Part shown: in pieces, positions 1 through 64,000 of the stretch
Position numbering within the stretch: the first letter of the stretch is position 1
Layout: every line of letters begins with the position of its first letter
NCBI RefSeq assembly: GCF_003075525.1
Contig: NZ_QDDR01000018.1
Location: 1-64,000 of the forward strand
Direction of reading: 5' to 3'
Source of the DNA: Pararhodobacter aggregans
GTDB lineage: Bacteria; Pseudomonadota; Alphaproteobacteria; Rhodobacterales; Rhodobacteraceae
Length of the DNA stretch: 64,000 nucleotides
The notes under the pieces: model-generated
The model's database searches: none
Told to the model about the DNA's origin: nothing
The model's input: the letters and a program-made list of their open reading frames with translations, nothing else
Position numbers and translations under genes: made by a program

Positions 1-2
1 CG

Positions 3-86
3 CGGCCCGACACCACCCGCCCCCGGCAGCGCTTTGCCGAGGACGGGGCCCGGGCCCGACCAGCAGACCGAAAGACCGCGCCATGA
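3..86 (+). CDS. 3' end of an upstream gene (partial)
   Basis: The frame starting at base 3 is open to a TGA at 84-86, which overlaps the ATG of the next gene in an ATGA arrangement. That arrangement is common throughout this window, so an upstream gene probably ends here. Only about 27 arginine-rich residues are visible, with no domain, so function cannot be assigned. The 82 bases could instead be a leader region. Confidence 0.3.
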   Translation, partial: RPDTTRPRQRFAEDGARARPADRKTAP

Positions 87-1246
87 ACACGCCCCAAACC
101 CTCGACCGCACAGACGCGCAGGCGCTGCTCTCGCGGCGGATCGTTGCCGTCGAGACGGCGATTGTCGACGTTCCGACCTGGCGTCGGCACCGCCTGTCGA
201 ACACCGAGATCAGCGTGCAATCCTGCGTCATCGTGCGGGCGGTCCTGAGCTGCGGCGCCGAGGGCTGGGGCGAGGCGGCGACCCTGGGCGGCCCCCGCTG
301 GGCCGAGGAAAGCGTCGAGGCGATCAAGGCCAACATAGACACCTATATCGCCCCCGCGATCCTGGGCGCCGATGCCCTGTCGTTCGAAGCCAACGCGCTG
401 AAGATGGCCAGGGCGGCAACCCGCAACGCCTCGGCCCGGGGGGCGGTCGAGGCGGCGCTCTTCGATGCCGCGGGCCATTCACTGGGCCTGCCTGTCAGCG
501 CCTTCCTCGGCGGCCGGGTGCGCGAACAGATGGAGGTCCTCTGGGCGCTGGCCTCGGGCGATGCCGAGCAGGAGATCGAGGAAGCCCGGCGCAAGCTGGA
601 GGCCCGCGAACACCGGCGCTTCAAGATCAAGCTGGGGTTCCACCCGCCGGCCGAGGACGTGGCCCGGGTTGCCCGCATCGCCGAGGCGCTGCCCGGCTGC
701 GAGATCGTCTGCGACGTGAACCAGGGCTGGACCGAGGCCACCGCCATCCGCTTCCTGCCCCGGCTGGCCGAGATCGGCGTCGTGCTGATCGAACAGCCGC
801 TGAAGCCCGGCCATCAGGCGGCGACGGCGCGGATGGCCGCCCGCAGCCCGATCCCCTTCATGGTCGACGAGGCCGCCTTCACCGGCCCCGAGATTGCCGC
901 CAATGCCACCGCCGCCACCGGCAGCGTCTATTCGCTGAAACTGGTGAAAAGCGGCGGGCTGCTGGAGATGAAGCGCGCGGCGGCGATTGCCGCAGCGATG
1001 GGGATGGAGCTTTATGGCGGCTGCCTTCTGGAAGGCGCCATCGGCACGGCCGCGCATCTCGCCGTCTTCGCCTCGCTTCCGACGCTGGAATGGGGATGCG
1101 AGCATTTCGGCCCGCGCATCGCCAAGCGTGACCTGACCCATGGCGAGATCGTCTTCCGCGACTTCCAGATTCACTGCCCGACCGGGCCGGGACTGGGCAT
1201 CAGCATTGACCACGACGCGCTGCGCGACGTGACGCGGAAGGCCTGA
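83..1246 (+). CDS. Muconate cycloisomerase-like enolase-superfamily enzyme
   Basis: Predicted cytoplasmic, metal-dependent cycloisomerase of the muconate-lactonizing / mandelate-racemase group, 387 aa, the usual family length. The barrel shows the K-x-K pair (K181, K183 in FKIKLGF), metal ligands D211 (CDVNQGW), E237 (IEQPL) and D262 (VDEA), and the opposing lysine near K286-K289 (SLKLVKSGG). CatB enzymes convert cis,cis-muconate to muconolactone in catechol ortho-cleavage. The 3-oxoadipate enol-lactonase at 2894 supports that pathway. No muconolactone isomerase or catechol dioxygenase lies in the window; they may be upstream. Chloromuconate or another MLE-subgroup substrate remains possible. 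Confidence 0.85.
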   Translation: MNTPQTLDRTDAQALLSRRIVAVETAIVDVPTWRRHRLSNTEISVQSCVIVRAVLSCGAEGWGEAATLGGPRWAEESVEAIKANIDTYIAPAILGADALSFEANALKMARAATRNASARGAVEAALFDAAGHSLGLPVSAFLGGRVREQMEVLWALASGDAEQEIEEARRKLEAREHRRFKIKLGFHPPAEDVARVARIAEALPGCEIVCDVNQGWTEATAIRFLPRLAEIGVVLIEQPLKPGHQAATARMAARSPIPFMVDEAAFTGPEIAANATAATGSVYSLKLVKSGGLLEMKRAAAIAAAMGMELYGGCLLEGAIGTAAHLAVFASLPTLEWGCEHFGPRIAKRDLTHGEIVFRDFQIHCPTGPGLGISIDHDALRDVTRKA

Positions 1247-1248
1247 CC

Positions 1249-1884
1249 ATGCCGCTGCTGCATTGGTCCCCGCGCTCGCCCTATGTCCGCAAGACGATGA
1301 TCGCCCTGCATGAGAAGGGCCTGTCCGACCAGGTGCGGACGGTGCGGACCGGCGCCGATCCGATGATCCCGCACCCGGGGTTGATGGCGGTCAATCCGCT
1401 CTCCAAGATCCCGACGCTGGAACTGGAGGACGGTCGCGTCCTGATCGACAGCCATGTCATCTGCCGTTGGGCGGACCGGACCGGCAGCGAGGGCCCGCGC
1501 CTGTTCCCCGAGGGCGAGGCGGGCCTTCTGGCGGAACGCGACGAGGCGCTTGGTGCCGGGCTCATGGACATCGCCCTCAACTGGCTGATCGAGGGCCGGC
1601 TCAGGGATGCGCCGCAACGATCTGAGGCGATGCTGGCCGTTTGGCAGACCAAGACTGCCGCGGTTCTGGACTGGCTGGAGGTCCATGCACCCAGCCTTGC
1701 CGCGCGGCCCTTCGATATCGGCCACCTGACCATCGGCACGGCGCTGATGTATCTGGATTTTCGCTTCGCCGCCGAGGAATGGCGCAAGCACCGCCCGGCG
1801 CTGGCCGCATGGCATGCAGGCTTCCTTGCCCGCCCCAGCGTCCGGCGCGAGCCCTTTCAGGATGACCCGCGCCCCCCGGGTTGA
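1249..1884 (+). CDS. Glutathione S-transferase family protein
   Basis: A 211-aa protein with an N-terminal thioredoxin-fold GST domain (start MPLLHWSPRSPYVRK; NPLSKIPTLEL followed by the conserved I-D-S-H turn that holds glutathione) and an all-helical C-terminal half. It begins 2 nt after the cycloisomerase stop, with GGAAGG upstream, so it is co-transcribed. GSTs in aromatic operons isomerise, dehalogenate or detoxify intermediates; which applies here cannot be read. The typical Ser/Tyr catalytic position near residue 7-10 is occupied by SPRSPY, so Ser is the likely thiol activator. Its 3' end overlaps that of the convergent lysR by 28 bp. Confidence 0.8.
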   Translation: MPLLHWSPRSPYVRKTMIALHEKGLSDQVRTVRTGADPMIPHPGLMAVNPLSKIPTLELEDGRVLIDSHVICRWADRTGSEGPRLFPEGEAGLLAERDEALGAGLMDIALNWLIEGRLRDAPQRSEAMLAVWQTKTAAVLDWLEVHAPSLAARPFDIGHLTIGTALMYLDFRFAAEEWRKHRPALAAWHAGFLARPSVRREPFQDDPRPPG

Positions 1885-2774
1885 GCCGCCAGGCTTCGGG
1901 CAAAGCGCCGCGTCAGGTCGAGGAAATGCACCACATGTGGCGACCGGTTGTCGAGCCGCGACAGCACCGACAGCCCGGTCCCGGGATTGAACCCCAGATA
2001 GGGCCGGTAGACCACACCCGGCCGTTGGGTCTGCGCCACCGATTGCGGCACGACCGACAGACCCGCGCCGACCGACACCAGCGAGATCGCGCTCTGGAAA
2101 TCCTGCGTGAGTTCAAGGCGCTTCGGCTGGAACCCCTCGCGCTCGCACAGGCCGAGCACCACATCGGCATAAGAGGGGCGCGGCCGACGCGGATAGAGGA
2201 TGAAGGTCTGGTCTGCCAGATCGGCCAGACTCAGCCCTTCGCGCGACGCCAGCGGTGAATCGCTCGTCAGCGCCAGGATCAGATCCTCGCGCACCAGCGT
2301 CTCGCGGCGGAATTCGTCGTCCTCCAGATCCGGCCGGGCAACGGCCACATCAATGTCGCGCTGCACCAGCGCCCGGTGCAATTCGGCGTTGTTCATGGTC
2401 GACAGCGCCAGATCGACCTCCGGACAGGCCGCGCGGTAGCCCTGAATGAGCTGCGGCAGCACCCCATGCGAGGCCGAGCCGACGAAGGCCAGCCGCAGCC
2501 TTCCGGCCCGCCCTGCCCCGACCAGCCGCACTTCGCGGCTGGCGCTGTCCAGCCGGGCAAGGATCTCGCGCGCATGTTCGTGCAGCAGCTCGCCCGCCTG
2601 CGTCAGCCGGATCGCACCGCGCCCGCGGTCGAAAAGCGTGGCGCCCAGCTCCGCCTCCAGCGCCGCGATCTGCCGCGACAGCGGCGGCTGGGCGATGTCC
2701 AGCCGCGCCGCCGCCCGGCCGAAATGCAATTCCTCCGCCACGGCGAGGAAATAGCGCAGATGCCTCAGCTCCAT
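1857..2774 (-). CDS. LysR-family transcriptional regulator (CatR/CatM/PcaQ-like)
   Basis: A 305-aa LysR protein: N-terminal winged HTH (MELRHLRYFLAVAEELHFGR, then AARLDIAQPPLSRQIAALE) and a periplasmic-binding-fold effector domain. I chose the start at 2774 because MELRHLRYF is the canonical LysR N-terminus; the longer open frame has an unlike tail. It is divergent from the enol-lactonase gene (2894), with a perfect T-N11-A palindrome between them. It probably activates that gene and the cycloisomerase-GST pair in response to a muconate-type intermediate. Its family is clear; its effector is inferred from context. Confidence 0.88.
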   Translation of the reverse strand: MELRHLRYFLAVAEELHFGRAAARLDIAQPPLSRQIAALEAELGATLFDRGRGAIRLTQAGELLHEHAREILARLDSASREVRLVGAGRAGRLRLAFVGSASHGVLPQLIQGYRAACPEVDLALSTMNNAELHRALVQRDIDVAVARPDLEDDEFRRETLVREDLILALTSDSPLASREGLSLADLADQTFILYPRRPRPSYADVVLGLCEREGFQPKRLELTQDFQSAISLVSVGAGLSVVPQSVAQTQRPGVVYRPYLGFNPGTGLSVLSRLDNRSPHVVHFLDLTRRFARSLAAQPGGRGSS

Positions 2775-2803
2775 GGCTGCCTCCCTGTTGCACGGCCCGC
2801 CCG

Positions 2804-2818
2804 ATACCCGCCGGGTAT
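2804..2818. promoter_or_regulatory. LysR-type operator, ATACCCGCCGGGTAT
   Basis: A perfect 15-bp palindrome with 7-bp arms and one central base, containing the LysR T-N11-A signature. It lies 30 bp from the lysR start and 76 bp from the enol-lactonase ATG, the classic position for an autoregulated divergent LysR promoter. Confidence 0.75.
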
Positions 2819-2893
2819 GATGCAAGACTGGCGGACATATTGCACCACCCGCCGCGCCCGTGTTCCATGCCCCCTCAGAAGGAAGGAACCAGC

Positions 2894-3673
2894 ATGCTGC
2901 CAGTCACCGATCAGGGCCTCGTCCTGCACGCCCGCGCCGACGGTCCCGTCGATGCGCCAGCCGTGCTGCTGCTCAACTCGCTCGGCACCGATCTGCGCAT
3001 GTGGGACGACGTGGTCGAAGACCTCGCCCGGGACCGGCGCGTCCTGCGCTTCGACAAACCGGGGCACGGATTGTCGCAGAAGGCCGCAGGCCCCCTCGGC
3101 ATCGCCGACCTCGGGCGGATGGCTCTGGCGGTGATGACCGCCGCCGGGGTGCCCCGCGCGCATGTGGTGGGCCTGTCGATCGGCGGCCAGATCGCCATGG
3201 ACATCGCCCGGCGGGCGCCCGAGCGGCTGGACCGGCTGGTCCTGTCGAACACCGCCGCCCGGATCGGCACCGCCGAGGCCTGGCGGGCGCGGATTGCCGC
3301 CGTTGCCGAGACCGGCCTTGACGCCATGGCGCCCGGGGTCATGGAACGCTGGTTCTCGGCCCGCTGGCGGTCCGAGCATCCGGCCCGACTGGCGCTCTGG
3401 CAGACGATGCTGGCGCGGACCGATGCCCCGGGCTACGCTGCCTGTTGCGAGGCCCTGGCCGCGTCGGACCTGACTGACGCCTGCGCCTCGATCACCGCGC
3501 CGACCCTGGTCATCGCCGGTGCCGAGGATGGCGCGACGCCGCCCGACCTGGTGCGCGGCATGGCCGATCTGATCCCCGGCGTCCGGTATGTGCTGATGGA
3601 GGGCGCGGGCCACCTGCCCTGCGTCGAGGATCCCCGGGCCTATGCGGCGCTGCTTCGTGCGCATCTGGGATGA
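2894..3673 (+). CDS. pcaD: 3-oxoadipate enol-lactonase
   Basis: A 259-aa alpha/beta hydrolase that fits 3-oxoadipate enol-lactonase, which hydrolyses the enol-lactone to 3-oxoadipate. Features: oxyanion-region motif LLNSLGTDLRMWD, FDKPGHG, nucleophile elbow GLSIGG (S95), an acidic residue in AGAEDGATPP, and the catalytic His in EGAGHLPCVED. The start at 2894 is preceded by GAAGGAA and fits the family N-terminus; the ATG 54 bp upstream would add an unconserved tail. With the cycloisomerase, it forms the lower ortho-cleavage branch. The LysR palindrome lies just upstream. Confidence 0.88.
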   Translation: MLPVTDQGLVLHARADGPVDAPAVLLLNSLGTDLRMWDDVVEDLARDRRVLRFDKPGHGLSQKAAGPLGIADLGRMALAVMTAAGVPRAHVVGLSIGGQIAMDIARRAPERLDRLVLSNTAARIGTAEAWRARIAAVAETGLDAMAPGVMERWFSARWRSEHPARLALWQTMLARTDAPGYAACCEALAASDLTDACASITAPTLVIAGAEDGATPPDLVRGMADLIPGVRYVLMEGAGHLPCVEDPRAYAALLRAHLG

Positions 3674-3703
3674 GCGGGGGGCGACAGGATCTTGGCATTT
3701 GGC

Positions 3704-3716
3704 GTATGCAGCATAC
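3704..3716. promoter_or_regulatory. GntR-type operator copy A, GTATGCAGCATAC
   Basis: A perfect 13-bp palindrome (6-bp arms around one A) matching the GTATACnGTATAC consensus seen at four other places. It lies 31 bp after the pcaD stop and about 300 bp before the TRAP binding-protein ATG. Confidence 0.6.
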
Positions 3717-3947
3717 CAACGAAATCGCAGCGCGCCGATCTGTCGCCTGCGCTTTTCCTGGCCTGTCGCCGCGGTCTTCCTGTCCGTCGCCGACCCGGCC
3801 GGGCGCCGTCGGGACGGGCCTTTTCCGCCCGCATGATCCTTGCCATGCTCAGCAACTGAGCAGACGCTGAATTTCATGACATTCCCCTCCGCGATGCGCT
3901 CGACAAGTCTGGCAGGACCAAGAATCATCGCTTTCACCAGAATTATC

Positions 3948-3960
3948 GTATACCGTATCC
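3948..3960. promoter_or_regulatory. GntR-type operator copy B, GTATACCGTATCC
   Basis: Matches the shared GTATACnGTATAC consensus at 12 of 13 positions, counting the central n. It lies about 58 bp upstream of the TRAP binding-protein ATG, where it could cover the promoter. Confidence 0.65.
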
Positions 3961-4017
3961 ATAAGTAGCTCAAAGATCAAAACCGCTGCTTGCGCCCTTC
4001 AACAGGAGAGACCAACA

Positions 4018-4971
4018 ATGCAACACTGGAAGACCTATCTCGCCGGGCTCGCGCTCGGCACGGTGGCGGGGCTGGCCCATGCCGACGAGGTGACGCTGCG
4101 CGCCAGCGCCTTCGTCCCCACCTCGACCACCTATGGCGTGCCGTTCCAGCTCTATGTCGACCGGGTGAACGAGACCGGCGCCGGCCTCGTGCAGATCCGC
4201 GTCGTGGGCGGGCCCGAGGCGATCCCGGCCAATGAGCAGCCGAACGCGCTGACGGCAGGCGTGCTCGACATCATTGCCACGCCCCCTTCCTACACCAAGG
4301 GCCAGTTCGTCGAGGCCGATGCGCAATCGCTGACCAATCTCTCCTTCGCCGAGCAGCGCGAAAGCGGCGCTGTCGAGGCGCTGTCGGAACTCGCGGTCGA
4401 ACGGATGAACGCGCGCTACCTGACCGGCTATGGCACGGGCGTGCCCTTCCACATCTACCTGACCGAGCCGATTTCCTCGCTCGATGACCTCGACGGCCAG
4501 CGCCTTCGGGGGCAGACCACCTACAATCTGCTGTTCAACGCGCTCGGCATCGACAGCACCGCCGTCGCCGCGCCCGAAGTCTTCACCGCGCTGGAGCGGG
4601 GCGTGATCAGCGGGGTCGGTTGGGCCTTCTGGGGGCTGGGCGATTTCGGCTGGGACCGCCTCATCACCACCCGCGTCGATCCCGGGTTCTACAACGTCAT
4701 CATCAACGTCCTGATCAACAACGACAGCTACAACCGCCTGTCGCCCGAGCAGCAGGCGATCCTGAACGACGCCGCCGTCTGGTTCGAGGACTACATGGTC
4801 GAATGGTCGGCCGAGCGCACCGCACAGGAATACGCGGCGCAGGAAGCGGCGGGCGTCACCGCCTTCGACGCCGGGCCTGAACTGGCCGAGCTTGCCACCC
4901 GCGTCTATTGGGAGGATCTGGAATCGCTCAGCCCGGAAATCGCCCGCCTGCGGCCGATGCTGGAACGCTGA
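4018..4971 (+). CDS. TRAP transporter substrate-binding protein (DctP family)
   Basis: A 317-aa periplasmic solute receptor. An N-terminal Sec signal (MQHWKTYLAGLALGTVAGL) is followed by an AHA cleavage site near residue 23, then a DctP-type fold with the conserved segment GQRLRGQTTYNLLFNALG. The fold's carboxylate-binding arginine is probably the one in this segment. The matching membrane subunits are at 8700-10509 on the other strand; all carry the same operator, so I infer one transporter controlled in three pieces. DctP receptors usually bind organic or aromatic carboxylates. The gene ends at a strong terminator. Confidence 0.88.
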   Translation: MQHWKTYLAGLALGTVAGLAHADEVTLRASAFVPTSTTYGVPFQLYVDRVNETGAGLVQIRVVGGPEAIPANEQPNALTAGVLDIIATPPSYTKGQFVEADAQSLTNLSFAEQRESGAVEALSELAVERMNARYLTGYGTGVPFHIYLTEPISSLDDLDGQRLRGQTTYNLLFNALGIDSTAVAAPEVFTALERGVISGVGWAFWGLGDFGWDRLITTRVDPGFYNVIINVLINNDSYNRLSPEQQAILNDAAVWFEDYMVEWSAERTAQEYAAQEAAGVTAFDAGPELAELATRVYWEDLESLSPEIARLRPMLER

Positions 4972-4990
4972 ACCGGCGGAAAGCCACAGG

Positions 4991-5016
4991 AAAGGGCCGG
5001 GGAAACCCGGCCCTTT
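4991..5016. terminator. Bidirectional hairpin terminator between convergent operons
   Basis: An 11-bp GC-rich stem (AAAGGGCCGGG / CCCGGCCCTTT) with a GAAA tetraloop, flanked by A/T so that either strand ends in a T-rich run. It sits 20 bp after the TRAP receptor stop and 23 bp beyond the stop of the opposite molybdoenzyme gene. Confidence 0.85.
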
Positions 5017-5038
5017 CTGCTTGCCATCACGCTGCGGT

Positions 5039-7861
5039 TCAGACGATGCCCTGCGCCGCAAGGATCCGTGCCGGTGAATAGGGTTGCTGCGTGACCTGCG
5101 CACCCAGCGGCCGCAGCGCATCGTTGATCGCGCAGCGCAGAGCCGCCGGGCCCGCCACCAGCCCCGCCTCGCCCACCCCCTTGGCCCCCAGCAGCGTCGC
5201 CCGGCTGGGGGTCGAGACATGGGCAATGGTGATATCCGGCATTTCCGCCGCCATCGGCACCAGATAATCGGCCAGCGTTCCGGTTTCGAGCTGCCCGTCC
5301 GCCGAATAGACGCATTCCTCGTAAAGCGCCGCGCCGATCCCCTGCACCAACCCGCCGCGCAATTGCTCGTCGACCAGCAGCGGGTTCACCACCCGGCCGC
5401 AATCGTCGACCACCCAGGCGCCCAGCACGTCGACCAGCCCGGTGTCGGGATCGAGTTCCACCTCGACCGCCACCACGCCGTTCGACATGAGATAGGGCAA
5501 GGCGCCGGGCAGGAAGCTCTGTTCGACGCTGAGCGAAGGGACCACCGCGAGCGGGATCTCGGACGGGTTGTAGCGCGCAAGCCTCAGCACCCGGTCCAGC
5601 GCGATCAGGGGCGTGCCGCTGGCATCGGTGACCTCCGCCCCCACGATCCGCAGGGCCTCGGCCGGGCGCTGGGTCAGCGCCCCGGCGATGGCCAGGATCG
5701 CGGCTTTCAGTCCCCGGCTGGCCCTCAGCACAGCCTCGCCCCCCAGCGCCACCCCGCGCGAGGCCCAGGCCCCGCCGCCGTAGGGATTGCGCGCCGTGTC
5801 GGTGCTGCCGAGGCCGATCTGCCCCACCGAGACGCCCAGCTCGCTGGCCGCGATCTGGGCCAGGGCGGACACCGTCCCCTGCCCCTGATCGGTGACCGAG
5901 GTTTCGATCTTCACCCGGCCACCCGCCTCAAGCGTCACTCGGGCGCTTTCCTGCGCCGCGACGGCCACGCCCAGCGGTCCGTAAAGACGCGAGCCAACCC
6001 CCGTCATCTCCACGAAAGCCGCCAGTCCCAACCCGCGATGGATCCCCTCGGCCCTGAGCCGCGCATGGTCGGCCCGTTTCGCCGCCAGCCCGGCCAGCCC
6101 TTCCAGCGTGGCCTGGCATTCTTGCAACGACAGCCGCTCGAATCTGAGGCCCAGCGGGCTGGTCGTTTCCCCCGGCTCGGCGATGTAGTTGCGCCGCCGG
6201 ATCTCTTCGGGGCTGATACCCAGCGCATCGGCGGCAAGGTCCATGAGCTGCTCGGTGATCGCCGTGGCGATCGGCTGGCCGACGCCGCGATACGCCCCGG
6301 TCGGTGCCTTGTTCTGCAAGACACCGCGCAGGCGCCCCTTGAAGGCGGCGAAGGCATAGGGGCCGCCGACCATCGAGCAGGCCTGCAGGGCTTCCCCGAC
6401 CGACCCGCGCGGGTACATGGAATAGGCACCAAAACCAGCCAGCAGATCGACCTCGAAGCCAAGGATCCTTCCGTCGGCATCGACGGCGATGCGGGCATGG
6501 CCGGAGGCCTCGCGCGCATGGGCGTCGGCGGTGAAGGATTCCAGCCGGTCCGCCACCCATTTCACCGGCCGGTCCATCAGCGTCGCGATTGCAACGACTG
6601 CCATGTCGTCGGCATAGGCGTGCAGCTTCAGCCCGAAGGCCCCACCCACATCCGGCACGATCACCTGAATGGCGCCGGGATCGAGGCCCAGTTGCTCGGC
6701 ATAGATCTCACGCTGCTGGAACGGCGCCTGATGCGACAGATGCACCCGCATCTCGCCCCGGGCCGGATCGAATTCGGCGATGACACCGCGCGGTTCCAGC
6801 GACATGCCGGTCTGGCGGGTGAAGACGAAATCCTGTTCCGCGACCACGGCGGCGCCGGCAAAGGCCGATTCGGCATCGCCGACCGTGAAGACCTGATCCA
6901 GGATCAGGTTCGTTGCCTGGGCGGCGTGCACTATGGCCGCGTCCGACAGCGCTGCCTCGGTGTCGGTCACGGCGGGAAGTTCCTCGAACTCGACCATCAC
7001 CAGCTCGGCGGCATCCTCGGCCTCGGCCCGGCTTTCGGCCACCACCGCGACCACGGCCTCGCCCTGCCAGCAGGTCTCGCCCAGGGCGAGGCAGGGCTGG
7101 GGCGGAGAGCTGTGGCCCTTCACCCCCGCAAGGCTGGTGACCCAGGGCGGGCTGACCCTGGCCAGATCCTCGCCGGTGAAACAGGCGAGGACGCCGGGCA
7201 TGGCCAGAGCCTCGGCCGTGTCGATCGACAGGATCCGGGCATGGGCATGGGGGCTGCGCAGGAAGGCGATATGGGCGCAATGCGCCGGGGTGATGTCGTC
7301 CAGATAGCGCCCCGTCCCTGTCGCCGGCCGCCGTGCCGCGGCGCGCGGCAGCGGGGCACCGATCCCCTCGGCCTCAGGCGCCACGGGCTCGCGACCCCGC
7401 GCCACATCCTCGATGGCATCGACGATGGCGTGATAGCCCGTGCAGCGGCAGAGATTGCCGGAAATCGCATCGCGGATCTCGGTGCGCGAAGGGTCAGGGT
7501 TCTGGTCGAGCAGTTCCACCGCCGTGAGCAGCATACCCGACGTGCAGAACCCGCATTGCAGGGCGTTGCGGGCGACGAAGGCCTCTTGCAGCGCATGGAG
7601 CCGTCCCTCGGCGGTCAGCCCCTCGATGGTCTGGACCTCGGCACCGTGCAATTGCGCCACCTGCGTCAGGCAGCCGCGAACAACCTGCCCGTCGACCATG
7701 ACGTTGCAGGCACCGCAGACCCCGTGCTCGCAGCCCAGATGGGTGCCGGTCTGCCGCCGGTCATGGCGCAGATAATCGGCCAGATGCCCGCGGGTACGGG
7801 CATCGACGCGCACCTCCTTGCCGTTCACACGGAAATTCACGATCGGGGCGGCATCAGTCAT
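5039..7861 (-). CDS. Molybdenum hydroxylase, fused [2Fe-2S] and Mo-cofactor subunits
   Basis: A 940-aa member of the xanthine oxidase / CO dehydrogenase family. Residues 1-160 are a CoxS-like iron-sulfur domain: plant-type cluster C44, C49, C52, C64, then the second cluster (QCGFCTSG and NLCRCTGYH). From about 180 a CoxL-like Mo domain follows, with AYRGVGQP in the active-site loop and the catalytic glutamate in KGVGEAG. CoxS and CoxL are normally separate genes, so the fusion is notable. The AYRGVGQ loop fits hydroxylases of N-heteroaromatics or aldehydes and not true CO dehydrogenase (AYRCSFR). The start at 7861 overlaps the FAD subunit gene by ATGA. Likely role: hydroxylation of the imported substrate using water. 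Confidence 0.87.
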   Translation of the reverse strand: MTDAAPIVNFRVNGKEVRVDARTRGHLADYLRHDRRQTGTHLGCEHGVCGACNVMVDGQVVRGCLTQVAQLHGAEVQTIEGLTAEGRLHALQEAFVARNALQCGFCTSGMLLTAVELLDQNPDPSRTEIRDAISGNLCRCTGYHAIVDAIEDVARGREPVAPEAEGIGAPLPRAAARRPATGTGRYLDDITPAHCAHIAFLRSPHAHARILSIDTAEALAMPGVLACFTGEDLARVSPPWVTSLAGVKGHSSPPQPCLALGETCWQGEAVVAVVAESRAEAEDAAELVMVEFEELPAVTDTEAALSDAAIVHAAQATNLILDQVFTVGDAESAFAGAAVVAEQDFVFTRQTGMSLEPRGVIAEFDPARGEMRVHLSHQAPFQQREIYAEQLGLDPGAIQVIVPDVGGAFGLKLHAYADDMAVVAIATLMDRPVKWVADRLESFTADAHAREASGHARIAVDADGRILGFEVDLLAGFGAYSMYPRGSVGEALQACSMVGGPYAFAAFKGRLRGVLQNKAPTGAYRGVGQPIATAITEQLMDLAADALGISPEEIRRRNYIAEPGETTSPLGLRFERLSLQECQATLEGLAGLAAKRADHARLRAEGIHRGLGLAAFVEMTGVGSRLYGPLGVAVAAQESARVTLEAGGRVKIETSVTDQGQGTVSALAQIAASELGVSVGQIGLGSTDTARNPYGGGAWASRGVALGGEAVLRASRGLKAAILAIAGALTQRPAEALRIVGAEVTDASGTPLIALDRVLRLARYNPSEIPLAVVPSLSVEQSFLPGALPYLMSNGVVAVEVELDPDTGLVDVLGAWVVDDCGRVVNPLLVDEQLRGGLVQGIGAALYEECVYSADGQLETGTLADYLVPMAAEMPDITIAHVSTPSRATLLGAKGVGEAGLVAGPAALRCAINDALRPLGAQVTQQPYSPARILAAQGIV

Positions 7862-8703
7862 GCGGCAAGGTCCATCAGCACCCGGCGGGCCAGCGCCCGC
7901 GCCTGGGCGCGTTTCTGCTCGGCCGAGCCCGCAAGGCTCGGCATCGGGTCGAGGTCGGCGGCGATGGCTCCGGCCAGGTCCGCCGCCAGCCCAGGCGTCA
8001 GCCTCTGCCCGATGGCCCCCTCGGCGGCCGGGCACAGCACCGGCGCGGGTTCGCTGGCAAAGGCGGTCAGCGCGATCCCGCGCACCAGGCCCGCCTCGAT
8101 CACCGCCCGGGCGACGAAGCCGACACTGGCGAAATCGCCCCGGCGGCGCGTCACCTCGCCAAAGGCGAAACGCTCGTTCGGGCCGGTGCGCGGCCAGCGG
8201 ATGGCGACCAGCATCTCCTCGGGGGCGCGCAGCGTGTCATAGATGCCAAGGAAGAAATCCCGCGCCGAAACCACCCGCTCGCCCGAGGCCGAGGCAAGCA
8301 CCAGCTCGGCCGCCATCAGATGCGCCACCGCCGGCATCTCGCCTGCCGGATCGGCATAGGCGATGGAGCCCGCCGTCGTCCCCCGGTTGCGGATCGCCGG
8401 ATGGGCGACATGCGGCATCACCTGCGCCAGCACCGGCACCTCGCGCGCGACGAGCGGGCTTTCCAGCACCGCGCGGTGGCGGACCAGCGGCCCGAAGACC
8501 AGATGCCGGTCCTCGAGCGTGATCCGGTCCAGCCCGGGGATGCCGTTGATGTCGACCAGCAGCGCCGGCGCATCGAGGCGCAGGTTCAGCGCCGCGCCAA
8601 GGCTCTGCCCGCCAGCCAGAATCCGCGCGTCCTCGGTCGCCAGCAGCGCCAGCGCCTCGGCCAGCGTCGCAGGGCGGGCGATCTCGGTTCTGGGCGCCTT
8701 CAC
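7858..8703 (-). CDS. Molybdenum hydroxylase FAD-binding subunit (CoxM-like)
   Basis: A 281-aa CoxM/CutM-type flavoprotein that passes electrons between the Fe-S domain and the final acceptor. The FAD motifs ILAGGQSLGAALNLR and RNRGTTAGSIAYADP are intact. The start is a GTG at 8703 overlapping the TRAP permease stop (GTGA); no ATG fits the family N-terminus, and the longer open frame upstream is the permease read in another frame. It is translationally coupled on both sides, which places an oxidoreductase and a TRAP permease on one mRNA. Confidence 0.88.
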   Translation of the reverse strand: MKAPRTEIARPATLAEALALLATEDARILAGGQSLGAALNLRLDAPALLVDINGIPGLDRITLEDRHLVFGPLVRHRAVLESPLVAREVPVLAQVMPHVAHPAIRNRGTTAGSIAYADPAGEMPAVAHLMAAELVLASASGERVVSARDFFLGIYDTLRAPEEMLVAIRWPRTGPNERFAFGEVTRRRGDFASVGFVARAVIEAGLVRGIALTAFASEPAPVLCPAAEGAIGQRLTPGLAADLAGAIAADLDPMPSLAGSAEQKRAQARALARRVLMDLAA

Positions 8704-10016
8704 TTCATCAGCTCCGGCAACAGGCTGACCAGCCCCGGGAACAGGATGAGCAACCCCATCACCAGGAATTCCAGCGCCAGGAACGGCAGGACCGCCTTGT
8801 AGACCGCCGTCACCCGCAGCTTTGGCCCCGCCACGCCCTGCATGACGAACAACAACAGCCCGAAAGGCGGTGTGATGAGCGAAATCTCCAGCGCGATCAA
8901 CACGAGGACCCCGAACCACAGCGGGTCGATCCCCGCCGCGCCGACGATCGGCATGAAGATCGGCAGGGTCAGCATCATCATCGACACCTGGTCCATGAAG
9001 CAGCCGAGGAAGACCAGCACCGCCAGCATTCCCAGCAACAGCATCAGGGGACCGATACCCGAGTCCACGACCAGACGGCTGATCTCCTGCGTGGCGCCGG
9101 TGAAGGCCAGCACCTGCGAAAAGGTGCCCGAGGTGCAGATGATGACCAGGATCATCGCCGAGAAGATCAGCGTCTCCTTCAGCGAATGCACCAGCATCGT
9201 CAGGCTGAAACGCCGATAGATCACCGCGGCGATCACCGTCGCCACCACGCCCAGAGCCGCGCTCTCGGTCGCGGTGGCGATGCCTGCGAACATCGAGCCC
9301 ACGACACAGACGAAGATCAGCGCCAGCGGCAGGACATTCACCAGCACCGGTCTGAGCCGCTCGCCCAGCGTCATCGTCTCGGTCTCGTAGACCGGGGCGA
9401 GGGACGGGTCCAACCGGCACCGCAGCATGACGTAGCCAAGAAACAGCACCGCCATCATGATCGCCGGCACGATCCCGGCAATCAGCAGATCGTTGATCGA
9501 GATGGAGGCAAGGCTGCCCAGCATCACCGCCAGCCCCGAGGGGGGGATCAGCATGGCAATGCCGCCGACTGCCAGGATCGGCCCGACCGCCATGCTGTCA
9601 TGATAGCCGCGCGCCTTCATCTGCGGGTAAAGCGACTTGCCCAGCACACCCGCATTGGCAATCGTCGAGCCCGAGAGCGAGGAAAACAGCGTGCCCGACA
9701 GCACGGCAACGATCGACAGCCGCCCCGGCACGCGGGAAATCAGTCGGTCGATGGCATCAATGGCACGCTGAGCGAGGCCACTGTGCAGCATGATCTCGCC
9801 CATGAGCACGAAGAGGGGAATGGGCGCCAGGGAATATTGCGCCGCTGGCGAGCGCATGTTGCGCAGCATCTGCATGAGGCCGATGTCCCCGCCGAGGAAC
9901 AGCCAGGCCCCGGCGATGTTGACGGCAATGAAGGCGAAGACAATCGGCAGGCCCAGCATCAGAAGGGCGACGATACCGCCCAGCATCAGCACAAGGGCGA
10001 AGATCCATTCCGGCAT
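8700..10016 (-). CDS. TRAP transporter large permease (DctM)
   Basis: About 438 aa with roughly 12 hydrophobic segments, the 12-TM DctM subunit driving ion-coupled import. Typical motifs include FVLMGEIMLHSGLA, the conserved GGIAMLIPPSG segment and a hydrophobic C-terminus. I chose the start at 10016 (MPEWIFAL) because GGGG lies a few bases upstream; an in-frame ATG at 10028 overlaps the small subunit by 11 bp and is possible. It lies between the small permease gene and the FAD subunit gene. Its receptor is probably the protein encoded at 4018. Confidence 0.88.
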   Translation of the reverse strand: MPEWIFALVLMLGGIVALLMLGLPIVFAFIAVNIAGAWLFLGGDIGLMQMLRNMRSPAAQYSLAPIPLFVLMGEIMLHSGLAQRAIDAIDRLISRVPGRLSIVAVLSGTLFSSLSGSTIANAGVLGKSLYPQMKARGYHDSMAVGPILAVGGIAMLIPPSGLAVMLGSLASISINDLLIAGIVPAIMMAVLFLGYVMLRCRLDPSLAPVYETETMTLGERLRPVLVNVLPLALIFVCVVGSMFAGIATATESAALGVVATVIAAVIYRRFSLTMLVHSLKETLIFSAMILVIICTSGTFSQVLAFTGATQEISRLVVDSGIGPLMLLLGMLAVLVFLGCFMDQVSMMMLTLPIFMPIVGAAGIDPLWFGVLVLIALEISLITPPFGLLLFVMQGVAGPKLRVTAVYKAVLPFLALEFLVMGLLILFPGLVSLLPELMK

Positions 10017-10017
10017 C

Positions 10018-10509
10018 TCAGACCCCATGCTGCGTGTAAAGGGGCGAGAGCAGCCGCCCGGCGAAGGTCAGCGCCATGAGCAGCGCCGCCAGCGGGATCT
10101 GCCATTGCAGCCACCAATCCATCAGCACGTAGTCACCAAAGACCATCTGCTGCGTCTGGTAGGAGCGCATCAGCACCCTTGTGCCCCAGATGCACAGGAT
10201 CGCGCAGCAGGACAATCCGATCAGGTCGATCAACCGCTGCACGCCGCGGCGGACGGGCGGCGAAAAGCGTTCGAGAAAGACGTTGATCGACAAATGGGCG
10301 TTGCGGCGCAGCAACCAGGGCGCCGTCAGGATGGCGATGCAGAAAAGCCCGATCTCGGAAAAGTCGATCAGGCCCCGGAACACGCCGAAACCCAGCCCCC
10401 GCCGGATCGACTCGGCGGCGATGGCGCAGGTCATGAGCGCGAGGATGATCCCCGACAGGACCGCAAGAGCGGTCACCACAAGGTCATAGAGGGCAATGGC
10501 TGTCTTCAT
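10018..10509 (-). CDS. TRAP transporter small permease (DctQ)
   Basis: A 163-aa, four-TM DctQ subunit: an N-terminal segment (MKTAIALYDLVVTALAVLSG...), then the conserved R-N-A-H-L-S-I-N region between TM2 and TM3 typical of the family. The start at 10509 fits; the open frame continues upstream through a 232-bp gap before coxG with no family similarity. It pairs with the large permease encoded next. Confidence 0.86.
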   Translation of the reverse strand: MKTAIALYDLVVTALAVLSGIILALMTCAIAAESIRRGLGFGVFRGLIDFSEIGLFCIAILTAPWLLRRNAHLSINVFLERFSPPVRRGVQRLIDLIGLSCCAILCIWGTRVLMRSYQTQQMVFGDYVLMDWWLQWQIPLAALLMALTFAGRLLSPLYTQHGV

Positions 10510-10741
10510 GTCTCGTCCTGGCTGGAGCCCCGCGGGGCGATCGCGCTCGAAAATCTCTGAAACCCGGCACGGCGCAGCGGAGCGGTCCCCGCGAGACGGC
10601 GCGCCTGAACGGTCTGCGGCCGGGCGCACCCGTCTCGCGGCAATAGAGGCCGGATCGGCCAGAGCGCACAAGGGGGCTGCCGGGGGGAAGACGGGCAAAG
10701 CGCCCCCTGCCCCGAAGGCGTCGCAGTCGCGCGCGCCCGGG

Positions 10742-11194
10742 TCAACCTGCGGGCGTTTCGGTGACAAGCTGCGCCTCGAGCCGGTCGAAGAACTCGGCCG
10801 ACAGCTTGGTCGCCGTCCCCTGGATGAGGCGGGCGCCCAATTGCGCGATCTTGCCGCCGACGGTCACGTCGACGCAATAGTCGATCCGGGTTCCGGCGCC
10901 CTCGGGCGTCAGCGTGACCCGGGCACGGCCCTTGGCGAATCCAGCGATGCCACCCTTTCCCGCGCCCTGCAGCACCATGCTGTCATGGGGGTGTTCCTCG
11001 TCGAAGGTCACATCGCCCTTGAAGGTCGCTTTCACCGGGCCGATCTTCAGCGTGACCTCGGCCTCCATCCTGGCCCCGGTCGCGATCAGCGACTGGCAGC
11101 CCGGGATCGCTTGGCGCAGGATCTCGGGATCGTGGACCGCGGCCCAGACATCGCGCTGGCTAGCCGCGACCAGCCGGCTGTCGGTTATTTCCAT
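10742..11194 (-). CDS. CoxG-like SRPBCC protein
   Basis: A 150-aa START/Bet v1-like (SRPBCC) protein. It begins MEITDSRLVAASQRDVWAAV and has the LRQAIPGC and DCVDVTVGGKIAQLG stretches typical of CoxG / CO-dehydrogenase subunit G proteins. CoxG proteins accompany Mo hydroxylases and are thought to help assembly or membrane recruitment. It is the first gene of the minus-strand operon coxG - dctQ - dctM - coxM - fused coxSL, with operator copy C about 83 bp upstream. Confidence 0.83.
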   Translation of the reverse strand: MEITDSRLVAASQRDVWAAVHDPEILRQAIPGCQSLIATGARMEAEVTLKIGPVKATFKGDVTFDEEHPHDSMVLQGAGKGGIAGFAKGRARVTLTPEGAGTRIDYCVDVTVGGKIAQLGARLIQGTATKLSAEFFDRLEAQLVTETPAG

Positions 11195-11276
11195 GGGAAG
11201 TGTTCCTTGTCTGCGGGCCGTTCCCCGCCGCCCCGTGGGGGACGTGGCGGAGTTCGGGGTGCCGATCCAGTTTCGT

Positions 11277-11289
11277 GTATGCTGTATAC
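11277..11289. promoter_or_regulatory. GntR-type operator copy C, GTATGCTGTATAC
   Basis: Its reverse complement is GTATACAGCATAC, a 12 of 13 match to the shared consensus. It lies 83 bp upstream of the coxG start, inside the 218-bp gap that carries the promoter of the Mo-hydroxylase / TRAP operon. Confidence 0.68.
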
Positions 11290-11412
11290 GTTATTTCCGC
11301 GTGTCAACGATTTTCGCCCGTTTCCTCCGCCTGCGGTGACGCAGATTTCCCTTGCCCGGGCCTCGGGCGAGCTGCCCGGAAAAGCGGCACCGACCAGGGG
11401 CGCACGGCAAGG

Positions 11413-12636
11413 TCAGACAAGCGCCTTCAGCGGAATCGCCGAATCAGCCAGCTTGGCCGGGTCGGCCCTGACCTTCCCCTCGACCAGCTTCTCCAGGAAG
11501 CGCCGCTCGCGTCCGCGGTCCAGCAACACGCCACCGGCCACGGCCCCATCGTCGTCAAGCCAGAAGAGCATCTCGCCCCCCTCGCCCCGGGCAACGGTCC
11601 GGGCGCCCTCGGCCCATAGTCCCACCACCTGGATGTTATGGCCGAGCTGATCGCTCCACATCCACGGAAGCTCGGCATGCTCGGTCGCCTCTCCGGTGAT
11701 CGAGCGGGCGATGGCGCGCGGCTGCCGATCAGCGTTGCGCCAGGTTTCCAGCCGCTGTTCGCGACCCAGGTGCGGATTCCAGCTTTCGGCGACATCGCCC
11801 GCGGCAAAGACACCCGCAAGGCCGGGCACGCGCCCCGCCGAATCGGTCAAGATCCCGCCCGAGGGGCCGCGATTCGCCGCCGGGACCAGCTCGGACGCGG
11901 GCAGGATGCCGATGGCCGAGACCACCAGATCAGCCACCACAACACGGGATTCCCCTGCCGAATCGCGGAGGTGAATCGCCAGGCCGCCGCTGTCTTCACG
12001 GATCTCCTGCACGGCGATTCCGGTCAGGACCGTCACCCCCGCCGCCGCGTGTTTCGCAGCCAGCCAGGTGGAGGTTTCGGGCGGCAGGATCCGCGCCATG
12101 ACGCGCGCGCCCGCCTCGATCACCGTGACCGCGCAGCCCAGTTCGGTTGCCGTCGCCGCGACCTCCATGCCGATGACCCCACCGCCGATGATCGCCAGCC
12201 GCAACCCCGGCGTGAGGCGCGCCTTCAGCGCCAGGCTGTCGTCGAGGCTGCGCAGGGTGCGGGCGTGTTCGCCCCCGGGAACCGGCAGGTCGCGGGGCCT
12301 GCCGCCGGTCGCCAGCACCAGATGATCGTAGGCGATCCGCTCCCCGGCGGCGGTGATGACACGGCGCCCGGCGCAATCCAGCGCAACCACGGTTTCGCCG
12401 GTCCTCAGGTCAATGCCCTGCCAGCCCCCGTCCGGGTCGAGGAAAAGGCCTGCCTCCCCCTCGGCCCCTTTCAACACCGCCTTGGACAGCGGCGGACGTT
12501 CGTAGGGGGGGTGCGGTTCGGAACCGATCAGAGTGATTCGCCCGGTGAATCCCTCGCTGCGGAGAGCCAGGGCACAGCGGCCACCCGCCTGCCCCGCCCC
12601 AACGATCACCACCACCTCGTCCGTCACTTCGGGCAT
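11413..12636 (-). CDS. NAD(P)H ferredoxin reductase of a Rieske oxygenase system
   Basis: A 407-aa class-I pyridine-nucleotide flavoprotein of the putidaredoxin-reductase / HcaD / BphA4 type. N-terminal FAD motif VIVGAGQAGG and HPPYERPPLSK, central NAD(P) motif IIGGGVIGMEVAATATELG, and C-terminal FAD motif GVFAAGDVA. The start at 12636 follows GGAGAAGG; the longer frame adds an unlike tail. Likely role: reduce the Rieske ferredoxin (18321) that feeds the oxygenase at 13635. Operator copy D lies 27 bp upstream. Confidence 0.88.
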   Translation of the reverse strand: MPEVTDEVVVIVGAGQAGGRCALALRSEGFTGRITLIGSEPHPPYERPPLSKAVLKGAEGEAGLFLDPDGGWQGIDLRTGETVVALDCAGRRVITAAGERIAYDHLVLATGGRPRDLPVPGGEHARTLRSLDDSLALKARLTPGLRLAIIGGGVIGMEVAATATELGCAVTVIEAGARVMARILPPETSTWLAAKHAAAGVTVLTGIAVQEIREDSGGLAIHLRDSAGESRVVVADLVVSAIGILPASELVPAANRGPSGGILTDSAGRVPGLAGVFAAGDVAESWNPHLGREQRLETWRNADRQPRAIARSITGEATEHAELPWMWSDQLGHNIQVVGLWAEGARTVARGEGGEMLFWLDDDGAVAGGVLLDRGRERRFLEKLVEGKVRADPAKLADSAIPLKALV

Positions 12637-12662
12637 CGCCTTCTCCTCACATCTGGATTTAT

Positions 12663-12675
12663 CGTATTCCGTATA
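12663..12675. promoter_or_regulatory. GntR-type operator copy D, GTATTCCGTATAC
   Basis: A 12 of 13 match to the GTATACnGTATAC consensus, 27 bp upstream of the reductase start and between it and the 3' end of the gntR gene. It probably overlaps the reductase promoter. Confidence 0.7.
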
Positions 12676-12714
12676 CGCTAAATCTGTCAAGAAGGCGCCG
12701 GTCTGATCCGATAC

Positions 12715-13383
12715 TCAGCCTTGCCGTGGCTCGGCGTTTTCTGCCGCCCAGGTCTTGAAGGCCTCACCCGCCTGCGTCAGCAGCATGGTCATCACCGCGC
12801 GCGCCTCATCCTCGTTGCCGGTGCCGATGGCCTGCGCGAGCTTCGCCATGCCGTTGACCGAGACCCGGCGCATGTCCGGTCGGCGAAGGGTGTTTATCCG
12901 GATGAAATGGATGAAATCCTCATACCGCGCGATGGCCGCGACCAGTTGCCGGTTCGAGACATGCGAATAGATGTCGTCGCGGATCTTGCGATGCGCCTCG
13001 ACATAGGCGTCACTCTCGCCCGTTTCGTCGAGCGTCTGGTGAATGCGGCCAGCCAGCGCGAAAAGTCGCCCCGCATCGGTCTCGCGCACCAGCTTGGCCA
13101 CGGCATGCGGCTCCAGCAGCAGGCGAATTTCGATCACCTCGGAAATCTCTTCCGGCGTGAAGTTCGGGAAACGGAAGCCCCGCGTCGCCTGAACCAGCAG
13201 CCCGTCGCGCACCAGCATGGCCAGCGCCTCGCGCACCGGCGTCCGCGAGACGCCCAGCTCCTGGGCCAGGTTGATCTCCTGGAACTTGGTGTCAGGATCG
13301 AACCCCCCTTCGGTGATCCGCGCCTTCAGCGTCTCGTAGACCTGTTGGCGGAGGTCGGCGACGCGCTGGATGGAATTCATCAT
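12715..13383 (-). CDS. GntR-family regulator, FCD (FadR-like) subgroup
   Basis: A 222-aa regulator: winged HTH at about residues 10-70 (INLAQELGVSRTPVREALAM is the GntR signature) and an all-helical FCD ligand domain (IRLLLEPHAVAKL; HRKIRDDIYSHVSNRQL with metal-ligand-like His/Asp residues). Two adjacent ATGs, at 13383 and 13380, are both possible. FCD regulators often bind GTATAC-centred near-palindromes, which is what stands before the surrounding units. I infer it is the local repressor, released by a pathway acid. It is divergent from the Rieske operon across a gap with operator copy E. Confidence 0.88.
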   Translation of the reverse strand: MMNSIQRVADLRQQVYETLKARITEGGFDPDTKFQEINLAQELGVSRTPVREALAMLVRDGLLVQATRGFRFPNFTPEEISEVIEIRLLLEPHAVAKLVRETDAGRLFALAGRIHQTLDETGESDAYVEAHRKIRDDIYSHVSNRQLVAAIARYEDFIHFIRINTLRRPDMRRVSVNGMAKLAQAIGTGNEDEARAVMTMLLTQAGEAFKTWAAENAEPRQG

Positions 13384-13599
13384 GGGAATTGTCCGTTGCT
13401 GGGGGATCGCCGCCGTTCCACGGGGACCGCGGCCGCGACGGGACGCGGAAAACGGACGGGACGGGATACGATCACGGGATCGACGTTTCTCGACATGTGG
13501 CACGACAGGGCGTTTCAGGCAACCGATGACGCAGCTTTGCGCAGCGCCCGCCGCTTGTCGGCCCGGCATGCAGGTTTCGCTTGCCATTCGGAAATTAAC

Positions 13600-13612
13600 G
13601 TATACGGTAGAC
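13600..13612. promoter_or_regulatory. GntR-type operator copy E, GTATACGGTAGAC
   Basis: A 12 of 13 match to the shared consensus, only 22 bp upstream of the Rieske oxygenase ATG. It is also upstream of the divergent gntR gene, allowing autoregulation. Confidence 0.7.
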
Positions 13613-13634
13613 GTAATCCGCAGAGGAGTTATCC

Positions 13635-14918
13635 ATGACCGCCGCCCGGCTCCACGACCGCTATCCCGAACTCGGCACGGGTCCGATCCCCGTCGCGCCC
13701 TATATCGATCCGGCCTATTTCGCGCTTGAGAAGAAGTATCTCTTCAAGAACACCTGGCTGCATGTCGGCCGGGTCGAGGAATTGCCGAAGGTCGGCGATT
13801 ACATGCTGCGCAACATCCCCGTGCTCGACTCCGAGATCGTCATCGCCCGGGCGCGCGACAAGAAGCTCTACGCCTTCCACAATGTCTGCTCGCACCGTCT
13901 GAACAAGATCGCCTATCAGCCGACCGGCACGACGCGGAAATTCTTCTGCAAATTCCATGGCTGGGCCTATGACCTCGACGGCACGCTGACCGGAGTTCCC
14001 GACGAGAAGTCCTTCATGGACCTGGATAAATCCTGCCTTGGCCTGACCCGGGTCTCGGTCGACACCTGGAACGGCTTCATCTTCATCAACGCCAATCCAG
14101 CGCCCGACACCTCGCTCAAGGACTTCATGGAACCGGTCTATGCCGGCTTCGAGACCTACCCGTTCGACAAGTTCACCGCCTGTTACGCCTGGAATGCGGT
14201 GGTCAATTGCAACTGGAAGGTCGCGCTCGACGCCTTCCAGGAGACCTACCACGTCAACTACCTGCACGGCCGCTCGATCGCCTATGCCCTGCTGAAGGAC
14301 GAGGACGGCAACCTGCACCCGATCGACGGGATCTGCGGTGACCTTCACCGCCGCCTGTCGATTGCCGGTGATCCGGATACCGTCTACGGAAACCCACAAG
14401 CCGCGACCGCCGCAGCCGAGCAGGACGTGGGCGTCAACCAGACCGGCCACCGCATTGCCGCCAAGGCGCTGAAAGTGGCGCAGGGTGGCACCCGGCACGA
14501 CCTGAGCGGCATCAAGCTGCCCGAGCTTCTGAACTGGACGAAACACCCGTCCTGGGCCTTCGACATCAACGTCGTCTTCCCGGATTTCTACCTGTCCTGC
14601 CGACCGAACTATTTTCAGGCCTACAACTTCCGCCCGATCTCGCACGACAAGACGCTGTTCGAGGCGCGGGTCTATTACCCCGAGATGGTGACCGCGGGCG
14701 GCCGCTTCTATCAGGAATACATGAAGACGGCGTTGCGCGACGTCCTGCTCGAGGATCTGAGCACGCTGGAAACCACGCAAGCCGCCGCGGCGACCGGCGC
14801 CAAGCAGGAAATGGTCATCCAGGATTTCGAGCTGATGGTGCGCCACCAGGCGGTGGCCATCGACCGGCTGATCGAAGAGGGCCTGCGCCGCGACGGCCAG
14901 CTTCAGGCCGCGGAATGA
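13635..14918 (+). CDS. Rieske non-heme iron oxygenase, alpha subunit
   Basis: A 427-aa ring-hydroxylating oxygenase catalytic subunit. N-terminal Rieske domain: C85-x-H87 (CSH) and C105-x2-H108 (CKFH). Catalytic domain: iron ligands H206 and H211 in ETYHVNYLH. It heads a long plus-strand operon (to 19612). A dedicated reductase (11413) and Rieske ferredoxin (18321) make a three-component system. No conventional beta subunit is seen; the SnoaL-fold protein at 15994 is a possible stand-in because beta subunits share that fold. Its substrate is unknown. Confidence 0.88.
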   Translation: MTAARLHDRYPELGTGPIPVAPYIDPAYFALEKKYLFKNTWLHVGRVEELPKVGDYMLRNIPVLDSEIVIARARDKKLYAFHNVCSHRLNKIAYQPTGTTRKFFCKFHGWAYDLDGTLTGVPDEKSFMDLDKSCLGLTRVSVDTWNGFIFINANPAPDTSLKDFMEPVYAGFETYPFDKFTACYAWNAVVNCNWKVALDAFQETYHVNYLHGRSIAYALLKDEDGNLHPIDGICGDLHRRLSIAGDPDTVYGNPQAATAAAEQDVGVNQTGHRIAAKALKVAQGGTRHDLSGIKLPELLNWTKHPSWAFDINVVFPDFYLSCRPNYFQAYNFRPISHDKTLFEARVYYPEMVTAGGRFYQEYMKTALRDVLLEDLSTLETTQAAAATGAKQEMVIQDFELMVRHQAVAIDRLIEEGLRRDGQLQAAE

Positions 14919-14929
14919 GGAACCAGACC

Positions 14930-15280
14930 ATGTCCAAACTCCCCCCCGACTTCGCTGCGCTCGAACCCTTTTCCGACTGGTGCCTGCCGCTGGAATCCCA
15001 GCGCAACCTGCGCCGCGTGAGCCTGGGCTTTGCCGAGATCAACGCCTTTGCCGAGGCGATGCTGCCCCGGGTCGAGGCGATTTGCGCCCATATCGACGCC
15101 CACCGGGCCGAGGATGGCAGCCATGACCCCGAAAGCCTGAACCTGTTCCACATGCTGCTGTCGCTGGCCGAAGTGGCCCCGGCCATCGAATCCTATGACC
15201 CCGAGGTCGAGGTGGTCGATGGCTACGACACCCGCAAGTTCGTCCCTGACGAGACGCACAAGCTGCGTCCCGCGATCTGA
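14930..15280 (+). CDS. Small acidic protein of unknown function
   Basis: A 116-aa protein with no motif I recognise; it is acidic and mostly helical by composition (e.g. EAMLPRVEAICAHIDAHRAE). It starts 11 nt after the oxygenase stop, is preceded by GAGGAA and is followed closely by a cupin gene, so its place in the operon is convincing. It could be an accessory or structural subunit of the oxygenase or a downstream enzyme. Codon use matches its neighbours. Confidence 0.65.
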   Translation: MSKLPPDFAALEPFSDWCLPLESQRNLRRVSLGFAEINAFAEAMLPRVEAICAHIDAHRAEDGSHDPESLNLFHMLLSLAEVAPAIESYDPEVEVVDGYDTRKFVPDETHKLRPAI

Positions 15281-15290
15281 GGAAGCCGCA

Positions 15291-15710
15291 ATGCCGCAAT
15301 GCCAGCTGTTCTCCTTCCGGGAGGGCCTCGATGAGGTCGTGCCCGGCGGGCTCAGGATGAAAGCCGTGGTGGGCCAGGCGCTCAGCGTCGGGGTCGTCAA
15401 TTTCTGCCTGCCCGGCGGCCCCGGCATCGCCGCCAAGGCCCATGCCCATGGCGAGGAGGCGACGCTGCAGATCCGGGGGGGCTGCACCGTCAACCTCGGC
15501 TGGTCGGTCGAGGCACCGGAAGGCTCGGTCGAGCTTGAGGAAGGCATCGTCATGCTGATGCCCGCCGAACAGCCCCATTCCGGGATCAACCGTTTCGACG
15601 CCGAGGGCGAATGCCTGCGGCTGAACGTGGTGACGCCGCCGCGCCAGGAATATGGCGCCAGCGGCAATGCCAAACCCTTCTATCCGGGCGCACCGGAGGC
15701 CAGGGAATGA
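15291..15710 (+). CDS. Cupin-domain protein
   Basis: A 139-aa single-domain cupin. The metal-site region AKAHAHGEEATLQIRGG fits cupin motif 1 (H-x-H...E) and QPHSGINRFDAEGE fits motif 2 with its later His. The start at 15291 is preceded by GAGGAAG. The longer frame upstream is the shadow of the previous gene. Possible roles are a dioxygenase, isomerase or sensor for a pathway intermediate; sequence alone does not decide. Confidence 0.75.
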   Translation: MPQCQLFSFREGLDEVVPGGLRMKAVVGQALSVGVVNFCLPGGPGIAAKAHAHGEEATLQIRGGCTVNLGWSVEAPEGSVELEEGIVMLMPAEQPHSGINRFDAEGECLRLNVVTPPRQEYGASGNAKPFYPGAPEARE

Positions 15711-15997
15711 GCTGCAGGATCCACGACAGCGGCCTGGGTGCCGCCCCCTTCGCCGTCCGGGGTGCCGCGCTCTCGGTCGCCATGGAACGTCTGCCGGTCG
15801 GAGCATCGGCGGCGCTCTCGGCCCGGGGCGGGCCCGAGGAGATGGTCGCGCTGCTGGAAGGCAGCGCCACGCTCAGGGCCGACGACGGCGAGCATGCGCT
15901 GGTCCCCGGCACGGGCGTGCTGATCCCGGCCGGTTCGGCGCGCGAATGGACCATTCTGACCCCCGCCCTCGTGTACCGCGTCAGGGCCGCCGGATGA
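15707..15997 (+). CDS. Small cupin-like protein
   Basis: A 96-aa protein with the cupin beta-barrel pattern (GGPEEMVALLEGSATLRAD, then VPGTGVLIPAGSAREWTI). It overlaps the previous cupin gene and the next gene by ATGA. The metal-binding histidines of motif 1 are not evident, so it may be a non-catalytic cupin or a partner of the preceding one. Confidence 0.68.
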   Translation: MSCRIHDSGLGAAPFAVRGAALSVAMERLPVGASAALSARGGPEEMVALLEGSATLRADDGEHALVPGTGVLIPAGSAREWTILTPALVYRVRAAG

Positions 15998-16524
15998 GCG
16001 TCGAAGACCGCCTCGCCCGGATCGAGGCCCGCGCGGGCATCGAGGCCGTGATGCAGGTCTATGCGGCGGCGGCGGATGCGAAATACACCGCCCGCCACCG
16101 CAAGGCCGCGCCCAAAAGGGTGGCCGAGGCCGCGCGCGCGCAGGCTGCCTGTTTCACCCCGGACGCCGAATGGCAGGCCGGCGGTTTCGGCGGCAGCCTG
16201 CACGGCCGCGCGGCGATCGAGGATTTCTTCCGTGAAGGCCCTTGGTCCTTTGCCACCCATCTCTATACGGCGCCGCAGATCGAGGTCGCGGGCACCGCAG
16301 CCGACGCCCGCTGGCGCCTGTGGGAGCTGGGCGTCCGCGACGAGAGCAACCCTGCCACCCAGGGCCATGTCACGCTGTTGACAGGCGTGGTCCGCCAGAG
16401 CTGGCGCCTTCTGCCCGAAGGCTGGCGCATCGCCGTCATGGCCTTTGACCAGCTCCATGCCCTGACCCTTGCCACCGACACAGCGGCGCTCAGCTGCCTC
16501 ATCCCCGCCGGAGACACCCCGTGA
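15994..16524 (+). CDS. SnoaL/NTF2-like protein
   Basis: A 176-aa protein that reads as a SnoaL-like domain: an N-terminal helix (VEDRLARIEARAGIEAVMQVY), a cone-forming region with GSLHGRAAIEDFF, and C-terminal strands with LTGVVRQSWRLLPEGWRIAVM. Such proteins act as small hydrolases, isomerases or dehydratases, and beta subunits of Rieske dioxygenases share the fold. ATGA overlaps at both ends make it translationally coupled. Either an enzyme or a diverged oxygenase beta subunit is possible. Confidence 0.7.
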   Translation: MSVEDRLARIEARAGIEAVMQVYAAAADAKYTARHRKAAPKRVAEAARAQAACFTPDAEWQAGGFGGSLHGRAAIEDFFREGPWSFATHLYTAPQIEVAGTAADARWRLWELGVRDESNPATQGHVTLLTGVVRQSWRLLPEGWRIAVMAFDQLHALTLATDTAALSCLIPAGDTP

Positions 16525-17378
16525 CCGCAACCTGCCCCGCGCCGAGTACCGCGCCCGACCCGGCGCCCGCTGCCGCCTTTCCCATCGCCGACACCGCCTG
16601 CCGCGTCGTTTCGAACGAGCCGGTGAACGCCGAATACCGCCTGCTGCTGGCCGAGGCCGGTCCCGCCGCGCTGACCGCCGAAGCGGGTCAGTTCTTCCAG
16701 CTCAAATGCCCGCCGACGACGCTGGACCGCCCCTTCCTGCGCCGCCCGATGAGCGTCTATCGCATCGACCGGCAGAATGGACAGATCGGTTTTCTCTACA
16801 AGGTGACCGGCAAGGGTACGCGCGGCCTGTCCACGCTGGTGCCGGGCGACACGCTCGAGGCCATCGGTCCCCTGGGCCTGGGTTTCACCCTGCCCGCGGG
16901 GACAAGGCATGTCCTTCTGGTGGCCCGGGGCGTGGGGCTCGCCACGCTGACGCCGCTCGTGCAGATGGCCCGCGCTGCCGGGGCCGAGGTCACGGCGATC
17001 CTCAGCGCCCGCAATCCCGCCATGGTCATGTCGCGCGACGAGCTGGCCGCGCAGGGCGCCCGGGTGATCGAGGTCACGGACACGGCGGGCGACAGCGACA
17101 TGGCGCAGGTCGAGGCGCTGCTGCGGCGCCTTCACGCCGAACAGCCCTTCGATTTCGCCGCCACCTGCGGCTCGAACCGGCTGCTGCAACTGACCAAGGC
17201 GCTGAGCGCCGAATGGCAGATCGCGGGACAAGCGGCCATGGAGGCCTTCATGGGCTGTGGCATGGGCATGTGCTATGCCTGCGTGCTGCCCGTGACCGCC
17301 CCCTCCGGCGAAACCATCTTCAAACGGGTCTGCCGCGAAGGACCTGTCTTCAGCATCGAGGAGGTCCAGTCATGGTAG
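16521..17378 (+). CDS. PyrK-type flavin / [2Fe-2S] electron-transfer subunit
   Basis: A 285-aa protein with the PyrK layout: N-terminal FAD barrel (RPMSVYRI; FLYKVTGKGTRGLS), a central nucleotide-binding fold (VLLVARGVGLATLTPLV), and a C-terminal [2Fe-2S] site with C246, C251, C254 and C271 in the PyrK spacing. In DHODB complexes PyrK moves electrons between NAD(H) and the PyrD flavin. It overlaps the pyrD-like gene by 7 bp. The first 25 residues are Pro/Ala-rich and extra. Because the partner has lost orotate contacts, I infer a catabolic reductase or dehydrogenase. Confidence 0.84.
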   Translation: MTATCPAPSTAPDPAPAAAFPIADTACRVVSNEPVNAEYRLLLAEAGPAALTAEAGQFFQLKCPPTTLDRPFLRRPMSVYRIDRQNGQIGFLYKVTGKGTRGLSTLVPGDTLEAIGPLGLGFTLPAGTRHVLLVARGVGLATLTPLVQMARAAGAEVTAILSARNPAMVMSRDELAAQGARVIEVTDTAGDSDMAQVEALLRRLHAEQPFDFAATCGSNRLLQLTKALSAEWQIAGQAAMEAFMGCGMGMCYACVLPVTAPSGETIFKRVCREGPVFSIEEVQSW

Positions 17379-18313
17379 ACCTGTCCGTCCAGATCGGCAG
17401 CGTCACGCTGCGCAACCCGGTGATGCCCGCCTCGGGGACCATCGCCGAGGGCTTTGCCGAGATCGTCGACCTCGGCCGGCTGGGCGCGATCGTGCTGAAG
17501 ACCATCACCCCCGACATCCGCCAGGGCACGCAGCCGCCGCGGGTGGCCGAGTTCACGGATGCCACGCTGTTCTCCATCGGCATCCCGTCCAAGGGACCGG
17601 ATTACCTGCTGGAGTCGACCCTGCCGGTCTATGCCGGTTTCGGGGTGCCGGTGGTGGCCAGCGTCTCGGCCGACAGCGTCGAGGATTTCGGCACGCTCGC
17701 TGCCTATATCTCGGCCCCCGGTGTTGCGGCGATCGAGGCCAATGTCTCGTGCCCGAACCTGCGCGCCCATGGTCAGGCCTTCGGCATGGACCCCGAGGCC
17801 ACGGCCGAGGTGATCCGCGCCATGAAGGCCAGGACCGACACGCCGATCTGGGCCAAGCTCACCCCCAATGTCGGCGACATCGCCCAGATCGCCCGGGCCG
17901 CCGAGGCCGCTGGCGCCGATGCGCTGGTGGTGTCGAATGCGCTTTTGGGTATGGCGGTCGATGCCGAGAACATGCGCCCGCGCCTTGGCAATGTGATTGG
18001 CGGGCTCACGGGCAACGCGGTCAAGCCGGTCATCCTGCGCATGGTTCACCAGGTGGCGCAGGCGGTGTCGATCCCGATCATCGGCTGCGGCGGCATCGCC
18101 AATGGCGAGGACGCGGTGGAATACCTGCTCGCCGGGGCGACCGCCGTGCAATTCGGCACCGTCAACTTCATCGAACCGGCGGCGATGGAGGACGCCATCG
18201 CCTGGATCGAGGCCTATTGCCGCCGCCATGGCGTCACCGAGGTCCGCGCCCTGACCGGGGCCATGAGCCCCCGCCACGACCAGAAATCGCCCCTGCAAAG
18301 CGCCGTTCTCTGA
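17372..18313 (+). CDS. PyrD-like (DHODH class 1B fold) enzyme with altered substrate site
   Basis: A 313-aa FMN TIM-barrel protein. Conserved class-1B elements: MPASGT near 18-23, K43, the NVSCPN segment with the class-1 catalytic Cys (C127), VKPVILRMV, and the FMN phosphate loop IIGCGGI. The normal orotate-binding loop (LNAIGLQNPG) reads LFSIGIPSKG here, so the conserved Asn67 is F67. The later N-[TS] pair is N189-A190. Alphaproteobacteria usually make pyrimidines with a class-2 PyrD, and this gene lies inside a catabolic operon. It therefore probably acts on a different N-heterocycle. It needs the PyrK partner. Confidence 0.85.
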   Translation: MVDLSVQIGSVTLRNPVMPASGTIAEGFAEIVDLGRLGAIVLKTITPDIRQGTQPPRVAEFTDATLFSIGIPSKGPDYLLESTLPVYAGFGVPVVASVSADSVEDFGTLAAYISAPGVAAIEANVSCPNLRAHGQAFGMDPEATAEVIRAMKARTDTPIWAKLTPNVGDIAQIARAAEAAGADALVVSNALLGMAVDAENMRPRLGNVIGGLTGNAVKPVILRMVHQVAQAVSIPIIGCGGIANGEDAVEYLLAGATAVQFGTVNFIEPAAMEDAIAWIEAYCRRHGVTEVRALTGAMSPRHDQKSPLQSAVL

Positions 18314-18320
18314 GGATCCG

Positions 18321-18635
18321 ATGAGCGACTGGACCGAACTTTGCCCCACCGATGCCCTGCCCGAAGGCGAGGCAAGGGGCTTCACCATCGACGGGCTCAG
18401 GCTCTGTGCGGTCAATGACGGGACCGGGATCTTCGTCGTCGCCGACCTCTGCACCCATGGGCAGGCTTATCTGTCCGACGGGTATTTCGACGCCGAGGAA
18501 TGTGTCCTCGAATGCCCGCTGCATGGCGGTCTCTTCAGCTACCGCGATGGCTCGCCGCAGGGCGACCCGGCGGAAAAGCCCGTCCGTACCTTTCCCATCC
18601 GGGTCGAGGGCGGCCGCGTGATGGTGCAGCTATGA
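18321..18635 (+). CDS. Rieske [2Fe-2S] ferredoxin (MocE/BphA3-like)
   Basis: A 104-aa soluble Rieske ferredoxin with cluster ligands in CTHG and CPLHGG. The segment GDPAEKPVRTFPIRVE is the normal C-terminal strand region. It most likely carries electrons from the reductase (11413) to the oxygenase (13635), completing the three-component system. It starts 7 nt after the PyrD-like stop with a GAGGA site and overlaps the asparaginase-like gene by ATGA. Confidence 0.87.
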   Translation: MSDWTELCPTDALPEGEARGFTIDGLRLCAVNDGTGIFVVADLCTHGQAYLSDGYFDAEECVLECPLHGGLFSYRDGSPQGDPAEKPVRTFPIRVEGGRVMVQL

Positions 18636-19612
18636 CCCGGCGCGTCGTCATTCTCGGCGCCGGGGGCACCATCGCCATGGCGGGGGCTCATGCCTATGAC
18701 TGGGTCGATTACGGCGATACCGGGATCATCAACCCGGTGGACGAGATCGTCGCTGGCATGGATTTCGGGCTGCCCGGCGTGACGCTGGACCTGCGCAGCT
18801 TCCGCATGCTGCCCTCGACCGGGATCACGCCCGAGGACTGGCTGGATCTCGCCCGGACCATCGACACGCTCTGCCACGCGGACGCCCCCGCCGGGATCGT
18901 GGTGACCCATGGCACGGCGACGATGGAGGATACCGCCTTCTTCCTGCATCTGACGCAACGCGCCGATGTGCCGGTGATCCTGACTGGCGCACAGCGGCCG
19001 CCGAACACCGAAGGCTCCGACGCCGCCGCCAACATGCGCCACGCCATCGCGGTCGCCGCCAGTGGCACCCTGCCGGGCGGCGGCTATCTGGTGATGGACG
19101 CGCAGATCCTGCCCGCCGACCGCGCGTCCAAGACCGCGAACCACGCACTCGATGCCTTCGAAGCGCCGAGCAGCGGCCCCTTGGGAGCGGTGAACGCAGA
19201 CGGATCGCTGACCCTGTTCGCCGCGCCGCTGCCCAGGCCGCAGGTCTTCGCCCTGCCGCGGGCGCCGCTGCCCCGGGTCGGGGTCGTCCTTTCCTATCCA
19301 GGTGCCGGGGGCGAGGTGGTCGAGGCGCTGACCGCCTCGGGTGTTGCCGCATTGATCAGTGCCGGTTTCCCCCCCGGCCGCCCCACCCCCGGCGAGCGCG
19401 CGGCGATGCAACGCGCCGCCGGGGCCGGGGTGTTGGTCGTGCAATCCTCGCGCGCGCCCCGGGGCCGGGTGCCCTTGCAGCGCTGGAATACCGAGGCCGG
19501 GATCCTCTCGGGCGGCGGTCTGTCGCCGGCCAAGGCCCGGATCCTCGTGATGCTGGCCTTGGCCGAAGGAATGACGCCGGCCGAGATCCAGGACCTCCTC
19601 CTGTCCTGGTAG
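18632..19612 (+). CDS. L-asparaginase-like amidohydrolase with altered substrate motif
   Basis: A 326-aa type I/II asparaginase-fold enzyme. The N-terminal nucleophile loop GAGGTIA (T13) and the lysine region RASKTANHA are present. The second signature, normally HGTDT, is HGTAT here (T95, A96). In known asparaginases that Asp contacts the alpha-amino group of the substrate, so its loss suggests an amide that is not an amino acid. As the last gene of the operon it may hydrolyse the amide released after ring opening. It is followed by a hairpin. Confidence 0.83.
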   Translation: MTRRVVILGAGGTIAMAGAHAYDWVDYGDTGIINPVDEIVAGMDFGLPGVTLDLRSFRMLPSTGITPEDWLDLARTIDTLCHADAPAGIVVTHGTATMEDTAFFLHLTQRADVPVILTGAQRPPNTEGSDAAANMRHAIAVAASGTLPGGGYLVMDAQILPADRASKTANHALDAFEAPSSGPLGAVNADGSLTLFAAPLPRPQVFALPRAPLPRVGVVLSYPGAGGEVVEALTASGVAALISAGFPPGRPTPGERAAMQRAAGAGVLVVQSSRAPRGRVPLQRWNTEAGILSGGGLSPAKARILVMLALAEGMTPAEIQDLLLSW

Positions 19613-19714
19613 CGCGATCGGCGAGCCGGGCCCGGGTCCGGCGCCGCGGCGTGGCGGTGCAGGGACGGCCTTTGCCCCTCCGCGGGCCTGAACCGCTGCT
19701 GACATCCATGACAA

Positions 19715-19743
19715 GGCCGGCGCAGGGTTGCCCCGCGCCGGCC
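19715..19743. terminator. Stem-loop between convergent operons
   Basis: A 9-bp perfect stem (GGCCGGCGC / GCGCCGGCC) with an 11-nt loop in the 148-bp gap between the asparaginase-like gene and the convergent TRAP permease. T-runs are weak, so Rho-assisted or structural termination is possible. Confidence 0.55.
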
Positions 19744-19760
19744 GTGCCGGGACCCTAGCC

Positions 19761-21683
19761 TCAGCTGTTGTCGGGCGCGCGTTGCAGCATGCCCTGCCCG
19801 CCCGTCGCCCGCGCCGCCTGCCGGACCACCACCATCGCCACGACGATGATCAGCGTGCCCGAAAGTGCCAGCACCACATGCGGGGCGACGGCGGCAACGG
19901 CGGCGCACAGGAACAGCGGGCGCAGCCAGCGGGCGGGGGTATTGCCCGCCACCCCCTCGACCGAGACGGCCATGGCCGCGGTCGCCGCCACCCCGCCGAT
20001 CACCGCCAGCGTGTTGGCGAGGGGGTCGGCCAGCAGCATCAGCCCGGGGTTCCAGACGAAGGCGAAGGGCATCAGGAAGCCGACGCTCGCCAGTTTCATC
20101 GCGTCGAAGGCGATGCTGAACGGATCGGCCCGGGCTATCGCCGCCGCCGCCAGCGCCGCCACCGCGATGGGCGGTGTCAGGGCCGAGAGCACGGCAAAGA
20201 CCAGCAGAAACATGTGGCTTTGCAGCAGCGGATAGCCGAGCGCCGCCAGCGCCGGTCCGACCAGAACCGCGGCCAGGATATAGGCCGAGGGCGTCGGCAT
20301 CCCGAGGCCGAGGATGATCGTCACCACCGCGGCGATGACCAGCGTCAGCAGCGCATGCCCGCCGCTGACCGACAGGATGACGCTCGCCGCCTTCATGCCG
20401 AGCCCGGTCATGGTCAGCCCGCCGATCACCAGCCCGGCCGCGGCGCAGGCTCCGGCCACGGGCAGGATGCTCAGCGTCGTCTCGCCCAGCCCCTCGATGA
20501 TCTTCCACAGCGTGAGCCGCGTGCTGGGCAGGATGGCCGAGGCCACCACCACCGACAGAACCCCCATGCCTGCCGTCAGGTTGGGCGAATAGCCCGCGAC
20601 CAGCACGCCGACGATGATGGCGATGGGGATCAGGAACACCCAGCCGGTGCGGAAGGTCTCGGCCGCCGAGGGGATATCGCCTTCGGCCGGGCGCAGATCC
20701 TCGTTCACCGCGCGCAGATGCACCTGCAGGAACACGCCGAGGTAATACAGCAGCGCCGGAACCAGCGCCGCCATGATAACCTCGCGATAACCCACATTGG
20801 TGTATTCGGCGAGGATGAAGGCGGCCGAGCCCATGATTGGCGGCATCAGCGACCCGCCGGTCGAAGCCGCGACCTCGACCGCGCCGGCAAAGCGCGCCCG
20901 GTAGCCGAGCTTCTTCATCACCGGGATGGTGATCGACCCGGTGGCCACCACATCCGACGTGGGCGAGCCCGACATCGTGCCGTAGAGCCCCGAGGCGATG
21001 ACCGCCACCTTGGCCGGGCCGCCGCGGGTGCGGCCGGTCAGCAGCGTGGCCAGCGAAAAGAAGAAATCGCCGCCGCCCGCCTTGGCCAGGAAGGTGCCGA
21101 ACATGACGAAAAGGAAGACGTAGCTGGCGACCACCTTGATCGGCACGCCGAACAGGCCGTCTGTGGTGAAGACCAGGATATCCAGCAGATACGAGAATTC
21201 GTCCACGCCGTGGCCGAAGGGCGGGGGCAGCAGGCTGCCGAAAAGATTGTAGGCCAGAAACAGGCTGACCACGAGGGTCAGCGCCAGCCCGGTCGTGCGC
21301 CGCGTCGCCTCGAGCGTGAGCGCCAGCAGCAGGCTGCCAAAGCCGAATTGCGCCGGCGTCAGCGCGTCCAGCAGGCTGATCCGCAGCGAGATCGTCTCGG
21401 CCGAGGTGAAGAAGAAGATGCCGCAGGCCAGGCTCAGGCCGCTGAGCGCCCAGTCGTAGACAGGCACCCGGTCGGGCGCGTTCGGCGTGGCGCCGATGGC
21501 GATGAACAGCAGCGTGAAGATCCCGTTGACGAACAGGATCCCCAGGATCAGCGGGTCCGAGATGGTGAAGATATTGGCGTAGATGACCCAGAGCGAGAAC
21601 AGCGCCGCGGCAAGGACCAGCAGCCTGTTCCAGCGGGCCGCAAACACGCGTCTGCGGCCCGTGGAAAGTAGCGCGGACATCAT
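19761..21683 (-). CDS. TRAP transporter fused permease (TAXI type)
   Basis: A 640-aa membrane protein in which the 4-TM and 12-TM TRAP parts are fused, as is usual for TAXI systems. Motifs include FLAKAGGGDFFFSLA, GSPTSDVVATGSITIPVMKK and GSLMPPIMGSAAFILAEY, all typical of the fused DctM part. It overlaps the TAXI receptor gene by ATGA. The next unit on that strand is the phthalate oxygenase gene, and a shared operator upstream of the receptor links both, so phthalate or a related aromatic acid is the inferred cargo. Confidence 0.9.
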   Translation of the reverse strand: MMSALLSTGRRRVFAARWNRLLVLAAALFSLWVIYANIFTISDPLILGILFVNGIFTLLFIAIGATPNAPDRVPVYDWALSGLSLACGIFFFTSAETISLRISLLDALTPAQFGFGSLLLALTLEATRRTTGLALTLVVSLFLAYNLFGSLLPPPFGHGVDEFSYLLDILVFTTDGLFGVPIKVVASYVFLFVMFGTFLAKAGGGDFFFSLATLLTGRTRGGPAKVAVIASGLYGTMSGSPTSDVVATGSITIPVMKKLGYRARFAGAVEVAASTGGSLMPPIMGSAAFILAEYTNVGYREVIMAALVPALLYYLGVFLQVHLRAVNEDLRPAEGDIPSAAETFRTGWVFLIPIAIIVGVLVAGYSPNLTAGMGVLSVVVASAILPSTRLTLWKIIEGLGETTLSILPVAGACAAAGLVIGGLTMTGLGMKAASVILSVSGGHALLTLVIAAVVTIILGLGMPTPSAYILAAVLVGPALAALGYPLLQSHMFLLVFAVLSALTPPIAVAALAAAAIARADPFSIAFDAMKLASVGFLMPFAFVWNPGLMLLADPLANTLAVIGGVAATAAMAVSVEGVAGNTPARWLRPLFLCAAVAAVAPHVVLALSGTLIIVVAMVVVRQAARATGGQGMLQRAPDNS

Positions 21684-22666
21684 TCCGCCAGCAACCCGGC
21701 TTCCCGGTAGGCAGCGGCGGCACCGGGGTGGAACGGAATGACGCTGGGCGTCGCCAGCAGCTCGACCGTCAGGTCGGCCATCGAGGAATGGACCGCGCGC
21801 ATTTCGTCCAGATGCTCGATCAGGGCGCCGGTGATCGTATGGGCCACCTCGTCGCTGAGCTGGTCATGGGTCAGCAGCAGCGCCCCCAACGCGGAACTCG
21901 CCACATCGTTGGGCTGGTTGGAATAGCTGCCGCCGGGGATGATCATCCGGCCGGTGCCGTATTGGGCATTGGTGGCCTCGATCACCGCCTCGGGCACTTC
22001 CAGCAGCACGACATCGCTGTTTTCGTCGACAGCGCGGAAGCTCGAATGCAGCACGAAGATGCCGTTGGTTATCATGTCGAGGCGGCCGTCCTGCATCAGC
22101 TCGGCCTGTTCGCTCGACCCGGCCCGCACCAGCTGCCCGCCATTGGCCGCCAGCGCCTCTTCGGTCACGCCCGCCTCGGCCAGCATGAAGAGCGCGAGGT
22201 CCGAGGTGATGTTGCCCGGCCGGTTGATCCCGATCCGCAAGGGCGCGCCGCTGGTGGCGATATCGTCAAGGCTGTCGATGCCGTATTGTTCGGCGACACC
22301 GCGATCGAGGAAGAAATGCATCGGCGCCCAATTGTAGAGGTAGCCGATGGCGCGCAGATTCTCGATCGGCTCGCGGAACGGGGCGCTGCCGGCCAGGGCC
22401 ACGGTCGCCTCGGCGTCATGGGACAGTCCCAGATCGACGCGGTGACTGGACAGAAGGCCGATATTGGCGAAACCGCCGCCGGTGGATTGATAGGTCACGA
22501 CCGAGGCGGGATCGGCCGCCTTGGCGACCCGGTCCAGTCCGACGCCGACCAGCGACCAGAGCCCGCCGGGGCTGGCGCCCGCCAGGTTGAGGTTCACCGC
22601 CTGAGCCTGGGCGCATCCGGCAGACAGGGCGACCGCGAGGGCGGTCACCAGGGGTTTGAAAGTCAT
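21680..22666 (-). CDS. TRAP transporter TAXI-family solute receptor
   Basis: A 328-aa periplasmic receptor with a signal peptide (MTFKPLVTALAVALSAGCAQA) and TAXI-family sequence (SPGGLWSLVGVGLDRVAKA; TGGGFANIGLL). The start at 22666 is preceded by GGGAGGA; the ATG of MSEREDD lies 24 bp upstream but has a weaker site. It binds substrate for the fused permease. The predicted promoter carries the MarR-type operator. Confidence 0.87.
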   Translation of the reverse strand: MTFKPLVTALAVALSAGCAQAQAVNLNLAGASPGGLWSLVGVGLDRVAKAADPASVVTYQSTGGGFANIGLLSSHRVDLGLSHDAEATVALAGSAPFREPIENLRAIGYLYNWAPMHFFLDRGVAEQYGIDSLDDIATSGAPLRIGINRPGNITSDLALFMLAEAGVTEEALAANGGQLVRAGSSEQAELMQDGRLDMITNGIFVLHSSFRAVDENSDVVLLEVPEAVIEATNAQYGTGRMIIPGGSYSNQPNDVASSALGALLLTHDQLSDEVAHTITGALIEHLDEMRAVHSSMADLTVELLATPSVIPFHPGAAAAYREAGLLAE

Positions 22667-23014
22667 GTCATCCTCCCTTTCAGACATGGTCGTGGCGATG
22701 GACCGGCCCTGGTCGAGACACTCCTCCCGGGTGGTCCGGCTGCGTCTTCCCGTCTGATTCCCCGGCGCGCGTCGCATGGTGACACAGAGCGTCCGTGCAG
22801 GCGAAAAGATATAACTTAGACATCTATTTTGTAGCGAGGAACCTTTCTTTGCGTCAAGGGGAAACACCGGGGACTTGACATTTTATCATTGTTTTTCATT
22901 GATATAAGCCGGATTTCAGCCGCCAAATGGACACCCCGCCCGGCCGGTTTCCCGGCAGGCGCTCCCCCTCCGCCCCGGCAGCAGCCGGGGCCCTCCTTCC
23001 CGTTCGGCGCCGCT
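22667..23014. other. Gene-free stretch with the TAXI receptor promoter
   Basis: These 348 bp contain no credible gene. The part nearer the receptor has its promoter and operator; the part nearer the oxygenase 3' end is locally AT-rich (22870-22910) and shows no further feature I can support. Confidence 0.5.
22814..22857 (-). promoter_or_regulatory. Promoter and MarR-type operator for the TAXI receptor
   Basis: On the minus strand, TTGACG (22857-22852) and TACAAA (22833-22828) are 18 bp apart. ACTTAG-ACAT-CTATTT at 22814-22829 covers the end of the -10 box and the likely start point. It matches the left half and the first three bases of the right half of the perfect operator at 24363. Confidence 0.55.
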
Positions 23015-24295
23015 CTATTCGGCGGCGGTGCTCGTGACCTCGCGGACCAGCGTCCGCCAGTCGACCTCTTTCGGATAGATCCCCTCGCGCGAGGCGATGC
23101 TTGCCTGCGGCGTGCGCGGCTCCTCGGTGCCGATGGCGCGGCCGCCTTCGGCGACACTGCGCGCGGCATCGACCATCAGCCGGCGGAATTCAACGATGGC
23201 CAGATCCGAAGCGCCCAGCGTGTCCGAATGCCGCTCGACCCGCGGGCCCATGCTGACCCACATGGCGATATCCTGGTTGGGAATCCCCTGGATGCCGGTG
23301 AAATTGCCCGCTGCCATCGCCTCGCGGTCCTGCAGGAAATCGTTCTCCAGCGTGCGGAGCGGGCGCCATTTCGGGTCCAGATCCTCGCCCGGAACGGCAT
23401 GGTTGAAACGGCGCCATTCTTCGGTCGTGGGCGTCTTGCGGTCGCCCCAGGCAATGAAGTGGAAGGCGGTTTCGGTGTCGTTGATCGGCACGATGACCGA
23501 GGCGACGTTATAGGCGTTGTTCGGCGGGATCAGCGAATAGAAGGGCGCGATGAATTCGGTGATGCGCAGGTAGTTATGCGTGGCCGCGTTGCGGATCGGG
23601 GTGCGGATCGCGGCGTAATGGAAGCCGTAGCGAGTCGTCTCGGTCTGCATCCGGGGCGAGCGGTCGGTCGAGGGGCGATACCAGCTCTTGTCATCGGCCG
23701 AGGCGCTTTCGACCCGCGCGGGCTTCATGTCCGAGGAATGCAGCGACGAGGAATGGGCGCTGTCGATCTGCCCCTCGTGGATCTGCGCCCAGTTCGCCGG
23801 CACGCGGATCTTGAGGATGGCGATATCGGTGTCTTCGGTCGGGGCGAAGGCGGGCGGCATGAAGGCGGGCATCGCCTCCTTGTCGCCCAGCCAGGCCCAG
23901 ACGAAGCCGCCCCATTCCTGCGTCGGATAGGCGCGCGCCTTCACCTTGTTCTTCAGGGGGCTCGCCTCGGGTTCCGAGGACATGGCGACCGTGTTGCCGT
24001 GAACGTCGAATTTCCAGCCGTGATAGAGGCAGCGCAGCCCGCATTCCTCGTTGCGGCCATAAACCAGCGAGGCCTTGCGATGCGGGCAGAGTTCGTCCAG
24101 CAGGCCGAGCCGCCCTTCGGTATCGCGGAAGGCCACGTATTTCTCGCCCAGAACCTCGACCCGCAGGGGCTTGCCATCGGGCACGGCCACTTCCTCGATC
24201 AGGCAGACCGGCACCCAGTGCTGGCGCATCAGCCGCGCCATCGGCGCGTCGCCGGTCACGCGGGTCAGCAGGTCGTTCTCTTCTTGGGTCAGCAT
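23015..24295 (-). CDS. Phthalate 4,5-dioxygenase, oxygenase component
   Basis: A 426-aa Rieske oxygenase of the phthalate dioxygenase family (Pht3/OphA2 type). Rieske ligands C70-x-H72 and C89-x2-H92; catalytic iron ligands H181 and H186 with bridging D178 (GQIDSAHSSSLH). The C-terminal segment VSMGPRVERHSDTLGASD is typical. It adds O2 to phthalate to give the cis-4,5-dihydrodiol. The start at 24295 (MLTQEENDLL) is the family N-terminus. It is divergent from the reductase gene across a 112-bp region whose promoters share one operator. Confidence 0.9.
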   Translation of the reverse strand: MLTQEENDLLTRVTGDAPMARLMRQHWVPVCLIEEVAVPDGKPLRVEVLGEKYVAFRDTEGRLGLLDELCPHRKASLVYGRNEECGLRCLYHGWKFDVHGNTVAMSSEPEASPLKNKVKARAYPTQEWGGFVWAWLGDKEAMPAFMPPAFAPTEDTDIAILKIRVPANWAQIHEGQIDSAHSSSLHSSDMKPARVESASADDKSWYRPSTDRSPRMQTETTRYGFHYAAIRTPIRNAATHNYLRITEFIAPFYSLIPPNNAYNVASVIVPINDTETAFHFIAWGDRKTPTTEEWRRFNHAVPGEDLDPKWRPLRTLENDFLQDREAMAAGNFTGIQGIPNQDIAMWVSMGPRVERHSDTLGASDLAIVEFRRLMVDAARSVAEGGRAIGTEEPRTPQASIASREGIYPKEVDWRTLVREVTSTAAE

Positions 24296-24350
24296 TGCTT
24301 GGGTCCTTCTGTTCCGCAACCGCCCGCCGGAAGGGGCGGCTGCAAGCCTG

Positions 24351-24385
24351 TTGACAGATAATACTTAGCTATCTAAGTCTTTCAA
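24351..24385. promoter_or_regulatory. Divergent phthalate promoters with a perfect MarR-type operator
   Basis: ACTTAG-CTAT-CTAAGT at 24363-24378 is a perfect inverted repeat. On the minus strand it fills the 16-bp spacer between TTGAAA (24385-24380) and TATTAT (24363-24358), the predicted oxygenase promoter. On the plus strand TTGACA at 24351-24356 is a -35 for the reductase operon, with a weak -10 beyond the operator. A bound repressor would block both. Confidence 0.75.
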
Positions 24386-24407
24386 GGAATTTCTGAGCGG
24401 AGGATGC

Positions 24408-25352
24408 ATGTTTGATTTTCCAATCGCGCTGACGGTGGCCGGACGGCGCGACCTGACGCCCTCGGTGGTGGAGTTCAGGCTGGCCCGCGCGGATGGTTCC
24501 GCCCTGCCCCCCTTCGCCGCGGGCGCCCACCTGACCCTGCGGACGCCTTCGGGCGCGATGCGGCGCTATTCGCTGGTCAACGAGGGCACGGCGCCGACCG
24601 ACTACGTGATCGCCGTGAAGCGCGAACCCGACTCGCGCGGTGGCTCGCGGTCGATGCATGACGAGGCGCTCCCCGGCGTCACCCTCGACGTGACCGAGAT
24701 GGAAAATACCTTCGCCCTGACCGAGGCCCCCGATTACCTGCTGGTCGCTGGCGGTATCGGCATCACGCCCCTTTATGCCATGGCGCAGGAGCTTGAACGC
24801 CGGAGCAAGCCCTTCACCCTGATCTATTGCACCCGCAGCGCCGAGGAGACCGCCTATCGCGAGGCTCTGGCGCAGGCCTTCGGCGCCCGGGTGCATTTTC
24901 ACCATGACCAGGGCGATCCCGCGCAGGTTTATGACTTCTGGGACCATTTCGCCGAACCCCGCCCGCAGCACGTCTTCTGCTGCGGCCCCAAACCGCTGAT
25001 GGAGGAGATTGCCGCCCTGACCGGCCACTGGCCCGAGGGCCGGGTGCATTTCGAGGAATTCCGCCCGGTCGAGATCGTGCGCGCCACCGATCAGGCCTTC
25101 GAGGTGGAGCTGAAACGCTCGGGCCGGGTGATGAATGTGCCCGCCGACCGCTCGATCCTGGAGGCCCTGCGCGAGGCGGGGGAGCGCACGGTCTCCTCCT
25201 GCGAGAGCGGCACCTGCGGGACCTGCAAGACCCGGCTGCTGGCGGGCGAGGCCGATCACCGCGACATGGTGCTGATGGACGAGGAAAAGCCCTCGCATAT
25301 CATGATCTGCGTCTCGCGCAGTCAGGGCGGGAGGCTGGTCCTTGACCTCTGA
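24408..25352 (+). CDS. Phthalate dioxygenase reductase (PDR/VanB family)
   Basis: A 314-aa one-chain reductase: FMN barrel (RRYSLVNEG), NAD-binding part (LLVAGGIGITPLYAM; FCCGPKPLM), and a C-terminal plant-type [2Fe-2S] domain (SCESGTCGTCKTRLL plus a later Cys in MICVSRS). It moves NADH electrons to the phthalate oxygenase encoded divergently. The start follows GGAGG in the leader. It is first in a four-gene operon with the dihydrodiol dehydrogenase, decarboxylase and a small unknown. Confidence 0.9.
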   Translation: MFDFPIALTVAGRRDLTPSVVEFRLARADGSALPPFAAGAHLTLRTPSGAMRRYSLVNEGTAPTDYVIAVKREPDSRGGSRSMHDEALPGVTLDVTEMENTFALTEAPDYLLVAGGIGITPLYAMAQELERRSKPFTLIYCTRSAEETAYREALAQAFGARVHFHHDQGDPAQVYDFWDHFAEPRPQHVFCCGPKPLMEEIAALTGHWPEGRVHFEEFRPVEIVRATDQAFEVELKRSGRVMNVPADRSILEALREAGERTVSSCESGTCGTCKTRLLAGEADHRDMVLMDEEKPSHIMICVSRSQGGRLVLDL

Positions 25353-26523
25353 GCCGATCCGGCTGGGCGTCGCCGGGCTGGGCCGCGCCTTCGTGCTGAT
25401 GCTGCCCAGCCTCCGCGCCGATCCGCGGCTGCGGCTGGTCGCCGCCGCCAGCCCCTCCCCGCGCGAGGCCGCCGCCTTCACCGCGGAATTCGGCGGGCCC
25501 TGCCACGCCGATGTGGCCGCGCTCTGCGCCGATCCGGGGGTCGAGGCGGTCTATGTCGCCACCCCCCACGCCCTGCACCGCGCCCATGTGATCGCCGCGC
25601 TGGAAGCCGGCAAACATGTGCTGGTGGAAAAGCCGCTGGCGGTGACGCTGGCCGATGGCCTCGCCATGGTCGAGGCGGCGCGAAAGGCGAACCGGCATCT
25701 GATCGTCGGCCCCAGCCACAGTTTCGACGCCCCGGTCGCGCTGGCCCGGCAGATCATCGACAGCGGCGAATTCGGTCGGCTGCGCATGCTGCAGGCGCTG
25801 AACTACACCGATTTCCTCTATCGACCGCGCAGGCCCGAGGAATTGCGCTCGGACCAGGGGGGCGGCGTCATCTTCAGCCAGGGGATTCACCAGATCGACA
25901 TCGTGCGCCTGCTGGCCGGGGGGATGGTCACGCAGGTCAGCGCCATGACCGGCGCCTGGGACCCCCAACGCCCCGCCGAGGGCGCCTATGCCGCGCTGAT
26001 GCACTTCGCCAACGGCGTCTTCGCCTCGCTCAGCTATTCCGGCATGGCGCATTTCGACAGCGATGTCTGGATGGGCAATGTCGGCGAGCTGGGCCACGAC
26101 AAACCGGCCGACAGCTACGGCGCCGCCCGCCGGGCGCTGGCCAGCACCACCCCTGCCGATGAGATCGCGCTGAAGGAGGCCCGCACCTTCGGCGGCGGCC
26201 ATCAGCCCGCGCCCGCGCGGCATCACGAGCATTTCGGGCCGATCCTCGCGCTGTGCGACCGGGCCGACCTGCGGCTGACGCCCGACGGGGTGGAAGTCTC
26301 GGCCGACACGAGGCGCGAGTTTCGCCCCTGCCCCCTGACCGCCGCCCCCCGCGCGCCGGTCCTCGACGCGCTGGTCACCGCGCTGCGCGAGGGCCGCGCG
26401 CCGGTTCAGACCGGAGCCTGGGGTCTGGCCAGCCTCGAGGTCTGCCACGCGATCCTCGCCTCGGCGGCCAGCGGCCAGCCGCAGCGCCTTTCCCATCAGA
26501 TCACCACAGGGATGGAACCATGA
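25342..26523 (+). CDS. Gfo/Idh/MocA oxidoreductase, probable phthalate dihydrodiol dehydrogenase
   Basis: A 393-aa NAD(P)-dependent dehydrogenase of the Gfo/Idh/MocA family: Rossmann motif LGVAGLGRAFV and the catalytic-lysine motif VEKPLAVT. In phthalate clusters (pht4/ophB) such a protein oxidises the cis-dihydrodiol to 4,5-dihydroxyphthalate. The start is a TTG at 25342 that overlaps the reductase gene by 11 bp; GGAGG lies 8 nt before it, and no ATG or GTG fits the family N-terminus. It overlaps the decarboxylase gene by ATGA. Confidence 0.85.
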   Translation: MTSEPIRLGVAGLGRAFVLMLPSLRADPRLRLVAAASPSPREAAAFTAEFGGPCHADVAALCADPGVEAVYVATPHALHRAHVIAALEAGKHVLVEKPLAVTLADGLAMVEAARKANRHLIVGPSHSFDAPVALARQIIDSGEFGRLRMLQALNYTDFLYRPRRPEELRSDQGGGVIFSQGIHQIDIVRLLAGGMVTQVSAMTGAWDPQRPAEGAYAALMHFANGVFASLSYSGMAHFDSDVWMGNVGELGHDKPADSYGAARRALASTTPADEIALKEARTFGGGHQPAPARHHEHFGPILALCDRADLRLTPDGVEVSADTRREFRPCPLTAAPRAPVLDALVTALREGRAPVQTGAWGLASLEVCHAILASAASGQPQRLSHQITTGMEP

Positions 26524-27512
26524 CCAATCTTTCGCTTTCGCTCGCCATGGGGGATTACGACCGCACCCGCCCGCTCGTCGACGGCCGCGTCGCCATCGAC
26601 GGCGTGTCGCCGATCCCGATGCTGCTGAGCCCGGAAGAGATGTTCTTCCGCGCCTTCCGCCATCAGGCCTTCGACATCTGCGAGCTGTCGCTCTCGTCCT
26701 ATGCGATCTCGGTCGCGCGGGGGGATGCGCATTACGTCGCCGTGCCGGTCTATCTGAGCCGGGCGTTCCGCCATACCTCGGTCTATATCCGCACCGACCG
26801 CGGGATTCAGACGCCCGCCGACCTCAAGGGGCGGCGGATCGGCATCGCCGAGTATCAGCTGACGGCGAATGTCTGGGTGCGCGGGATCCTTGCGGAGCAT
26901 TACGGCCTCGACCCGGCCGATGTGCAGTGGGTGCGGGGTGGCATGAACACCTCGGGTCGGCCGGAGAAGATCAAGGTCGCGCTGCCCGACAGCATCCGCA
27001 TGGAGGCCGCGCCCGAGGGCCGCTCGCTCAACGACCTGCTGGTCGCGGGCGAGATCGACGGCTTCATCGGCCCGCGCGCGCCGCGCTGCCACGACGAGGG
27101 GCATCCGCTGATCGGGCGGCTCTGGTCCGATACCGTGGCCGAGGCGTCGGAATATTTCGGGAAAACCGGAATCTTCCCCATCATGCATGTGCTGGGCCTG
27201 CGTCGCAGCCTGGCCGAGGCGCATCCCTGGCTGCCCGGCGCGCTGGTCAAGGCCTTCACCCGCGCCCGCGATCTGGCGCAGGAGGCACTTGCCGATACCT
27301 CGGCCACCAAGGTGACGATGCCCTTTGTCGAGGACACGCTGGCCCGCGCGCGGCGGCTGATGGGTCCCGATCCCTGGAGCTATGGCCTGGGTCAGAACCG
27401 CGCGGTGCTGGACACCTTCCTGCGCTATCATCATGAGCAAGGCCTCTCACCCCGCCGCGTCACGCCGGAGGAGCTGTTCCACCCGGCCTCGGTCGAAAGC
27501 TACAGCCTGTGA
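26520..27512 (+). CDS. 4,5-dihydroxyphthalate decarboxylase
   Basis: A 330-aa enzyme of the Pht5 / OphC type, which decarboxylates 4,5-dihydroxyphthalate to protocatechuate. The fold is like a periplasmic binding protein without a signal peptide. Recognisable segments are SLAMGDYDRTRPLVDGRV, FDICELSLSSYA and RRIGIAEYQLTANVWVRGIL. The length equals that of known family members. It is coupled to its neighbours by ATGA and GTGA overlaps. Protocatechuate must then be cleaved by enzymes outside this window; the pcaD gene at 2894 covers a later step. Confidence 0.88.
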   Translation: MTNLSLSLAMGDYDRTRPLVDGRVAIDGVSPIPMLLSPEEMFFRAFRHQAFDICELSLSSYAISVARGDAHYVAVPVYLSRAFRHTSVYIRTDRGIQTPADLKGRRIGIAEYQLTANVWVRGILAEHYGLDPADVQWVRGGMNTSGRPEKIKVALPDSIRMEAAPEGRSLNDLLVAGEIDGFIGPRAPRCHDEGHPLIGRLWSDTVAEASEYFGKTGIFPIMHVLGLRRSLAEAHPWLPGALVKAFTRARDLAQEALADTSATKVTMPFVEDTLARARRLMGPDPWSYGLGQNRAVLDTFLRYHHEQGLSPRRVTPEELFHPASVESYSL

Positions 27513-27961
27513 GCGCGGTCTTGGAACTGGACTTCCGACCCGGCGAACTGGTCGAGATCGCTCTGCCCGATCGTCTGGCGCATGTGCAGGTGACGCATCT
27601 GCACGCCAGCTATCCGCCGGTGGTGCGGGTGCTGGAGAATCGCCCTCGGACCCGGTCGGACGATCCGGCCATCATCGCGGCGGGGGCGACGGCCTTTACC
27701 GCGATGCTGCCGCTGGGGTCGGTCCTGATGCGGTTGGGGCTGCCGGCGACCCGGCTCGGCGTGCAGACGATCCCGGCCAGAGACGCGGGTTTCCCCACCT
27801 TCCGCATGCCGATCCGGGGACGGTCGGGCGAGGTGCTGTACTGGTGGCTGTGGGATGGCATTTCGCTGCGCTACGAGGTGGCGCCCGGTACGGATCTGGA
27901 CGCCCTGCCCCTGCGCGAGGTCATGAGCGCCGAGGATTTCCTGGCCGGTCTGACGCGCTGA
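27509..27961 (+). CDS. Small protein of unknown function in the phthalate operon
   Basis: A 150-aa protein starting at a GTG that overlaps the decarboxylase stop (GTGA). The N-terminal half looks beta-rich (GELVEIALPDRLAHVQVTHLHA) and vaguely like small SH3-fold or Imm26-like domains, but I do not recognise a family. The segment GEVLYWWLWDG is Trp-rich. Tight coupling implies a role linked to phthalate breakdown; folding help or ring-cleavage chemistry are only guesses. Confidence 0.6.
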   Translation: MSAVLELDFRPGELVEIALPDRLAHVQVTHLHASYPPVVRVLENRPRTRSDDPAIIAAGATAFTAMLPLGSVLMRLGLPATRLGVQTIPARDAGFPTFRMPIRGRSGEVLYWWLWDGISLRYEVAPGTDLDALPLREVMSAEDFLAGLTR

Positions 27962-27964
27962 GCC

Positions 27965-28384
27965 TCAGCCCGCCAGGAAGCGGTGGAAACGCCGGTGCAG
28001 CCAGGGCAGCGTCCAGGCGGTGTTGATCCCGGTCAGCGCCAGCGCCACCACCAGCAGCGACACCGGCCGTGGCAGCCCGCCGATCAGGGGGTCCAGCCCG
28101 TAAACCAGCAGAACCAGCGCCGGAAAGACCGCCAGAAAGGCGATGAGCCATCGCTTGTGGAAGGGAACCGGCCGCGGTGCCGGGGTCAGATCCGGCTGCA
28201 CCTCGGCGAGTCCGGCAAGTGCCTGCCGCAGTGTCGCACCGCTGACCCCCTCCGCCAGAACCAGCCAATGCCCGCCGATCTGGCACCAGTCCCGGGCGGG
28301 CACAGCCGCCGGGTTCAGCGCAAACAGGATGGCGGAAACCCGGTCACGATTGGCGAGCGGAACGAGGAGGGGGACGGGTTTCAT
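27965..28384 (-). CDS. Membrane protein with two C-terminal helices, monooxygenase-like
   Basis: A 139-aa protein. The N-terminal 70 residues could be a diverged ABM-type ferredoxin-like domain; then come two hydrophobic segments at about 79-98 (WLIAFLAVFPALVLLVYGL) and 104-124. The arrangement resembles membrane-anchored antibiotic-biosynthesis-monooxygenase-like proteins. It is convergent with the phthalate operon (3-bp gap) and its promoter carries the MarR-type operator, so it is probably induced together with it. Confidence 0.6.
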   Translation of the reverse strand: MKPVPLLVPLANRDRVSAILFALNPAAVPARDWCQIGGHWLVLAEGVSGATLRQALAGLAEVQPDLTPAPRPVPFHKRWLIAFLAVFPALVLLVYGLDPLIGGLPRPVSLLVVALALTGINTAWTLPWLHRRFHRFLAG

Positions 28385-28434
28385 GCACAGGCTCGACGAA
28401 AGGCAGCTTGGTTCGGCGCGGTTGCCGCGCCTTA

Positions 28435-28474
28435 TCTTCGATATCTAAGTATTGGCAACCTGCCTGCCAGTCAA
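28435..28474 (-). promoter_or_regulatory. Promoter and MarR-type operator upstream of the membrane-protein gene
   Basis: On the minus strand TTGACT (28474-28469) and TACTTA (28451-28446) are exactly 17 bp apart. ACTTAG-ATAT-CGAAGA (28450-28435) overlaps the -10 box and matches the shared operator in its left half. The marR gene starts 100 bp away on the other strand, so autoregulation is possible. Confidence 0.6.
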
Positions 28475-28575
28475 GGTGACTTCCCCTCCGACGGGCCCGA
28501 CAGAAAATACCCGGTGCGCCCGGTCCTGATGTCCAGTACGTTGAAGACCTTGCGACATTTAACCGGAATCAGGCC

Positions 28576-29085
28576 ATGCAGGACGGCGCATCAGAGCTGC
28601 ACGATGACGAGAGGCTGGCGCGGCTGATCCGGCTATCCGCGCGCGGGTTCAACCGGGCATTGTCGCTGCGCCTGCAACAGCATGATGTGACCTTCGGGCA
28701 ATGGATCTTCCTGCGCATCCTGTGGGTCGAGGACGGGCTGTCGCAGCGCGAACTCAGCCAGCGCGCCAATGTGACCGAACCCACGACCCATACGGCGCTG
28801 AAAAAGCTCGAACTTCAGGGGCTGATCCGGCGCGAGAATCCCGACGACAACCGCCGCCGCCAGCACACCTATCTGACCGAGCAGGGCAAGGCCCTGCGCG
28901 CGGTCCTCGAACCGCTGGCGATCGAGGCCAATGAAGTCGCCGCCGAGGGCCTGTCTGCCACCGAGCGCGAGGATTTCCGCCGCTACCTTCTGATCCTGAT
29001 CCGCAATCTGGAACGCGACGAGGCCGAGGCGTCGAAGAAGGGCCTGAAAGTGCCGCCAAAGCGGGGCTGGACCGGCGACGTCTGA
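28576..29085 (+). CDS. MarR-family transcriptional regulator
   Basis: A 169-aa winged-helix regulator. HTH region LSQRELSQRANVTEPTTHTALK, then the wing RRENPDDNRRRQHTYLT with the conserved D-x-R pattern, flanked by dimerisation helices. MarR proteins commonly bind aromatic acids and lose DNA affinity. Four ATCTAAGT-containing sites stand before the phthalate and transporter genes nearby, so I infer this protein is their repressor. It is convergent with the ABC operon, 4 bp apart. Confidence 0.85.
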   Translation: MQDGASELHDDERLARLIRLSARGFNRALSLRLQQHDVTFGQWIFLRILWVEDGLSQRELSQRANVTEPTTHTALKKLELQGLIRRENPDDNRRRQHTYLTEQGKALRAVLEPLAIEANEVAAEGLSATEREDFRRYLLILIRNLERDEAEASKKGLKVPPKRGWTGDV

Positions 29086-29089
29086 GGGC

Positions 29090-29851
29090 TCAATGCGCCA
29101 GGATGCGGCCCAGGAATTCGCGGCTGCGGTCATGGCGCGGATGGTCGAAGAACTCGCCCGGCGGCGCCACTTCCAGGATCTGGCCCTGGTCCATGAATAC
29201 CACGCGGTCGGCCACCTGTCGCGCGAAACCCATCTCATGCGTGACGCAGATCATCGTCATGCCGTCTTCGGCCAGCGTGACCATGGTGTCCAGCACCTCC
29301 TGCACCATCTCGGGGTCCAGCGCCGAGGTGGGCTCGTCGAACAGCATCAGACGCGGCCGCATGCACAGCGCGCGGGCAATCGCCACCCGCTGCTGCTGCC
29401 CACCCGACAGCTGCCCCGGATATTTGTCCGCCTGATCGGCGATCCGCACCCGGGCCAGCAATTCGCGCGCGCGGCCCTCGGCGGTGGCCCGCGACTCGCG
29501 CAGGCTGCGCATCGGCGCGAGGATGCAGTTCTCCAGCACGCTCATATGCGGGAAAAGGTTGAAATGCTGGAAAACCATGCCGACCTGGCGGCGGATCTCC
29601 TCGACCTCGCGGGTGGCGGCGCGGCCCTTGGCGGCCGTGCCCAGACCGTCGAGGGTGATGCTGCCCTCCTCGAACCCTTCGATGCGGTTGATGCAGCGGA
29701 TCAGCGTCGACTTGCCCGATCCCGAGGGGCCGCAGACCACGATCCGCTCACCCCTTGCGACCTGCAGATCGACATCGCGCAGTGCGTGGTAGGCGCCGAA
29801 CCATTTGTTCAGGCCGCGGATGGACAGCAGGGGCGTGTCCGGCTGGGTCAT
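29090..29851 (-). CDS. Amino-acid ABC transporter ATP-binding protein (AapP/GlnQ-like)
   Basis: A 253-aa ATPase: Walker [11 protein letters not shown]-loop in [14 protein letters not shown], signature [15 protein letters not shown], Walker [16 protein letters not shown] and the switch His in CVTHEMGFA. It belongs to the polar amino-acid transporter group. The start at 29851 overlaps the upstream permease stop by 1 nt. It is the last gene of the aapJQMP-type operon. Confidence 0.92.
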
Positions 29852-30972
29852 CACGAGCGATCCCTTGCGAGGTCGCGTTCCAGCCGGGCGCTGAACCGCG
29901 AGAGCGAGAAGCAGAAGACGAAATAGATCAGCCCGGCAAAGAGGTAGACCTCGATCCCGAAGCCTTGCCACAGCGGATCGGCCACGGCGCGCTTGGCCGC
30001 GGTCATCAGGTCGAAGATCCCGACCACGACGACGATGGCGGTGGCCTTGAAGAAGCCGATGAAGACGTTGACGATGCCCGGAATGACGATACGCAGGGCC
30101 TGCGGCAGGATCACGTCGCGCATGGTCTGGGCATAGGTCAGCGACAGGGCCGAGGCGGCCTCGTATTGCCCCGACGGGATCGCCTGCAGACCGCCGCGGA
30201 TCACCTCGGCCAGATAGGCGGCGCCGAAGAGGGTGAAGGCGATCAGCACGCGCAACAGCTTCGACACCTGCCAGGATTCGGGCAGAAACAGCGGCATCAT
30301 CACGCTGGCCATGAACAGCACCACGACCAGCGGCACGGCGCGGGCGAATTCGATCAGCCCGACCGAGGCGGCCTGCAGCATCGGGAAGCGGCGCTGCTGG
30401 CGGGCCAGCGCAAGGGCGATGGCGACCGGGAAGGCAAGGCCCAGACCGAAGGTCGACAGGATCAGCGTGACCGGCAGCCCGCCCCATTGATCGTCGCCGA
30501 CCGGCGCCAGCCCGGCCACACCGCCGCGCATAAGGACCAGCACGGCGGCCAGGACCAGTGCCCAGATCACCCCCAGCGCCGGACGCCAGAGCGCCTTTTG
30601 CACCGACAGTGCGTAGAGCGCGATCATCAGCAAGCAGGCAAGGCCCGGCCGCCATTGCAGGTCAAAGGGATAGAGACCGAAGAGGATCAGGCGCACCTTG
30701 TCCCCGATCACCGCCCAGCAGGCCCCCTCGGCCCCCTCGGCGCGGCAGGCCTGGCTGGCGTCCAGCGTCCCGGTCGGACCGAAGACGGCGTTCAGGACCG
30801 CCCAGTCGAAAAGCGTCCAGGCCGCCAGCCCCAGCAGCACGACCAGGACCAGGGTCCAGACCGTCGCGCCGGGCGCATAGAAGAAATCCTCGGCCAGGAT
30901 CTGGCGAAGACCCCGGCGACGGTCGGGCGCGGGACGGGCAGCGGCCTCGGTCTGGGCAAGGAAGCGGGTCAT
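29851..30972 (-). CDS. Amino-acid ABC transporter permease (AapM-like)
   Basis: A 373-aa inner-membrane permease of the HisM family with the extended N-terminal region typical of AapM. The EAA-like loop is [20 protein letters not shown], and [17 protein letters not shown] is the conserved segment before it. It overlaps the AapQ-like gene by ATGA and pairs with it in the transporter core. Confidence 0.9.
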
Positions 30973-32096
30973 CGGCGGTCACCCCAGCTCAGCCGCGTGT
31001 TGACAAGGTTCATCAGCCCGCTGAACCCCAGCGAGACCAGGATGAAGAACCCGGCGATCACCGCCATCACCTCGACCGCCTGCCCGGTGTCGAACAGCAC
31101 CGTGTTGCCGATGCCGACGATCTCCTGATAGCCGATCACCACCGCCAGCGAGCTGTTCTTGATGACGCCGATGTATTCATTGGCCATGGCGGGCAGCGCG
31201 ACGCGGATCGCCTGCGGATAAATGACCGAGCGGCGCACCGTCGCCCCCGGCAGGGCCAGCGCCATCGTCGCCTCCCATTGGCCGCGCGGCACCGACTGGA
31301 TGGCGCCCCGGATGATCTCGGCCAGAAAGGTCGAGGTGTAGAGCGTGAGCGCGATGACGAAGGCCGCCAGCTCCGGCGAGATCGAGACCCCGCCGTTGAT
31401 CCGAAAACCGGCAACGGCGGGCGTCGACAGATCGGGGATCCGTCCCAGGACCAGCCAGGGCAGCGCCATTGCGGCAAGAGTCAGCAGGGTCATGACCGCG
31501 CTGCCCGGCGACCAGCGCCCGCCCCGTCGGCGCAGGAATATCAGCGCAAGACAGGCGATCAGCCCGCACAGGCCCGAGAGCAGCCATCCCGCTTCCGCCA
31601 CCGGACTCGGCAGATAAAGACCGCGGTTGGTCACCAGAACGCCCAGCACCGGCTGCGCCTCGCGCGGGGCGGGCAAGGACAGGACCAGCGCGTAGCTGAG
31701 CGAAATATGGATCAGCACCGGGACGTTGCGCACCAGCTCGATGGTGAACAGGCAGCTGCCGCGCAACAGGCGGTTGCGCGACAGCCGACCCAATCCCAGG
31801 CCCAACCCGAGGATGCTTGCCAGCACGATGACCATCGCCGAGATCTTCAACGTGTTCAACGCACCGGCCCAGAGGGCGAGGGCATTGCTGTCCTCGCCCG
31901 GCGTGAAGGCGAAGGGCGCATTCGCCAGCGCGGTGCGGGCGGGCTCCCCCAGAAAGGCGAACCCCGTCTCGATCCCGCGACTGCGCAGTTCGGCCCCGGT
32001 GATGGCAAAGACCCAGAGCAGCGCCAGCCCCACCAGCGCGAAAACCAGCGCCTGTGCTGCGGCGGAACGCCATCGTCCGGGGGCTTTCGCCATCAT
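30969..32096 (-). CDS. Amino-acid ABC transporter permease (AapQ-like)
   Basis: A 375-aa permease with about eight hydrophobic segments. It shows ELVRNVPVLIHISLSYALV and the EAA loop WEATMALALPGATVRRSVIY. The long insertion between TM1 and the conserved half fits AapQ. The start at 32096 (one of two adjacent ATGs) follows GGCGATG without a strong Shine-Dalgarno site. Transcribed with the receptor gene upstream. Confidence 0.9.
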   Translation of the reverse strand: MMAKAPGRWRSAAAQALVFALVGLALLWVFAITGAELRSRGIETGFAFLGEPARTALANAPFAFTPGEDSNALALWAGALNTLKISAMVIVLASILGLGLGLGRLSRNRLLRGSCLFTIELVRNVPVLIHISLSYALVLSLPAPREAQPVLGVLVTNRGLYLPSPVAEAGWLLSGLCGLIACLALIFLRRRGGRWSPGSAVMTLLTLAAMALPWLVLGRIPDLSTPAVAGFRINGGVSISPELAAFVIALTLYTSTFLAEIIRGAIQSVPRGQWEATMALALPGATVRRSVIYPQAIRVALPAMANEYIGVIKNSSLAVVIGYQEIVGIGNTVLFDTGQAVEVMAVIAGFFILVSLGFSGLMNLVNTRLSWGDRR

Positions 32097-32110
32097 CGCC
32101 CGACTGCCGG

Positions 32111-33145
32111 TCAGCGCATCGGATAGGGGTATTGCAGCCCCCCGTCGCGGGCGAGGCGGTTGGCCCCGCGGTCGGCCCCGGTCCGGCCGAAGTGGCGCTG
32201 CCACATCTCGCCATAATTGCCGACTTGCGCCACGATGTCATGCGCCCAGCTGGATTGCAGACCCAGCGCCTGGCCCAACGTGCCGTCCATGCCCAGGAAG
32301 CGGCGGATGGCGGGGCTGGATTCGGCGCCGAAGCTGTCCACATTCTCGGCCGTGATGCCCAGGTTCTCGGCGTTGACCTGTGCAATATGGGCGTAGCGGA
32401 CGATGTCGAACCACAGCGGGTCACCCTTGCGCACCGCGCCGCTGAGCGGCTCGGCGCTGATGATCTCGGGCAGGACGGTGTAATTCGCGGCGTTGTCACC
32501 CAGCGAGGCGCGGAAGCTGATCAGCGCCGATTGGTCGATCATGTAGACATCGCAGCGACCGGCGAGGAAGGCTGCGCGCAGTTCCTCGCCCTCGGCGAAG
32601 AGGACCGGCGTGAAGCTCATCCCCTGCGAGGTGAAATAATCGCGCGCTGTCACTTCGCCCGGGCCCTGGATCGAGCAGACATTGGCGCCGTCGAGTTCGG
32701 TCGCCGAGGCGACGCCCAGCGAGGTCGGCACCAGAAAGCCGGTGCCGTCGAAATAATTGGTCGAGGCCATCTGCACGCCGGAATCCGTCTCGCGCGACAT
32801 GGTCCAGGTGAGCTGGGCATAGAGCACGTCGATCTCGCCCGTCTGCAGCGCGGTCAGGCGCTGCGCCGGCACCAGCGGCACCCAGCGCACGGCATTGGCG
32901 TCGCCCAGCACCGCGGCGGCGACGGCGCGGCAGGAATCGGCGTCCATGCCCTGCATCACGCCCTGCGAATCCGGCAGCGAGAAGCCGAAGCTGCTGCCGA
33001 TCACACCGCAGGCGACCTCGCCCCGGGCGCGGACCGCGTCAAGGGTGGGTGATGCCTGCTGCGCCGTTGCCGCGCCCGCCGACAGCATGGCGGTCGCGCC
33101 GGTCAGCGCGGCGGCCAAGGTGAACGTCCCGGTCTTCAATGGCAT
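32111..33145 (-). CDS. Amino-acid ABC transporter substrate-binding protein (AapJ-like)
   Basis: A 344-aa periplasmic receptor. It has a long signal peptide (MPLKTGTFTLAAALTGATAM...) ending near ATA-QQ. The mature part begins LDAVRARGEVACGV, and GMDADSCRAVAAAVLGD is the AapJ/BztA-type substrate region. The general L-amino-acid system of rhizobia and the Bzt system of Rhodobacter have the same gene order. A GGGAGG site precedes the ATG. Neighbouring RidA, PLP enzyme and regulator suggest import of an amino-acid-like nutrient. Confidence 0.9.
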   Translation of the reverse strand: MPLKTGTFTLAAALTGATAMLSAGAATAQQASPTLDAVRARGEVACGVIGSSFGFSLPDSQGVMQGMDADSCRAVAAAVLGDANAVRWVPLVPAQRLTALQTGEIDVLYAQLTWTMSRETDSGVQMASTNYFDGTGFLVPTSLGVASATELDGANVCSIQGPGEVTARDYFTSQGMSFTPVLFAEGEELRAAFLAGRCDVYMIDQSALISFRASLGDNAANYTVLPEIISAEPLSGAVRKGDPLWFDIVRYAHIAQVNAENLGITAENVDSFGAESSPAIRRFLGMDGTLGQALGLQSSWAHDIVAQVGNYGEMWQRHFGRTGADRGANRLARDGGLQYPYPMR

Positions 33146-33302
33146 GGTTATCCCTCCCCAGTGCCTGGTCGAAACCGGCGCTCCGGCATTCGACTATTTG
33201 AGAAATTCCAGTCTTCATTTCTACGTTTTGTAAAAGACTGGCACGCAAGGTCGAATGCGTCAACACAAACTTCGACGCCATGGCAAACTTGGCTGCGAAA
33301 CT

Positions 33303-34034
33303 CTACTCTTTGTCGAGGTAGTTGTAGATCGTGTGCCGGGTGACCCCCAGCCGCTCGGCTGCCATCTCGACGCTGGCGCGGACCAGGAACAGGCCCCGGT
33401 CGTTCATCAGCCGCACCGCCTGCGCGCGTTCCTCGCGGCTGAGATTGGCGGGCGTGGGCGACACGGCGGCGATGCTTTCTTCGATGATCTTCTGCACCAT
33501 CGCATCGACCGAGACCGCAGCCTCGGTTTCGGCCTCGGCGGCGGCGACCATGGGCTGCGCGAACAGCCCGTCGACCAGCTGTCGCAGCTGGACCAGACGC
33601 GAGCGGTCGGCATTGGCGCAAAGCGCGGCGAAGGCCCGCCCCTTGTCGTCGCGGAACATCAGGCTGAGCGAATCCAGCGCGCGGCCGTCCGGCAAGCGGG
33701 TGTGATAATCGGCGATGACGGTGCAGGCCTCGTCGACCTCGCCATTCTCGATCAGCGCCTTCAGCCCCTTGTCGTCAAAGGGTCCCGAGATGATCGCGCT
33801 GCCGATCCCGCGCCCGCTGATCCGCCCGTTCGAGATGGCGACGACCGAGGTATCGGGCCGCGACAGGTCATGCAGCACCAGTTCCAGGTCCGGCCCCAGC
33901 AGCGCGCTGGTATGGTTCACCACCCATTTCAACGTCGCGATCACAAGCGCACATTCCCGCGGGCTGGACGGGATCGGAACGGCGTCGGCATTGGTGGGCA
34001 CGGGGTCGGGCCTTTGGTTCAGGATCACACTCAT
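33303..34034 (-). CDS. YheO/DauR-like PAS and HTH transcriptional regulator
   Basis: A 243-aa regulator. N-terminal YheO-type PAS-like domain (LGPDLELVLHDLSRPDTSVVAISNG is its signature) and a C-terminal HTH (MAAERLGVTRHTIYNYLD). DauR, a family member, represses D-arginine catabolism genes in Pseudomonas and uses a small co-factor protein. It overlaps the ridA gene by ATGA, so regulator, RidA and the class V PLP enzyme form one operon, most likely for an amino acid imported by the ABC system. Confidence 0.87.
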   Translation of the reverse strand: MSVILNQRPDPVPTNADAVPIPSSPRECALVIATLKWVVNHTSALLGPDLELVLHDLSRPDTSVVAISNGRISGRGIGSAIISGPFDDKGLKALIENGEVDEACTVIADYHTRLPDGRALDSLSLMFRDDKGRAFAALCANADRSRLVQLRQLVDGLFAQPMVAAAEAETEAAVSVDAMVQKIIEESIAAVSPTPANLSREERAQAVRLMNDRGLFLVRASVEMAAERLGVTRHTIYNYLDKE

Positions 34035-34492
34035 GGGGCGACCGCCACGATCATAGACAGCTCGACCGGAAGATTCATCGGCAAAGCGTTGGTGCCGACA
34101 GCAACCCGGGCATGGCGCCCCGCCTCGCCCAGCACCGCGACCAGCAGGTCCGAGGCGCCGTTCATCACCAGATGCTGGTTGTAGAAACCGGGGGCTGAGG
34201 CGACATAGGCGGTCACGCTCTGGACCGACAGGATCCGTGACAATTCGCCCAATTCGGCCTTCAACGCAGCGAGGGCGTTGAGCGCCGTCAGGCGCGCCGC
34301 CTCGATCCCGGCTTCAAGGCTCACCTCGTCGCCCAATTGCCCGGTCAGGACGGGCGCGCCCCCCTTCAGCGGGCCCTGTCCAGACAGATGCAGCAGCCCT
34401 TGGTGCTGACGGGTCGGAAGATAGGAGGCCAGCGGTGCCTGCGCCGGCGGCAGAGCGAGGCCAAGTGCGGAAAGTCGGTCTTCGGGGGTCAT
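34031..34492 (-). CDS. RidA-family protein (YjgH/YjgF-like)
   Basis: A 153-aa member of the RidA (Rid) superfamily. LLHLSGQGPL and the segment HARVAVGTNALPMNLPVELSMIV fit the family; the catalytic arginine of true RidA (in the R-x-A-V region) could be the Arg in RHARVAVGTNALP. Rid proteins hydrolyse reactive enamine/imine products of PLP enzymes. Its overlap with the next gene, a class V PLP enzyme, fits that job. The start at 34492 was chosen for its ATGA link to that gene. Confidence 0.82.
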   Translation of the reverse strand: MTPEDRLSALGLALPPAQAPLASYLPTRQHQGLLHLSGQGPLKGGAPVLTGQLGDEVSLEAGIEAARLTALNALAALKAELGELSRILSVQSVTAYVASAPGFYNQHLVMNGASDLLVAVLGEAGRHARVAVGTNALPMNLPVELSMIVAVAP

Positions 34493-35580
34493 GAATCCTG
34501 TCCGGCGAGGGCGACCAGCGCCGCGCAACAGGCAGCGAGATCGTCGGATGAATTGTAGAAATGCGGCGAGAGCCTGAGCATGGCGCCGCGCGGGCTGGTC
34601 CGGATGCCCTGTCTGTCCAGCGCAAGGGCGGTTGCCTCGGGGTCAGGCAAGCGCAGCGCGACGATCCCGGCGGCGGCATCCCGGGGCGTGGCGACGCTGA
34701 ACCTGGCCTCGCTGAGCCGGGCGGTGAGTTCGGCCTGCAACTGCGCCACGCGGGCCTCGATCCGGCCATGTCCCAGAGCGTCGAGATAGTCGAGCGCGGC
34801 GCCAAGGGCAAAGATCCCGGGGTAATTGGCGTGCGAATGGGCAAGGTGGCGCGAGGGCGCGGGATTGGCGTAGCCACGTTGCCGCGGCTCAAGCCGGGCG
34901 CGCAGGCCCGGGCTGACCGTGCTGAGGCCAAGGCCGAACCCGGCCAGCGTCCATTTGAAGAAGGACGTGACATAGAGATCGGCCAGCGAGGCATCGACCG
35001 GCACCGCCCCCACCGCATGGACGCCATCGACGGCGAGGATCGTGCCCTCGGCCCGGCAGGCGGCGGCGAGGCGGGGCAGATCCACCCGCGTGCCGGTCTC
35101 CCAATGGACATGCGAGACGGCCAGCAGGTCGGCGCCCGGCAGGGCCGCGATCAGCGCCTCGGTGCGGGCGGCTTCGTCGGGGACCGGAACGCGGATCACC
35201 CGCGCACCCCGCGCCGCCAGCCCGTCGAGCGCCGCCTTGACCGAGGGGAAATCGTCCTCGGGCACCACCACGCGGTGACCCGCCGTCAGGGGCAGCGCCT
35301 GCATCGCCCGGGTCAGCGCATCCGTGCTGCTCGAGGCGAAATCGAGCCAGTCGGGCGCCACGTTCAGCAACCTCGCCAGTTGACCGGCGACCCGCTGGCG
35401 CTCGGCCATCCAGAGCGGTTGTGCGTCATAGCCCTGCGCCAGCATCTCGGCATACATCCGCGCCGCCGCCTCGCCGGTGCCGGGCGCCGCGAGCCCGGTC
35501 GCCGCCGTGTTCAGATAGACGCAACGGTCGAGATGCGGGAAATCCCGGCGGATCCGGTCGACATCAAGGGTTTCGGCCAT
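34489..35580 (-). CDS. Class V aminotransferase-fold PLP enzyme
   Basis: A 363-aa PLP-dependent enzyme of the isopenicillin-N-epimerase / cysteine desulfurase-like group. N-terminal YLNTAATGLAAPG, cofactor-binding HVHWETGTRVDL and ILAVDGVHAVGAVPVD, and the Schiff-base lysine in TSFFKWTLAGFGLG. The C-terminal region ends SPHFYNSSDDL. A catalytic Cys in the desulfurase position is not evident, so aminotransferase, lyase or epimerase activity is more likely. First gene of the operon with ridA and the regulator. Confidence 0.83.
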   Translation of the reverse strand: MAETLDVDRIRRDFPHLDRCVYLNTAATGLAAPGTGEAAARMYAEMLAQGYDAQPLWMAERQRVAGQLARLLNVAPDWLDFASSSTDALTRAMQALPLTAGHRVVVPEDDFPSVKAALDGLAARGARVIRVPVPDEAARTEALIAALPGADLLAVSHVHWETGTRVDLPRLAAACRAEGTILAVDGVHAVGAVPVDASLADLYVTSFFKWTLAGFGLGLSTVSPGLRARLEPRQRGYANPAPSRHLAHSHANYPGIFALGAALDYLDALGHGRIEARVAQLQAELTARLSEARFSVATPRDAAAGIVALRLPDPEATALALDRQGIRTSPRGAMLRLSPHFYNSSDDLAACCAALVALAGQDS

Positions 35581-35695
35581 GGGCACCAAGCCTCGGAACG
35601 AAGGCGCCATCGGGCGCGGTTCCGGAAGACTGGCACAGGGCCGGAGTCGAGTCTACAAAAAGTTGAATGATCGACAGTCTGTGAAATATCCTGGG

Positions 35696-38600
35696 CTAGG
35701 TGCCCTCGGCCTGGGCTTCCGCCTGATCCAGTTCGCGACGCAGGCGGGCTTCCTCGGCCGCCTTGGGCGTGCTGAACCCGGCGATCAGCAGATAGACCAC
35801 CGGCAGCAGATAAAGCGTGACCAGCGTGGCCAGCCCCAGCCCGCCGACGATGACCCAGCCCAGAGCCTCGCGCGCTTCGGCCCCGGCGCCCTGCGACAGG
35901 ATCAGCGGCACGCCCCCCAGCACGGTCGAGACCATGGTCATCATCACCGGCCGCAGCCGGATCACCGAGCCTTCCATGATCGCATCGCGCACGCTGCGCC
36001 CCTGATCGCGCAGCTGGTTGGCGAATTCGACGATCAGGATGCCGTTCTTGGCCATGATGCCGACCAGCAGCACCAACCCGATCTGGGAATAGACGTTCAG
36101 GCTGCCCCCGGTCAGCAACAGCGCCAGCAGCGCGCAGGCCAGACCCAGCGGCACCGTGGACATGACGATGAAGGCCGAGATGAAACTCTCGAACTGCGCG
36201 GACAGGACCAGGAACACGATCAGGATGGCGAAACCGAAGGTCAGGAAGATCCCGGCGTTGGTCTCGCCCAGCGTCGCGGCCTCGGCCAGCGGCACGATGC
36301 GGCTGCCGGCGGGCAGAACCTCGGCCGCCAGCGCCTGGACCTGCGACAGCGCGCTGCCCAGCGACAGGTCGTCCGTCAGGCTGGCGCTGATCGGGATCGA
36401 TCGCATCTGCGATTCGCGGCCCAGTTCCGGCGCCACGGCGCGTTCCTCCAGCGTGACGAAGGTCGAGATCGGCACCATCTGCCCCGAGGCGGTGCGCATG
36501 AAGACCCGTTCCAGATCCGAGGGGTCGTTCACCGGATCGGCGGTGGACATGAGCTGGATGTCATGGCTGCGGTCACCGATGAAGACCGTGCCGACAGTGC
36601 GCCCGTCCAGCACCGCCTGCAGCGCCTCGCCCAGACCGGCGATCGAGATGCCGAGGTCCGAGGCGCGCGCGCGGTCCACCTCGATGAAGAGCTGCGGCTG
36701 CGTGGTGTCGTAATCGATCCGCACCTGGCCGAAGGCCGGATTGCGCTCCATCGCTGCGACAAGCTCGCTGGCCTGCGCGGCCAGCGCGTCATAGCTCGGG
36801 CCGACGATGGCGAAGGAAAGCCCCTGCCCTGCCCCGCGGATCCGCAGGCTGTTCGGCTGCATGGCGAAAGCACGGACACCGATCACCTGACGCATCAAGC
36901 CGTTGATCTCGCCGACAATCTCCTGCTGGCTGCGGGTCCGCTGGTCCCAGGGTGCCAGCGTCATCACCATGAAGCCGGAATTCGTCGACCCGCCGGCCCC
37001 GGCGATGGAGAAGAGGTTCGTCACCTCGCCCGAGTCCATCAGCGGCTGCAGCAGATCCTCGACCTCGCGCATCGCGGCGGCGGTATGGTCCAGCGAAACG
37101 CCCTGCGGCGCCGAGATGCGCAGAAGGGCGACGGCGCGATCCTCGGGCGGGGTCAGTTCCTGATGGATCAGCCCGGCCGAGAGGAACGCGCCGCCCGCGA
37201 AGAGCGCGCTGGCGACGATCACCACCATCGGTGCGGCCAGCGCCGCTTTCAGCGTCACCCGGTAGAAACCGGCCAGCGCATCGCCCAGCCGCTGCATCGG
37301 GCCACGTTTCGTCGGCGCCTTGTGGTCGCGCAGCAACCGGCTGGCCAGCACCGGGCACAGCGTCAGCGCCACGATGGAGGACAGCATCACCGCCATGGCC
37401 AGCGTGAAGCCGAATTCGCGGAACAGCCCCCCCGCCTGCCCCGGCAGGAACGACAGCGGCACGAAGACCGCGGCCAGCGTCGCGGTGGTGGTGACGACGG
37501 CGAAGAACACCTGCTGCGTGCCCAGAACCGCGGCGGCGCGTGCGCCCATCCCCTCGGCCCGGCGGCGGACGATGTTTTCCAGCACGACGATGGCGTCATC
37601 CACCACCATCCCGGTGGCCAGAACCAGCGCCAGCAAGGTCAGGATGTTGATCGAGAAACCGACGATCCAGATCGCCGCCAGCGTGCCGATCAGCGCCACC
37701 GGCATGGCGATGGCCGGAATGAAGGTCGCGCGCAGGTCCAGCAGGAACACATAGATCACCGCGATGACGATCAGCGTGGCAAGCGCCAGGGTCGAGATCA
37801 CCTCGTCCAGCGCGCCCTGGATGAAGGTCGCGTCATCCGAGGTGATGGTCAGCGAGACATCGGGCGGCAGCAGCGGGCGGATCTCCTCGACGGCGCGGGT
37901 CACGGCGGCCGAGATGCTGAGCGTGTTGGATTGCGCCGCGCGGATGATGCCCAGACCGATCCCGGCCTCGCCATTGGCCCGCAGGATCGACTCGCCCAGC
38001 CCCGGCCCCATGCTGACCTGCGCCACATCGCCCAATGTCACCCCATCGGCCAGCACCAGCGCCTCGAATTGAGCGGGCGTGGTGATCGCGGCGGTGGTGC
38101 GCACCACCAGCGACTGGCTTTCCGAAGCCAGCGAGCCCGCCGGCGCATCATAGGACACGGTCGAGACGGCATCGCGGATGCTGGCCAGCGACAGGCCCCG
38201 CGCCGCCAGTTGCCGCATGTCGATGTCGATGCGGAACACTTCCTGCCGGTTGCCATAGACCTGCAGGTCAGCCACCCCTTCCGCCGACAGAAGCCGGTCC
38301 TGCACCAGATCCTCGATGATCCGGGTCAGATCCTGGGGGCTGCGCGTGGCCGAGGTCAGCGACAGCCGCATCACCGCATCGGCATTCGCATCGGCCTTGA
38401 CGATGCGGGGCGCGTCGGCCTGATCGGGCAGGCTGTTGGTGATCCGGGCGATGGCGTCGCGCATGTCGGTGGCCGCCACATCGAGGTCCGTCGAAGTGGA
38501 AAATTCCACCGTCACTCGGCTGCGGCCGAAGCGCGAACTCGACGAAATCGCGCTGACGCCCGAGACGCGGCCCGCGGCGCCTTCGATCAGGGCGGTGATC

Positions 38601-38815
38601 TCGCGGTCGATGGTTTCGGGCGCGGCGCCGGCGTAATTGGTGGTGATGGTGATGACCGGGCGGTCGACGTCCGGCAATTCCCGCACCTCGCCGCCCAATC
38701 CCCCGGCGATCCCCGCCAGCAGGATCAGCGCGTTCAGCACGAAGGCCAGGATCGGCCGCCGGATCAGCGTGGCGGTGCCCGACAGATGCGCGCTGCGCTC
38801 GATACGGGTGGCCAT
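35696..38815 (-). CDS. RND efflux transporter (HAE-1 family)
   Basis: A 1039-aa inner-membrane proton-driven pump. It has the two-repeat RND layout with 12 TMs and two large periplasmic loops. The TM4 proton-relay Asp pair is in ATGMVVDDAIVVLENI, and the C-terminal half has VGIMAKNGILIVEFANQLRDQ. The relative lack of Phe residues typical of AcrB's pocket suggests the broader multidrug / MdtB-like group. It starts 3 bp after the adaptor stop. No outer-membrane channel gene lies in the window; a chromosomal TolC is probably used. Confidence 0.92.
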   Translation of the reverse strand: MATRIERSAHLSGTATLIRRPILAFVLNALILLAGIAGGLGGEVRELPDVDRPVITITTNYAGAAPETIDREITALIEGAAGRVSGVSAISSSSRFGRSRVTVEFSTSTDLDVAATDMRDAIARITNSLPDQADAPRIVKADANADAVMRLSLTSATRSPQDLTRIIEDLVQDRLLSAEGVADLQVYGNRQEVFRIDIDMRQLAARGLSLASIRDAVSTVSYDAPAGSLASESQSLVVRTTAAITTPAQFEALVLADGVTLGDVAQVSMGPGLGESILRANGEAGIGLGIIRAAQSNTLSISAAVTRAVEEIRPLLPPDVSLTITSDDATFIQGALDEVISTLALATLIVIAVIYVFLLDLRATFIPAIAMPVALIGTLAAIWIVGFSINILTLLALVLATGMVVDDAIVVLENIVRRRAEGMGARAAAVLGTQQVFFAVVTTTATLAAVFVPLSFLPGQAGGLFREFGFTLAMAVMLSSIVALTLCPVLASRLLRDHKAPTKRGPMQRLGDALAGFYRVTLKAALAAPMVVIVASALFAGGAFLSAGLIHQELTPPEDRAVALLRISAPQGVSLDHTAAAMREVEDLLQPLMDSGEVTNLFSIAGAGGSTNSGFMVMTLAPWDQRTRSQQEIVGEINGLMRQVIGVRAFAMQPNSLRIRGAGQGLSFAIVGPSYDALAAQASELVAAMERNPAFGQVRIDYDTTQPQLFIEVDRARASDLGISIAGLGEALQAVLDGRTVGTVFIGDRSHDIQLMSTADPVNDPSDLERVFMRTASGQMVPISTFVTLEERAVAPELGRESQMRSIPISASLTDDLSLGSALSQVQALAAEVLPAGSRIVPLAEAATLGETNAGIFLTFGFAILIVFLVLSAQFESFISAFIVMSTVPLGLACALLALLLTGGSLNVYSQIGLVLLVGIMAKNGILIVEFANQLRDQGRSVRDAIMEGSVIRLRPVMMTMVSTVLGGVPLILSQGAGAEAREALGWVIVGGLGLATLVTLYLLPVVYLLIAGFSTPKAAEEARLRRELDQAEAQAEGT

Positions 38816-38818
38816 GGC

Positions 38819-39955
38819 TCAGCCCTCGCCCTGCAGGGTCACGGGGGCGCCGGGGCGCACGGACTGCACCCCCTCGACGATCACCAGATCGCCGGGCTGG
38901 AAATCGGCCTCGACCATGACCGCCTGATCGGCGCGTTGCAGGATGGCGATGGGCAGGCGGGTCGCCACGCCCCCGCGCACCACCCAGACGAAAGCGCCCT
39001 CGCGGCTCCATTGCACGGCGAGCGGATCGACCGAGGCCGCCGGGATCCCCGGCAACGCGATGCGGATGGAAAAGGCCATGCCCGCGCGGAGCCGGTCCTC
39101 GGTGTTCTCCAGCCGGGCCTGAACCCTGAGCGTTCGGCTCGCGGCATCGACCCGGTTGTCGATCGCGCTGACATGGCCGGTCACCCTGCCCTGCCCGCCC
39201 GCGAGGATCTCGGCCTCGACACTGTCACCCATGCCGACACGGCCGACCATGCTTTCGGGAAGCCGGAACTCGACCAGCAGCGCGCTGCGGTCGTCGATCT
39301 GGGCGATCTCGGTCTGGGTGCCGACCTGGGTGCCGGGTTCCACGTTCAGGATGCCCAGCCAGCCGTCGATCGGCGCCAGCAGCGTGCGCTGGGTGAGGTC
39401 GAATTCGGCCTGTCGCAGCCCCAGCTCGGCCTGACGCACCGCCAGCTCCGCCTCGCGGATCTGCACATCGGTCGCAGCCCCCGAGCCACGCAATTGCTGC
39501 ACCCGGTCGCGCCGGGTGCGGGCGTCGTCCAGCACCAGCCGGGCGCGCTCCAGACCGATCTCCTCGGCCTCGCTGTCCAGCCGCAGGATCACCGCCCCCG
39601 CCTCGACCCGCTGGCCCGATTGCACCAGAACCTCGGCCACATGCCCGGGCGTCTGGGGATAGAGCGTCACCGAACGCAGCGCCCGCCCATCGCCGATGGC
39701 CGCAATGGTATCGGCGACGCGCCCCTCGCCCGGCGGTTCCGCGCGGACCATGGCGCCGCCCCCTGCCCCGCGTGGCCGTCCTGCGTCCTGCGCCGCGGGT
39801 TCAGCCGCCTCGGCCGGGATGCCCACCTGATCCATGACCGGACCCAAGCCCCAGGAGCGCAGCAGACCGGCTGTCCCCGGCACCCAGAGCGCGGCGGCCC
39901 ACAGGGCACCGCAAAGCAGCACGAGGCTCAGAAAGAGCTGTTTCCAGAATGCCAT
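38819..39955 (-). CDS. RND efflux periplasmic adaptor (membrane fusion protein)
   Basis: A 378-aa adaptor with an N-terminal anchor (FLSLVLLCGALWAAALWVP), a biotinyl-lipoyl half (EVLVQSGQRVEAGAVILRL), a coiled-coil hairpin at roughly 140-190 (ARLVLDDARTRRDRV...), a matching lipoyl half (TLLAPIDGWLGILNVEPGTQV) and a beta-barrel. It docks the RND pump to the outer-membrane channel. It is first in the two-gene operon. The promoter region lies between it and the replicase gene (120 bp). Confidence 0.9.
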   Translation of the reverse strand: MAFWKQLFLSLVLLCGALWAAALWVPGTAGLLRSWGLGPVMDQVGIPAEAAEPAAQDAGRPRGAGGGAMVRAEPPGEGRVADTIAAIGDGRALRSVTLYPQTPGHVAEVLVQSGQRVEAGAVILRLDSEAEEIGLERARLVLDDARTRRDRVQQLRGSGAATDVQIREAELAVRQAELGLRQAEFDLTQRTLLAPIDGWLGILNVEPGTQVGTQTEIAQIDDRSALLVEFRLPESMVGRVGMGDSVEAEILAGGQGRVTGHVSAIDNRVDAASRTLRVQARLENTEDRLRAGMAFSIRIALPGIPAASVDPLAVQWSREGAFVWVVRGGVATRLPIAILQRADQAVMVEADFQPGDLVIVEGVQSVRPGAPVTLQGEG

Positions 39956-40075
39956 GAGCCGGTTCCGCCGTCATCGAGATACGAAATAGGTGATATCAGG
40001 TACGATGACATGAATGCACGTCGCAACAAGGTCAATTCGACTGTCCTGTCGAAGGGTTGACCGGGTGGCGGCGCC

Positions 40076-40756
40076 TCAGGCCGTTTCGCAGGCGATCTCG
40101 ACGCTGGTGATCGCCGGATCGACACGCCGGGCCGCGGCCAGCAGTCGCCCGGCCAGATGGGTTCGCACATAGCTCGCCTGATAGCGGCCCCGGGCCACAA
40201 GCCTGAGCACGCCTTGCGGGCCCGGTTCCTCGCCCAGACCCTGCAACCAGGCGCGGGCGGTGTCGCCATCGCTTTCGGCGATCAGCTGCAGGACGCGCGG
40301 CCAGAGGATCCCCTCGGTCGCGGGCAGCGGGAAGCGCACGATCTTGGGATCGGGCGCCGGGGCCGGTTCGGCCGGGGTGAGGCGCGCGGCGAAATCGGGG
40401 CCGACAATGGCCCAGACCGGGCGGGTATCCTCCATCAGCCGCTCGATCCCCAGCCCGTATTCGGCCACCCTGCCCCGCGCCGCCTGCCGCTTCAGCCGCA
40501 GCCAGCCGCGTGCCCGGTATTCGGCCATGGCGCGCTTGACGGTGCGTTCGTCCACCGCCCAGAGTTTCGCCAATTCGCTCTGCGCCACGGCGAGCGTATC
40601 GCTGGCCCAGTTGTAGCGGGCGGTGATGGCCACCATGAGGCGCAGCACCAGCCGCTGCTCGCCCGGTGTCGCGGCAAGGCCCATGGTCCCCAGCGCCGTC
40701 AGCAGATCGTATTTGCGCGCTGCCGCCCCGTTGCCCAATGGTCTGACGGTACTCAT
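40076..40756 (-). CDS. Plasmid replication initiator, DnaA-like replicase type
   Basis: A 226-aa initiator. Residues 15-110 form a winged-helix region (AVAQSELAKLWAVDERTVKRAM, then ARGWLRLKRQAARGRVAEYGL). Residues about 155-225 (ILWPRVLQLIAESDGDTARA... through YVRTHLAGRLLAAARRVD) resemble the N-terminal domain I of DnaA. This matches the DnaA-like replicases I know from Rhodobacteraceae plasmids. The gene is divergent from parAB around a repeat-rich gap, the standard layout of such replicons. The start at 40756 follows GGGACAG. Confidence 0.8.
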   Translation of the reverse strand: MSTVRPLGNGAAARKYDLLTALGTMGLAATPGEQRLVLRLMVAITARYNWASDTLAVAQSELAKLWAVDERTVKRAMAEYRARGWLRLKRQAARGRVAEYGLGIERLMEDTRPVWAIVGPDFAARLTPAEPAPAPDPKIVRFPLPATEGILWPRVLQLIAESDGDTARAWLQGLGEEPGPQGVLRLVARGRYQASYVRTHLAGRLLAAARRVDPAITSVEIACETA

Positions 40757-40866
40757 GCCTGTCCCTTCGCTGTCCCCGATTCGGGGATGCTGCTCTGCTC
40801 TCGTCGGGTCTTGGTGCCCATTGTCCGGGATATGGCGCAGAGCTGTTGGCCTTCTCGCCAGCCATC

Positions 40867-40905
40867 CCAACGCTATTCCCGGTATGACGGGAATTTACGT
40901 TGGGA
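40867..40905. repeat. Nested inverted repeat upstream of rep
   Basis: Outer arms CCCAACG (40867-40873) and CGTTGGG (40899-40905) enclose inner arms ATTCCCG (40876-40882) and CGGGAAT (40889-40895) with a 6-bp loop. It lies 111 bp before the rep start, a suitable place for autoregulation or initiator binding. Confidence 0.65.
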
Positions 40906-40983
40906 GCTTCGATGGTGTCAACGATTCTGTGACCGGGGCAATTCAGACCCCAAAACCAGATTTGAAAAATCCGGTTTATAGGT

Positions 40984-41066
40984 ATTGGGGGACATCTTGA
41001 CTGTCCCCTCAATGGCCGCCGCTTGTCCCCTCAAATCCCGGAACGGGCGCCGAATTGTCCCCCAAT
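40984..41066. repeat. Iteron-like TGTCCCC half-sites
   Basis: ATTGGGGGACA (40984-40994) is the exact reverse complement of TGTCCCCCAAT (41056-41066). Between them are two identical direct copies of TGTCCCCTCAA, starting at 41002 and 41024, 22 bp (two helical turns) apart. Each carries one half of the TGTCCCCGCGGGGACA palindrome found four times nearby. Confidence 0.6.
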
Positions 41067-41178
41067 CCGTTTTCAGGGGGCGCCGAGCGCCGGTCAGCGA
41101 TCCCCGCTCCGTCGGTTGCGCGCCCGAATCAGGACAGGGCAGAAACGCCTGCGAAGACAGGAGGAAAAGCCTGTTCCG

Positions 41179-41194
41179 TGTCCCCGCGGGGACA
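41179..41194. repeat. Probable parS copy 1, TGTCCCCGCGGGGACA
   Basis: A perfect 16-bp palindrome 97 bp upstream of the parA start. The 16-bp length and TGT...ACA ends are like chromosomal parS. It is one of four identical copies within 2.5 kb, all around parAB. Confidence 0.75.
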
Positions 41195-41290
41195 GAATAG
41201 CGGGAAACGTTGTTCAGGGGAACTTCTGGATTTGCGTTTTCCGATATTCCGCGTAAATTCCCGCCATCGAGCAAACAGCGTTGAGCGACC

Positions 41291-42595
41291 ATGTACACAC
41301 ACGAAGACCTGGCGCGCCTGCAGGCGCAATCGTTGAAAATGCAGGGCTGGATTCGCCAGCAAACCTTCTCGCCGGAGAATGAGAAGACCCTGCGCCGCTT
41401 TTCCAGCTGGGAGCTGGGCGAGCTGATCCTCAAAGTGAATCAATCGACGCTGCGGGGCAAACTCGCGGCAGACCCCTCCCTGCCCCAGGGTCTGGTCGAG
41501 GAGGACGGGCGGCAACGCTGGTTCACCCTCGACGAGATCAACGAGATCCGCCGCCGGCTGCGCATCAACCGCCAGTCGCTGCTGCCGGCGCGTCCCGCTG
41601 GCAAGCGGGCGCTGCGCGCGGCCATCGCCAATTTCAAGGGTGGTGCCGGCAAGTCCACCGTGGCGCTGCATTTCGCCCATGCCGCGGCGCTGGACGGCTA
41701 CCGCGTGCTGACGGTCGATTTCGACCCGCAGGCGACGCTCAGCCATTCGATGGGCCTCTCGGACGTGGCCGAGGAATTCACCGTCTGGGGCATCATGGCC
41801 CGCGACCTCACGCGTGAGACAGAGCGGATGAATTCCTCGACCCGCGGTGCGCAGAGCGGCACCGCCCTGCCCCAGCGTCGGCTCCCCGCCTCGATCACCG
41901 AGATGGGGCTCGCCGATCTGAGGCTTGCCGATTTCATCAAGCCGACCAGTTGGCCGACCATCGACATCGTGCCCAGCTGCGCCAATGCCGCCTTCGTGGA
42001 ATTCGCCAGCGCCCAGTACCGGCACCTGAACCCGGAATGGTCCTTCTTCGCTGCGGTGTCACGGTTCCTCGATCAGCTGCCCGCGGACAGCTATGACCTC
42101 ATCATCTTCGACTGCCCGCCCGCCATCGGTTACCAGTCGATGAACGCGGTCTTCGCGGCGGACATGCTCTACATCCCCTCGGGCCCCGGCTATTGGGAAT
42201 ACGATTCGACCACCTCCTTCATCGGCCAGCTGTCCGAGGCGCTGGAGGATCTGAGCCGTTTCTCCGGCATTGTCCCCGCGGGGACATTCACCCTGCCCAA
42301 GACCTTCCTCGATGTCCGCTTCCTGCTGACCCGGTTCGAGCCGAACAACGATCTGCACCGCGCGATGCAGGAGGCTTTCGGCAAGGTCTTCGGCGACCGC
42401 ATGGCCGAGCACCCGATAGAGCTGACCCGCGCGGTCGAGCAATCGGGGCGCTTCCTGTCCTCGATCTACGAGATCGACTACCGGCAGATGACCCGCGAAA
42501 CCTGGCGCCGGGCGCGGCTGTCCTTTGACCGCGCCTACGAGGAATTCCGCACCCATGCGCTGAAAGCCTGGGACCAGATGGGGGGTGAGGCATGA
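41291..42595 (+). CDS. parA: ParA-type partition ATPase
   Basis: A 434-aa type Ia ParA. An N-terminal helix-turn-helix region (SSWELGELILKVNQSTLRGK, then RWFTLDEINEIRRRL) precedes the deviant Walker ATPase: Walker A NFKGGAGKST, Walker A' DFDPQATLS, and Walker B LIIFDCPPAIG. With ParB it segregates the plasmid; the N-terminal domain usually represses the par operon. Its coding sequence holds one perfect 16-bp parS-like palindrome, which reads VPAG in frame. It overlaps parB by ATGA. Confidence 0.92.
   Translation: MYTHEDLARLQAQSLKMQGWIRQQTFSPENEKTLRRFSSWELGELILKVNQSTLRGKLAADPSLPQGLVEEDGRQRWFTLDEINEIRRRLRINRQSLLPARPAGKRALRAAIANFKGGAGKSTVALHFAHAAALDGYRVLTVDFDPQATLSHSMGLSDVAEEFTVWGIMARDLTRETERMNSSTRGAQSGTALPQRRLPASITEMGLADLRLADFIKPTSWPTIDIVPSCANAAFVEFASAQYRHLNPEWSFFAAVSRFLDQLPADSYDLIIFDCPPAIGYQSMNAVFAADMLYIPSGPGYWEYDSTTSFIGQLSEALEDLSRFSGIVPAGTFTLPKTFLDVRFLLTRFEPNNDLHRAMQEAFGKVFGDRMAEHPIELTRAVEQSGRFLSSIYEIDYRQMTRETWRRARLSFDRAYEEFRTHALKAWDQMGGEA
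42271..42286. repeat. Probable parS copy 2, inside parA
   Basis: TGTCCCCGCGGGGACA within the parA coding sequence; the frame reads I-V-P-A-G-T. Perfect and identical to the other three copies. Confidence 0.75.
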
Positions 42596-43677
42596 GCAAG
42601 CGGCGCATCTTCGACATCGGCTTTCCGGGCGACACGCCGCCGGTGGCCGAGCCTGCTGTCCCCGCGGGGACAGAGGCGCCCAGCAGGCGGGGCCCGATGG
42701 CCTCGGCCATCTCGGAGAACGCCGAGGCCCTGCGCGAGCGCGCCGAACTTGAGGCGCGGATCCGGCAGGAAAATGATTCGCTCGCTCATGAATTCGTGCG
42801 GTTGCGGCAATTGGGGCTGGTCGTCGATCTGATCCCGCTGGACCGCATCCGGGCCGACGAGATCACCCGGGACCGCTCGGCCGAGCGGGATGAAGAACTG
42901 GACGAGCTGAAGGAATCGATCCGCGAGATCGGGCTTTCCAACCCGATCCGCGTCGTCCAGCGCGGCGAGGGGTATGAACTGGTCCAGGGCTTCCGGCGGC
43001 TCACGGCGTATCGGGAGTTGCTGGCCGAAACCGGCGACGCGGCCTATGCCACGATCCCGGCCGGGCTGGTGCCGCCGGGCGAGGGGATCGAGCTGCTCTA
43101 CCGCCGGATGGTCGATGAGAACCTGGTTCGGCGCGACATCTCCTTTGCCGAAATGGCGGAGCTGGCGCGCGCCTATGTCCGCGATCCGGAATGCCCGGCG
43201 GGGTCGCTGGACGAGGCGATCAAGACACTCTTTGCCTCGGCCAACCGGCAGAAGCGGATCTACATCCGCAACTTCGCGATGTTGCTCGATGCGATCGGCG
43301 AGGAGCTGGCGCATGCCCCGGCGATGCCGCGGGCGCTGGGATTGTCGCTGTGGAAGCGGGTCGAGAAGGAGCCGGGCTTCGTCAACCGGCTGGCCCGGCG
43401 CCTGCGGGCCGAACCCGAGCGGGACGCCGAGCGCGAGCTGTCCTTGCTGCGCGTCCTGGCCGATACGCCCGAGGCAGCGCCTGCGACCGGGGGCGAGGTC
43501 AAGCCGCGCAAACCCGGCGCCAAGACCACGCTGCGCGTCGCGCACGGGGCACAGATCGCGCAATGCACGGCCTCGGACGGGCGCGTCGAGCTGCGGCTGC
43601 CGCGCGACTTCTCGGCCATCGACCGGCTGCGGTTGGAAAAGGCGGTTGCCGCCTTTTTCGCGGCGCTCGATCAGTGA
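42592..43677 (+). CDS. parB: ParB-type partition DNA-binding protein
   Basis: A 361-aa ParB/RepB-family protein. The N-terminal nuclease-like domain has the segment ELDELKESIREIGLSNPIRV and YELVQGFRRLTAY, where the G-F-R-R stretch is the C-motif that binds CTP in ParB proteins. A central HTH lies in DISFAEMAELARAYVRD...SLDEAIKTLFASANRQ, and a C-terminal dimerisation region follows. It should bind the 16-bp palindromes. Its own gene carries one copy near the 5' end and another 2 bp after its stop. Confidence 0.9.
   Translation: MSKRRIFDIGFPGDTPPVAEPAVPAGTEAPSRRGPMASAISENAEALRERAELEARIRQENDSLAHEFVRLRQLGLVVDLIPLDRIRADEITRDRSAERDEELDELKESIREIGLSNPIRVVQRGEGYELVQGFRRLTAYRELLAETGDAAYATIPAGLVPPGEGIELLYRRMVDENLVRRDISFAEMAELARAYVRDPECPAGSLDEAIKTLFASANRQKRIYIRNFAMLLDAIGEELAHAPAMPRALGLSLWKRVEKEPGFVNRLARRLRAEPERDAERELSLLRVLADTPEAAPATGGEVKPRKPGAKTTLRVAHGAQIAQCTASDGRVELRLPRDFSAIDRLRLEKAVAAFFAALDQ
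42657..42672. repeat. Probable parS copy 3, inside parB
   Basis: TGTCCCCGCGGGGACA in the 5' part of parB, reading A-V-P-A-G-T-E. It lies in the unconserved N-terminal tail, so the protein could accept the insertion easily. Confidence 0.75.
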
Positions 43678-43678
43678 G

Positions 43679-43694
43679 TGTCCCCGCGGGGACA
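43679..43694. repeat. Probable parS copy 4, just after parB, with tandem half-sites
   Basis: TGTCCCCGCGGGGACA starts 2 bp after the parB stop. It is followed by a 16-bp-spaced direct repeat, GGGGACAGATCG at 43688-43699 and 43704-43715, so the right half of the palindrome is repeated. Confidence 0.75.
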
Positions 43695-43723
43695 GATCGT
43701 CGGGGGGACAGATCGCCGGGGGG

Positions 43724-44764
43724 TCATTCCCCCAGCAGATCCGTCGCCGGATTGGCGCTGATCTCGACATCGGCGTAATAGCGCTGCGCCTGCACCGCCG
43801 AGCGGTGCAAGGACAGCGCCATCGCCGCGGCGAGCGGCGCGCCGTCCAGAGCGGCCTGCGTCAGGAACCCCGCACGGAGACCGTGCGGGGTCGCAAAATC
43901 CTCGGGCAGACCAGCCAGCGCCAGCCTGTGCCGCAGGATCACCCGCAGCGCGTCGGGGGCGAGGCGGCGGTTCAACACTCGGTCGCTGCGCGAAACCGGG
44001 CGGAAGAGCGGACCGTCGGTCAGGCCCGTCGTCTCGATCCAATGCACCAGCGCGCGGGCGGCGGGCCCTTTGAGCGGCAGGCGCGGGGCGTCACCCTTGC
44101 CGGTGGTCTTGGTCTCCAGCAGCCGCAGCCAGATCAGCCCCCGGGTCTTGAACGGCCTGAGGTCCACATCCGCCAGATCCAGCCCGGTGACTTCGGAGCG
44201 GCGCCGTCCGCCCGACGCGAAGGCCAGCGTCAGCATCGACCGGTCCCGGATGCCCCGCAGGCTGTCGTCGCAACTGGCCAGCAGCGCGGTCAGCACCTCC
44301 CGGGTGACCGGACGGGGCGACTTGGGCCTACGGGGACGGGCCAGCGCCTTGCGGGCCTTCTGGCGGGCCTGCTGCACCAGCGGCGCCGAGAAGGGCGAGG
44401 GCAGGTTCCGCATCCGGTGGAAGGCCCGCCAACTGGCGATCCGCCGGTCCAGCGTCGAGGGGGCAGGGGGCGTCAATGCCCGGCGCAGTCCCTGGGCGAT
44501 CAGCGCCTCGGCCGCGTCCCGCGCGGGACCGGTTGCTCCGGTCAGATCCTCGGCATGGTGCAACAGGAAGCGCAGGGCGACGGTTTCATCCTCGGGCCAG
44601 GCGAGGGGGCGGGCGTAGACCGCCTGCTTCCAGGCGGCGATATAAGCAAGGTCGCTTTCCCAGGCGCGCAGCGTATTGGCCGGCGTGCCCCGGCGGTAGA
44701 GGTCGGTCAACGCCGCTTCGTCGTCCGACGAAAGAGCGGAGCCCGGGATAAGGGGCAGAGGCAT
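43724..44764 (-). CDS. Tyrosine recombinase / integrase
   Basis: A 346-aa tyrosine recombinase. N-terminal SAM-like core-binding domain (RRGTPANTLRAWESDLAYIAAW) and a C-terminal catalytic domain with Arg I in FASGGRRRSEVTGL, a conserved Lys in ETKTTGKGD, H-x-x-R in TPHGLRAGF, a His in LSLHRSAVQ and the Tyr nucleophile in AQRYYAD. Similar proteins next to plasmid partition genes resolve multimers; integrative action is also possible. A 29-bp site with 11-bp arms lies 89 bp upstream of its start (44853-44881). It is convergent with parB. Confidence 0.85.
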   Translation of the reverse strand: MPLPLIPGSALSSDDEAALTDLYRRGTPANTLRAWESDLAYIAAWKQAVYARPLAWPEDETVALRFLLHHAEDLTGATGPARDAAEALIAQGLRRALTPPAPSTLDRRIASWRAFHRMRNLPSPFSAPLVQQARQKARKALARPRRPKSPRPVTREVLTALLASCDDSLRGIRDRSMLTLAFASGGRRRSEVTGLDLADVDLRPFKTRGLIWLRLLETKTTGKGDAPRLPLKGPAARALVHWIETTGLTDGPLFRPVSRSDRVLNRRLAPDALRVILRHRLALAGLPEDFATPHGLRAGFLTQAALDGAPLAAAMALSLHRSAVQAQRYYADVEISANPATDLLGE

Positions 44765-45079
44765 GGGGCACCTGATGGCGAAAGCGGGCAGGGGGAGGGC
44801 GTTCTGGACGATTTCAGCGCCCAGCCTTGCGCATTTTCTCGCTCGGATCAAGAGTCACGATAAAGGATACTTATCGTGAGTAACTGGTCATACCAGCATC
44901 CACCAATGTGATGCTCAAAGTATCAGAATTATGCGCACTGAAGATCGTATGTTCTGATGCTATTGAGCGATTGAAATCCGCCGCACCCACCCTGGTTCCC
45001 GGTTCCGAGCCTCACGGCTGGACAACCTCGACGCCGGGCGGGTAGCGTTCGGCCCTCAGGCGGGGGAGGGAATTGCGTC
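44765..45079. other. Gene-free stretch with a recombination-site candidate
   Basis: 315 bp without a credible gene. It is more AT-rich around 44830-44960 than its surroundings and contains the 44853-44881 inverted repeat. The rest probably holds the promoters of the integrase and response-regulator genes. Confidence 0.5.
44853..44881. other. XerCD-like recombinase core site (11-7-11 inverted repeat)
   Basis: AGTCACGATAA - AGGATAC - TTATCGTGAGT. The arms match at 10 of 11 positions and are separated by 7 bp, the geometry of tyrosine-recombinase crossover sites. It lies 89 bp upstream of the recombinase start. An integrase operator is the alternative. Confidence 0.6.
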
Positions 45080-46435
45080 ATGGGCGCGGGCGGAACACCG
45101 GGGCAGGACCCCTTGGCCAGCGCCAGCGTTCTGGTCGTCGATGACGAGCCTGGGATGCGCCATTTTCTGGTCAAGACGCTGGAGCCGCTCTGCCGCCGGG
45201 TGGACGAGGCGGCGACGGCCGAAGGGGCCTCGGTCCTGCTGCGGCAGCGCCAGTACGATGTGATGGTGCTGGACAACATGATGCCCGGTCAGCGCGGCCT
45301 CGACTGGCTGGCCGAACAGCGGTTCCGGGGCGGGTTCGGCGATACGATCATGATTACCGCCTATGCCGATCTGGAAACCGCGATCGAGGCGGTGAGGGCG
45401 GGCGTATCGGATTTCGTGCTGAAGCCCTTCCGCTCGAATCAGATCCTGACCGCGCTGCGCCGCTGTCTGGAGATCGCCCGGCTCCGGCGCGAAAACCGGC
45501 TTTTGCTACGCGAGCTGGAGACGGTCGGTCTGGGAAAACGGCGACGCACGGAGCTGGTCGGCGCCTCGGCCGCGGTGTCCGAGGTGCGGACCCTGCTGGA
45601 GCGGGTGGCAAATGTGCCGACGCCGGTGCTGCTGACCGGCCCCTGCGGGTCGGGCAAGGAAGTCGCGGCCCGGCATCTGCACGCGCGCTCGGCCCGGGCC
45701 TCGGGGCCATTCGTCGCGATCCAATGCGGCTCCATCCCCAATGAGATGATCGAGGTGGAGCTATTCGGCCATTCGGCGGGCGCTTTCCCCGGGGCCAAGG
45801 ATGCGCGCGAGGGGCTGCTGGCCTCGGCTGCCGGGGGGACGGTGTTTCTGGACGAGGTCGCCGAACTCAGCCCCGGGGCGCAGAATGCGCTCTTGCGGGT
45901 GCTGGAGGATGGCGTGATCCGCCCCGTGGGGACAGAGCGCGACCAGCAGCTGGATCTGCGCTTCGTGCTGTCGTCGAGCCGCCCGCTGTTGCCCGCGGTG
46001 GAAAGCGGGGCCTTTCGCGAGGACCTCTATTTCCGTACGACGGTGGTCGAGATCGCCATGCCATCGCTGCGCGAACGGGGCACCGACATCCTGGAGCTGG
46101 CCGAACTGTTCCTGAGCGAGATCTCGGCCGCGCATTCGTTGCCGAAGCTCGACCTGTCGCCCGCTCTGCGATCCGCGCTGCTGCGGCACGACTGGCCGGG
46201 CAACATCCGCGAATTGCGCAATTTCATCGAACGCTCGCTGATCTTCGGCCATTTCCCCATCGAGACGCTGAGCGCGCCGTCGAGCGATGCGCCGATCACG
46301 CCCTTGGAAGATCTTGAGCGGCGCGAGATCCTGCGGGCGCTGGATCTGACCGGCGGCAACCGGAGCGAGGCGGCGCGGCTTCTGGGTGTTTCGCGCAAGA
46401 CCATCGACCGGAAATGCGCGGCCTGGGGGTTCTGA
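45080..46435 (+). CDS. NtrC/DctD-type response regulator with altered GAFTGA loop
   Basis: A 451-aa three-domain regulator. Receiver: D21-D22 acidic pair, phosphoacceptor D65 (VMVLDNMMPG), Lys in DFVLKP. AAA+ domain: Walker A GPCGSGK (187-193), Walker B GGTVFLDEVAEL. C-terminal Fis-type HTH (NRSEAARLLGVSRKTIDRK). The sigma54-contact loop, normally GAFTGA, is GAFPGA (234-239), so classic sigma54 activation is doubtful. It is transcribed directly with the kinase (ATG follows TGA) and probably controls the OFA transporter. Confidence 0.88.
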   Translation: MGAGGTPGQDPLASASVLVVDDEPGMRHFLVKTLEPLCRRVDEAATAEGASVLLRQRQYDVMVLDNMMPGQRGLDWLAEQRFRGGFGDTIMITAYADLETAIEAVRAGVSDFVLKPFRSNQILTALRRCLEIARLRRENRLLLRELETVGLGKRRRTELVGASAAVSEVRTLLERVANVPTPVLLTGPCGSGKEVAARHLHARSARASGPFVAIQCGSIPNEMIEVELFGHSAGAFPGAKDAREGLLASAAGGTVFLDEVAELSPGAQNALLRVLEDGVIRPVGTERDQQLDLRFVLSSSRPLLPAVESGAFREDLYFRTTVVEIAMPSLRERGTDILELAELFLSEISAAHSLPKLDLSPALRSALLRHDWPGNIRELRNFIERSLIFGHFPIETLSAPSSDAPITPLEDLERREILRALDLTGGNRSEAARLLGVSRKTIDRKCAAWGF

Positions 46436-48385
46436 ATGGAGCGGCAGAAGCGCTGGATCACTTCGGTGCGCGTGCGGCTTCTGGTCATCGCGCTGTTGCC
46501 GATGGTGGTGCTGCTGCCCCTGATGCTGGGCGGGACCATGTGGCGCTGGTCGGGCAAGATCGACGACATCCTCATCAACAAGGTGACGGGCGATCTGACG
46601 ATCGCCGATCAATACCTGCGCCGGTTGGTCGAATTCTCGGGGGAGCGGGTCGATGCGGTGGCGCGTTCGACCGATCTGCGGGATGCGATCACGGCCGAGG
46701 GGCTGGCGGCCTTTCTTGAGGGGGAGCGGCAGCGGCTGGGCCTCGATTTCCTCTATCTGGCCGATGCAGAGGCCGCCGGGCGCTGGCCGGTCGTCACCGC
46801 CGCATTGAATGGCCGCTGGCACAGCGCCGTCGACATCTTCACGGCCGAGGACCTGTCCGCGCTGGACCCGGCGCTGGCGATCCGCGCCGCGCTGCCGCTG
46901 GTGCCGACCCGCGGCGCCGTGCCGACCGAGCGCAGCGTCGAGAATCGCGGGATCGTCATCCATTCCGCGGCGCCCGTGCGGCTGCCCGGGGGTGGGCTGG
47001 CGGCGCTGGTCGGGGGGACGCTCCTGAACCAGAACCTCGGCTTCATCGACACAATCAACGACCTCGTCTACCGCGAGCAAAGCCTGCCCGAGGGCAGCCA
47101 GGGTACCGCCACGCTGTTCCTGGAGGATGTGCGCGTCTCGACCAATGTGCGGCTGTTCGAGAATGTGCGCGCGCTCGGCACAAGGGTTTCGGCTGAGGTG
47201 CGGGCGCAGGTACTGGATCAGGGGCGGATCTGGCTGGACCGGGCCTTCGTGGTGAACGACTGGTATATCTCGGCCTATGAGCCGATCGTCGACAGCTTCG
47301 GCCAGCGGGTCGGCATGCTTTATGTCGGCTTTCTGGAAACCCCGTTTCGCGAGGCCAAGCGCAATTCGGCGCTGGCCCTGACCGGGGCCTTCCTGCTGAT
47401 CGCACTGATGTCTATCCCGATCTTCCTGCGGTGGGCGGGCCGTATCTTTCTGCCGCTCGAGGGGATGAACCGCACGATGGCCCAGGTCGAGGCGGGGGAC
47501 CTTCAGGCGCGCAACAACGTGGACGGCCATCCCGACGAGATCACGCAGGTGGCCGCGCATCTGGACACGTTGCTCGATCAGGTGCAGGCGCGCGACCGCG
47601 AATTGCGCGACTGGGCCGAGAGCCTGGAAGCCAAGGTCGAGGAACGCACCGCCGATCTGCGCGAGGCGAACCGGCAGATCGAGCGCACAACCGAGCGGCT
47701 TATCATGTCCGAAAAGCTGGCCACGGTGGGCGAGATCACCGCCTCGGTCGCGCATGAAATCAACAATCCGGTGGCGGTGATCCAGGGCAATCTGGACCTC
47801 GCGCGCAGCATCCTGGGCGAGGCGGCCGCTCCGGTGCGCGAGGAATTCCGGCTGATCGACGATCAGGTCTACCGCATCAGCGTCATCGTTTCGAAACTGC
47901 TGCAATTCGCCCGGCCCGAGGATTATTCCGGCGCCCGCACCCTGATCGTCCCCGCCGATGTGGCCCGCGATTGTCTGGTCCTGACACGGCGCCAGCTGGA
48001 GGCGGCGGGAATCCGCGTCGAGACCCGGTTCGACAGCGCCGGGCAGGTCAGCATGTCGCGCACCGAGCTGCAGCAGGTGATCGTCAATCTGGTGCTGAAC
48101 GCGGTCCATGCCATGCCCGAGGGCGGGGTGCTGAGCGTCGGCACCGAGGCGCGGGACGGGCATCTGGTCATCACGCTGGCCGATACCGGCACCGGCATGC
48201 CGCCGGAGGTCCTGTCGCGGATCTTCGATCCCTTCTTCACCACCAAGCAGGCGCAGGGAACCGGGCTGGGCCTGTCGATCAGCCAGCAGCTGGTGGGGCA
48301 GGTCGGCGGCCGGATCTCGGCCCGGTCCGAGCCCGGCAAGGGCACGCGGTTCGAAATTTCTTTGCCCCTCGCCCCGGGCGGGTGA
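46436..48385 (+). CDS. Sensor histidine kinase, DctB-like
   Basis: A 649-aa membrane kinase. TM1 is near residues 13-35 (VRLLVIALLPMVVLLPLML), followed by a periplasmic Cache-type sensor (about 40-305) and TM2 near 312-332 (ALTGAFLLIALMSIPIFL). Then come a HAMP domain (MNRTMAQVEAGDLQARN), a coiled coil (LEAKVEERTADLREANRQIE), HisKA with H440 (VAHEINNP), and an HATPase domain with N-box NLVLNAVHAMPEGG and G-boxes DTGTGMPPE and GTGLGLS. It should phosphorylate the adjacent regulator, probably sensing a small organic acid. Confidence 0.9.
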   Translation: MERQKRWITSVRVRLLVIALLPMVVLLPLMLGGTMWRWSGKIDDILINKVTGDLTIADQYLRRLVEFSGERVDAVARSTDLRDAITAEGLAAFLEGERQRLGLDFLYLADAEAAGRWPVVTAALNGRWHSAVDIFTAEDLSALDPALAIRAALPLVPTRGAVPTERSVENRGIVIHSAAPVRLPGGGLAALVGGTLLNQNLGFIDTINDLVYREQSLPEGSQGTATLFLEDVRVSTNVRLFENVRALGTRVSAEVRAQVLDQGRIWLDRAFVVNDWYISAYEPIVDSFGQRVGMLYVGFLETPFREAKRNSALALTGAFLLIALMSIPIFLRWAGRIFLPLEGMNRTMAQVEAGDLQARNNVDGHPDEITQVAAHLDTLLDQVQARDRELRDWAESLEAKVEERTADLREANRQIERTTERLIMSEKLATVGEITASVAHEINNPVAVIQGNLDLARSILGEAAAPVREEFRLIDDQVYRISVIVSKLLQFARPEDYSGARTLIVPADVARDCLVLTRRQLEAAGIRVETRFDSAGQVSMSRTELQQVIVNLVLNAVHAMPEGGVLSVGTEARDGHLVITLADTGTGMPPEVLSRIFDPFFTTKQAQGTGLGLSISQQLVGQVGGRISARSEPGKGTRFEISLPLAPGG

Positions 48386-48430
48386 TCCGGTCACTTTGAC
48401 GCAAATCGGCGCGGTCGGCGCGGTGCCCGC

Positions 48431-48445
48431 GGGACAGAATGTCCC
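48431..48445. promoter_or_regulatory. Operator copy 1 upstream of the OFA transporter, GGGACAGAATGTCCC
   Basis: A perfect inverted repeat (6-bp arms, GAA spacer). It shares a 13-bp core, GGACAGAATGTCC, with the copy at 48474. Located 46 bp after the kinase stop and about 200 bp before the transporter start. Confidence 0.7.
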
Positions 48446-48473
48446 AAACGGGGCGGGCCGGGGCATGCGCAGG

Positions 48474-48488
48474 CGGACAGAATGTCCG
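48474..48488. promoter_or_regulatory. Operator copy 2 upstream of the OFA transporter, CGGACAGAATGTCCG
   Basis: A perfect inverted repeat with the same 13-bp core as copy 1. Centres are 43 bp apart, about four helical turns, so two dimers of the NtrC-type regulator could bind the same face. Confidence 0.7.
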
Positions 48489-48491
48489 ATA

Positions 48492-48521
48492 TTGCCAATC
48501 TAAGTCATTGTTATTTATGTA
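48492..48521 (+). promoter_or_regulatory. Possible promoter with an ATCTAAGT element
   Basis: TTGCCA (48492-48497) and TATGTA (48516-48521) are 18 bp apart, with ATCTAAGT (48498-48505) in the spacer. That octamer equals the right half of the phthalate operator. The -10 box is weak and the left half of the operator is absent. Confidence 0.4.
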
Positions 48522-48561
48522 GAAAATTCTTGACAGGAAAGGTGCGGACGGTGCCATTCGT

Positions 48562-48590
48562 CTGTGGCATGCCGTCGCATGCTGCCACAG
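48562..48590. repeat. Inverted repeat in the leader of the OFA transporter gene
   Basis: CTGTGGCA (48562-48569) and TGCCACAG (48583-48590) are perfect 8-bp arms with 13 bp between them; the loop contains GCATGC. It could be an operator or an mRNA hairpin 52 bp before the ATG. Confidence 0.5.
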
Positions 48591-48642
48591 GGACCCGCGG
48601 TAGGAGGCCGCGACCCCGGGGAACCGACAGGGAGGATCGAGA

Positions 48643-50364
48643 ATGAGCAAAGCGTCAGGGGGCGCGCTGGGGTTCTTGCACAAGAGCCACATCGTCGCCG
48701 AACCGGGATACAACCGCTGGCGGGTGCCGCCCGCCTCCATCGCCATCCATCTGTGCATCGGATCGGTCTATGCCTGGTCGGTGTTCAACCCGCCGCTGAC
48801 GCGGGAACTGGGCGTCGTCGCCTCCTCGGCCGAGGACTGGAGCCTCAGCTCGGTCGTCTGGATCTTCTCGGTCGCCATTGTCTTCCTGGGCCTCGCCGCC
48901 GCCTTCGCCGGCAAGTGGCTGGAAGAGGTCGGTCCCCGCATGGTCGGTGTCGTCGCCGCGATCCTCTGGGGCGGCGGGTTCATCATCGGCTCGTTCGGGA
49001 TCTCGACCCATCAACTCTGGCTGCTCTACCTCGGCTACGGGGTGCTGGGCGGCTGCGGGCTTGGGCTGGGCTATGTCTCGCCGGTCTCCACGCTGATCCG
49101 CTGGTTCCCCGACCGCCGCGGCATGGCCACCGGCATGGCCATCATGGGCTTCGGCGGCGGCGCGATGATCGCCACGCCGGTCAAGGGCTGGCTGCTGGAG
49201 ATGTTCCAGACGGCGCCCGATTTCCTCGGCGCGCAGGATGCCGTCGCCACCATCGTCGAGAACGGCCGCGTCTTCGCTGAAACCGCCGCCGGCCGGGTCG
49301 AGGTGGTGATCGCCACCGCCGCCCAGGCCGCGCCCTTCGGCGGCGAGGCGGGCGTCTATGTCATCGGTACCGGCAACACCGGCGCTGCGGGCACCTTCAT
49401 GACGCTGGGCGTGGTCTATTTCATCGTCATGATCCTGGCCGCCTTCCAGTACCGCGTGCCCGCGCCCAACTGGAAACCGGCGGGATGGGAGCCCAAGCCC
49501 GTCGCCTCGGGTATGGTCTCGCAGAACCACGTCCATATCGACCAGGCGCTGAAGACGCCGCAATTCTGGCAGCTGTGGATCATGCTGTGCTTCAACGTGA
49601 CCGCCGGGATCGGCGTGATCGGCGTGGCCAAGACCATGATGTCCGAGATCTTCGGTTCGGTGATGCCGCTGATCGTGACCGCCGCCTTTGCCTCGACCTA
49701 TGTGTTCATGATCTCGGTCTTCAACATGGTGGGGCGGTTCTTCTGGGCCTCGACCTCGGATTACATCGGGCGCAAGGCCACCTATACCTGTTTCTTCGCG
49801 CTGGGGACGCTGCTTTATCTCTCGATCCCCTATTTCGCGAGCGCGGTGGCCACCAACCCGGCGATCATCTATCTGGTCGGCTTCTACATCGCGACGATGA
49901 TTATCTTCTCGATGTACGGCGGCGGCTTCGCCACGATCCCGGCCTATCTGGCCGATATGTTCGGCACCATGCATGTGGGCGGCATCCACGGGCGCCTGCT
50001 GACCGCCTGGTCGCTGGCCGGGGTGCTGGGGCCGCTGGCCATCACCTCGCTGCGCGAGATGTCCGTCAACAGCGCGATCCGCGACCTCGCCTCGCGCGTC
50101 GATGCGGCGTCCTTTGCCGAGCGGTTCGGCGCGCCGCTGGCCCAGCTCGACCAGCTGGTCGCGGCGCGGACGGTGACCATCGCCCGGCTGATGGAGATTG
50201 CGCCCGCAGGGACCATCGACCCGACGCCCTCGCTCTACAACACAACGATGTATTGCATGGCGGCGCTGCTGGTGGTGGGCTTCATCGCCAACATGATGAT
50301 GCGGCCGGTGAAGGAGCACCATCACCACGACGCGCCTGCGGCCGCCCGAGTTCCGGGCGAATAA
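48643..50364 (+). CDS. OFA-family MFS transporter (oxalate/formate antiporter-like)
   Basis: A 573-aa, 12-TM MFS protein of the OFA group. TM1 has IHLCIGSVYAWSVFNPPL, typical of OFA proteins; the loop SPVSTLIRWFPDRRGMATGM is also characteristic. There is an insert near residues 190-240 and a His-rich C-terminus. Exchanges or imports small carboxylates across the inner membrane; the substrate is unknown. A GGGAGG site precedes the start at 48643. Tandem operators and the upstream two-component pair suggest induction by its substrate. Confidence 0.87.
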   Translation: MSKASGGALGFLHKSHIVAEPGYNRWRVPPASIAIHLCIGSVYAWSVFNPPLTRELGVVASSAEDWSLSSVVWIFSVAIVFLGLAAAFAGKWLEEVGPRMVGVVAAILWGGGFIIGSFGISTHQLWLLYLGYGVLGGCGLGLGYVSPVSTLIRWFPDRRGMATGMAIMGFGGGAMIATPVKGWLLEMFQTAPDFLGAQDAVATIVENGRVFAETAAGRVEVVIATAAQAAPFGGEAGVYVIGTGNTGAAGTFMTLGVVYFIVMILAAFQYRVPAPNWKPAGWEPKPVASGMVSQNHVHIDQALKTPQFWQLWIMLCFNVTAGIGVIGVAKTMMSEIFGSVMPLIVTAAFASTYVFMISVFNMVGRFFWASTSDYIGRKATYTCFFALGTLLYLSIPYFASAVATNPAIIYLVGFYIATMIIFSMYGGGFATIPAYLADMFGTMHVGGIHGRLLTAWSLAGVLGPLAITSLREMSVNSAIRDLASRVDAASFAERFGAPLAQLDQLVAARTVTIARLMEIAPAGTIDPTPSLYNTTMYCMAALLVVGFIANMMMRPVKEHHHHDAPAAARVPGE

Positions 50365-50396
50365 CCCGGGCGGACAGTCCCAACCGCTGTCCGGCG

Positions 50397-50420
50397 AACG
50401 GCCCCCTCACGGGGGCCGTT
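50397..50420. terminator. Bidirectional terminator hairpin
   Basis: A perfect 10-bp stem, AACGGCCCCC / GGGGGCCGTT, with a TCAC loop, followed by TTCTGCTTT. It lies between the convergent OFA transporter and class V aminotransferase genes. Confidence 0.88.
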
Positions 50421-50427
50421 TCTGCTT

Positions 50428-51843
50428 TCAGCCGACCCGGGCGAGGGGGGCGGGGGCCAGGAACCGCGCAGGGTCCCGGGCGATCTGTGCGATGGCGTCG
50501 AGGATCAGATCGGCCTTCCCGTCGGTCATCAGCGCGCTCAGGTTGAAGCGGGTGAAACCGGGCCGGGCGGTGTCGTCGCCCGCCTGGATGCGCCGGCGGA
50601 TCTGGTCGCTTTCCGCCTGATCGATGCCGAACAGCCGGTGCCCATAGGGGCCGGCGCAGGCACAACCGCTGCGGGTCTGGATGCCGAAATGATCGGACAG
50701 CGCCCGTGTGATCTGCTGATGCCGGTCGCGCCCCTCCAGCCAGAACGAGAAGAAGGGCAGGGCGGGCGCCGAGGTGCCCTTGCCCGCGTAATGGAAGCCG
50801 GGCAGCGCGTCGAAGGCTGCCACCGCCCGGGCCCGCAGCGCGGCGTGGCGGGCGTCCAGCCAGTCCTGGCCCATCGCCTCCTTCACCGTGACGGCGAGCG
50901 CCGCGCGGATGTCGCCCAGGACGTTGGGCGTGCCCGCTTCCTCGCGCGTCTCCAGCGAGGCGCTGTAATCGTGTCCCCATTCCGAGACATAGGTTACCGT
51001 GCCGCCGCCCGGCCAGACCGGGGTATCGCGCCGCGCGGCGTCTTTGCTGAGGATCAGCACGCCCGAGGCGCCCGGTCCGCCGATGAACTTGTGGGGTGAA
51101 AAGACGATGGCGTCCTTCTCGTGGTCGGTGCCCGCGTCCATCGACATGGCGATATAGGGGGCGCCGCCCGCGTAGTCCCAGACCGCCAGCGCCCCGTGGC
51201 GCTTCAGGATGCGCGTCACGGCCACCGTATCGGTCAGGATGCCGCTGACGTTCGACGCGGCGGAAAAGGCGCCGATCACTGGCCGGCCTTTGGCCGCTTT
51301 GAGTTCCGATTCCAGTGTGCTCAGGCACGGGCCGCCGGTCGCCGGATCCTCGGGGATCTCGCGCAGCTCGGCGCCGGATTCGCGCCAGGGCAGGATGTTG
51401 GAATGATGCTCGTAAGGCCCGATCAGCACCAGCGGCCGCCGCCCCGCCGCCACGTCCTGCGGTACGCCCAGCAACGCGACCAGCCGGTTCAGCCCCGCCG
51501 TGGCGCCCGAGCCCGCGAAGATCGTGGCGAAGCGCGGGTCCGCGCCGCAATGCCGGGCGATCACCGCTCGCGCCTCGCGCCGCAGACGCGTGACGAAGGC
51601 GCCGCAATGCGAGCCCTCGGTATGGCTGTTGGCATAGAAGGGCAGCACTTCTTCCAGCACTGTCGTTTCCACCTGACGCAGCGCCCGGCCCGAGGCGACG
51701 TAATCGGCGTAGATCAGCGGGCGCGGCCCGAAAGGCCCGTCGATGACCTGCCCGTCGCCGATCAGCCCCTGTCGCAGACGCTGGAGGCAATCGGGGCCGT
51801 CGAGCTGGTTGCGGAAACGGTCGAAGAAAGGGGTCTCGGGCAT
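50428..51843 (-). CDS. Class V aminotransferase-fold PLP enzyme
   Basis: A 471-aa PLP enzyme of the class V / cysteine desulfurase-like group. It has an extended N-terminus (LIYADYVASGRALRQVE), FAGSGATAGLNRLVALLG for phosphate binding, VWDYAGGAPYIAM for the PLP Asp, and the Schiff-base lysine in IVFSPHKFIGGPGASG. The C-terminal RSGCACAGPYGHRLFG has cysteines near the desulfurase loop position, so a selenocysteine lyase- or desulfurase-like reaction is possible. It is divergent from the lrp gene, which probably controls it. Confidence 0.83.
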   Translation of the reverse strand: MPETPFFDRFRNQLDGPDCLQRLRQGLIGDGQVIDGPFGPRPLIYADYVASGRALRQVETTVLEEVLPFYANSHTEGSHCGAFVTRLRREARAVIARHCGADPRFATIFAGSGATAGLNRLVALLGVPQDVAAGRRPLVLIGPYEHHSNILPWRESGAELREIPEDPATGGPCLSTLESELKAAKGRPVIGAFSAASNVSGILTDTVAVTRILKRHGALAVWDYAGGAPYIAMSMDAGTDHEKDAIVFSPHKFIGGPGASGVLILSKDAARRDTPVWPGGGTVTYVSEWGHDYSASLETREEAGTPNVLGDIRAALAVTVKEAMGQDWLDARHAALRARAVAAFDALPGFHYAGKGTSAPALPFFSFWLEGRDRHQQITRALSDHFGIQTRSGCACAGPYGHRLFGIDQAESDQIRRRIQAGDDTARPGFTRFNLSALMTDGKADLILDAIAQIARDPARFLAPAPLARVG

Positions 51844-51932
51844 GGGGGCTCCTGTCGTTGGGCAAAGGCTACCCAAGCTGGACACAAAAAATTTCATCGA
51901 ACTTTGTCCGGCCTTCGGCTATTTTCGATCAC

Positions 51933-52403
51933 ATGAACGATGAAGCCCCAAAATTGGACGAGATTGATCGCCGTATCCTGCGCGCGCTGCAACGGGACGC
52001 ATCCCAGCCGCAGCGTGCGCTGGCCGAGGCCGTGGGCCTCAGCCAGAACGCCTGCTGGCGGCGGCTCAACCGCTTGCAGGCCGAGGGGGTCATCAAGGGT
52101 CAGACAATCCGGCTGGATGCGGCCGAGCTGGGCCTGCCCTTGACCGTCTTCATGATGATCCGTACCCGCAACCACTCCCGCCCGTGGCTGGAAACCTTCC
52201 GGCGCGAGGTTCTGGCGATCCCGCAGGTGATCGACATGTACCGGATCGCCGGGGAATACGATTACATCCTCAAGGTCGTGGCCGCCGACATGAACGGGTT
52301 CGATCAGGTCTATCAGCGGCTGATCGCCCGGCTGGAGCTGGAGAATGTGACGTCGCTTATCACCATGGAATCGATTGCCGCCGGGCGCGACATTCCGATC
52401 TGA
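51933..52403 (+). CDS. Lrp/AsnC-family transcriptional regulator
   Basis: A 156-aa Lrp protein. HTH: LDEIDRRILRALQRDASQ followed by LAEAVGLSQNACWRRLNRLQ; C-terminal RAM effector domain (VIDMYRIAGEYDYILKVVAAD). It starts at 51933. The 89-bp gap to the divergent aminotransferase gene has an imperfect inverted element, GGACACAAA (51880-51888) and TTTGTCC (51903-51909), and a run of A/T; either could be its site. Probably senses an amino acid handled by the neighbouring enzyme. Confidence 0.87.
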   Translation: MNDEAPKLDEIDRRILRALQRDASQPQRALAEAVGLSQNACWRRLNRLQAEGVIKGQTIRLDAAELGLPLTVFMMIRTRNHSRPWLETFRREVLAIPQVIDMYRIAGEYDYILKVVAADMNGFDQVYQRLIARLELENVTSLITMESIAAGRDIPI

Positions 52404-52409
52404 CGGGGA

Positions 52410-53012
52410 TCAAAGGCCGAGGTCGCGCGCCATGGCGTGCGAGGCTCTGGCGTGGTCCGGGTCCGTCAGATCGACCGAAAGCCGGGGCCCGGTGCCGCCC
52501 TGCCTGTGCGGCGCGGCGATGGCCCCGGTGTCGCGGACAATCCCGTCAACCGGGCGGGTGAAACCCCAGCCCGGCACGCCCGGCCCGGCGATGCCGAGGC
52601 GCGAGGCGTTGTCCCGCCGGACCCGGCCAAAGGCGCCGCCGTCCTCCGGCCCCGGGTGCAGCCCGATCCCGCGCAGGAAGGCGGGTTCGGCCAGCCGTGT
52701 CTCCGGGCCGAACCCGCGCTCGCCCTCGGGCCAGCGCCAGTCGGCCACGCCGCTCAGCCGCATGCCGTTGCCGTCCAGCACCGCGAGGGCGAGGGACCAC
52801 CGCAGCAATCCCGCCGTTGCCGCCCTCAGCCGCATCGGGACCGGGCCTTGCCCGTCATCGCCCGGCCAATGCAGCACCGGCGCATGGGTAATCACCACCA
52901 GCGCCGCGCCGAAGCCCTGCCGCGACAGCATCTGCCGCAGGCTCTCGCCCAGCGGGAAATAGCCGTCGATGATATCCTCGAAGAAATGCCCGGCGACGAG
53001 AAGATCGGCCAT
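52410..53012 (-). CDS. Protein of unknown function downstream of the GS-like ligase
   Basis: A 200-aa protein with no cysteine and no family I recognise. The N-terminus is hydrophobic-patterned (LLVAGHFFEDIIDGYFPL; FGAALVVITHAPVLHW) and the rest is glycine- and arginine-rich, with two Trp-containing repeats (GVADWRWPEGERGFG). It starts 7 nt after the GS-like gene stop on the same strand, so it belongs to that operon. Coding is supported by position and codon use. A hydrolase or partner for the gamma-glutamyl product is a guess. Confidence 0.6.
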   Translation of the reverse strand: MADLLVAGHFFEDIIDGYFPLGESLRQMLSRQGFGAALVVITHAPVLHWPGDDGQGPVPMRLRAATAGLLRWSLALAVLDGNGMRLSGVADWRWPEGERGFGPETRLAEPAFLRGIGLHPGPEDGGAFGRVRRDNASRLGIAGPGVPGWGFTRPVDGIVRDTGAIAAPHRQGGTGPRLSVDLTDPDHARASHAMARDLGL

Positions 53013-53019
53013 GCGCGCC

Positions 53020-54468
53020 TCAGAACAGGGTGAAATACTCGGCCTGTTCCCATTCCGAGACGGTCGCCAGATACCGGCCCCATTCCGCCCGCTTCAGATG
53101 CGCGAGGTAGCGGACGAAATCCGGCCCCAGCGCCTGCGCATAGAGGGGGGAGGCCTCGAACGCCTGAATGGCCGCGTCCAGTGTGGCGGGCAGGCTCGCC
53201 TGATCCTCGGCATAGGGCGTCAGCGTCGGCGGCGGGGGCGTGGCGCCACGGGTCAGCCCATCCAGCCCGGACAGGATCTGCCCGGCCAGCGCGTAATAGG
53301 GATTGGCGGCGGTGTCGGCGACGCGGTTCTCGATCCGGGATGCCGGATCACCGGCATAGAGCAGCGCACGAAGCATGGCGCCGCGGTTGTCGGTGCCCCA
53401 TTGCACGCGGTTCGGGGCCAGCTGGAAGGCACTGAACCGCTTGTAGCCGTTGACCGTGGGATTGGTCAGCAGGCAGGTGGCGGGTGCGTGCTCCAGAAGC
53501 CCGGCGATCCAGGCGCCCGCCTCGGCCGTCGGTTCGCCATCGACCGAAGGGGTGAAGACGTTGCGCCCGGTCTGCCGCGAGACCAGCGATTGATGGATGT
53601 GCCAGCCATTGGCCACCGCATTCGCCACCCGGGGCTTCGGCATGAAACTCGCGTGCAGGCCCTGCCGCTGGCAGATGTCCTTGACCATCATGCGGAACAG
53701 GACGAAGCGGTCGGCCTGGGTCAGCGGGTCCGAAGCGTCGAAGGTGAATTCGAACTGCGACGGCCCCATCTCGATCTCCATCGAGCGGGGGGCGAGGCCC
53801 ATCGCCTCGGCCGCGCGGCGGATCTCGTCGAGCAGGGGCTCGACAGCGCCATAGCGGGTTTCGGTGAGGAAGGCCCAGCCCTGCGTGGTGTTGCGGGTGG
53901 TGATCGCGGCGGGGGGCATGGTGGCCTGATCGTGTGAAAGGCCGTCATCCTCGATGGCGAAGACCTGAAACTCCACCTCCAGCCCCATCACCGCGTCATG
54001 GCCAGTGCGCGCGAGCGCCTCCATCGCCCGGCGCAGCACGCCGCGCGGCGAGACCGAGACGTGCTGGCCCGAGCGATAGGCCAGATCGCAAAGGATCAGC
54101 GCGGAATGCGGCGACCAGGGCAGGGGGGTGAAGGTGGCGACATCCGGCACCAGCAGCAGATCGCCCGCCCCCGCCAGCGACACGCCGTCCAGCGTCAGCC
54201 CGTCCTTCCAGACGTCGAACACCGTCCGATGCGCCGTGTCCTTGAGGATCAGCGTCGACGGCACCGACAGCCCCGAGGCCAGTGCCGAGCCCAGTGTCCG
54301 CGCCGCGATGGCCTTGCCGCGCAGGATGCCGTGCTGGTCGGCAAACAGCAGGCGCACCGTCTCAAACCCCTCGGCCATCACCCGCGCGACCAGTTCGACC
54401 CCGGCCTGTGCCTGATCCTCGCTCAGCAAGCCGCGCTCGAAGAGTGCTCCCTTGATCGCCCCGTCCAT
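53020..54468 (-). CDS. Glutamine-synthetase-like gamma-glutamyl ligase
   Basis: A 482-aa GS-family enzyme. N-terminal beta-grasp part (VRLLFADQHGILRGKAIAA), metal-ligand Glu pair in MGLEVEFQVF, ATP region SMEIEMGPSQFEFTFDASD, the conserved HIHQSL segment, and FSAFQLAPNRVQWGTDNRGA. Members outside true GlnA join glutamate to amines, as in aniline or isopropylamine pathways. Adenylylation Tyr sites are not evident. It starts 2 nt after the Rieske-less oxygenase stop, an order like that of gamma-glutamylanilide systems. Likely role: activate an amine before oxygenation. Confidence 0.84.
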   Translation of the reverse strand: MDGAIKGALFERGLLSEDQAQAGVELVARVMAEGFETVRLLFADQHGILRGKAIAARTLGSALASGLSVPSTLILKDTAHRTVFDVWKDGLTLDGVSLAGAGDLLLVPDVATFTPLPWSPHSALILCDLAYRSGQHVSVSPRGVLRRAMEALARTGHDAVMGLEVEFQVFAIEDDGLSHDQATMPPAAITTRNTTQGWAFLTETRYGAVEPLLDEIRRAAEAMGLAPRSMEIEMGPSQFEFTFDASDPLTQADRFVLFRMMVKDICQRQGLHASFMPKPRVANAVANGWHIHQSLVSRQTGRNVFTPSVDGEPTAEAGAWIAGLLEHAPATCLLTNPTVNGYKRFSAFQLAPNRVQWGTDNRGAMLRALLYAGDPASRIENRVADTAANPYYALAGQILSGLDGLTRGATPPPPTLTPYAEDQASLPATLDAAIQAFEASPLYAQALGPDFVRYLAHLKRAEWGRYLATVSEWEQAEYFTLF

Positions 54469-54470
54469 GC

Positions 54471-55691
54471 TCACACCGTCGCGTCCCAGGGACAGGCCGC
54501 CCGCCGCGCCAGATCGGCCGCCCGGCTCACCGCCTGCCAGTCGGCAGTTTCGGCAATCGCGTCGTTGGACAAGGGCCCGAGGATCCCTGCGGCGCCCGCG
54601 CCATGCATCGGCAGCGCCGCCCGGTCGCCCTGTTCCAGCGCGTCCATCATCCGCCGCAGCATCCGCCGGTAGCGGATGATCGCCACGTCCGAGCGGCCGA
54701 GGTGTTCCTGCGTGCGGTCCTGGATCCGGCCCATCCCCTCGACCGCCCATTGGTCGTGGACGTTGATGTCCAGCCCCATGCCGGTATAGGTCAGCGCCGC
54801 CTGCTCGGCCGGGTCGTAATGGTAATCGTTGCGGCGGTTCTTCAGCGGTGCGTAATCGGGCAGGCGGTGTTCCTTCAACCGCTGGGCGCGCATCAAGTCC
54901 TTGTTCACCGGCTTGTCGAAGCTGGTGAAGACGGTGACCCAATAGCAGGTCTGATCGTCGACCGGGACGTGCCATTGGGTGATGGTCATCTCGCGCGACA
55001 TGGGGATGCAGATCGCCTCGGGGAAGATCTGGTTGGTGACGCGGACATGGGTATGGCCGTTCTCCATATGGCGCAGCGCGGTGATCTTCAGCCCGTAGTC
55101 GGTTTCGTCCACCTTGATCTCGGGGCGCGGATAGTCGCGCAGCAGCTTGGTCATTGGGATCTCGGTCGCGCCGGCCTTGTCGCGGAACTGCTTGCCATAG
55201 CTGTCGGCCGGATCCTCGTCCTCCAGAAAGCGGTGCAGGAACGAGGCATGGGCCGGGTCGATGCCGATCTCCAAAGCCTGCAGCCAGTTGCACTCCCACA
55301 GGCCCTTGAAGGCGAAGACATGGGTGTCGGGCGCGCGGAAGCAGTCGAAGGCGGGGAAGGGCGGCGGGGCGCCATCGCCGAGATAGGCGAAGACCAGCCC
55401 GGCGCGGGTCTCGGTCGGATAGACCGGGCCGGTGGGGTCGATCTGGATCGCGTCGGAGGCCGGGTAATGCGTCGGCGCCTCCTCCGGCGAGGCGACGCGG
55501 GTCGCCAGTTCCAGCCCCTGCGCGCCCTGCTGCAGCACCAGCCGCTCGCCCAGCAGGTTCACCGGCACCAGCGGGCCATGCGCCAATTCATCGACCAGAG
55601 CGGCGGGTTGCCAGTATTGCCGCAGCACGGCGCCCGCCGGAGTGCCGGGGGCGATGCGGGTGATGCGGTCATTGAGGTGCTGGCTGATCAT
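54471..55691 (-). CDS. Rieske-type oxygenase catalytic protein lacking the Rieske cluster
   Basis: A 406-aa protein of the phthalate-dioxygenase family. The N-terminal family pattern (GTPAGAVLRQYWQPAAL; VPVNLLGERLVL) is kept, but the C-x-H and C-x2-H cluster motifs are absent; only two Cys occur in the first 135 residues and neither fits. The iron site is intact: D145, H148, H153 in IGIDPAHASFLH, and the C-terminal QDRTQEHLGRSD is normal. The cluster is probably supplied by the separate Rieske protein encoded just upstream (55688-56089, ATGA overlap). A precedent is NdmC of caffeine demethylation, which relies on a Rieske domain in NdmD. Confidence 0.85.
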   Translation of the reverse strand: MISQHLNDRITRIAPGTPAGAVLRQYWQPAALVDELAHGPLVPVNLLGERLVLQQGAQGLELATRVASPEEAPTHYPASDAIQIDPTGPVYPTETRAGLVFAYLGDGAPPPFPAFDCFRAPDTHVFAFKGLWECNWLQALEIGIDPAHASFLHRFLEDEDPADSYGKQFRDKAGATEIPMTKLLRDYPRPEIKVDETDYGLKITALRHMENGHTHVRVTNQIFPEAICIPMSREMTITQWHVPVDDQTCYWVTVFTSFDKPVNKDLMRAQRLKEHRLPDYAPLKNRRNDYHYDPAEQAALTYTGMGLDINVHDQWAVEGMGRIQDRTQEHLGRSDVAIIRYRRMLRRMMDALEQGDRAALPMHGAGAAGILGPLSNDAIAETADWQAVSRAADLARRAACPWDATV

Positions 55692-56089
55692 GCTTCTGTC
55701 TCCGCTGCGGCTGCCTGTTCCAGTTCCACCCCGACCTGCGCCCAAATCGCGCCATCCACTTCGCGGACCGGCACCATCGGGATGCGGATCTGCTCGTGCA
55801 TGCGGGACCCCTCGGGTTCCGCTGGTTGTTCGACGCATTGCCCGGTCCGGTTGAAATGCCAGCCGTGGAACGGGCAGCGCAGCCCGTTGTCCTCCAGCCG
55901 ACCATAGCACAGGTCGGCGCCGCGATGCGGGCAATGACGGCCGATCAGGCCCAGCTGCCCCTCGTCGTCGCGAAACAGGACCAGACGCCGGCCGGCCAGC
56001 GTCACCGGGATCAGCGGACGGGGGCGGTTCAGATCGGCCAAGGTGGCGATCTGGACCCAGCCCTTGGCTTGTGGCGTTGCGGCGGTCAT
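55688..56089 (-). CDS. Stand-alone Rieske [2Fe-2S] protein
   Basis: A 133-aa protein consisting of one Rieske domain: C53-P-H55 and C72-P-F-H75, with the typical GLRCPFHGWHFNRTGQC. Its sequence resembles the N-terminal domain of phthalate-family oxygenases more than that of ferredoxins such as MocE. It is first gene in the operon with the cluster-less oxygenase and the GS-like ligase. The start at 56089 is preceded by GGGAGC. I infer that the two proteins act together as one split oxygenase; a free electron carrier is the alternative. Confidence 0.87.
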   Translation of the reverse strand: MTAATPQAKGWVQIATLADLNRPRPLIPVTLAGRRLVLFRDDEGQLGLIGRHCPHRGADLCYGRLEDNGLRCPFHGWHFNRTGQCVEQPAEPEGSRMHEQIRIPMVPVREVDGAIWAQVGVELEQAAAAETEA

Positions 56090-56113
56090 CGGCTCGGGCT
56101 CCCCTTGCGAATG

Positions 56114-56128
56114 GTGCGATAATCGCAC
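56114..56128. promoter_or_regulatory. IclR operator candidate, GTGCGATAATCGCAC
   Basis: A perfect 15-bp palindrome (7-bp arms, one central A) in the 86-bp gap between the divergent split-oxygenase operon and iclR. IclR proteins bind similar short palindromes. Confidence 0.75.
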
Positions 56129-56175
56129 ATAGTGGGCGATATGTGAACTTTGCCAGAGCGCGGGAGACCTGTCAA

Positions 56176-56937
56176 ATGAGTGATCGCGATTTCGCCCAGA
56201 CCCTCGCCAAGGGGCTGGAGGTTCTGGCTTGTTTCGAGAGCGGCGCGCTTTGCCTGACCCTGCCCGAGATCACCCGCCGTTCGGGTCTGGACCGGGCGGT
56301 GGTGCGGCGGCTCTGCCTGACGCTGGTACGCTGCGGCTATCTGGAAGAGGGCGAGGGCGGTCTGCGCCTCGCGCCCCGGGTGCTGACGCTGGCGGGTGGG
56401 TTTCTGGGCGGCTTGCAGGTCGGCCGGGTGGTGCAGCCCGTCCTGCGCCACGCGGCCGAGGAGTTGGACATGGAGGTCGCGCTCGCCACCCGCGATCGGC
56501 TGCACGCGGTCTATGTCGATCGCGCCGCCCCGGCCTCGGCCCGGGTGACGCTGGGTTTCGGGATCGGCAGCGCGCTGCCGCTTCTGCACACGGCGGTCGG
56601 GCGGATGCTGCTGGCGCGCTCGGGCCCGGAGGTTCTGGAACAGGCCCTCGCCGCCCGGCCCGCGACCCGCTACACCGAGGCGACCGAGCTTGACCCCGCG
56701 CGGCTGCGCGCCGCCGTCGAGGCCGCGCGCGAACAGGGCTTTGCCTTTGCCCGCGACGAGTTCGAACTGGGCGCGGCCGGGGTGGCGGTGCCGTTGGGCG
56801 GGCTGGGGCAGGTGCCCTTCGTGCTGGCGACGACGGCCTCGGTCAACGCCTTCGACGAGCCGGGGAGGCTGGAGCGGGTGCTGGATGTGCTGCGGCGGAG
56901 CGCGCTGGCCATCGGCCGGATCGGCGCCCCGCGCTGA
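56176..56937 (+). CDS. IclR-family transcriptional regulator
   Basis: A 253-aa IclR protein. HTH at about 8-65 (LTLPEITRRSGLDRAVVRRL) and C-terminal GAF-like effector domain with EELDMEVALATRDRLHAVYVD, LPLLHTAVGRMLLA and FARDEFELGAAGVAVPLG. The start at 56176 is preceded by GAGACC. It is divergent from the Rieske/GS operon and shares a perfect palindrome with it, so it is the likely regulator. It converges with iorB. Confidence 0.88.
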   Translation: MSDRDFAQTLAKGLEVLACFESGALCLTLPEITRRSGLDRAVVRRLCLTLVRCGYLEEGEGGLRLAPRVLTLAGGFLGGLQVGRVVQPVLRHAAEELDMEVALATRDRLHAVYVDRAAPASARVTLGFGIGSALPLLHTAVGRMLLARSGPEVLEQALAARPATRYTEATELDPARLRAAVEAAREQGFAFARDEFELGAAGVAVPLGGLGQVPFVLATTASVNAFDEPGRLERVLDVLRRSALAIGRIGAPR

Positions 56938-56943
56938 GCGGCC

Positions 56944-58467
56944 TTATGCCAGAAAACTGCGGATCGTTTGCAGCGTGCCGTCCAGCGCCACGCCTTCCTC
57001 GTCCTGCAGGGCCGAGGTGATCAGGCGCCGCGCCCAATCGGCGGCATCGTCCCGCCCCTCGACCATGGCAATGCCCTCCATCACCCGGTCGAACTTGCCC
57101 AGACCCCGCGCATGGGTGTCGGAATAGCCCTTCACCAGACGCCGGGCTTGCAGCGTCGCGGTGGCCAGCGCCAGATCCCGGGGCGCGCGGTCCAGCGCGG
57201 TGGCGAACCAGCGGTCCAGATGCGCCGTCTCCTCGGCATGGCGCAGGCTGCGCGGGCGCCAGCTGCGCATCGAGGCGAGCATGTGCAATTGCAGGAAGGG
57301 CAGCAGCCGGTCGGTTCTGAGCCTGCGCCCCTTGTTCACCCGACGGTCGATGAAACCCAGCAGCCGGGGCCGGTCCATGATCGCCTGACCCAGCGCGCGC
57401 GGCAGCAGCGAAACCACTTCCTCGGCCCGGGGATGGGTGAATTCGGTCAGCTGCATGACCTCGGCCCCGCCCATCTCGGCCCGGATCCGGTCCAGACGTT
57501 CGGGCCGGGTCTTGGCATCGGCGACGCGGATCACGTCATCATAGGTCATGGCATTGGCGAGGTATTTGGCCGCCGCGATGGTGAAGGCATTGTCCGTGCC
57601 GTGATCGGTGCGGGCGGCGGTTTCCAGCCGGTCCAGATAGGACGCGCCATAGGCAAGATCCTGAAAATCCACCACCTTGCGCAGGCCGGCCAGCGCCATC
57701 GGCCGGACAGCGGCGGGCAGGGTCGAAACACGGTCAGTCAGGGCCTGCCAGCGCTTGGTCAGTTTCTCGGGGCCTCTCGCGCTGCCCGGGGCGCGGGGCA
57801 GGGGGGCGACGGGGGCCGGGACATTGCCGGCCAGCGCCGCCTCGCGCCCCGCCGCGAAGGCGCGGAGCGAAGGCTCGACCCCCTTGCCGCTGGACCGGAT
57901 CGCCGCCTCGAACGCCTCGACCGGGAAGGGCAGGGCGCCCGATCCCGCCAGCGCGCCGAACAGGCTGGCCGAGATGACCGAGCCCGCCTTCAGCGCCGCC
58001 GCCTCGAAATCCGCCAGCACCAGCCCGCGCGCGGCCACTTCCGCCGCGGCCCGAACCTCGTCGGCATTGGCGATGCCGTCGCCCGGCACCATCTTCTCGC
58101 TCACCGCCAGCGCCCGGTGGGTCGAGGCGATCAGCGTTGTCCGGTCGGGCGTGACGAAGCCGCGCAGGATCGCCCGCCCGGCTTCCATCATCTCGGCCGC
58201 GATCATCACGTCCACGTCGCCCGCCGCGGGGGCGAGCGAGAAGACCGGCGCGACGGGCCCGGCTGGCGCCATTTCCAGATAATAGATCGTGGCGCCCGTG
58301 CGCTGCGCCACACCCGCGACCGAGGTCGCCTGCACCGCATAGCCCTGCGCACGCGCGAGGGTCTCGATCCAGCCGCCCAGCACGCCCCCGCCCTGACCGC
58401 CGACCGCCAGGATCGCCAGCTTGATTACATTACCCGCGTCGGCGGGTGGGGGGAAAGTGACGCTCAT
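56944..58467 (-). CDS. iorB: Indolepyruvate ferredoxin oxidoreductase, beta subunit
   Basis: A 507-aa protein. Residues 15-215 are the gamma-type domain of 2-oxoacid:acceptor oxidoreductases (LAILAVGGQGGGVLGGWIE; TSVAGVAQRTGATIYYLEM). The remaining ~300 residues form the extra C-terminal domain found in long bacterial IorB proteins. With IorA it decarboxylates arylpyruvates to aryl-acetyl-CoA. It overlaps iorA by ATGA and is the last gene of a five-gene operon. Confidence 0.87.
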   Translation of the reverse strand: MSVTFPPPADAGNVIKLAILAVGGQGGGVLGGWIETLARAQGYAVQATSVAGVAQRTGATIYYLEMAPAGPVAPVFSLAPAAGDVDVMIAAEMMEAGRAILRGFVTPDRTTLIASTHRALAVSEKMVPGDGIANADEVRAAAEVAARGLVLADFEAAALKAGSVISASLFGALAGSGALPFPVEAFEAAIRSSGKGVEPSLRAFAAGREAALAGNVPAPVAPLPRAPGSARGPEKLTKRWQALTDRVSTLPAAVRPMALAGLRKVVDFQDLAYGASYLDRLETAARTDHGTDNAFTIAAAKYLANAMTYDDVIRVADAKTRPERLDRIRAEMGGAEVMQLTEFTHPRAEEVVSLLPRALGQAIMDRPRLLGFIDRRVNKGRRLRTDRLLPFLQLHMLASMRSWRPRSLRHAEETAHLDRWFATALDRAPRDLALATATLQARRLVKGYSDTHARGLGKFDRVMEGIAMVEGRDDAADWARRLITSALQDEEGVALDGTLQTIRSFLA

Positions 58468-60626
58468 GCCGCGCTCTCCTCGAAGCTCAGGCGGCGGGAC
58501 TGGCGACGCTTCGCCAGCCAGCCGATCAGCCCCTGCCGCCAGCCGTTCAGACGGCGTTCCAGGGCCGAGGGGTTGTGGATCACCCGCGCCTCGTAGAACG
58601 AGGGGCAGAGGACAGCGGCCTCGGCCACCTCGCCGCAATTGCCGCAGCCGACGCAGGAGGTGTCGATCGAGGCCACCGGATCGTCGCGCAGCGGATCGTC
58701 CAGTTTCTTCAGCGACAGCGACGGGCAGCCCGACAGCCGGATGCAGGCATGGTCGCCGGTGCAGACGGCCTCATCGACGCCGAAGCGCGGCGCCTCGACC
58801 CGGCGCCCCTCGCGGATCGCGGCGCTGCGCAGGGGCTTCTCGCGCCGCTGTTTGTTCAACATGCATTCGGACGAGGCGACGATGACCTTGGGCCCGGGCG
58901 TGTCGGTGGTCAGCGCCTCGCGCAGGATGTCGCGCATGCCCGCCACGTCATAGGTGCGGTCCACCTGTTTCACCCAGTCGATGCCGATGCCGCGCAGCGC
59001 CTTGGAGATCGGATTGTTGGTGGCCTTGGTCGGGTTCTTGGCGCGCGACGACATCACGTCCTGCCCGCCGGTCGCGGCTGAATAGTAATTGTCGACGATG
59101 ACCGCCACGCCGTCCGACTTGTTGAACGCCATGTTCCCGAACGAGGACGACAGGCCATTGTGCCAGAACCCCCCGTCGCCGATCACGGCGATCGAGCGTT
59201 TCTCGGCGCCCCCTGCCTTGCCACCGTCAAAGGCCGCGTTCGACGCGGGGCCGAGGCCGTAGCCCATCGTCGCGCCGCCGATGTTGAAAGGCGGCAGCGA
59301 GGCAAACAGGTGGCAACCGATATCGGCGCTGATCTGGTGTTCGCCCAGTTCCTTCTGCACCAGTTTCATCGCGGCGAAGATCGGCCGTTCCGGGCAGCCG
59401 GTGCAGAATCCCGGCGGGCGGATCGGCACGGTCTTCGACAGGTCCGGGATCGCCGGCGCCTCGGTATTGGGCGCCAGCACCTGCGCGGGCAGCAGATTGG
59501 GCGCGTGCTGGCGCAGGAAGGTTTCCAGCGAATCCTTCATCACCTGCCCGGTGTATTCCCCGGCCATCGGGAAAATGTCCTTGCCATGCAGCCGGGTCGA
59601 AGACCCCGAACGCAGCATCATCGTGGCAAAGGCCTGTTCCAGAAACTCGGGCTGGCCTTCCTCGACCACCAGCACCGCTTCCTTGCCTGCGCAGAAAGCG
59701 CTGAATTCATCGGGCAGCAGCGGATAGGTCACGTTCAGGCAATAGATCGGCACCTGCGTGTTGCCATAAAGGTCCGCCAGACCCAGCCGTTGCAGGGCGC
59801 GGATCACGCCGTTGTACATGCCGCCCTGACAGACGATGCCGACCGGCGCCGCCTCTGGCCCGAACCGCTCGTTCAGCTGGTGGTCGCGGATGTAGCGCTC
59901 GGCGGCGGGCCAGCGGTTGTTGATCTTGTCGTGTTCCTGCGCGTAGCTCATCGGCGGCAGCACGATGCGCGAGACATTGCGCTGGGGCTTGGCCAGCGCC
60001 TCGCGCACGCTGAGCGGCGGGCGCTGGTTGTCGCGGGTCTGGAACTGGCCGGTGACGTGGCAGGCGCGGATGCGGACCATCAGCATGACAGGCGTGTTGG
60101 ACGCTTCCGACAGCGCGAAGCCGTCGCCCACCGCCTTGACGATCGAGGGCAGGTTCGGCCGCGGGTCCAGCAGCCAGAACTGCGACTTCATCGCGAAGGC
60201 GTGGCTGCGCTCCTGCATGATGCTGGAGCCTTCGCCGTAATCCTCGCCGACGATGATGAGCGCCCCGCCGGTCACGCCCGAGGAGGCGAGGTTGGCCAGC
60301 GCGTCCGAGGCGACGTTGACGCCGACCGGCCCCTTGAAGGTCACGGCGCCCCGGATCGGGTAATGCACCGAGGCCGCCAGCATCGCCGCGGCGGCGGCTT
60401 CCGAGGCGTTGGCCTCGAACCTTACGTCCAGCTCTTTCAGCAGGTCCTCGGCATCGGCCAGCACGTCCATCAGGTGGCTGATCGGCGCGCCCTGATAGCC
60501 GCCGACATAGCCGACCCCGTTCTCCAGAAGCGCCTTGGTGATCGCCAGGATCCCCTCGCCGGTGAAGGTCTCGCCCGCGCCCTTGCGCAGATCGGCCACC
60601 TCGGCCTTGAATGAGCGTTCGGCCAT
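58464..60626 (-). CDS. iorA: Indolepyruvate ferredoxin oxidoreductase, alpha subunit
   Basis: A 720-aa enzyme with the IorA order: pyrimidine-binding half (VGYVGGYQGAPISHLMD), central transketolase-like parts, the TPP motif GDGGFWHNGLSSSFGN...VDNYYSA, and a C-terminal ferredoxin-like section with CTGDHACIRLSGC and CVGCGNCGEVAEAAVLC for two [4Fe-4S] clusters. It oxidatively decarboxylates an aryl-2-oxo acid with CoA and ferredoxin. The start at 60626 follows GAGGACC. The natural substrate here may not be indolepyruvate. Confidence 0.9.
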   Translation of the reverse strand: MAERSFKAEVADLRKGAGETFTGEGILAITKALLENGVGYVGGYQGAPISHLMDVLADAEDLLKELDVRFEANASEAAAAAMLAASVHYPIRGAVTFKGPVGVNVASDALANLASSGVTGGALIIVGEDYGEGSSIMQERSHAFAMKSQFWLLDPRPNLPSIVKAVGDGFALSEASNTPVMLMVRIRACHVTGQFQTRDNQRPPLSVREALAKPQRNVSRIVLPPMSYAQEHDKINNRWPAAERYIRDHQLNERFGPEAAPVGIVCQGGMYNGVIRALQRLGLADLYGNTQVPIYCLNVTYPLLPDEFSAFCAGKEAVLVVEEGQPEFLEQAFATMMLRSGSSTRLHGKDIFPMAGEYTGQVMKDSLETFLRQHAPNLLPAQVLAPNTEAPAIPDLSKTVPIRPPGFCTGCPERPIFAAMKLVQKELGEHQISADIGCHLFASLPPFNIGGATMGYGLGPASNAAFDGGKAGGAEKRSIAVIGDGGFWHNGLSSSFGNMAFNKSDGVAVIVDNYYSAATGGQDVMSSRAKNPTKATNNPISKALRGIGIDWVKQVDRTYDVAGMRDILREALTTDTPGPKVIVASSECMLNKQRREKPLRSAAIREGRRVEAPRFGVDEAVCTGDHACIRLSGCPSLSLKKLDDPLRDDPVASIDTSCVGCGNCGEVAEAAVLCPSFYEARVIHNPSALERRLNGWRQGLIGWLAKRRQSRRLSFEESAA

Positions 60627-60633
60627 GCGGTCC

Positions 60634-61104
60634 TCAGAATTCGTGTTTGCGGATGTTGCGCAGCATCTTCTGCAAGGTGAGCAGGAAGGCTTGCCGTTCG
60701 TCGTCGGAAATACCGCGGAACATGACCTCCTGCGCGTCGGTCATGTGCGGCCAGAGGCCTTCGAAGACTTCGCGACCGGCGGCGGTGATGAAGATCCGCG
60801 TTGCCCGGCTGTCGTTGGGGTCGGTTTCCCGCCGGACGAGGCCATCGGCCTCCAACTGGTCCAGCGCCCGGCTGAGCGTCGATTGTTCGGTCACGGCATA
60901 GACGGCAAGTTCCCGGATCAGCGGTGCCTGCACCACCGACAGCACCGCAAGCGCCCGCATCTTCGGCGTGGACAGGCCGTTCTTGCCCAGGGCCGCGCGG
61001 ATCTCGGCGTTATAGCGGCCCATGATCCGGTTCATCAGATAGGGCGCGAAACCCTCCAGCCCGGTTTCGCCCAGCCTCGTCCGTCTCTTGCCCTGATCGC
61101 TCAT
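60634..61104 (-). CDS. MarR-family transcriptional regulator
   Basis: A 156-aa MarR protein. HTH and wing: LAVYAVTEQSTLSRALDQLEADGLVRRETDPNDSR is present across residues 68-103, with the conserved D-x-R. It lies inside the operon (ATGA overlap with the FAD enzyme gene) and 7 bp before iorA, so it probably controls its own operon. The promoter gap at 63460-63563 has a palindromic AT-rich site. Confidence 0.87.
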   Translation of the reverse strand: MSDQGKRRTRLGETGLEGFAPYLMNRIMGRYNAEIRAALGKNGLSTPKMRALAVLSVVQAPLIRELAVYAVTEQSTLSRALDQLEADGLVRRETDPNDSRATRIFITAAGREVFEGLWPHMTDAQEVMFRGISDDERQAFLLTLQKMLRNIRKHEF

Positions 61105-62663
61105 GCCCCCAGCCTCTTCGCCGCGTTGAACCCCGATCCGCCGCCGAGGCCCGGCCCCGGATGCGTCGAGGCCCCGATATGGATCAGGCCGCGCACGGGT
61201 CCAACCCCGTTGGTGGAATGGGCGAAGGGGCGCCAGATGAAGAACTGGTCGATGCCGCAATGCCCGCCATAGGGATCGCCGCCGACGAGGTTGATGTTCA
61301 TCGCTTCCAGATCGGCGGGGGAATAGGCCCGGCGCGCCAGCCTGATCCGGTCGAAATCCTTGATGTGGCGGGCGAGGATGCCCTCGATCCGGTCGGCGAA
61401 AGCCTCGCGCGTGGCCTCGTCCCAGCTGCGGCCGGGGATCTGGCCGGCGGCGTCGCCCTTGATGGCGCGGGGCGCGTCGGGGATTTGCAGCCAGAGGATC
61501 GCCTTGCCCTCGGGACAACGGGTCGGGTCCAGCTTGGACGGCTGGCCGACGCAGAGGGTGGGGGTTTCCGGGAAGAGGCCACGCTCCGCCTCGTTGGCGG
61601 ATTTCGACACCGCGTCGATCCCGTCCGACAGGTGGATCAGCGCCACGTCCTCCAGCCCCGGGGTCAGCCATTCCGGCGCCCGGTCCAGCGCGAAATGCAG
61701 CTGGAAATTGCCCCGCCCGTGCCGGAAATCGGGCAGCGCGGCGCGGTCCTGGGTCAGCTCGGCATCGCCCAGAAGCCGGTCGTAAAGCTGCCCCGGCGCG
61801 ACCGAGGCCAGGACCGAGCGCGCGGCGATCGTCTCGCCCGTGGTCAGCATCACCCCGGTGACGCGGCCATCCAGAACCTCGATCCGGGACACATCGGCGC
61901 CGGTGCGCAAGGTTCCGCCATGCGCCTCGATCAGCGATTTGAAGGCGGCGACCGCAGCACCCGAGCCACCCTTGACCACCGGGGCCCCGGCGGCCTCCAG
62001 CGCGAAGGCGATGACCTTGCCCATCTGCGCCGAATAGGCGGATTCGGGCGTCAGGCCGCAATGCAGCACCCACGGCGCCCAAAGCGCCTGAACCAGCGGG
62101 CTGCGATAGCGCGCTTCCAGCCAGCCGCGCGCAGGCGCCAGGGCCTGACCCATCCAGCCGGCAAGACCACGAAGGCCGCGCTTGCGCACCTGCCCGAACA
62201 GCAGTTTCGCCGTGCCCCAGGACCAGAGCGATCCGCCCAGAAGGCCGAACAGGAAGGGCGCATCGGCGGCGATCTGCCCGGTATCGGCGGCATGCTGGTC
62301 ACCGTCGCCCGGGGCCAGTGCGTTGAAGGTCGCGCGGTTCTTGGCCGGGTCCATGGTCAGCACCAGGGCGCTGCCATCGGGCCGCAGCACCGCCGTGGGG
62401 TGCGGGCTGTGGCAATAGTCGAACCCGTGCCTGGCCAGATGCGGCCCCAGCGCCGCCCCGGCGGGCGAGGTCATGAACAAGACCCAGGTGGCGGCCATCA
62501 CGTCATGGTGGAAGCCCGGCAGGGTCGCGGTGTCGGTCAGCAGGCAGCCGCCCAGACGGTCCTCGCGCTCCAGCACCGTGACCTTGTGGCCTTTCAATGC
62601 CAGCATGGCCGCGGCCACGAGCCCGTTGATCCCGGACCCGATGATGACGTGATCGGCCGCCAT
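61101..62663 (-). CDS. Phytoene-desaturase-like FAD oxidoreductase
   Basis: A 520-aa flavoprotein of the CrtI-like / COG1233 group. N-terminal dinucleotide motif VIIGSGINGLVAAAMLALKG and the acidic strand end LEREDRLGGCLLTD; the C-terminal FAD motif is in HIGASTHPGPGLGGGSGFN. There are no other carotenoid genes, so a carotenoid role is unlikely; many such proteins in aromatic operons are oxidases of unknown substrate. It is 4 nt after the cyclase stop. A second, divergent homologue starts at 63564. Confidence 0.85.
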   Translation of the reverse strand: MAADHVIIGSGINGLVAAAMLALKGHKVTVLEREDRLGGCLLTDTATLPGFHHDVMAATWVLFMTSPAGAALGPHLARHGFDYCHSPHPTAVLRPDGSALVLTMDPAKNRATFNALAPGDGDQHAADTGQIAADAPFLFGLLGGSLWSWGTAKLLFGQVRKRGLRGLAGWMGQALAPARGWLEARYRSPLVQALWAPWVLHCGLTPESAYSAQMGKVIAFALEAAGAPVVKGGSGAAVAAFKSLIEAHGGTLRTGADVSRIEVLDGRVTGVMLTTGETIAARSVLASVAPGQLYDRLLGDAELTQDRAALPDFRHGRGNFQLHFALDRAPEWLTPGLEDVALIHLSDGIDAVSKSANEAERGLFPETPTLCVGQPSKLDPTRCPEGKAILWLQIPDAPRAIKGDAAGQIPGRSWDEATREAFADRIEGILARHIKDFDRIRLARRAYSPADLEAMNINLVGGDPYGGHCGIDQFFIWRPFAHSTNGVGPVRGLIHIGASTHPGPGLGGGSGFNAAKRLGA

Positions 62664-62667
62664 GGCC

Positions 62668-63459
62668 TCAGCCCCGCGCGACCAGCGCCAGCGCCCGGAT
62701 CGGCGAGCCGGTGCCCTGGGCGATCTTCAGGGGCGCGGCGATCAGGATCGCGCCCTTGGGCGGCAGCTTGTCCAGATTGGCAAGCGAGGCGAGGCCGAAG
62801 CGGTTGTTCGCGTGCAGGAGGTTATGCGCCGGGAAGGGCGGGTTCATGCCGCCCGCAAGGCCCGCGTCGGTGCCGATGCACTGGCTGCCCCAGCCGACGA
62901 TGCCCTTGCCGATGAGGTGCTGGATCGCCTCGGCGGTCGGCCCGGGGGTGTGCGGCCCGGTCTCGTTGGCGTTGAGAAACAGCGCCTCATCGTGCGCGCG
63001 CTTGTCCCAGTCCGAGCGCAGGACGACCCATTCCCCGGCGTTGATCGCGCCGTGCTGGGCCTCCCAGGCGTCGATATGCTCGACGGTCAGCAGGAAATCC
63101 GGATCGGCGGCGCATTCGGCGCTGAAATCCAGCACGTTGACCGGGGCCACGACGCGCTTGATGTCCAGCGTGTCGGTATAACCGTCCGAGTAATCCTTGC
63201 CGGTGATCCAGTGATGCGGCGCGTCGAAATGCGTGCCCGAGTGTTCGCCCAGTTCCAGCCAGTTCCAGGCCCAGAACGGCCCGTCCTGATCGTATTCGCT
63301 GATGCGGTGGATCTTGATGGGCGGGGTGTCCTTGGCCAGTTCCGGCGGCAGTTTCAGCAGCGGCGTGTCGGGGCCCAGCGTCCCCGTGCAATCCACCACC
63401 TCGATGCCGCCCGAGGCCAGAAGGCCGGCAAGCTGCGTCAGAACATTGGATGCATTCAT
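62668..63459 (-). CDS. Cyclase-family metal hydrolase (kynurenine-formamidase-like)
   Basis: A 263-aa enzyme of the cyclase / arylformamidase family. The conserved metal motif is LELGEHSGTHFDAPHH (H-x-G-T-H-x-D-x-P-x-H). ECIGTD-like SQCIGTDAG follows the family pattern. Related enzymes hydrolyse N-formyl amides or cyclic amides. The start at 63459 was chosen because GGGAGA lies 7 nt upstream; an ATG 18 bp earlier lacks one. First gene of the operon ending in iorB. Confidence 0.85.
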   Translation of the reverse strand: MNASNVLTQLAGLLASGGIEVVDCTGTLGPDTPLLKLPPELAKDTPPIKIHRISEYDQDGPFWAWNWLELGEHSGTHFDAPHHWITGKDYSDGYTDTLDIKRVVAPVNVLDFSAECAADPDFLLTVEHIDAWEAQHGAINAGEWVVLRSDWDKRAHDEALFLNANETGPHTPGPTAEAIQHLIGKGIVGWGSQCIGTDAGLAGGMNPPFPAHNLLHANNRFGLASLANLDKLPPKGAILIAAPLKIAQGTGSPIRALALVARG

Positions 63460-63520
63460 GGCGATTCTCCCTGTCACGGGGCCTGTGTCGGCCCTTCACA
63501 AAAACAGACTAGACAGATTT

Positions 63521-63538
63521 ATATGCATTTGCAAATAT
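63521..63538. promoter_or_regulatory. AT-rich palindromic site in the divergent promoter region
   Basis: ATATGCATTTGCAAATAT contains the perfect 10-bp palindrome ATTTGCAAAT (63527-63536) abutting ATGCAT (63523-63528). It stands out in a GC-rich window and sits between divergent start codons. It is the likely binding site of the MarR protein encoded at 60634. Confidence 0.6.
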
Positions 63539-63563
63539 CATTTCGACTCGTGGGGGCTTGGTC

Positions 63564-64000
63564 GTGGATGATCTCGATGCGGTGCTGATCGGCGCCGGAC
63601 ATAATTCTCTGGCCTGTGCTTTGACCCTTGCCGCAAAGGGCTGGCGGGTGGGTGTCTACGAACGCGCGCCGGTGCCGGGCGGGGCGGTGAAAAGCGGCGA
63701 GTATACCCTGCCGGGCTTTCGTCACGACTGGGCGGCGATGAACCTCTCGCTCTTCGCGGGAAGCCAGTTTCATAAGCAATTCGCTCAAGAACTGGCCGGG
63801 CACGGGCTGGCCTTCGTGCCGGTCAACCGCCCCTTTGCTTCGGCTTTCCCGGACGCGACCTGGCTGGGGATCGAGATGGACCAGGCCGCCAACCGTAGCC
63901 GCATCGCAGCATTGTCCGAGGCGGATGCGAAGGTCTGGGATTCGCTCAGCGAAACCTTCCCGACCCGGGCCGAGGATGTCTTCGCCTTGCTCGGCGCCAA
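63564..64000 (+). CDS. Second phytoene-desaturase-like FAD oxidoreductase (partial)
   Basis: An open frame from a GTG at 63564 to the window edge gives 145 residues and no stop. It starts D-D-L-D-A-V-L-I-G-A-G-H-N-S-L-A, a dinucleotide-binding motif, then YERAPVPGGAVKS, typical of CrtI-like enzymes. GGGGG lies 7 nt before the GTG. It is a homologue of the enzyme at 61101, encoded divergently, and is cut by the window end. Confidence 0.8.
   Translation, partial: MDDLDAVLIGAGHNSLACALTLAAKGWRVGVYERAPVPGGAVKSGEYTLPGFRHDWAAMNLSLFAGSQFHKQFAQELAGHGLAFVPVNRPFASAFPDATWLGIEMDQAANRSRIAALSEADAKVWDSLSETFPTRAEDVFALLGA

Follow-up and report, generated by a model that had tools for sequence, protein, structure and literature searches.

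The window, by which we mean the whole 64,000-nucleotide stretch of Pararhodobacter aggregans DNA that was analysed, appears to encode a Rieske oxygenase whose cluster resides on a dedicated stand-alone protein. Sequence comparison suggests that this arrangement derives from an intact oxygenase gene and that it has a third conserved partner. The features concerned are the following.

54471..55691, minus strand: large, a cluster-less phthalate-type oxygenase alpha subunit of 406 aa
55688..56089, minus strand: small, a stand-alone Rieske protein of 133 aa with C53/H55/C72/H75
53020..54468, minus strand: a glutamine-synthetase-like protein, between large and orf200
52410..53012, minus strand: orf200, a 200-aa protein and the third one conserved in the split module, without Pfam match
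56176..56937, plus strand: a divergent IclR/PcaR-type regulator adjoining the module (scanned from 56173)

The minus-strand genes are transcribed in the order small, large, glutamine-synthetase-like gene and orf200, and an ATGA overlap joins small to large. The coordinates, lengths, ATGA overlap and C53/H55 and C72/H75 motifs are all as given in the initial annotation. The glutamine-synthetase-like gene adjoins most oxygenase genes, split and intact alike. The window had no Rfam match at the gathering score. Beyond the module, at 56944-63477, lie indolepyruvate ferredoxin oxidoreductase beta and alpha-like, MarR, CrtO-like FAD protein and cyclase genes; the MarR and oxidoreductase genes adjoin the module in Pararhodobacter marinus (L064) too. 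Another phthalate-type oxygenase relative is present in the window at 23015-24319 on the minus strand, as a 434-aa frame with 32% identity over query residues 86-359.

The Pfam search of large (E ≤ 1) returned LigXa_C at 99.1 bits (cut-off 27) and two weaker oxygenase families, and no Rieske domain. CxH and CxxH motifs were absent from all 22 large proteins, namely that of the window, those of 19 genome loci and those of two plasmids, which bears out the earlier description of an oxygenase without C-x-H and C-x2-H. One of these motif comparisons took in 10 of the 20 intact family loci fetched.

Large aligns with isophthalate dioxygenase (IPDO) of Comamonas testosteroni KF1 (9ina) at E 1.3e-39. 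According to the available part of the structural report, IPDO has cluster ligands C69, H71, C88 and H91 and iron ligands H177, H182 and D337, and D174 bridges the cluster and the iron, whose separation is 12.5 Å across the subunit boundary and 45 Å inside a single chain (PMC12445078; the 9ina chain numbering is 23 higher than the numbering in that paper). By an alignment counted by hand, D145, H148, H153 and D313 of large correspond to D174, H177, H182 and D337. From this alignment, D145 is the predicted electron bridge and H148, H153 and D313 are the predicted iron ligands. The initial annotation had assigned the iron site to D145, H148 and H153. The two histidines stand, whereas D145 would be the bridge by homology, with D313 as the third ligand. 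The accessible portion of a review likewise describes the conserved aspartate as a bridge linked to the cluster histidine in known enzymes (PMC12445004). At the level of sequence, these four residues are kept in 22/22 split, 61/61 intact and 2/2 outgroup rows.

The AlphaFold2 model of large has a mean pLDDT of 84 and is poorly predicted near 141-180 and 291-310. Its best structural match was isophthalate dioxygenase 9ioy (Z 35.9, 3.2 Å over 368 residues); phthalate dioxygenase (7fjl) matched at Z 35.4. The model has strands at 27-32, 42-46, 49-56, 59-65, 90-96 and 99-103, and a loop at 66-89 where the cluster-binding tip would be. We read the strands from 27-32 to 99-103 as the remaining Rieske base, noting that the alignment behind the model included 23 intact rows and may favour an orderly base. 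The earlier picture of large as Rieske-less was right about the cluster motifs, which are gone, but not about the whole domain, since base strands persist in the model.

Small carries a Rieske domain only (Pfam, 71 bits; cut-off 20.3), and C53/H55/C72/H75 are kept in 22/22 small rows. In a PDB sequence search its best matches were oxygenase alpha-subunit Rieske domains (3.1e-28); the best ferredoxin match, a methanesulfonate monooxygenase ferredoxin, came at 3.1e-7. Small as an imported ferredoxin is not supported by these matches. Judged by dN/dS, both proteins are under purifying selection. Two pairwise comparisons gave 0.13 and 0.18 for small, 0.07 and 0.09 for the whole of large, and 0.06 and 0.08 for its residues 93-406.

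Both proteins have their counterparts within one intact protein. In all 20 intact family loci read, large is 63-69% identical to the intact protein (in two pieces for L024), and small is 61-74% identical to the intact Rieske domain. The catalytic part of intact orthologues is 61-80% identical in the family survey. Along large, the identity between split and intact is 70% at 1-32, 49% at 33-66, 9% at 67-88, 61% at 89-105 and 71% at 106-406. The N-terminal arm and the Rieske base have thus been retained in large, and a shorter, dissimilar stretch (residues ~67-88) occupies the place of the cluster-binding tip. The tip of small (46-95) is 85.6% identical to intact proteins, compared with 88.8% within the intact group, whereas its base is 45.6% identical, compared with 73.8%. 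By this comparison, small duplicates the entire Rieske domain, so that the module has two sets of base strands but a single tip. The most economical history is that part of the gene was duplicated and one of the copies then lost its tip, which points to fission of the gene after the partial duplication. The alignment A4 contained 9 of 11 rows, two being without the N-terminal anchor, and A5 contained 42 of the best 80 related loci plus the window (19/19 split and 23/61 intact).

In quick trees without bootstrap, all 22 split rows formed one clade in the catalytic domain (SH-aLRT 97) and all 22 small rows formed one clade in the Rieske domain (SH-aLRT 98). The catalytic tree groups the split clade with seven intact rows (96). 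Nesting of the split clade within the intact clade was starred in this quick tree but was not secured by the AU test, in which all intact rows as one clade were not rejected (p 0.284). Nested or not, the ancestor was intact, because the outgroup rows are intact and large keeps a remnant of the Rieske domain. The Rieske tree, built on 109 columns, had no resolved nearest intact relative of small.

The same pair was found elsewhere in at least 19 genome loci and on two plasmids, those of Palleronia sp. LCG004 and Pseudooceanicola algae. A survey of the family to which the window belongs covered 394 genomes and gave a relative at E ≤ 1e-60 in 46 (one match each, at most four candidates per genome being scored). 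Thirty family loci were fetched and read, and 10 of them had the split pair and 20 an intact gene encoding both parts. Of the 36 family genomes outside the split group, 20 were read; the remaining 16 were counted as intact only on the range of the match and the length of the frame. The 20 include L024 (G220:C321:2727-3677), where an in-frame TAG interrupts a gene of the intact type in a genome that is 75% complete. The best 80 related loci of the species-genome collection comprised 19 split and 61 intact loci. Small lies directly upstream of large in all 19 of these split loci; the two genes share the ATGA overlap in 11 of them, and 8-66 bases separate them in the other 8. Since the two collections overlap (L065 = G208, L067 = G056, L073 = G139), their counts are not additive; for many genomes, several of the surveys scored no more than the first 4 or 8 candidates and may miss further copies. 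Carriers in culture include Roseobacter sp. GAI101, Alloyangia pacifica DSM 26894 and Thalassovita gelatinovora CECT 4357. One split locus (L072) is in a metagenome bin labelled Granulosicoccaceae, by horizontal transfer or by mis-binning.

A companion of the pair that is new here, orf200, is present in every split locus examined. Neighbourhood comparison found it in 12/12 split and 0/11 intact stretches. It is present in 19/19 split and 0/61 intact loci of the best 80, within the flanks available, some of which are short. In the family survey, orf200 was found in 10 of 394 genomes, exactly those whose loci had been read as split, and in a class sample in 1 of 385 genomes, the source genome (best eight candidates per genome scored). 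Because the split type is one clade, this co-occurrence represents one origin that has been faithfully kept. The pairwise distances of small, large and orf200 correlate across 20 loci (r 0.64-0.83), and joint inheritance alone would give the same. In one comparison orf200 had a dN/dS of 0.41 (0.34 in the first 120 residues) and evolves faster than its partners. It has 18 invariant positions among 20 rows.

The orf200 proteins form a conserved family without Pfam match; among the 20 rows, the sole match at E ≤ 1 was that of one row to a DUF (E 0.26). At the same threshold, no row matched a Pfam GST family, and none matched PF03479 (PPC/DUF296) within HMMER's filters. PF03479 had no match in the source genome, and the best PDB sequence match of orf200 had an E of 0.57. 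The model of orf200 has a mean pLDDT of 72, with blocks from 11 to 120 at 82-95 and a poor tail. It matched 2dt4 (PPC) and six further entries, which we take to be PPC/DUF296, at Z 7.3-7.9 and rmsd 3.5-4.2, and the next match had Z 4.7; by the tool's own caution, a Z under 8 is ambiguous and may reflect merely a common arrangement. The best Foldseek match had an E of 8.9e-4 at TM 0.33. From these weak matches, the core at ~11-120 perhaps has a PPC/DUF296-like fold. Prokaryotic PPC structures suggest trimers, as stated in the portion of the source available (PMC4209074).

We consider it likely that the module is a split-gene orthologue of the intact oxygenase, in which small docks on large and feeds its iron via D145, with orf200 as a dedicated partner. 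In this mechanism, the Rieske-encoding part of an ordinary phthalate-type Rieske oxygenase gene would have been duplicated. One copy would have been kept whole as the separate upstream gene, small, and the copy inside the oxygenase, large, would have lost its cluster-binding tip. Small would bind large so that its tip takes the place of the lost one, with the interface near D145. The route of the electrons would then lead from the cluster of small via D145 to the iron bound by H148, H153 and D313. Since the iron ligands and D145 are kept in 22/22 split rows, small most probably supplies electrons in trans where the original cluster did. Supply of the cluster in trans by a dedicated small protein, as the initial annotation predicted, seems the best reading of the PDB matches, the 19/19 adjacency and the conserved bridge and tip. 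The role of orf200 would most likely be structural, either holding small in place or stabilising large.

Compared with the intact proteins, few positions have changed consistently (at least 85% per group). Within residues 93-406 of large, the sole change of this kind is V to I at position 142, three residues from D145. In small, the single consistent change is G to A at position 90, in the EQPxEP segment. The two changes are possibly coupled. With a complete Rieske domain in small and a base in large, native placement of both would be expected to clash. Two bases for one native place would mean that the base of small docks elsewhere or that the remnant in large has moved, and orf200 may be involved in solving this clash. 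A trimer of cluster-less subunits with three docked Rieske subunits, and a trimeric PPC-fold orf200 as scaffold on the threefold axis, is a tentative picture that we hold to be possible rather than probable.

Several other explanations were weighed against docking of small on large. A sequencing frameshift, an assembly error or a pseudogene has next to no probability. The same architecture occurs in 21 further loci, on chromosomes and on plasmids, whose large proteins are 66-94% identical to that of the window; ligands are kept and dN/dS is low. These independent loci rule out frameshift and assembly error, in favour of which nothing was found, so the frameshift raised in the initial annotation is excluded and the split is confirmed as real. 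Large could also be a pseudo-enzyme or a binding protein without redox chemistry, as the loss of its own cluster would allow. We find this very improbable, because the iron ligands, the bridge, R217 and Q239 are identical in 22/22 split and 61/61 intact rows and because the dN/dS of residues 93-406 is so low in both comparisons. We judge a free shuttle unlikely. Small would here act like the Rieske ferredoxins of three-component dioxygenases, being reduced by a reductase, diffusing and making brief contact with large. It is a complete Rieske domain by itself, its conserved tip would suit transient contacts too, and 8 of the 19 split loci are without the ATGA overlap. However, small matches oxygenase Rieske domains (3.1e-28) far above ferredoxins (3.1e-7), and a dedicated third protein would suggest a stable assembly.

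It is improbable that a general ferredoxin or flavodoxin reduces large directly and that small serves something else. A flavodoxin orthologue is indeed present in 7/10 split genomes, compared with 7/36 intact or presumed intact genomes and 0/20 genomes with neither (split versus intact, Fisher p 0.0046 with relatedness ignored). Against such a general carrier, small adjoins large in 19/19 split genome loci and is under purifying selection, and the bridge aspartate, which links to the cluster histidine in the known enzymes covered by the review portion available, is invariant. The FAD reductase was found in 3/10 split genomes, 7/36 intact or presumed intact genomes (one partial) and 0/20 genomes with neither. 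The flavodoxin and FAD-reductase pair adjoins some split loci (L036, L037, L068-L071), and in the source genome it lies on another contig, ~7 kb from another Rieske-like frame. As a dedicated reductase the pair was rejected for lack of specificity, since both genes occur in intact genomes too. Within 44000-64000 of the window, no relative of the two reductase types found at other loci was found. The ends of G000 contig C12 (L156, L157) share an exact 127-base overlap, so this contig is probably a circular replicon of ~138 kb; one of its ends cuts a FAD reductase gene, and a flavodoxin gene follows at the other.

The substrate is probably that of the intact orthologue, because split and intact proteins do not differ at R217 and Q239. 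These are the positions mapped to the two carboxylate-binding residues of IPDO, R217 to R234 and Q239 to H257. Perhaps one carboxylate is bound as in IPDO. In aromatic-amine pathways with glutamylation, this step precedes ring oxygenation. The glutamine-synthetase-like neighbour of large recalls such pathways with glutamylation, as described in the available part of one report (PMC11335346).

The value of a natural system with a separate cluster lies in what it would allow. The cluster of small, the catalytic site of large and the bridge could each be titrated, labelled and mutated on its own. An ordinary Rieske oxygenase has the cluster on one subunit and the iron supplied by it on the next. 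Any removal of the cluster alters the subunit that carries it, so gating of electron delivery is hard to dissect. The split module and its close intact orthologues form a before-and-after pair for a multi-domain redox enzyme coming apart, and the orf200 family gains a testable role from its link to the split oxygenase.

Isophthalate dioxygenase (9ina/9ioy) and phthalate dioxygenase (7fjl) of Comamonas testosteroni KF1 have their fold in common with large (Z 35.2-35.9), as well as the iron site and the bridge aspartate. Their cluster is in the same polypeptide, whereas in the window pair it is on a second protein. The intact orthologues of Rhodobacterales and other Proteobacteria have neighbours of the same kinds, namely a glutamine-synthetase-like gene and often an IclR-type regulator, and the same mapped catalytic residues. 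However, their Rieske domain is in one gene with the rest, and no adjacent small gene and no orf200 were found at the 61 intact loci of the best 80. Rieske-type ferredoxins (8jng, 2qpz) resemble small in having Rieske ligands on a separate small protein. Unlike them, small groups with oxygenase Rieske domains, and it adjoins an oxygenase without the cluster motif, whereas Rieske-type ferredoxins serve oxygenases that have their own Rieske cluster.

Among split or Rieske-less oxygenases in the literature searched, which mostly excluded subscription papers, only NdmCDE of caffeine degradation in Pseudomonas putida CBB5 was comparable. In the portion of that report available, the catalytic protein is without Rieske cluster, the cluster is on the reductase, and a GST-like third protein is required and is thought to align the others (PMC4408171). 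The comparison with NdmC and NdmD drawn in the initial annotation was apt and extends to the third protein. That annotation had mentioned neither orf200 nor the intact orthologues from which the origin of the split can be read. On the same partial source, both systems have a cluster-less catalytic protein, a cluster on another protein and a third protein. They differ in that the Rieske domain of NdmCDE is fused to the reductase, whereas in the window it stands alone as the 133-aa small. The third proteins may differ too, that of NdmCDE being GST-like and orf200 possibly of another, PPC-like fold (weak match). If the trimer with an orf200 scaffold were true, it would be, with NdmCDE, an independent case of the same solution, and would suggest that a Rieske domain is separable only where a scaffold protein takes over its placement. 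By analogy, the system in the window may have the same three roles as NdmCDE, filled by other parts.
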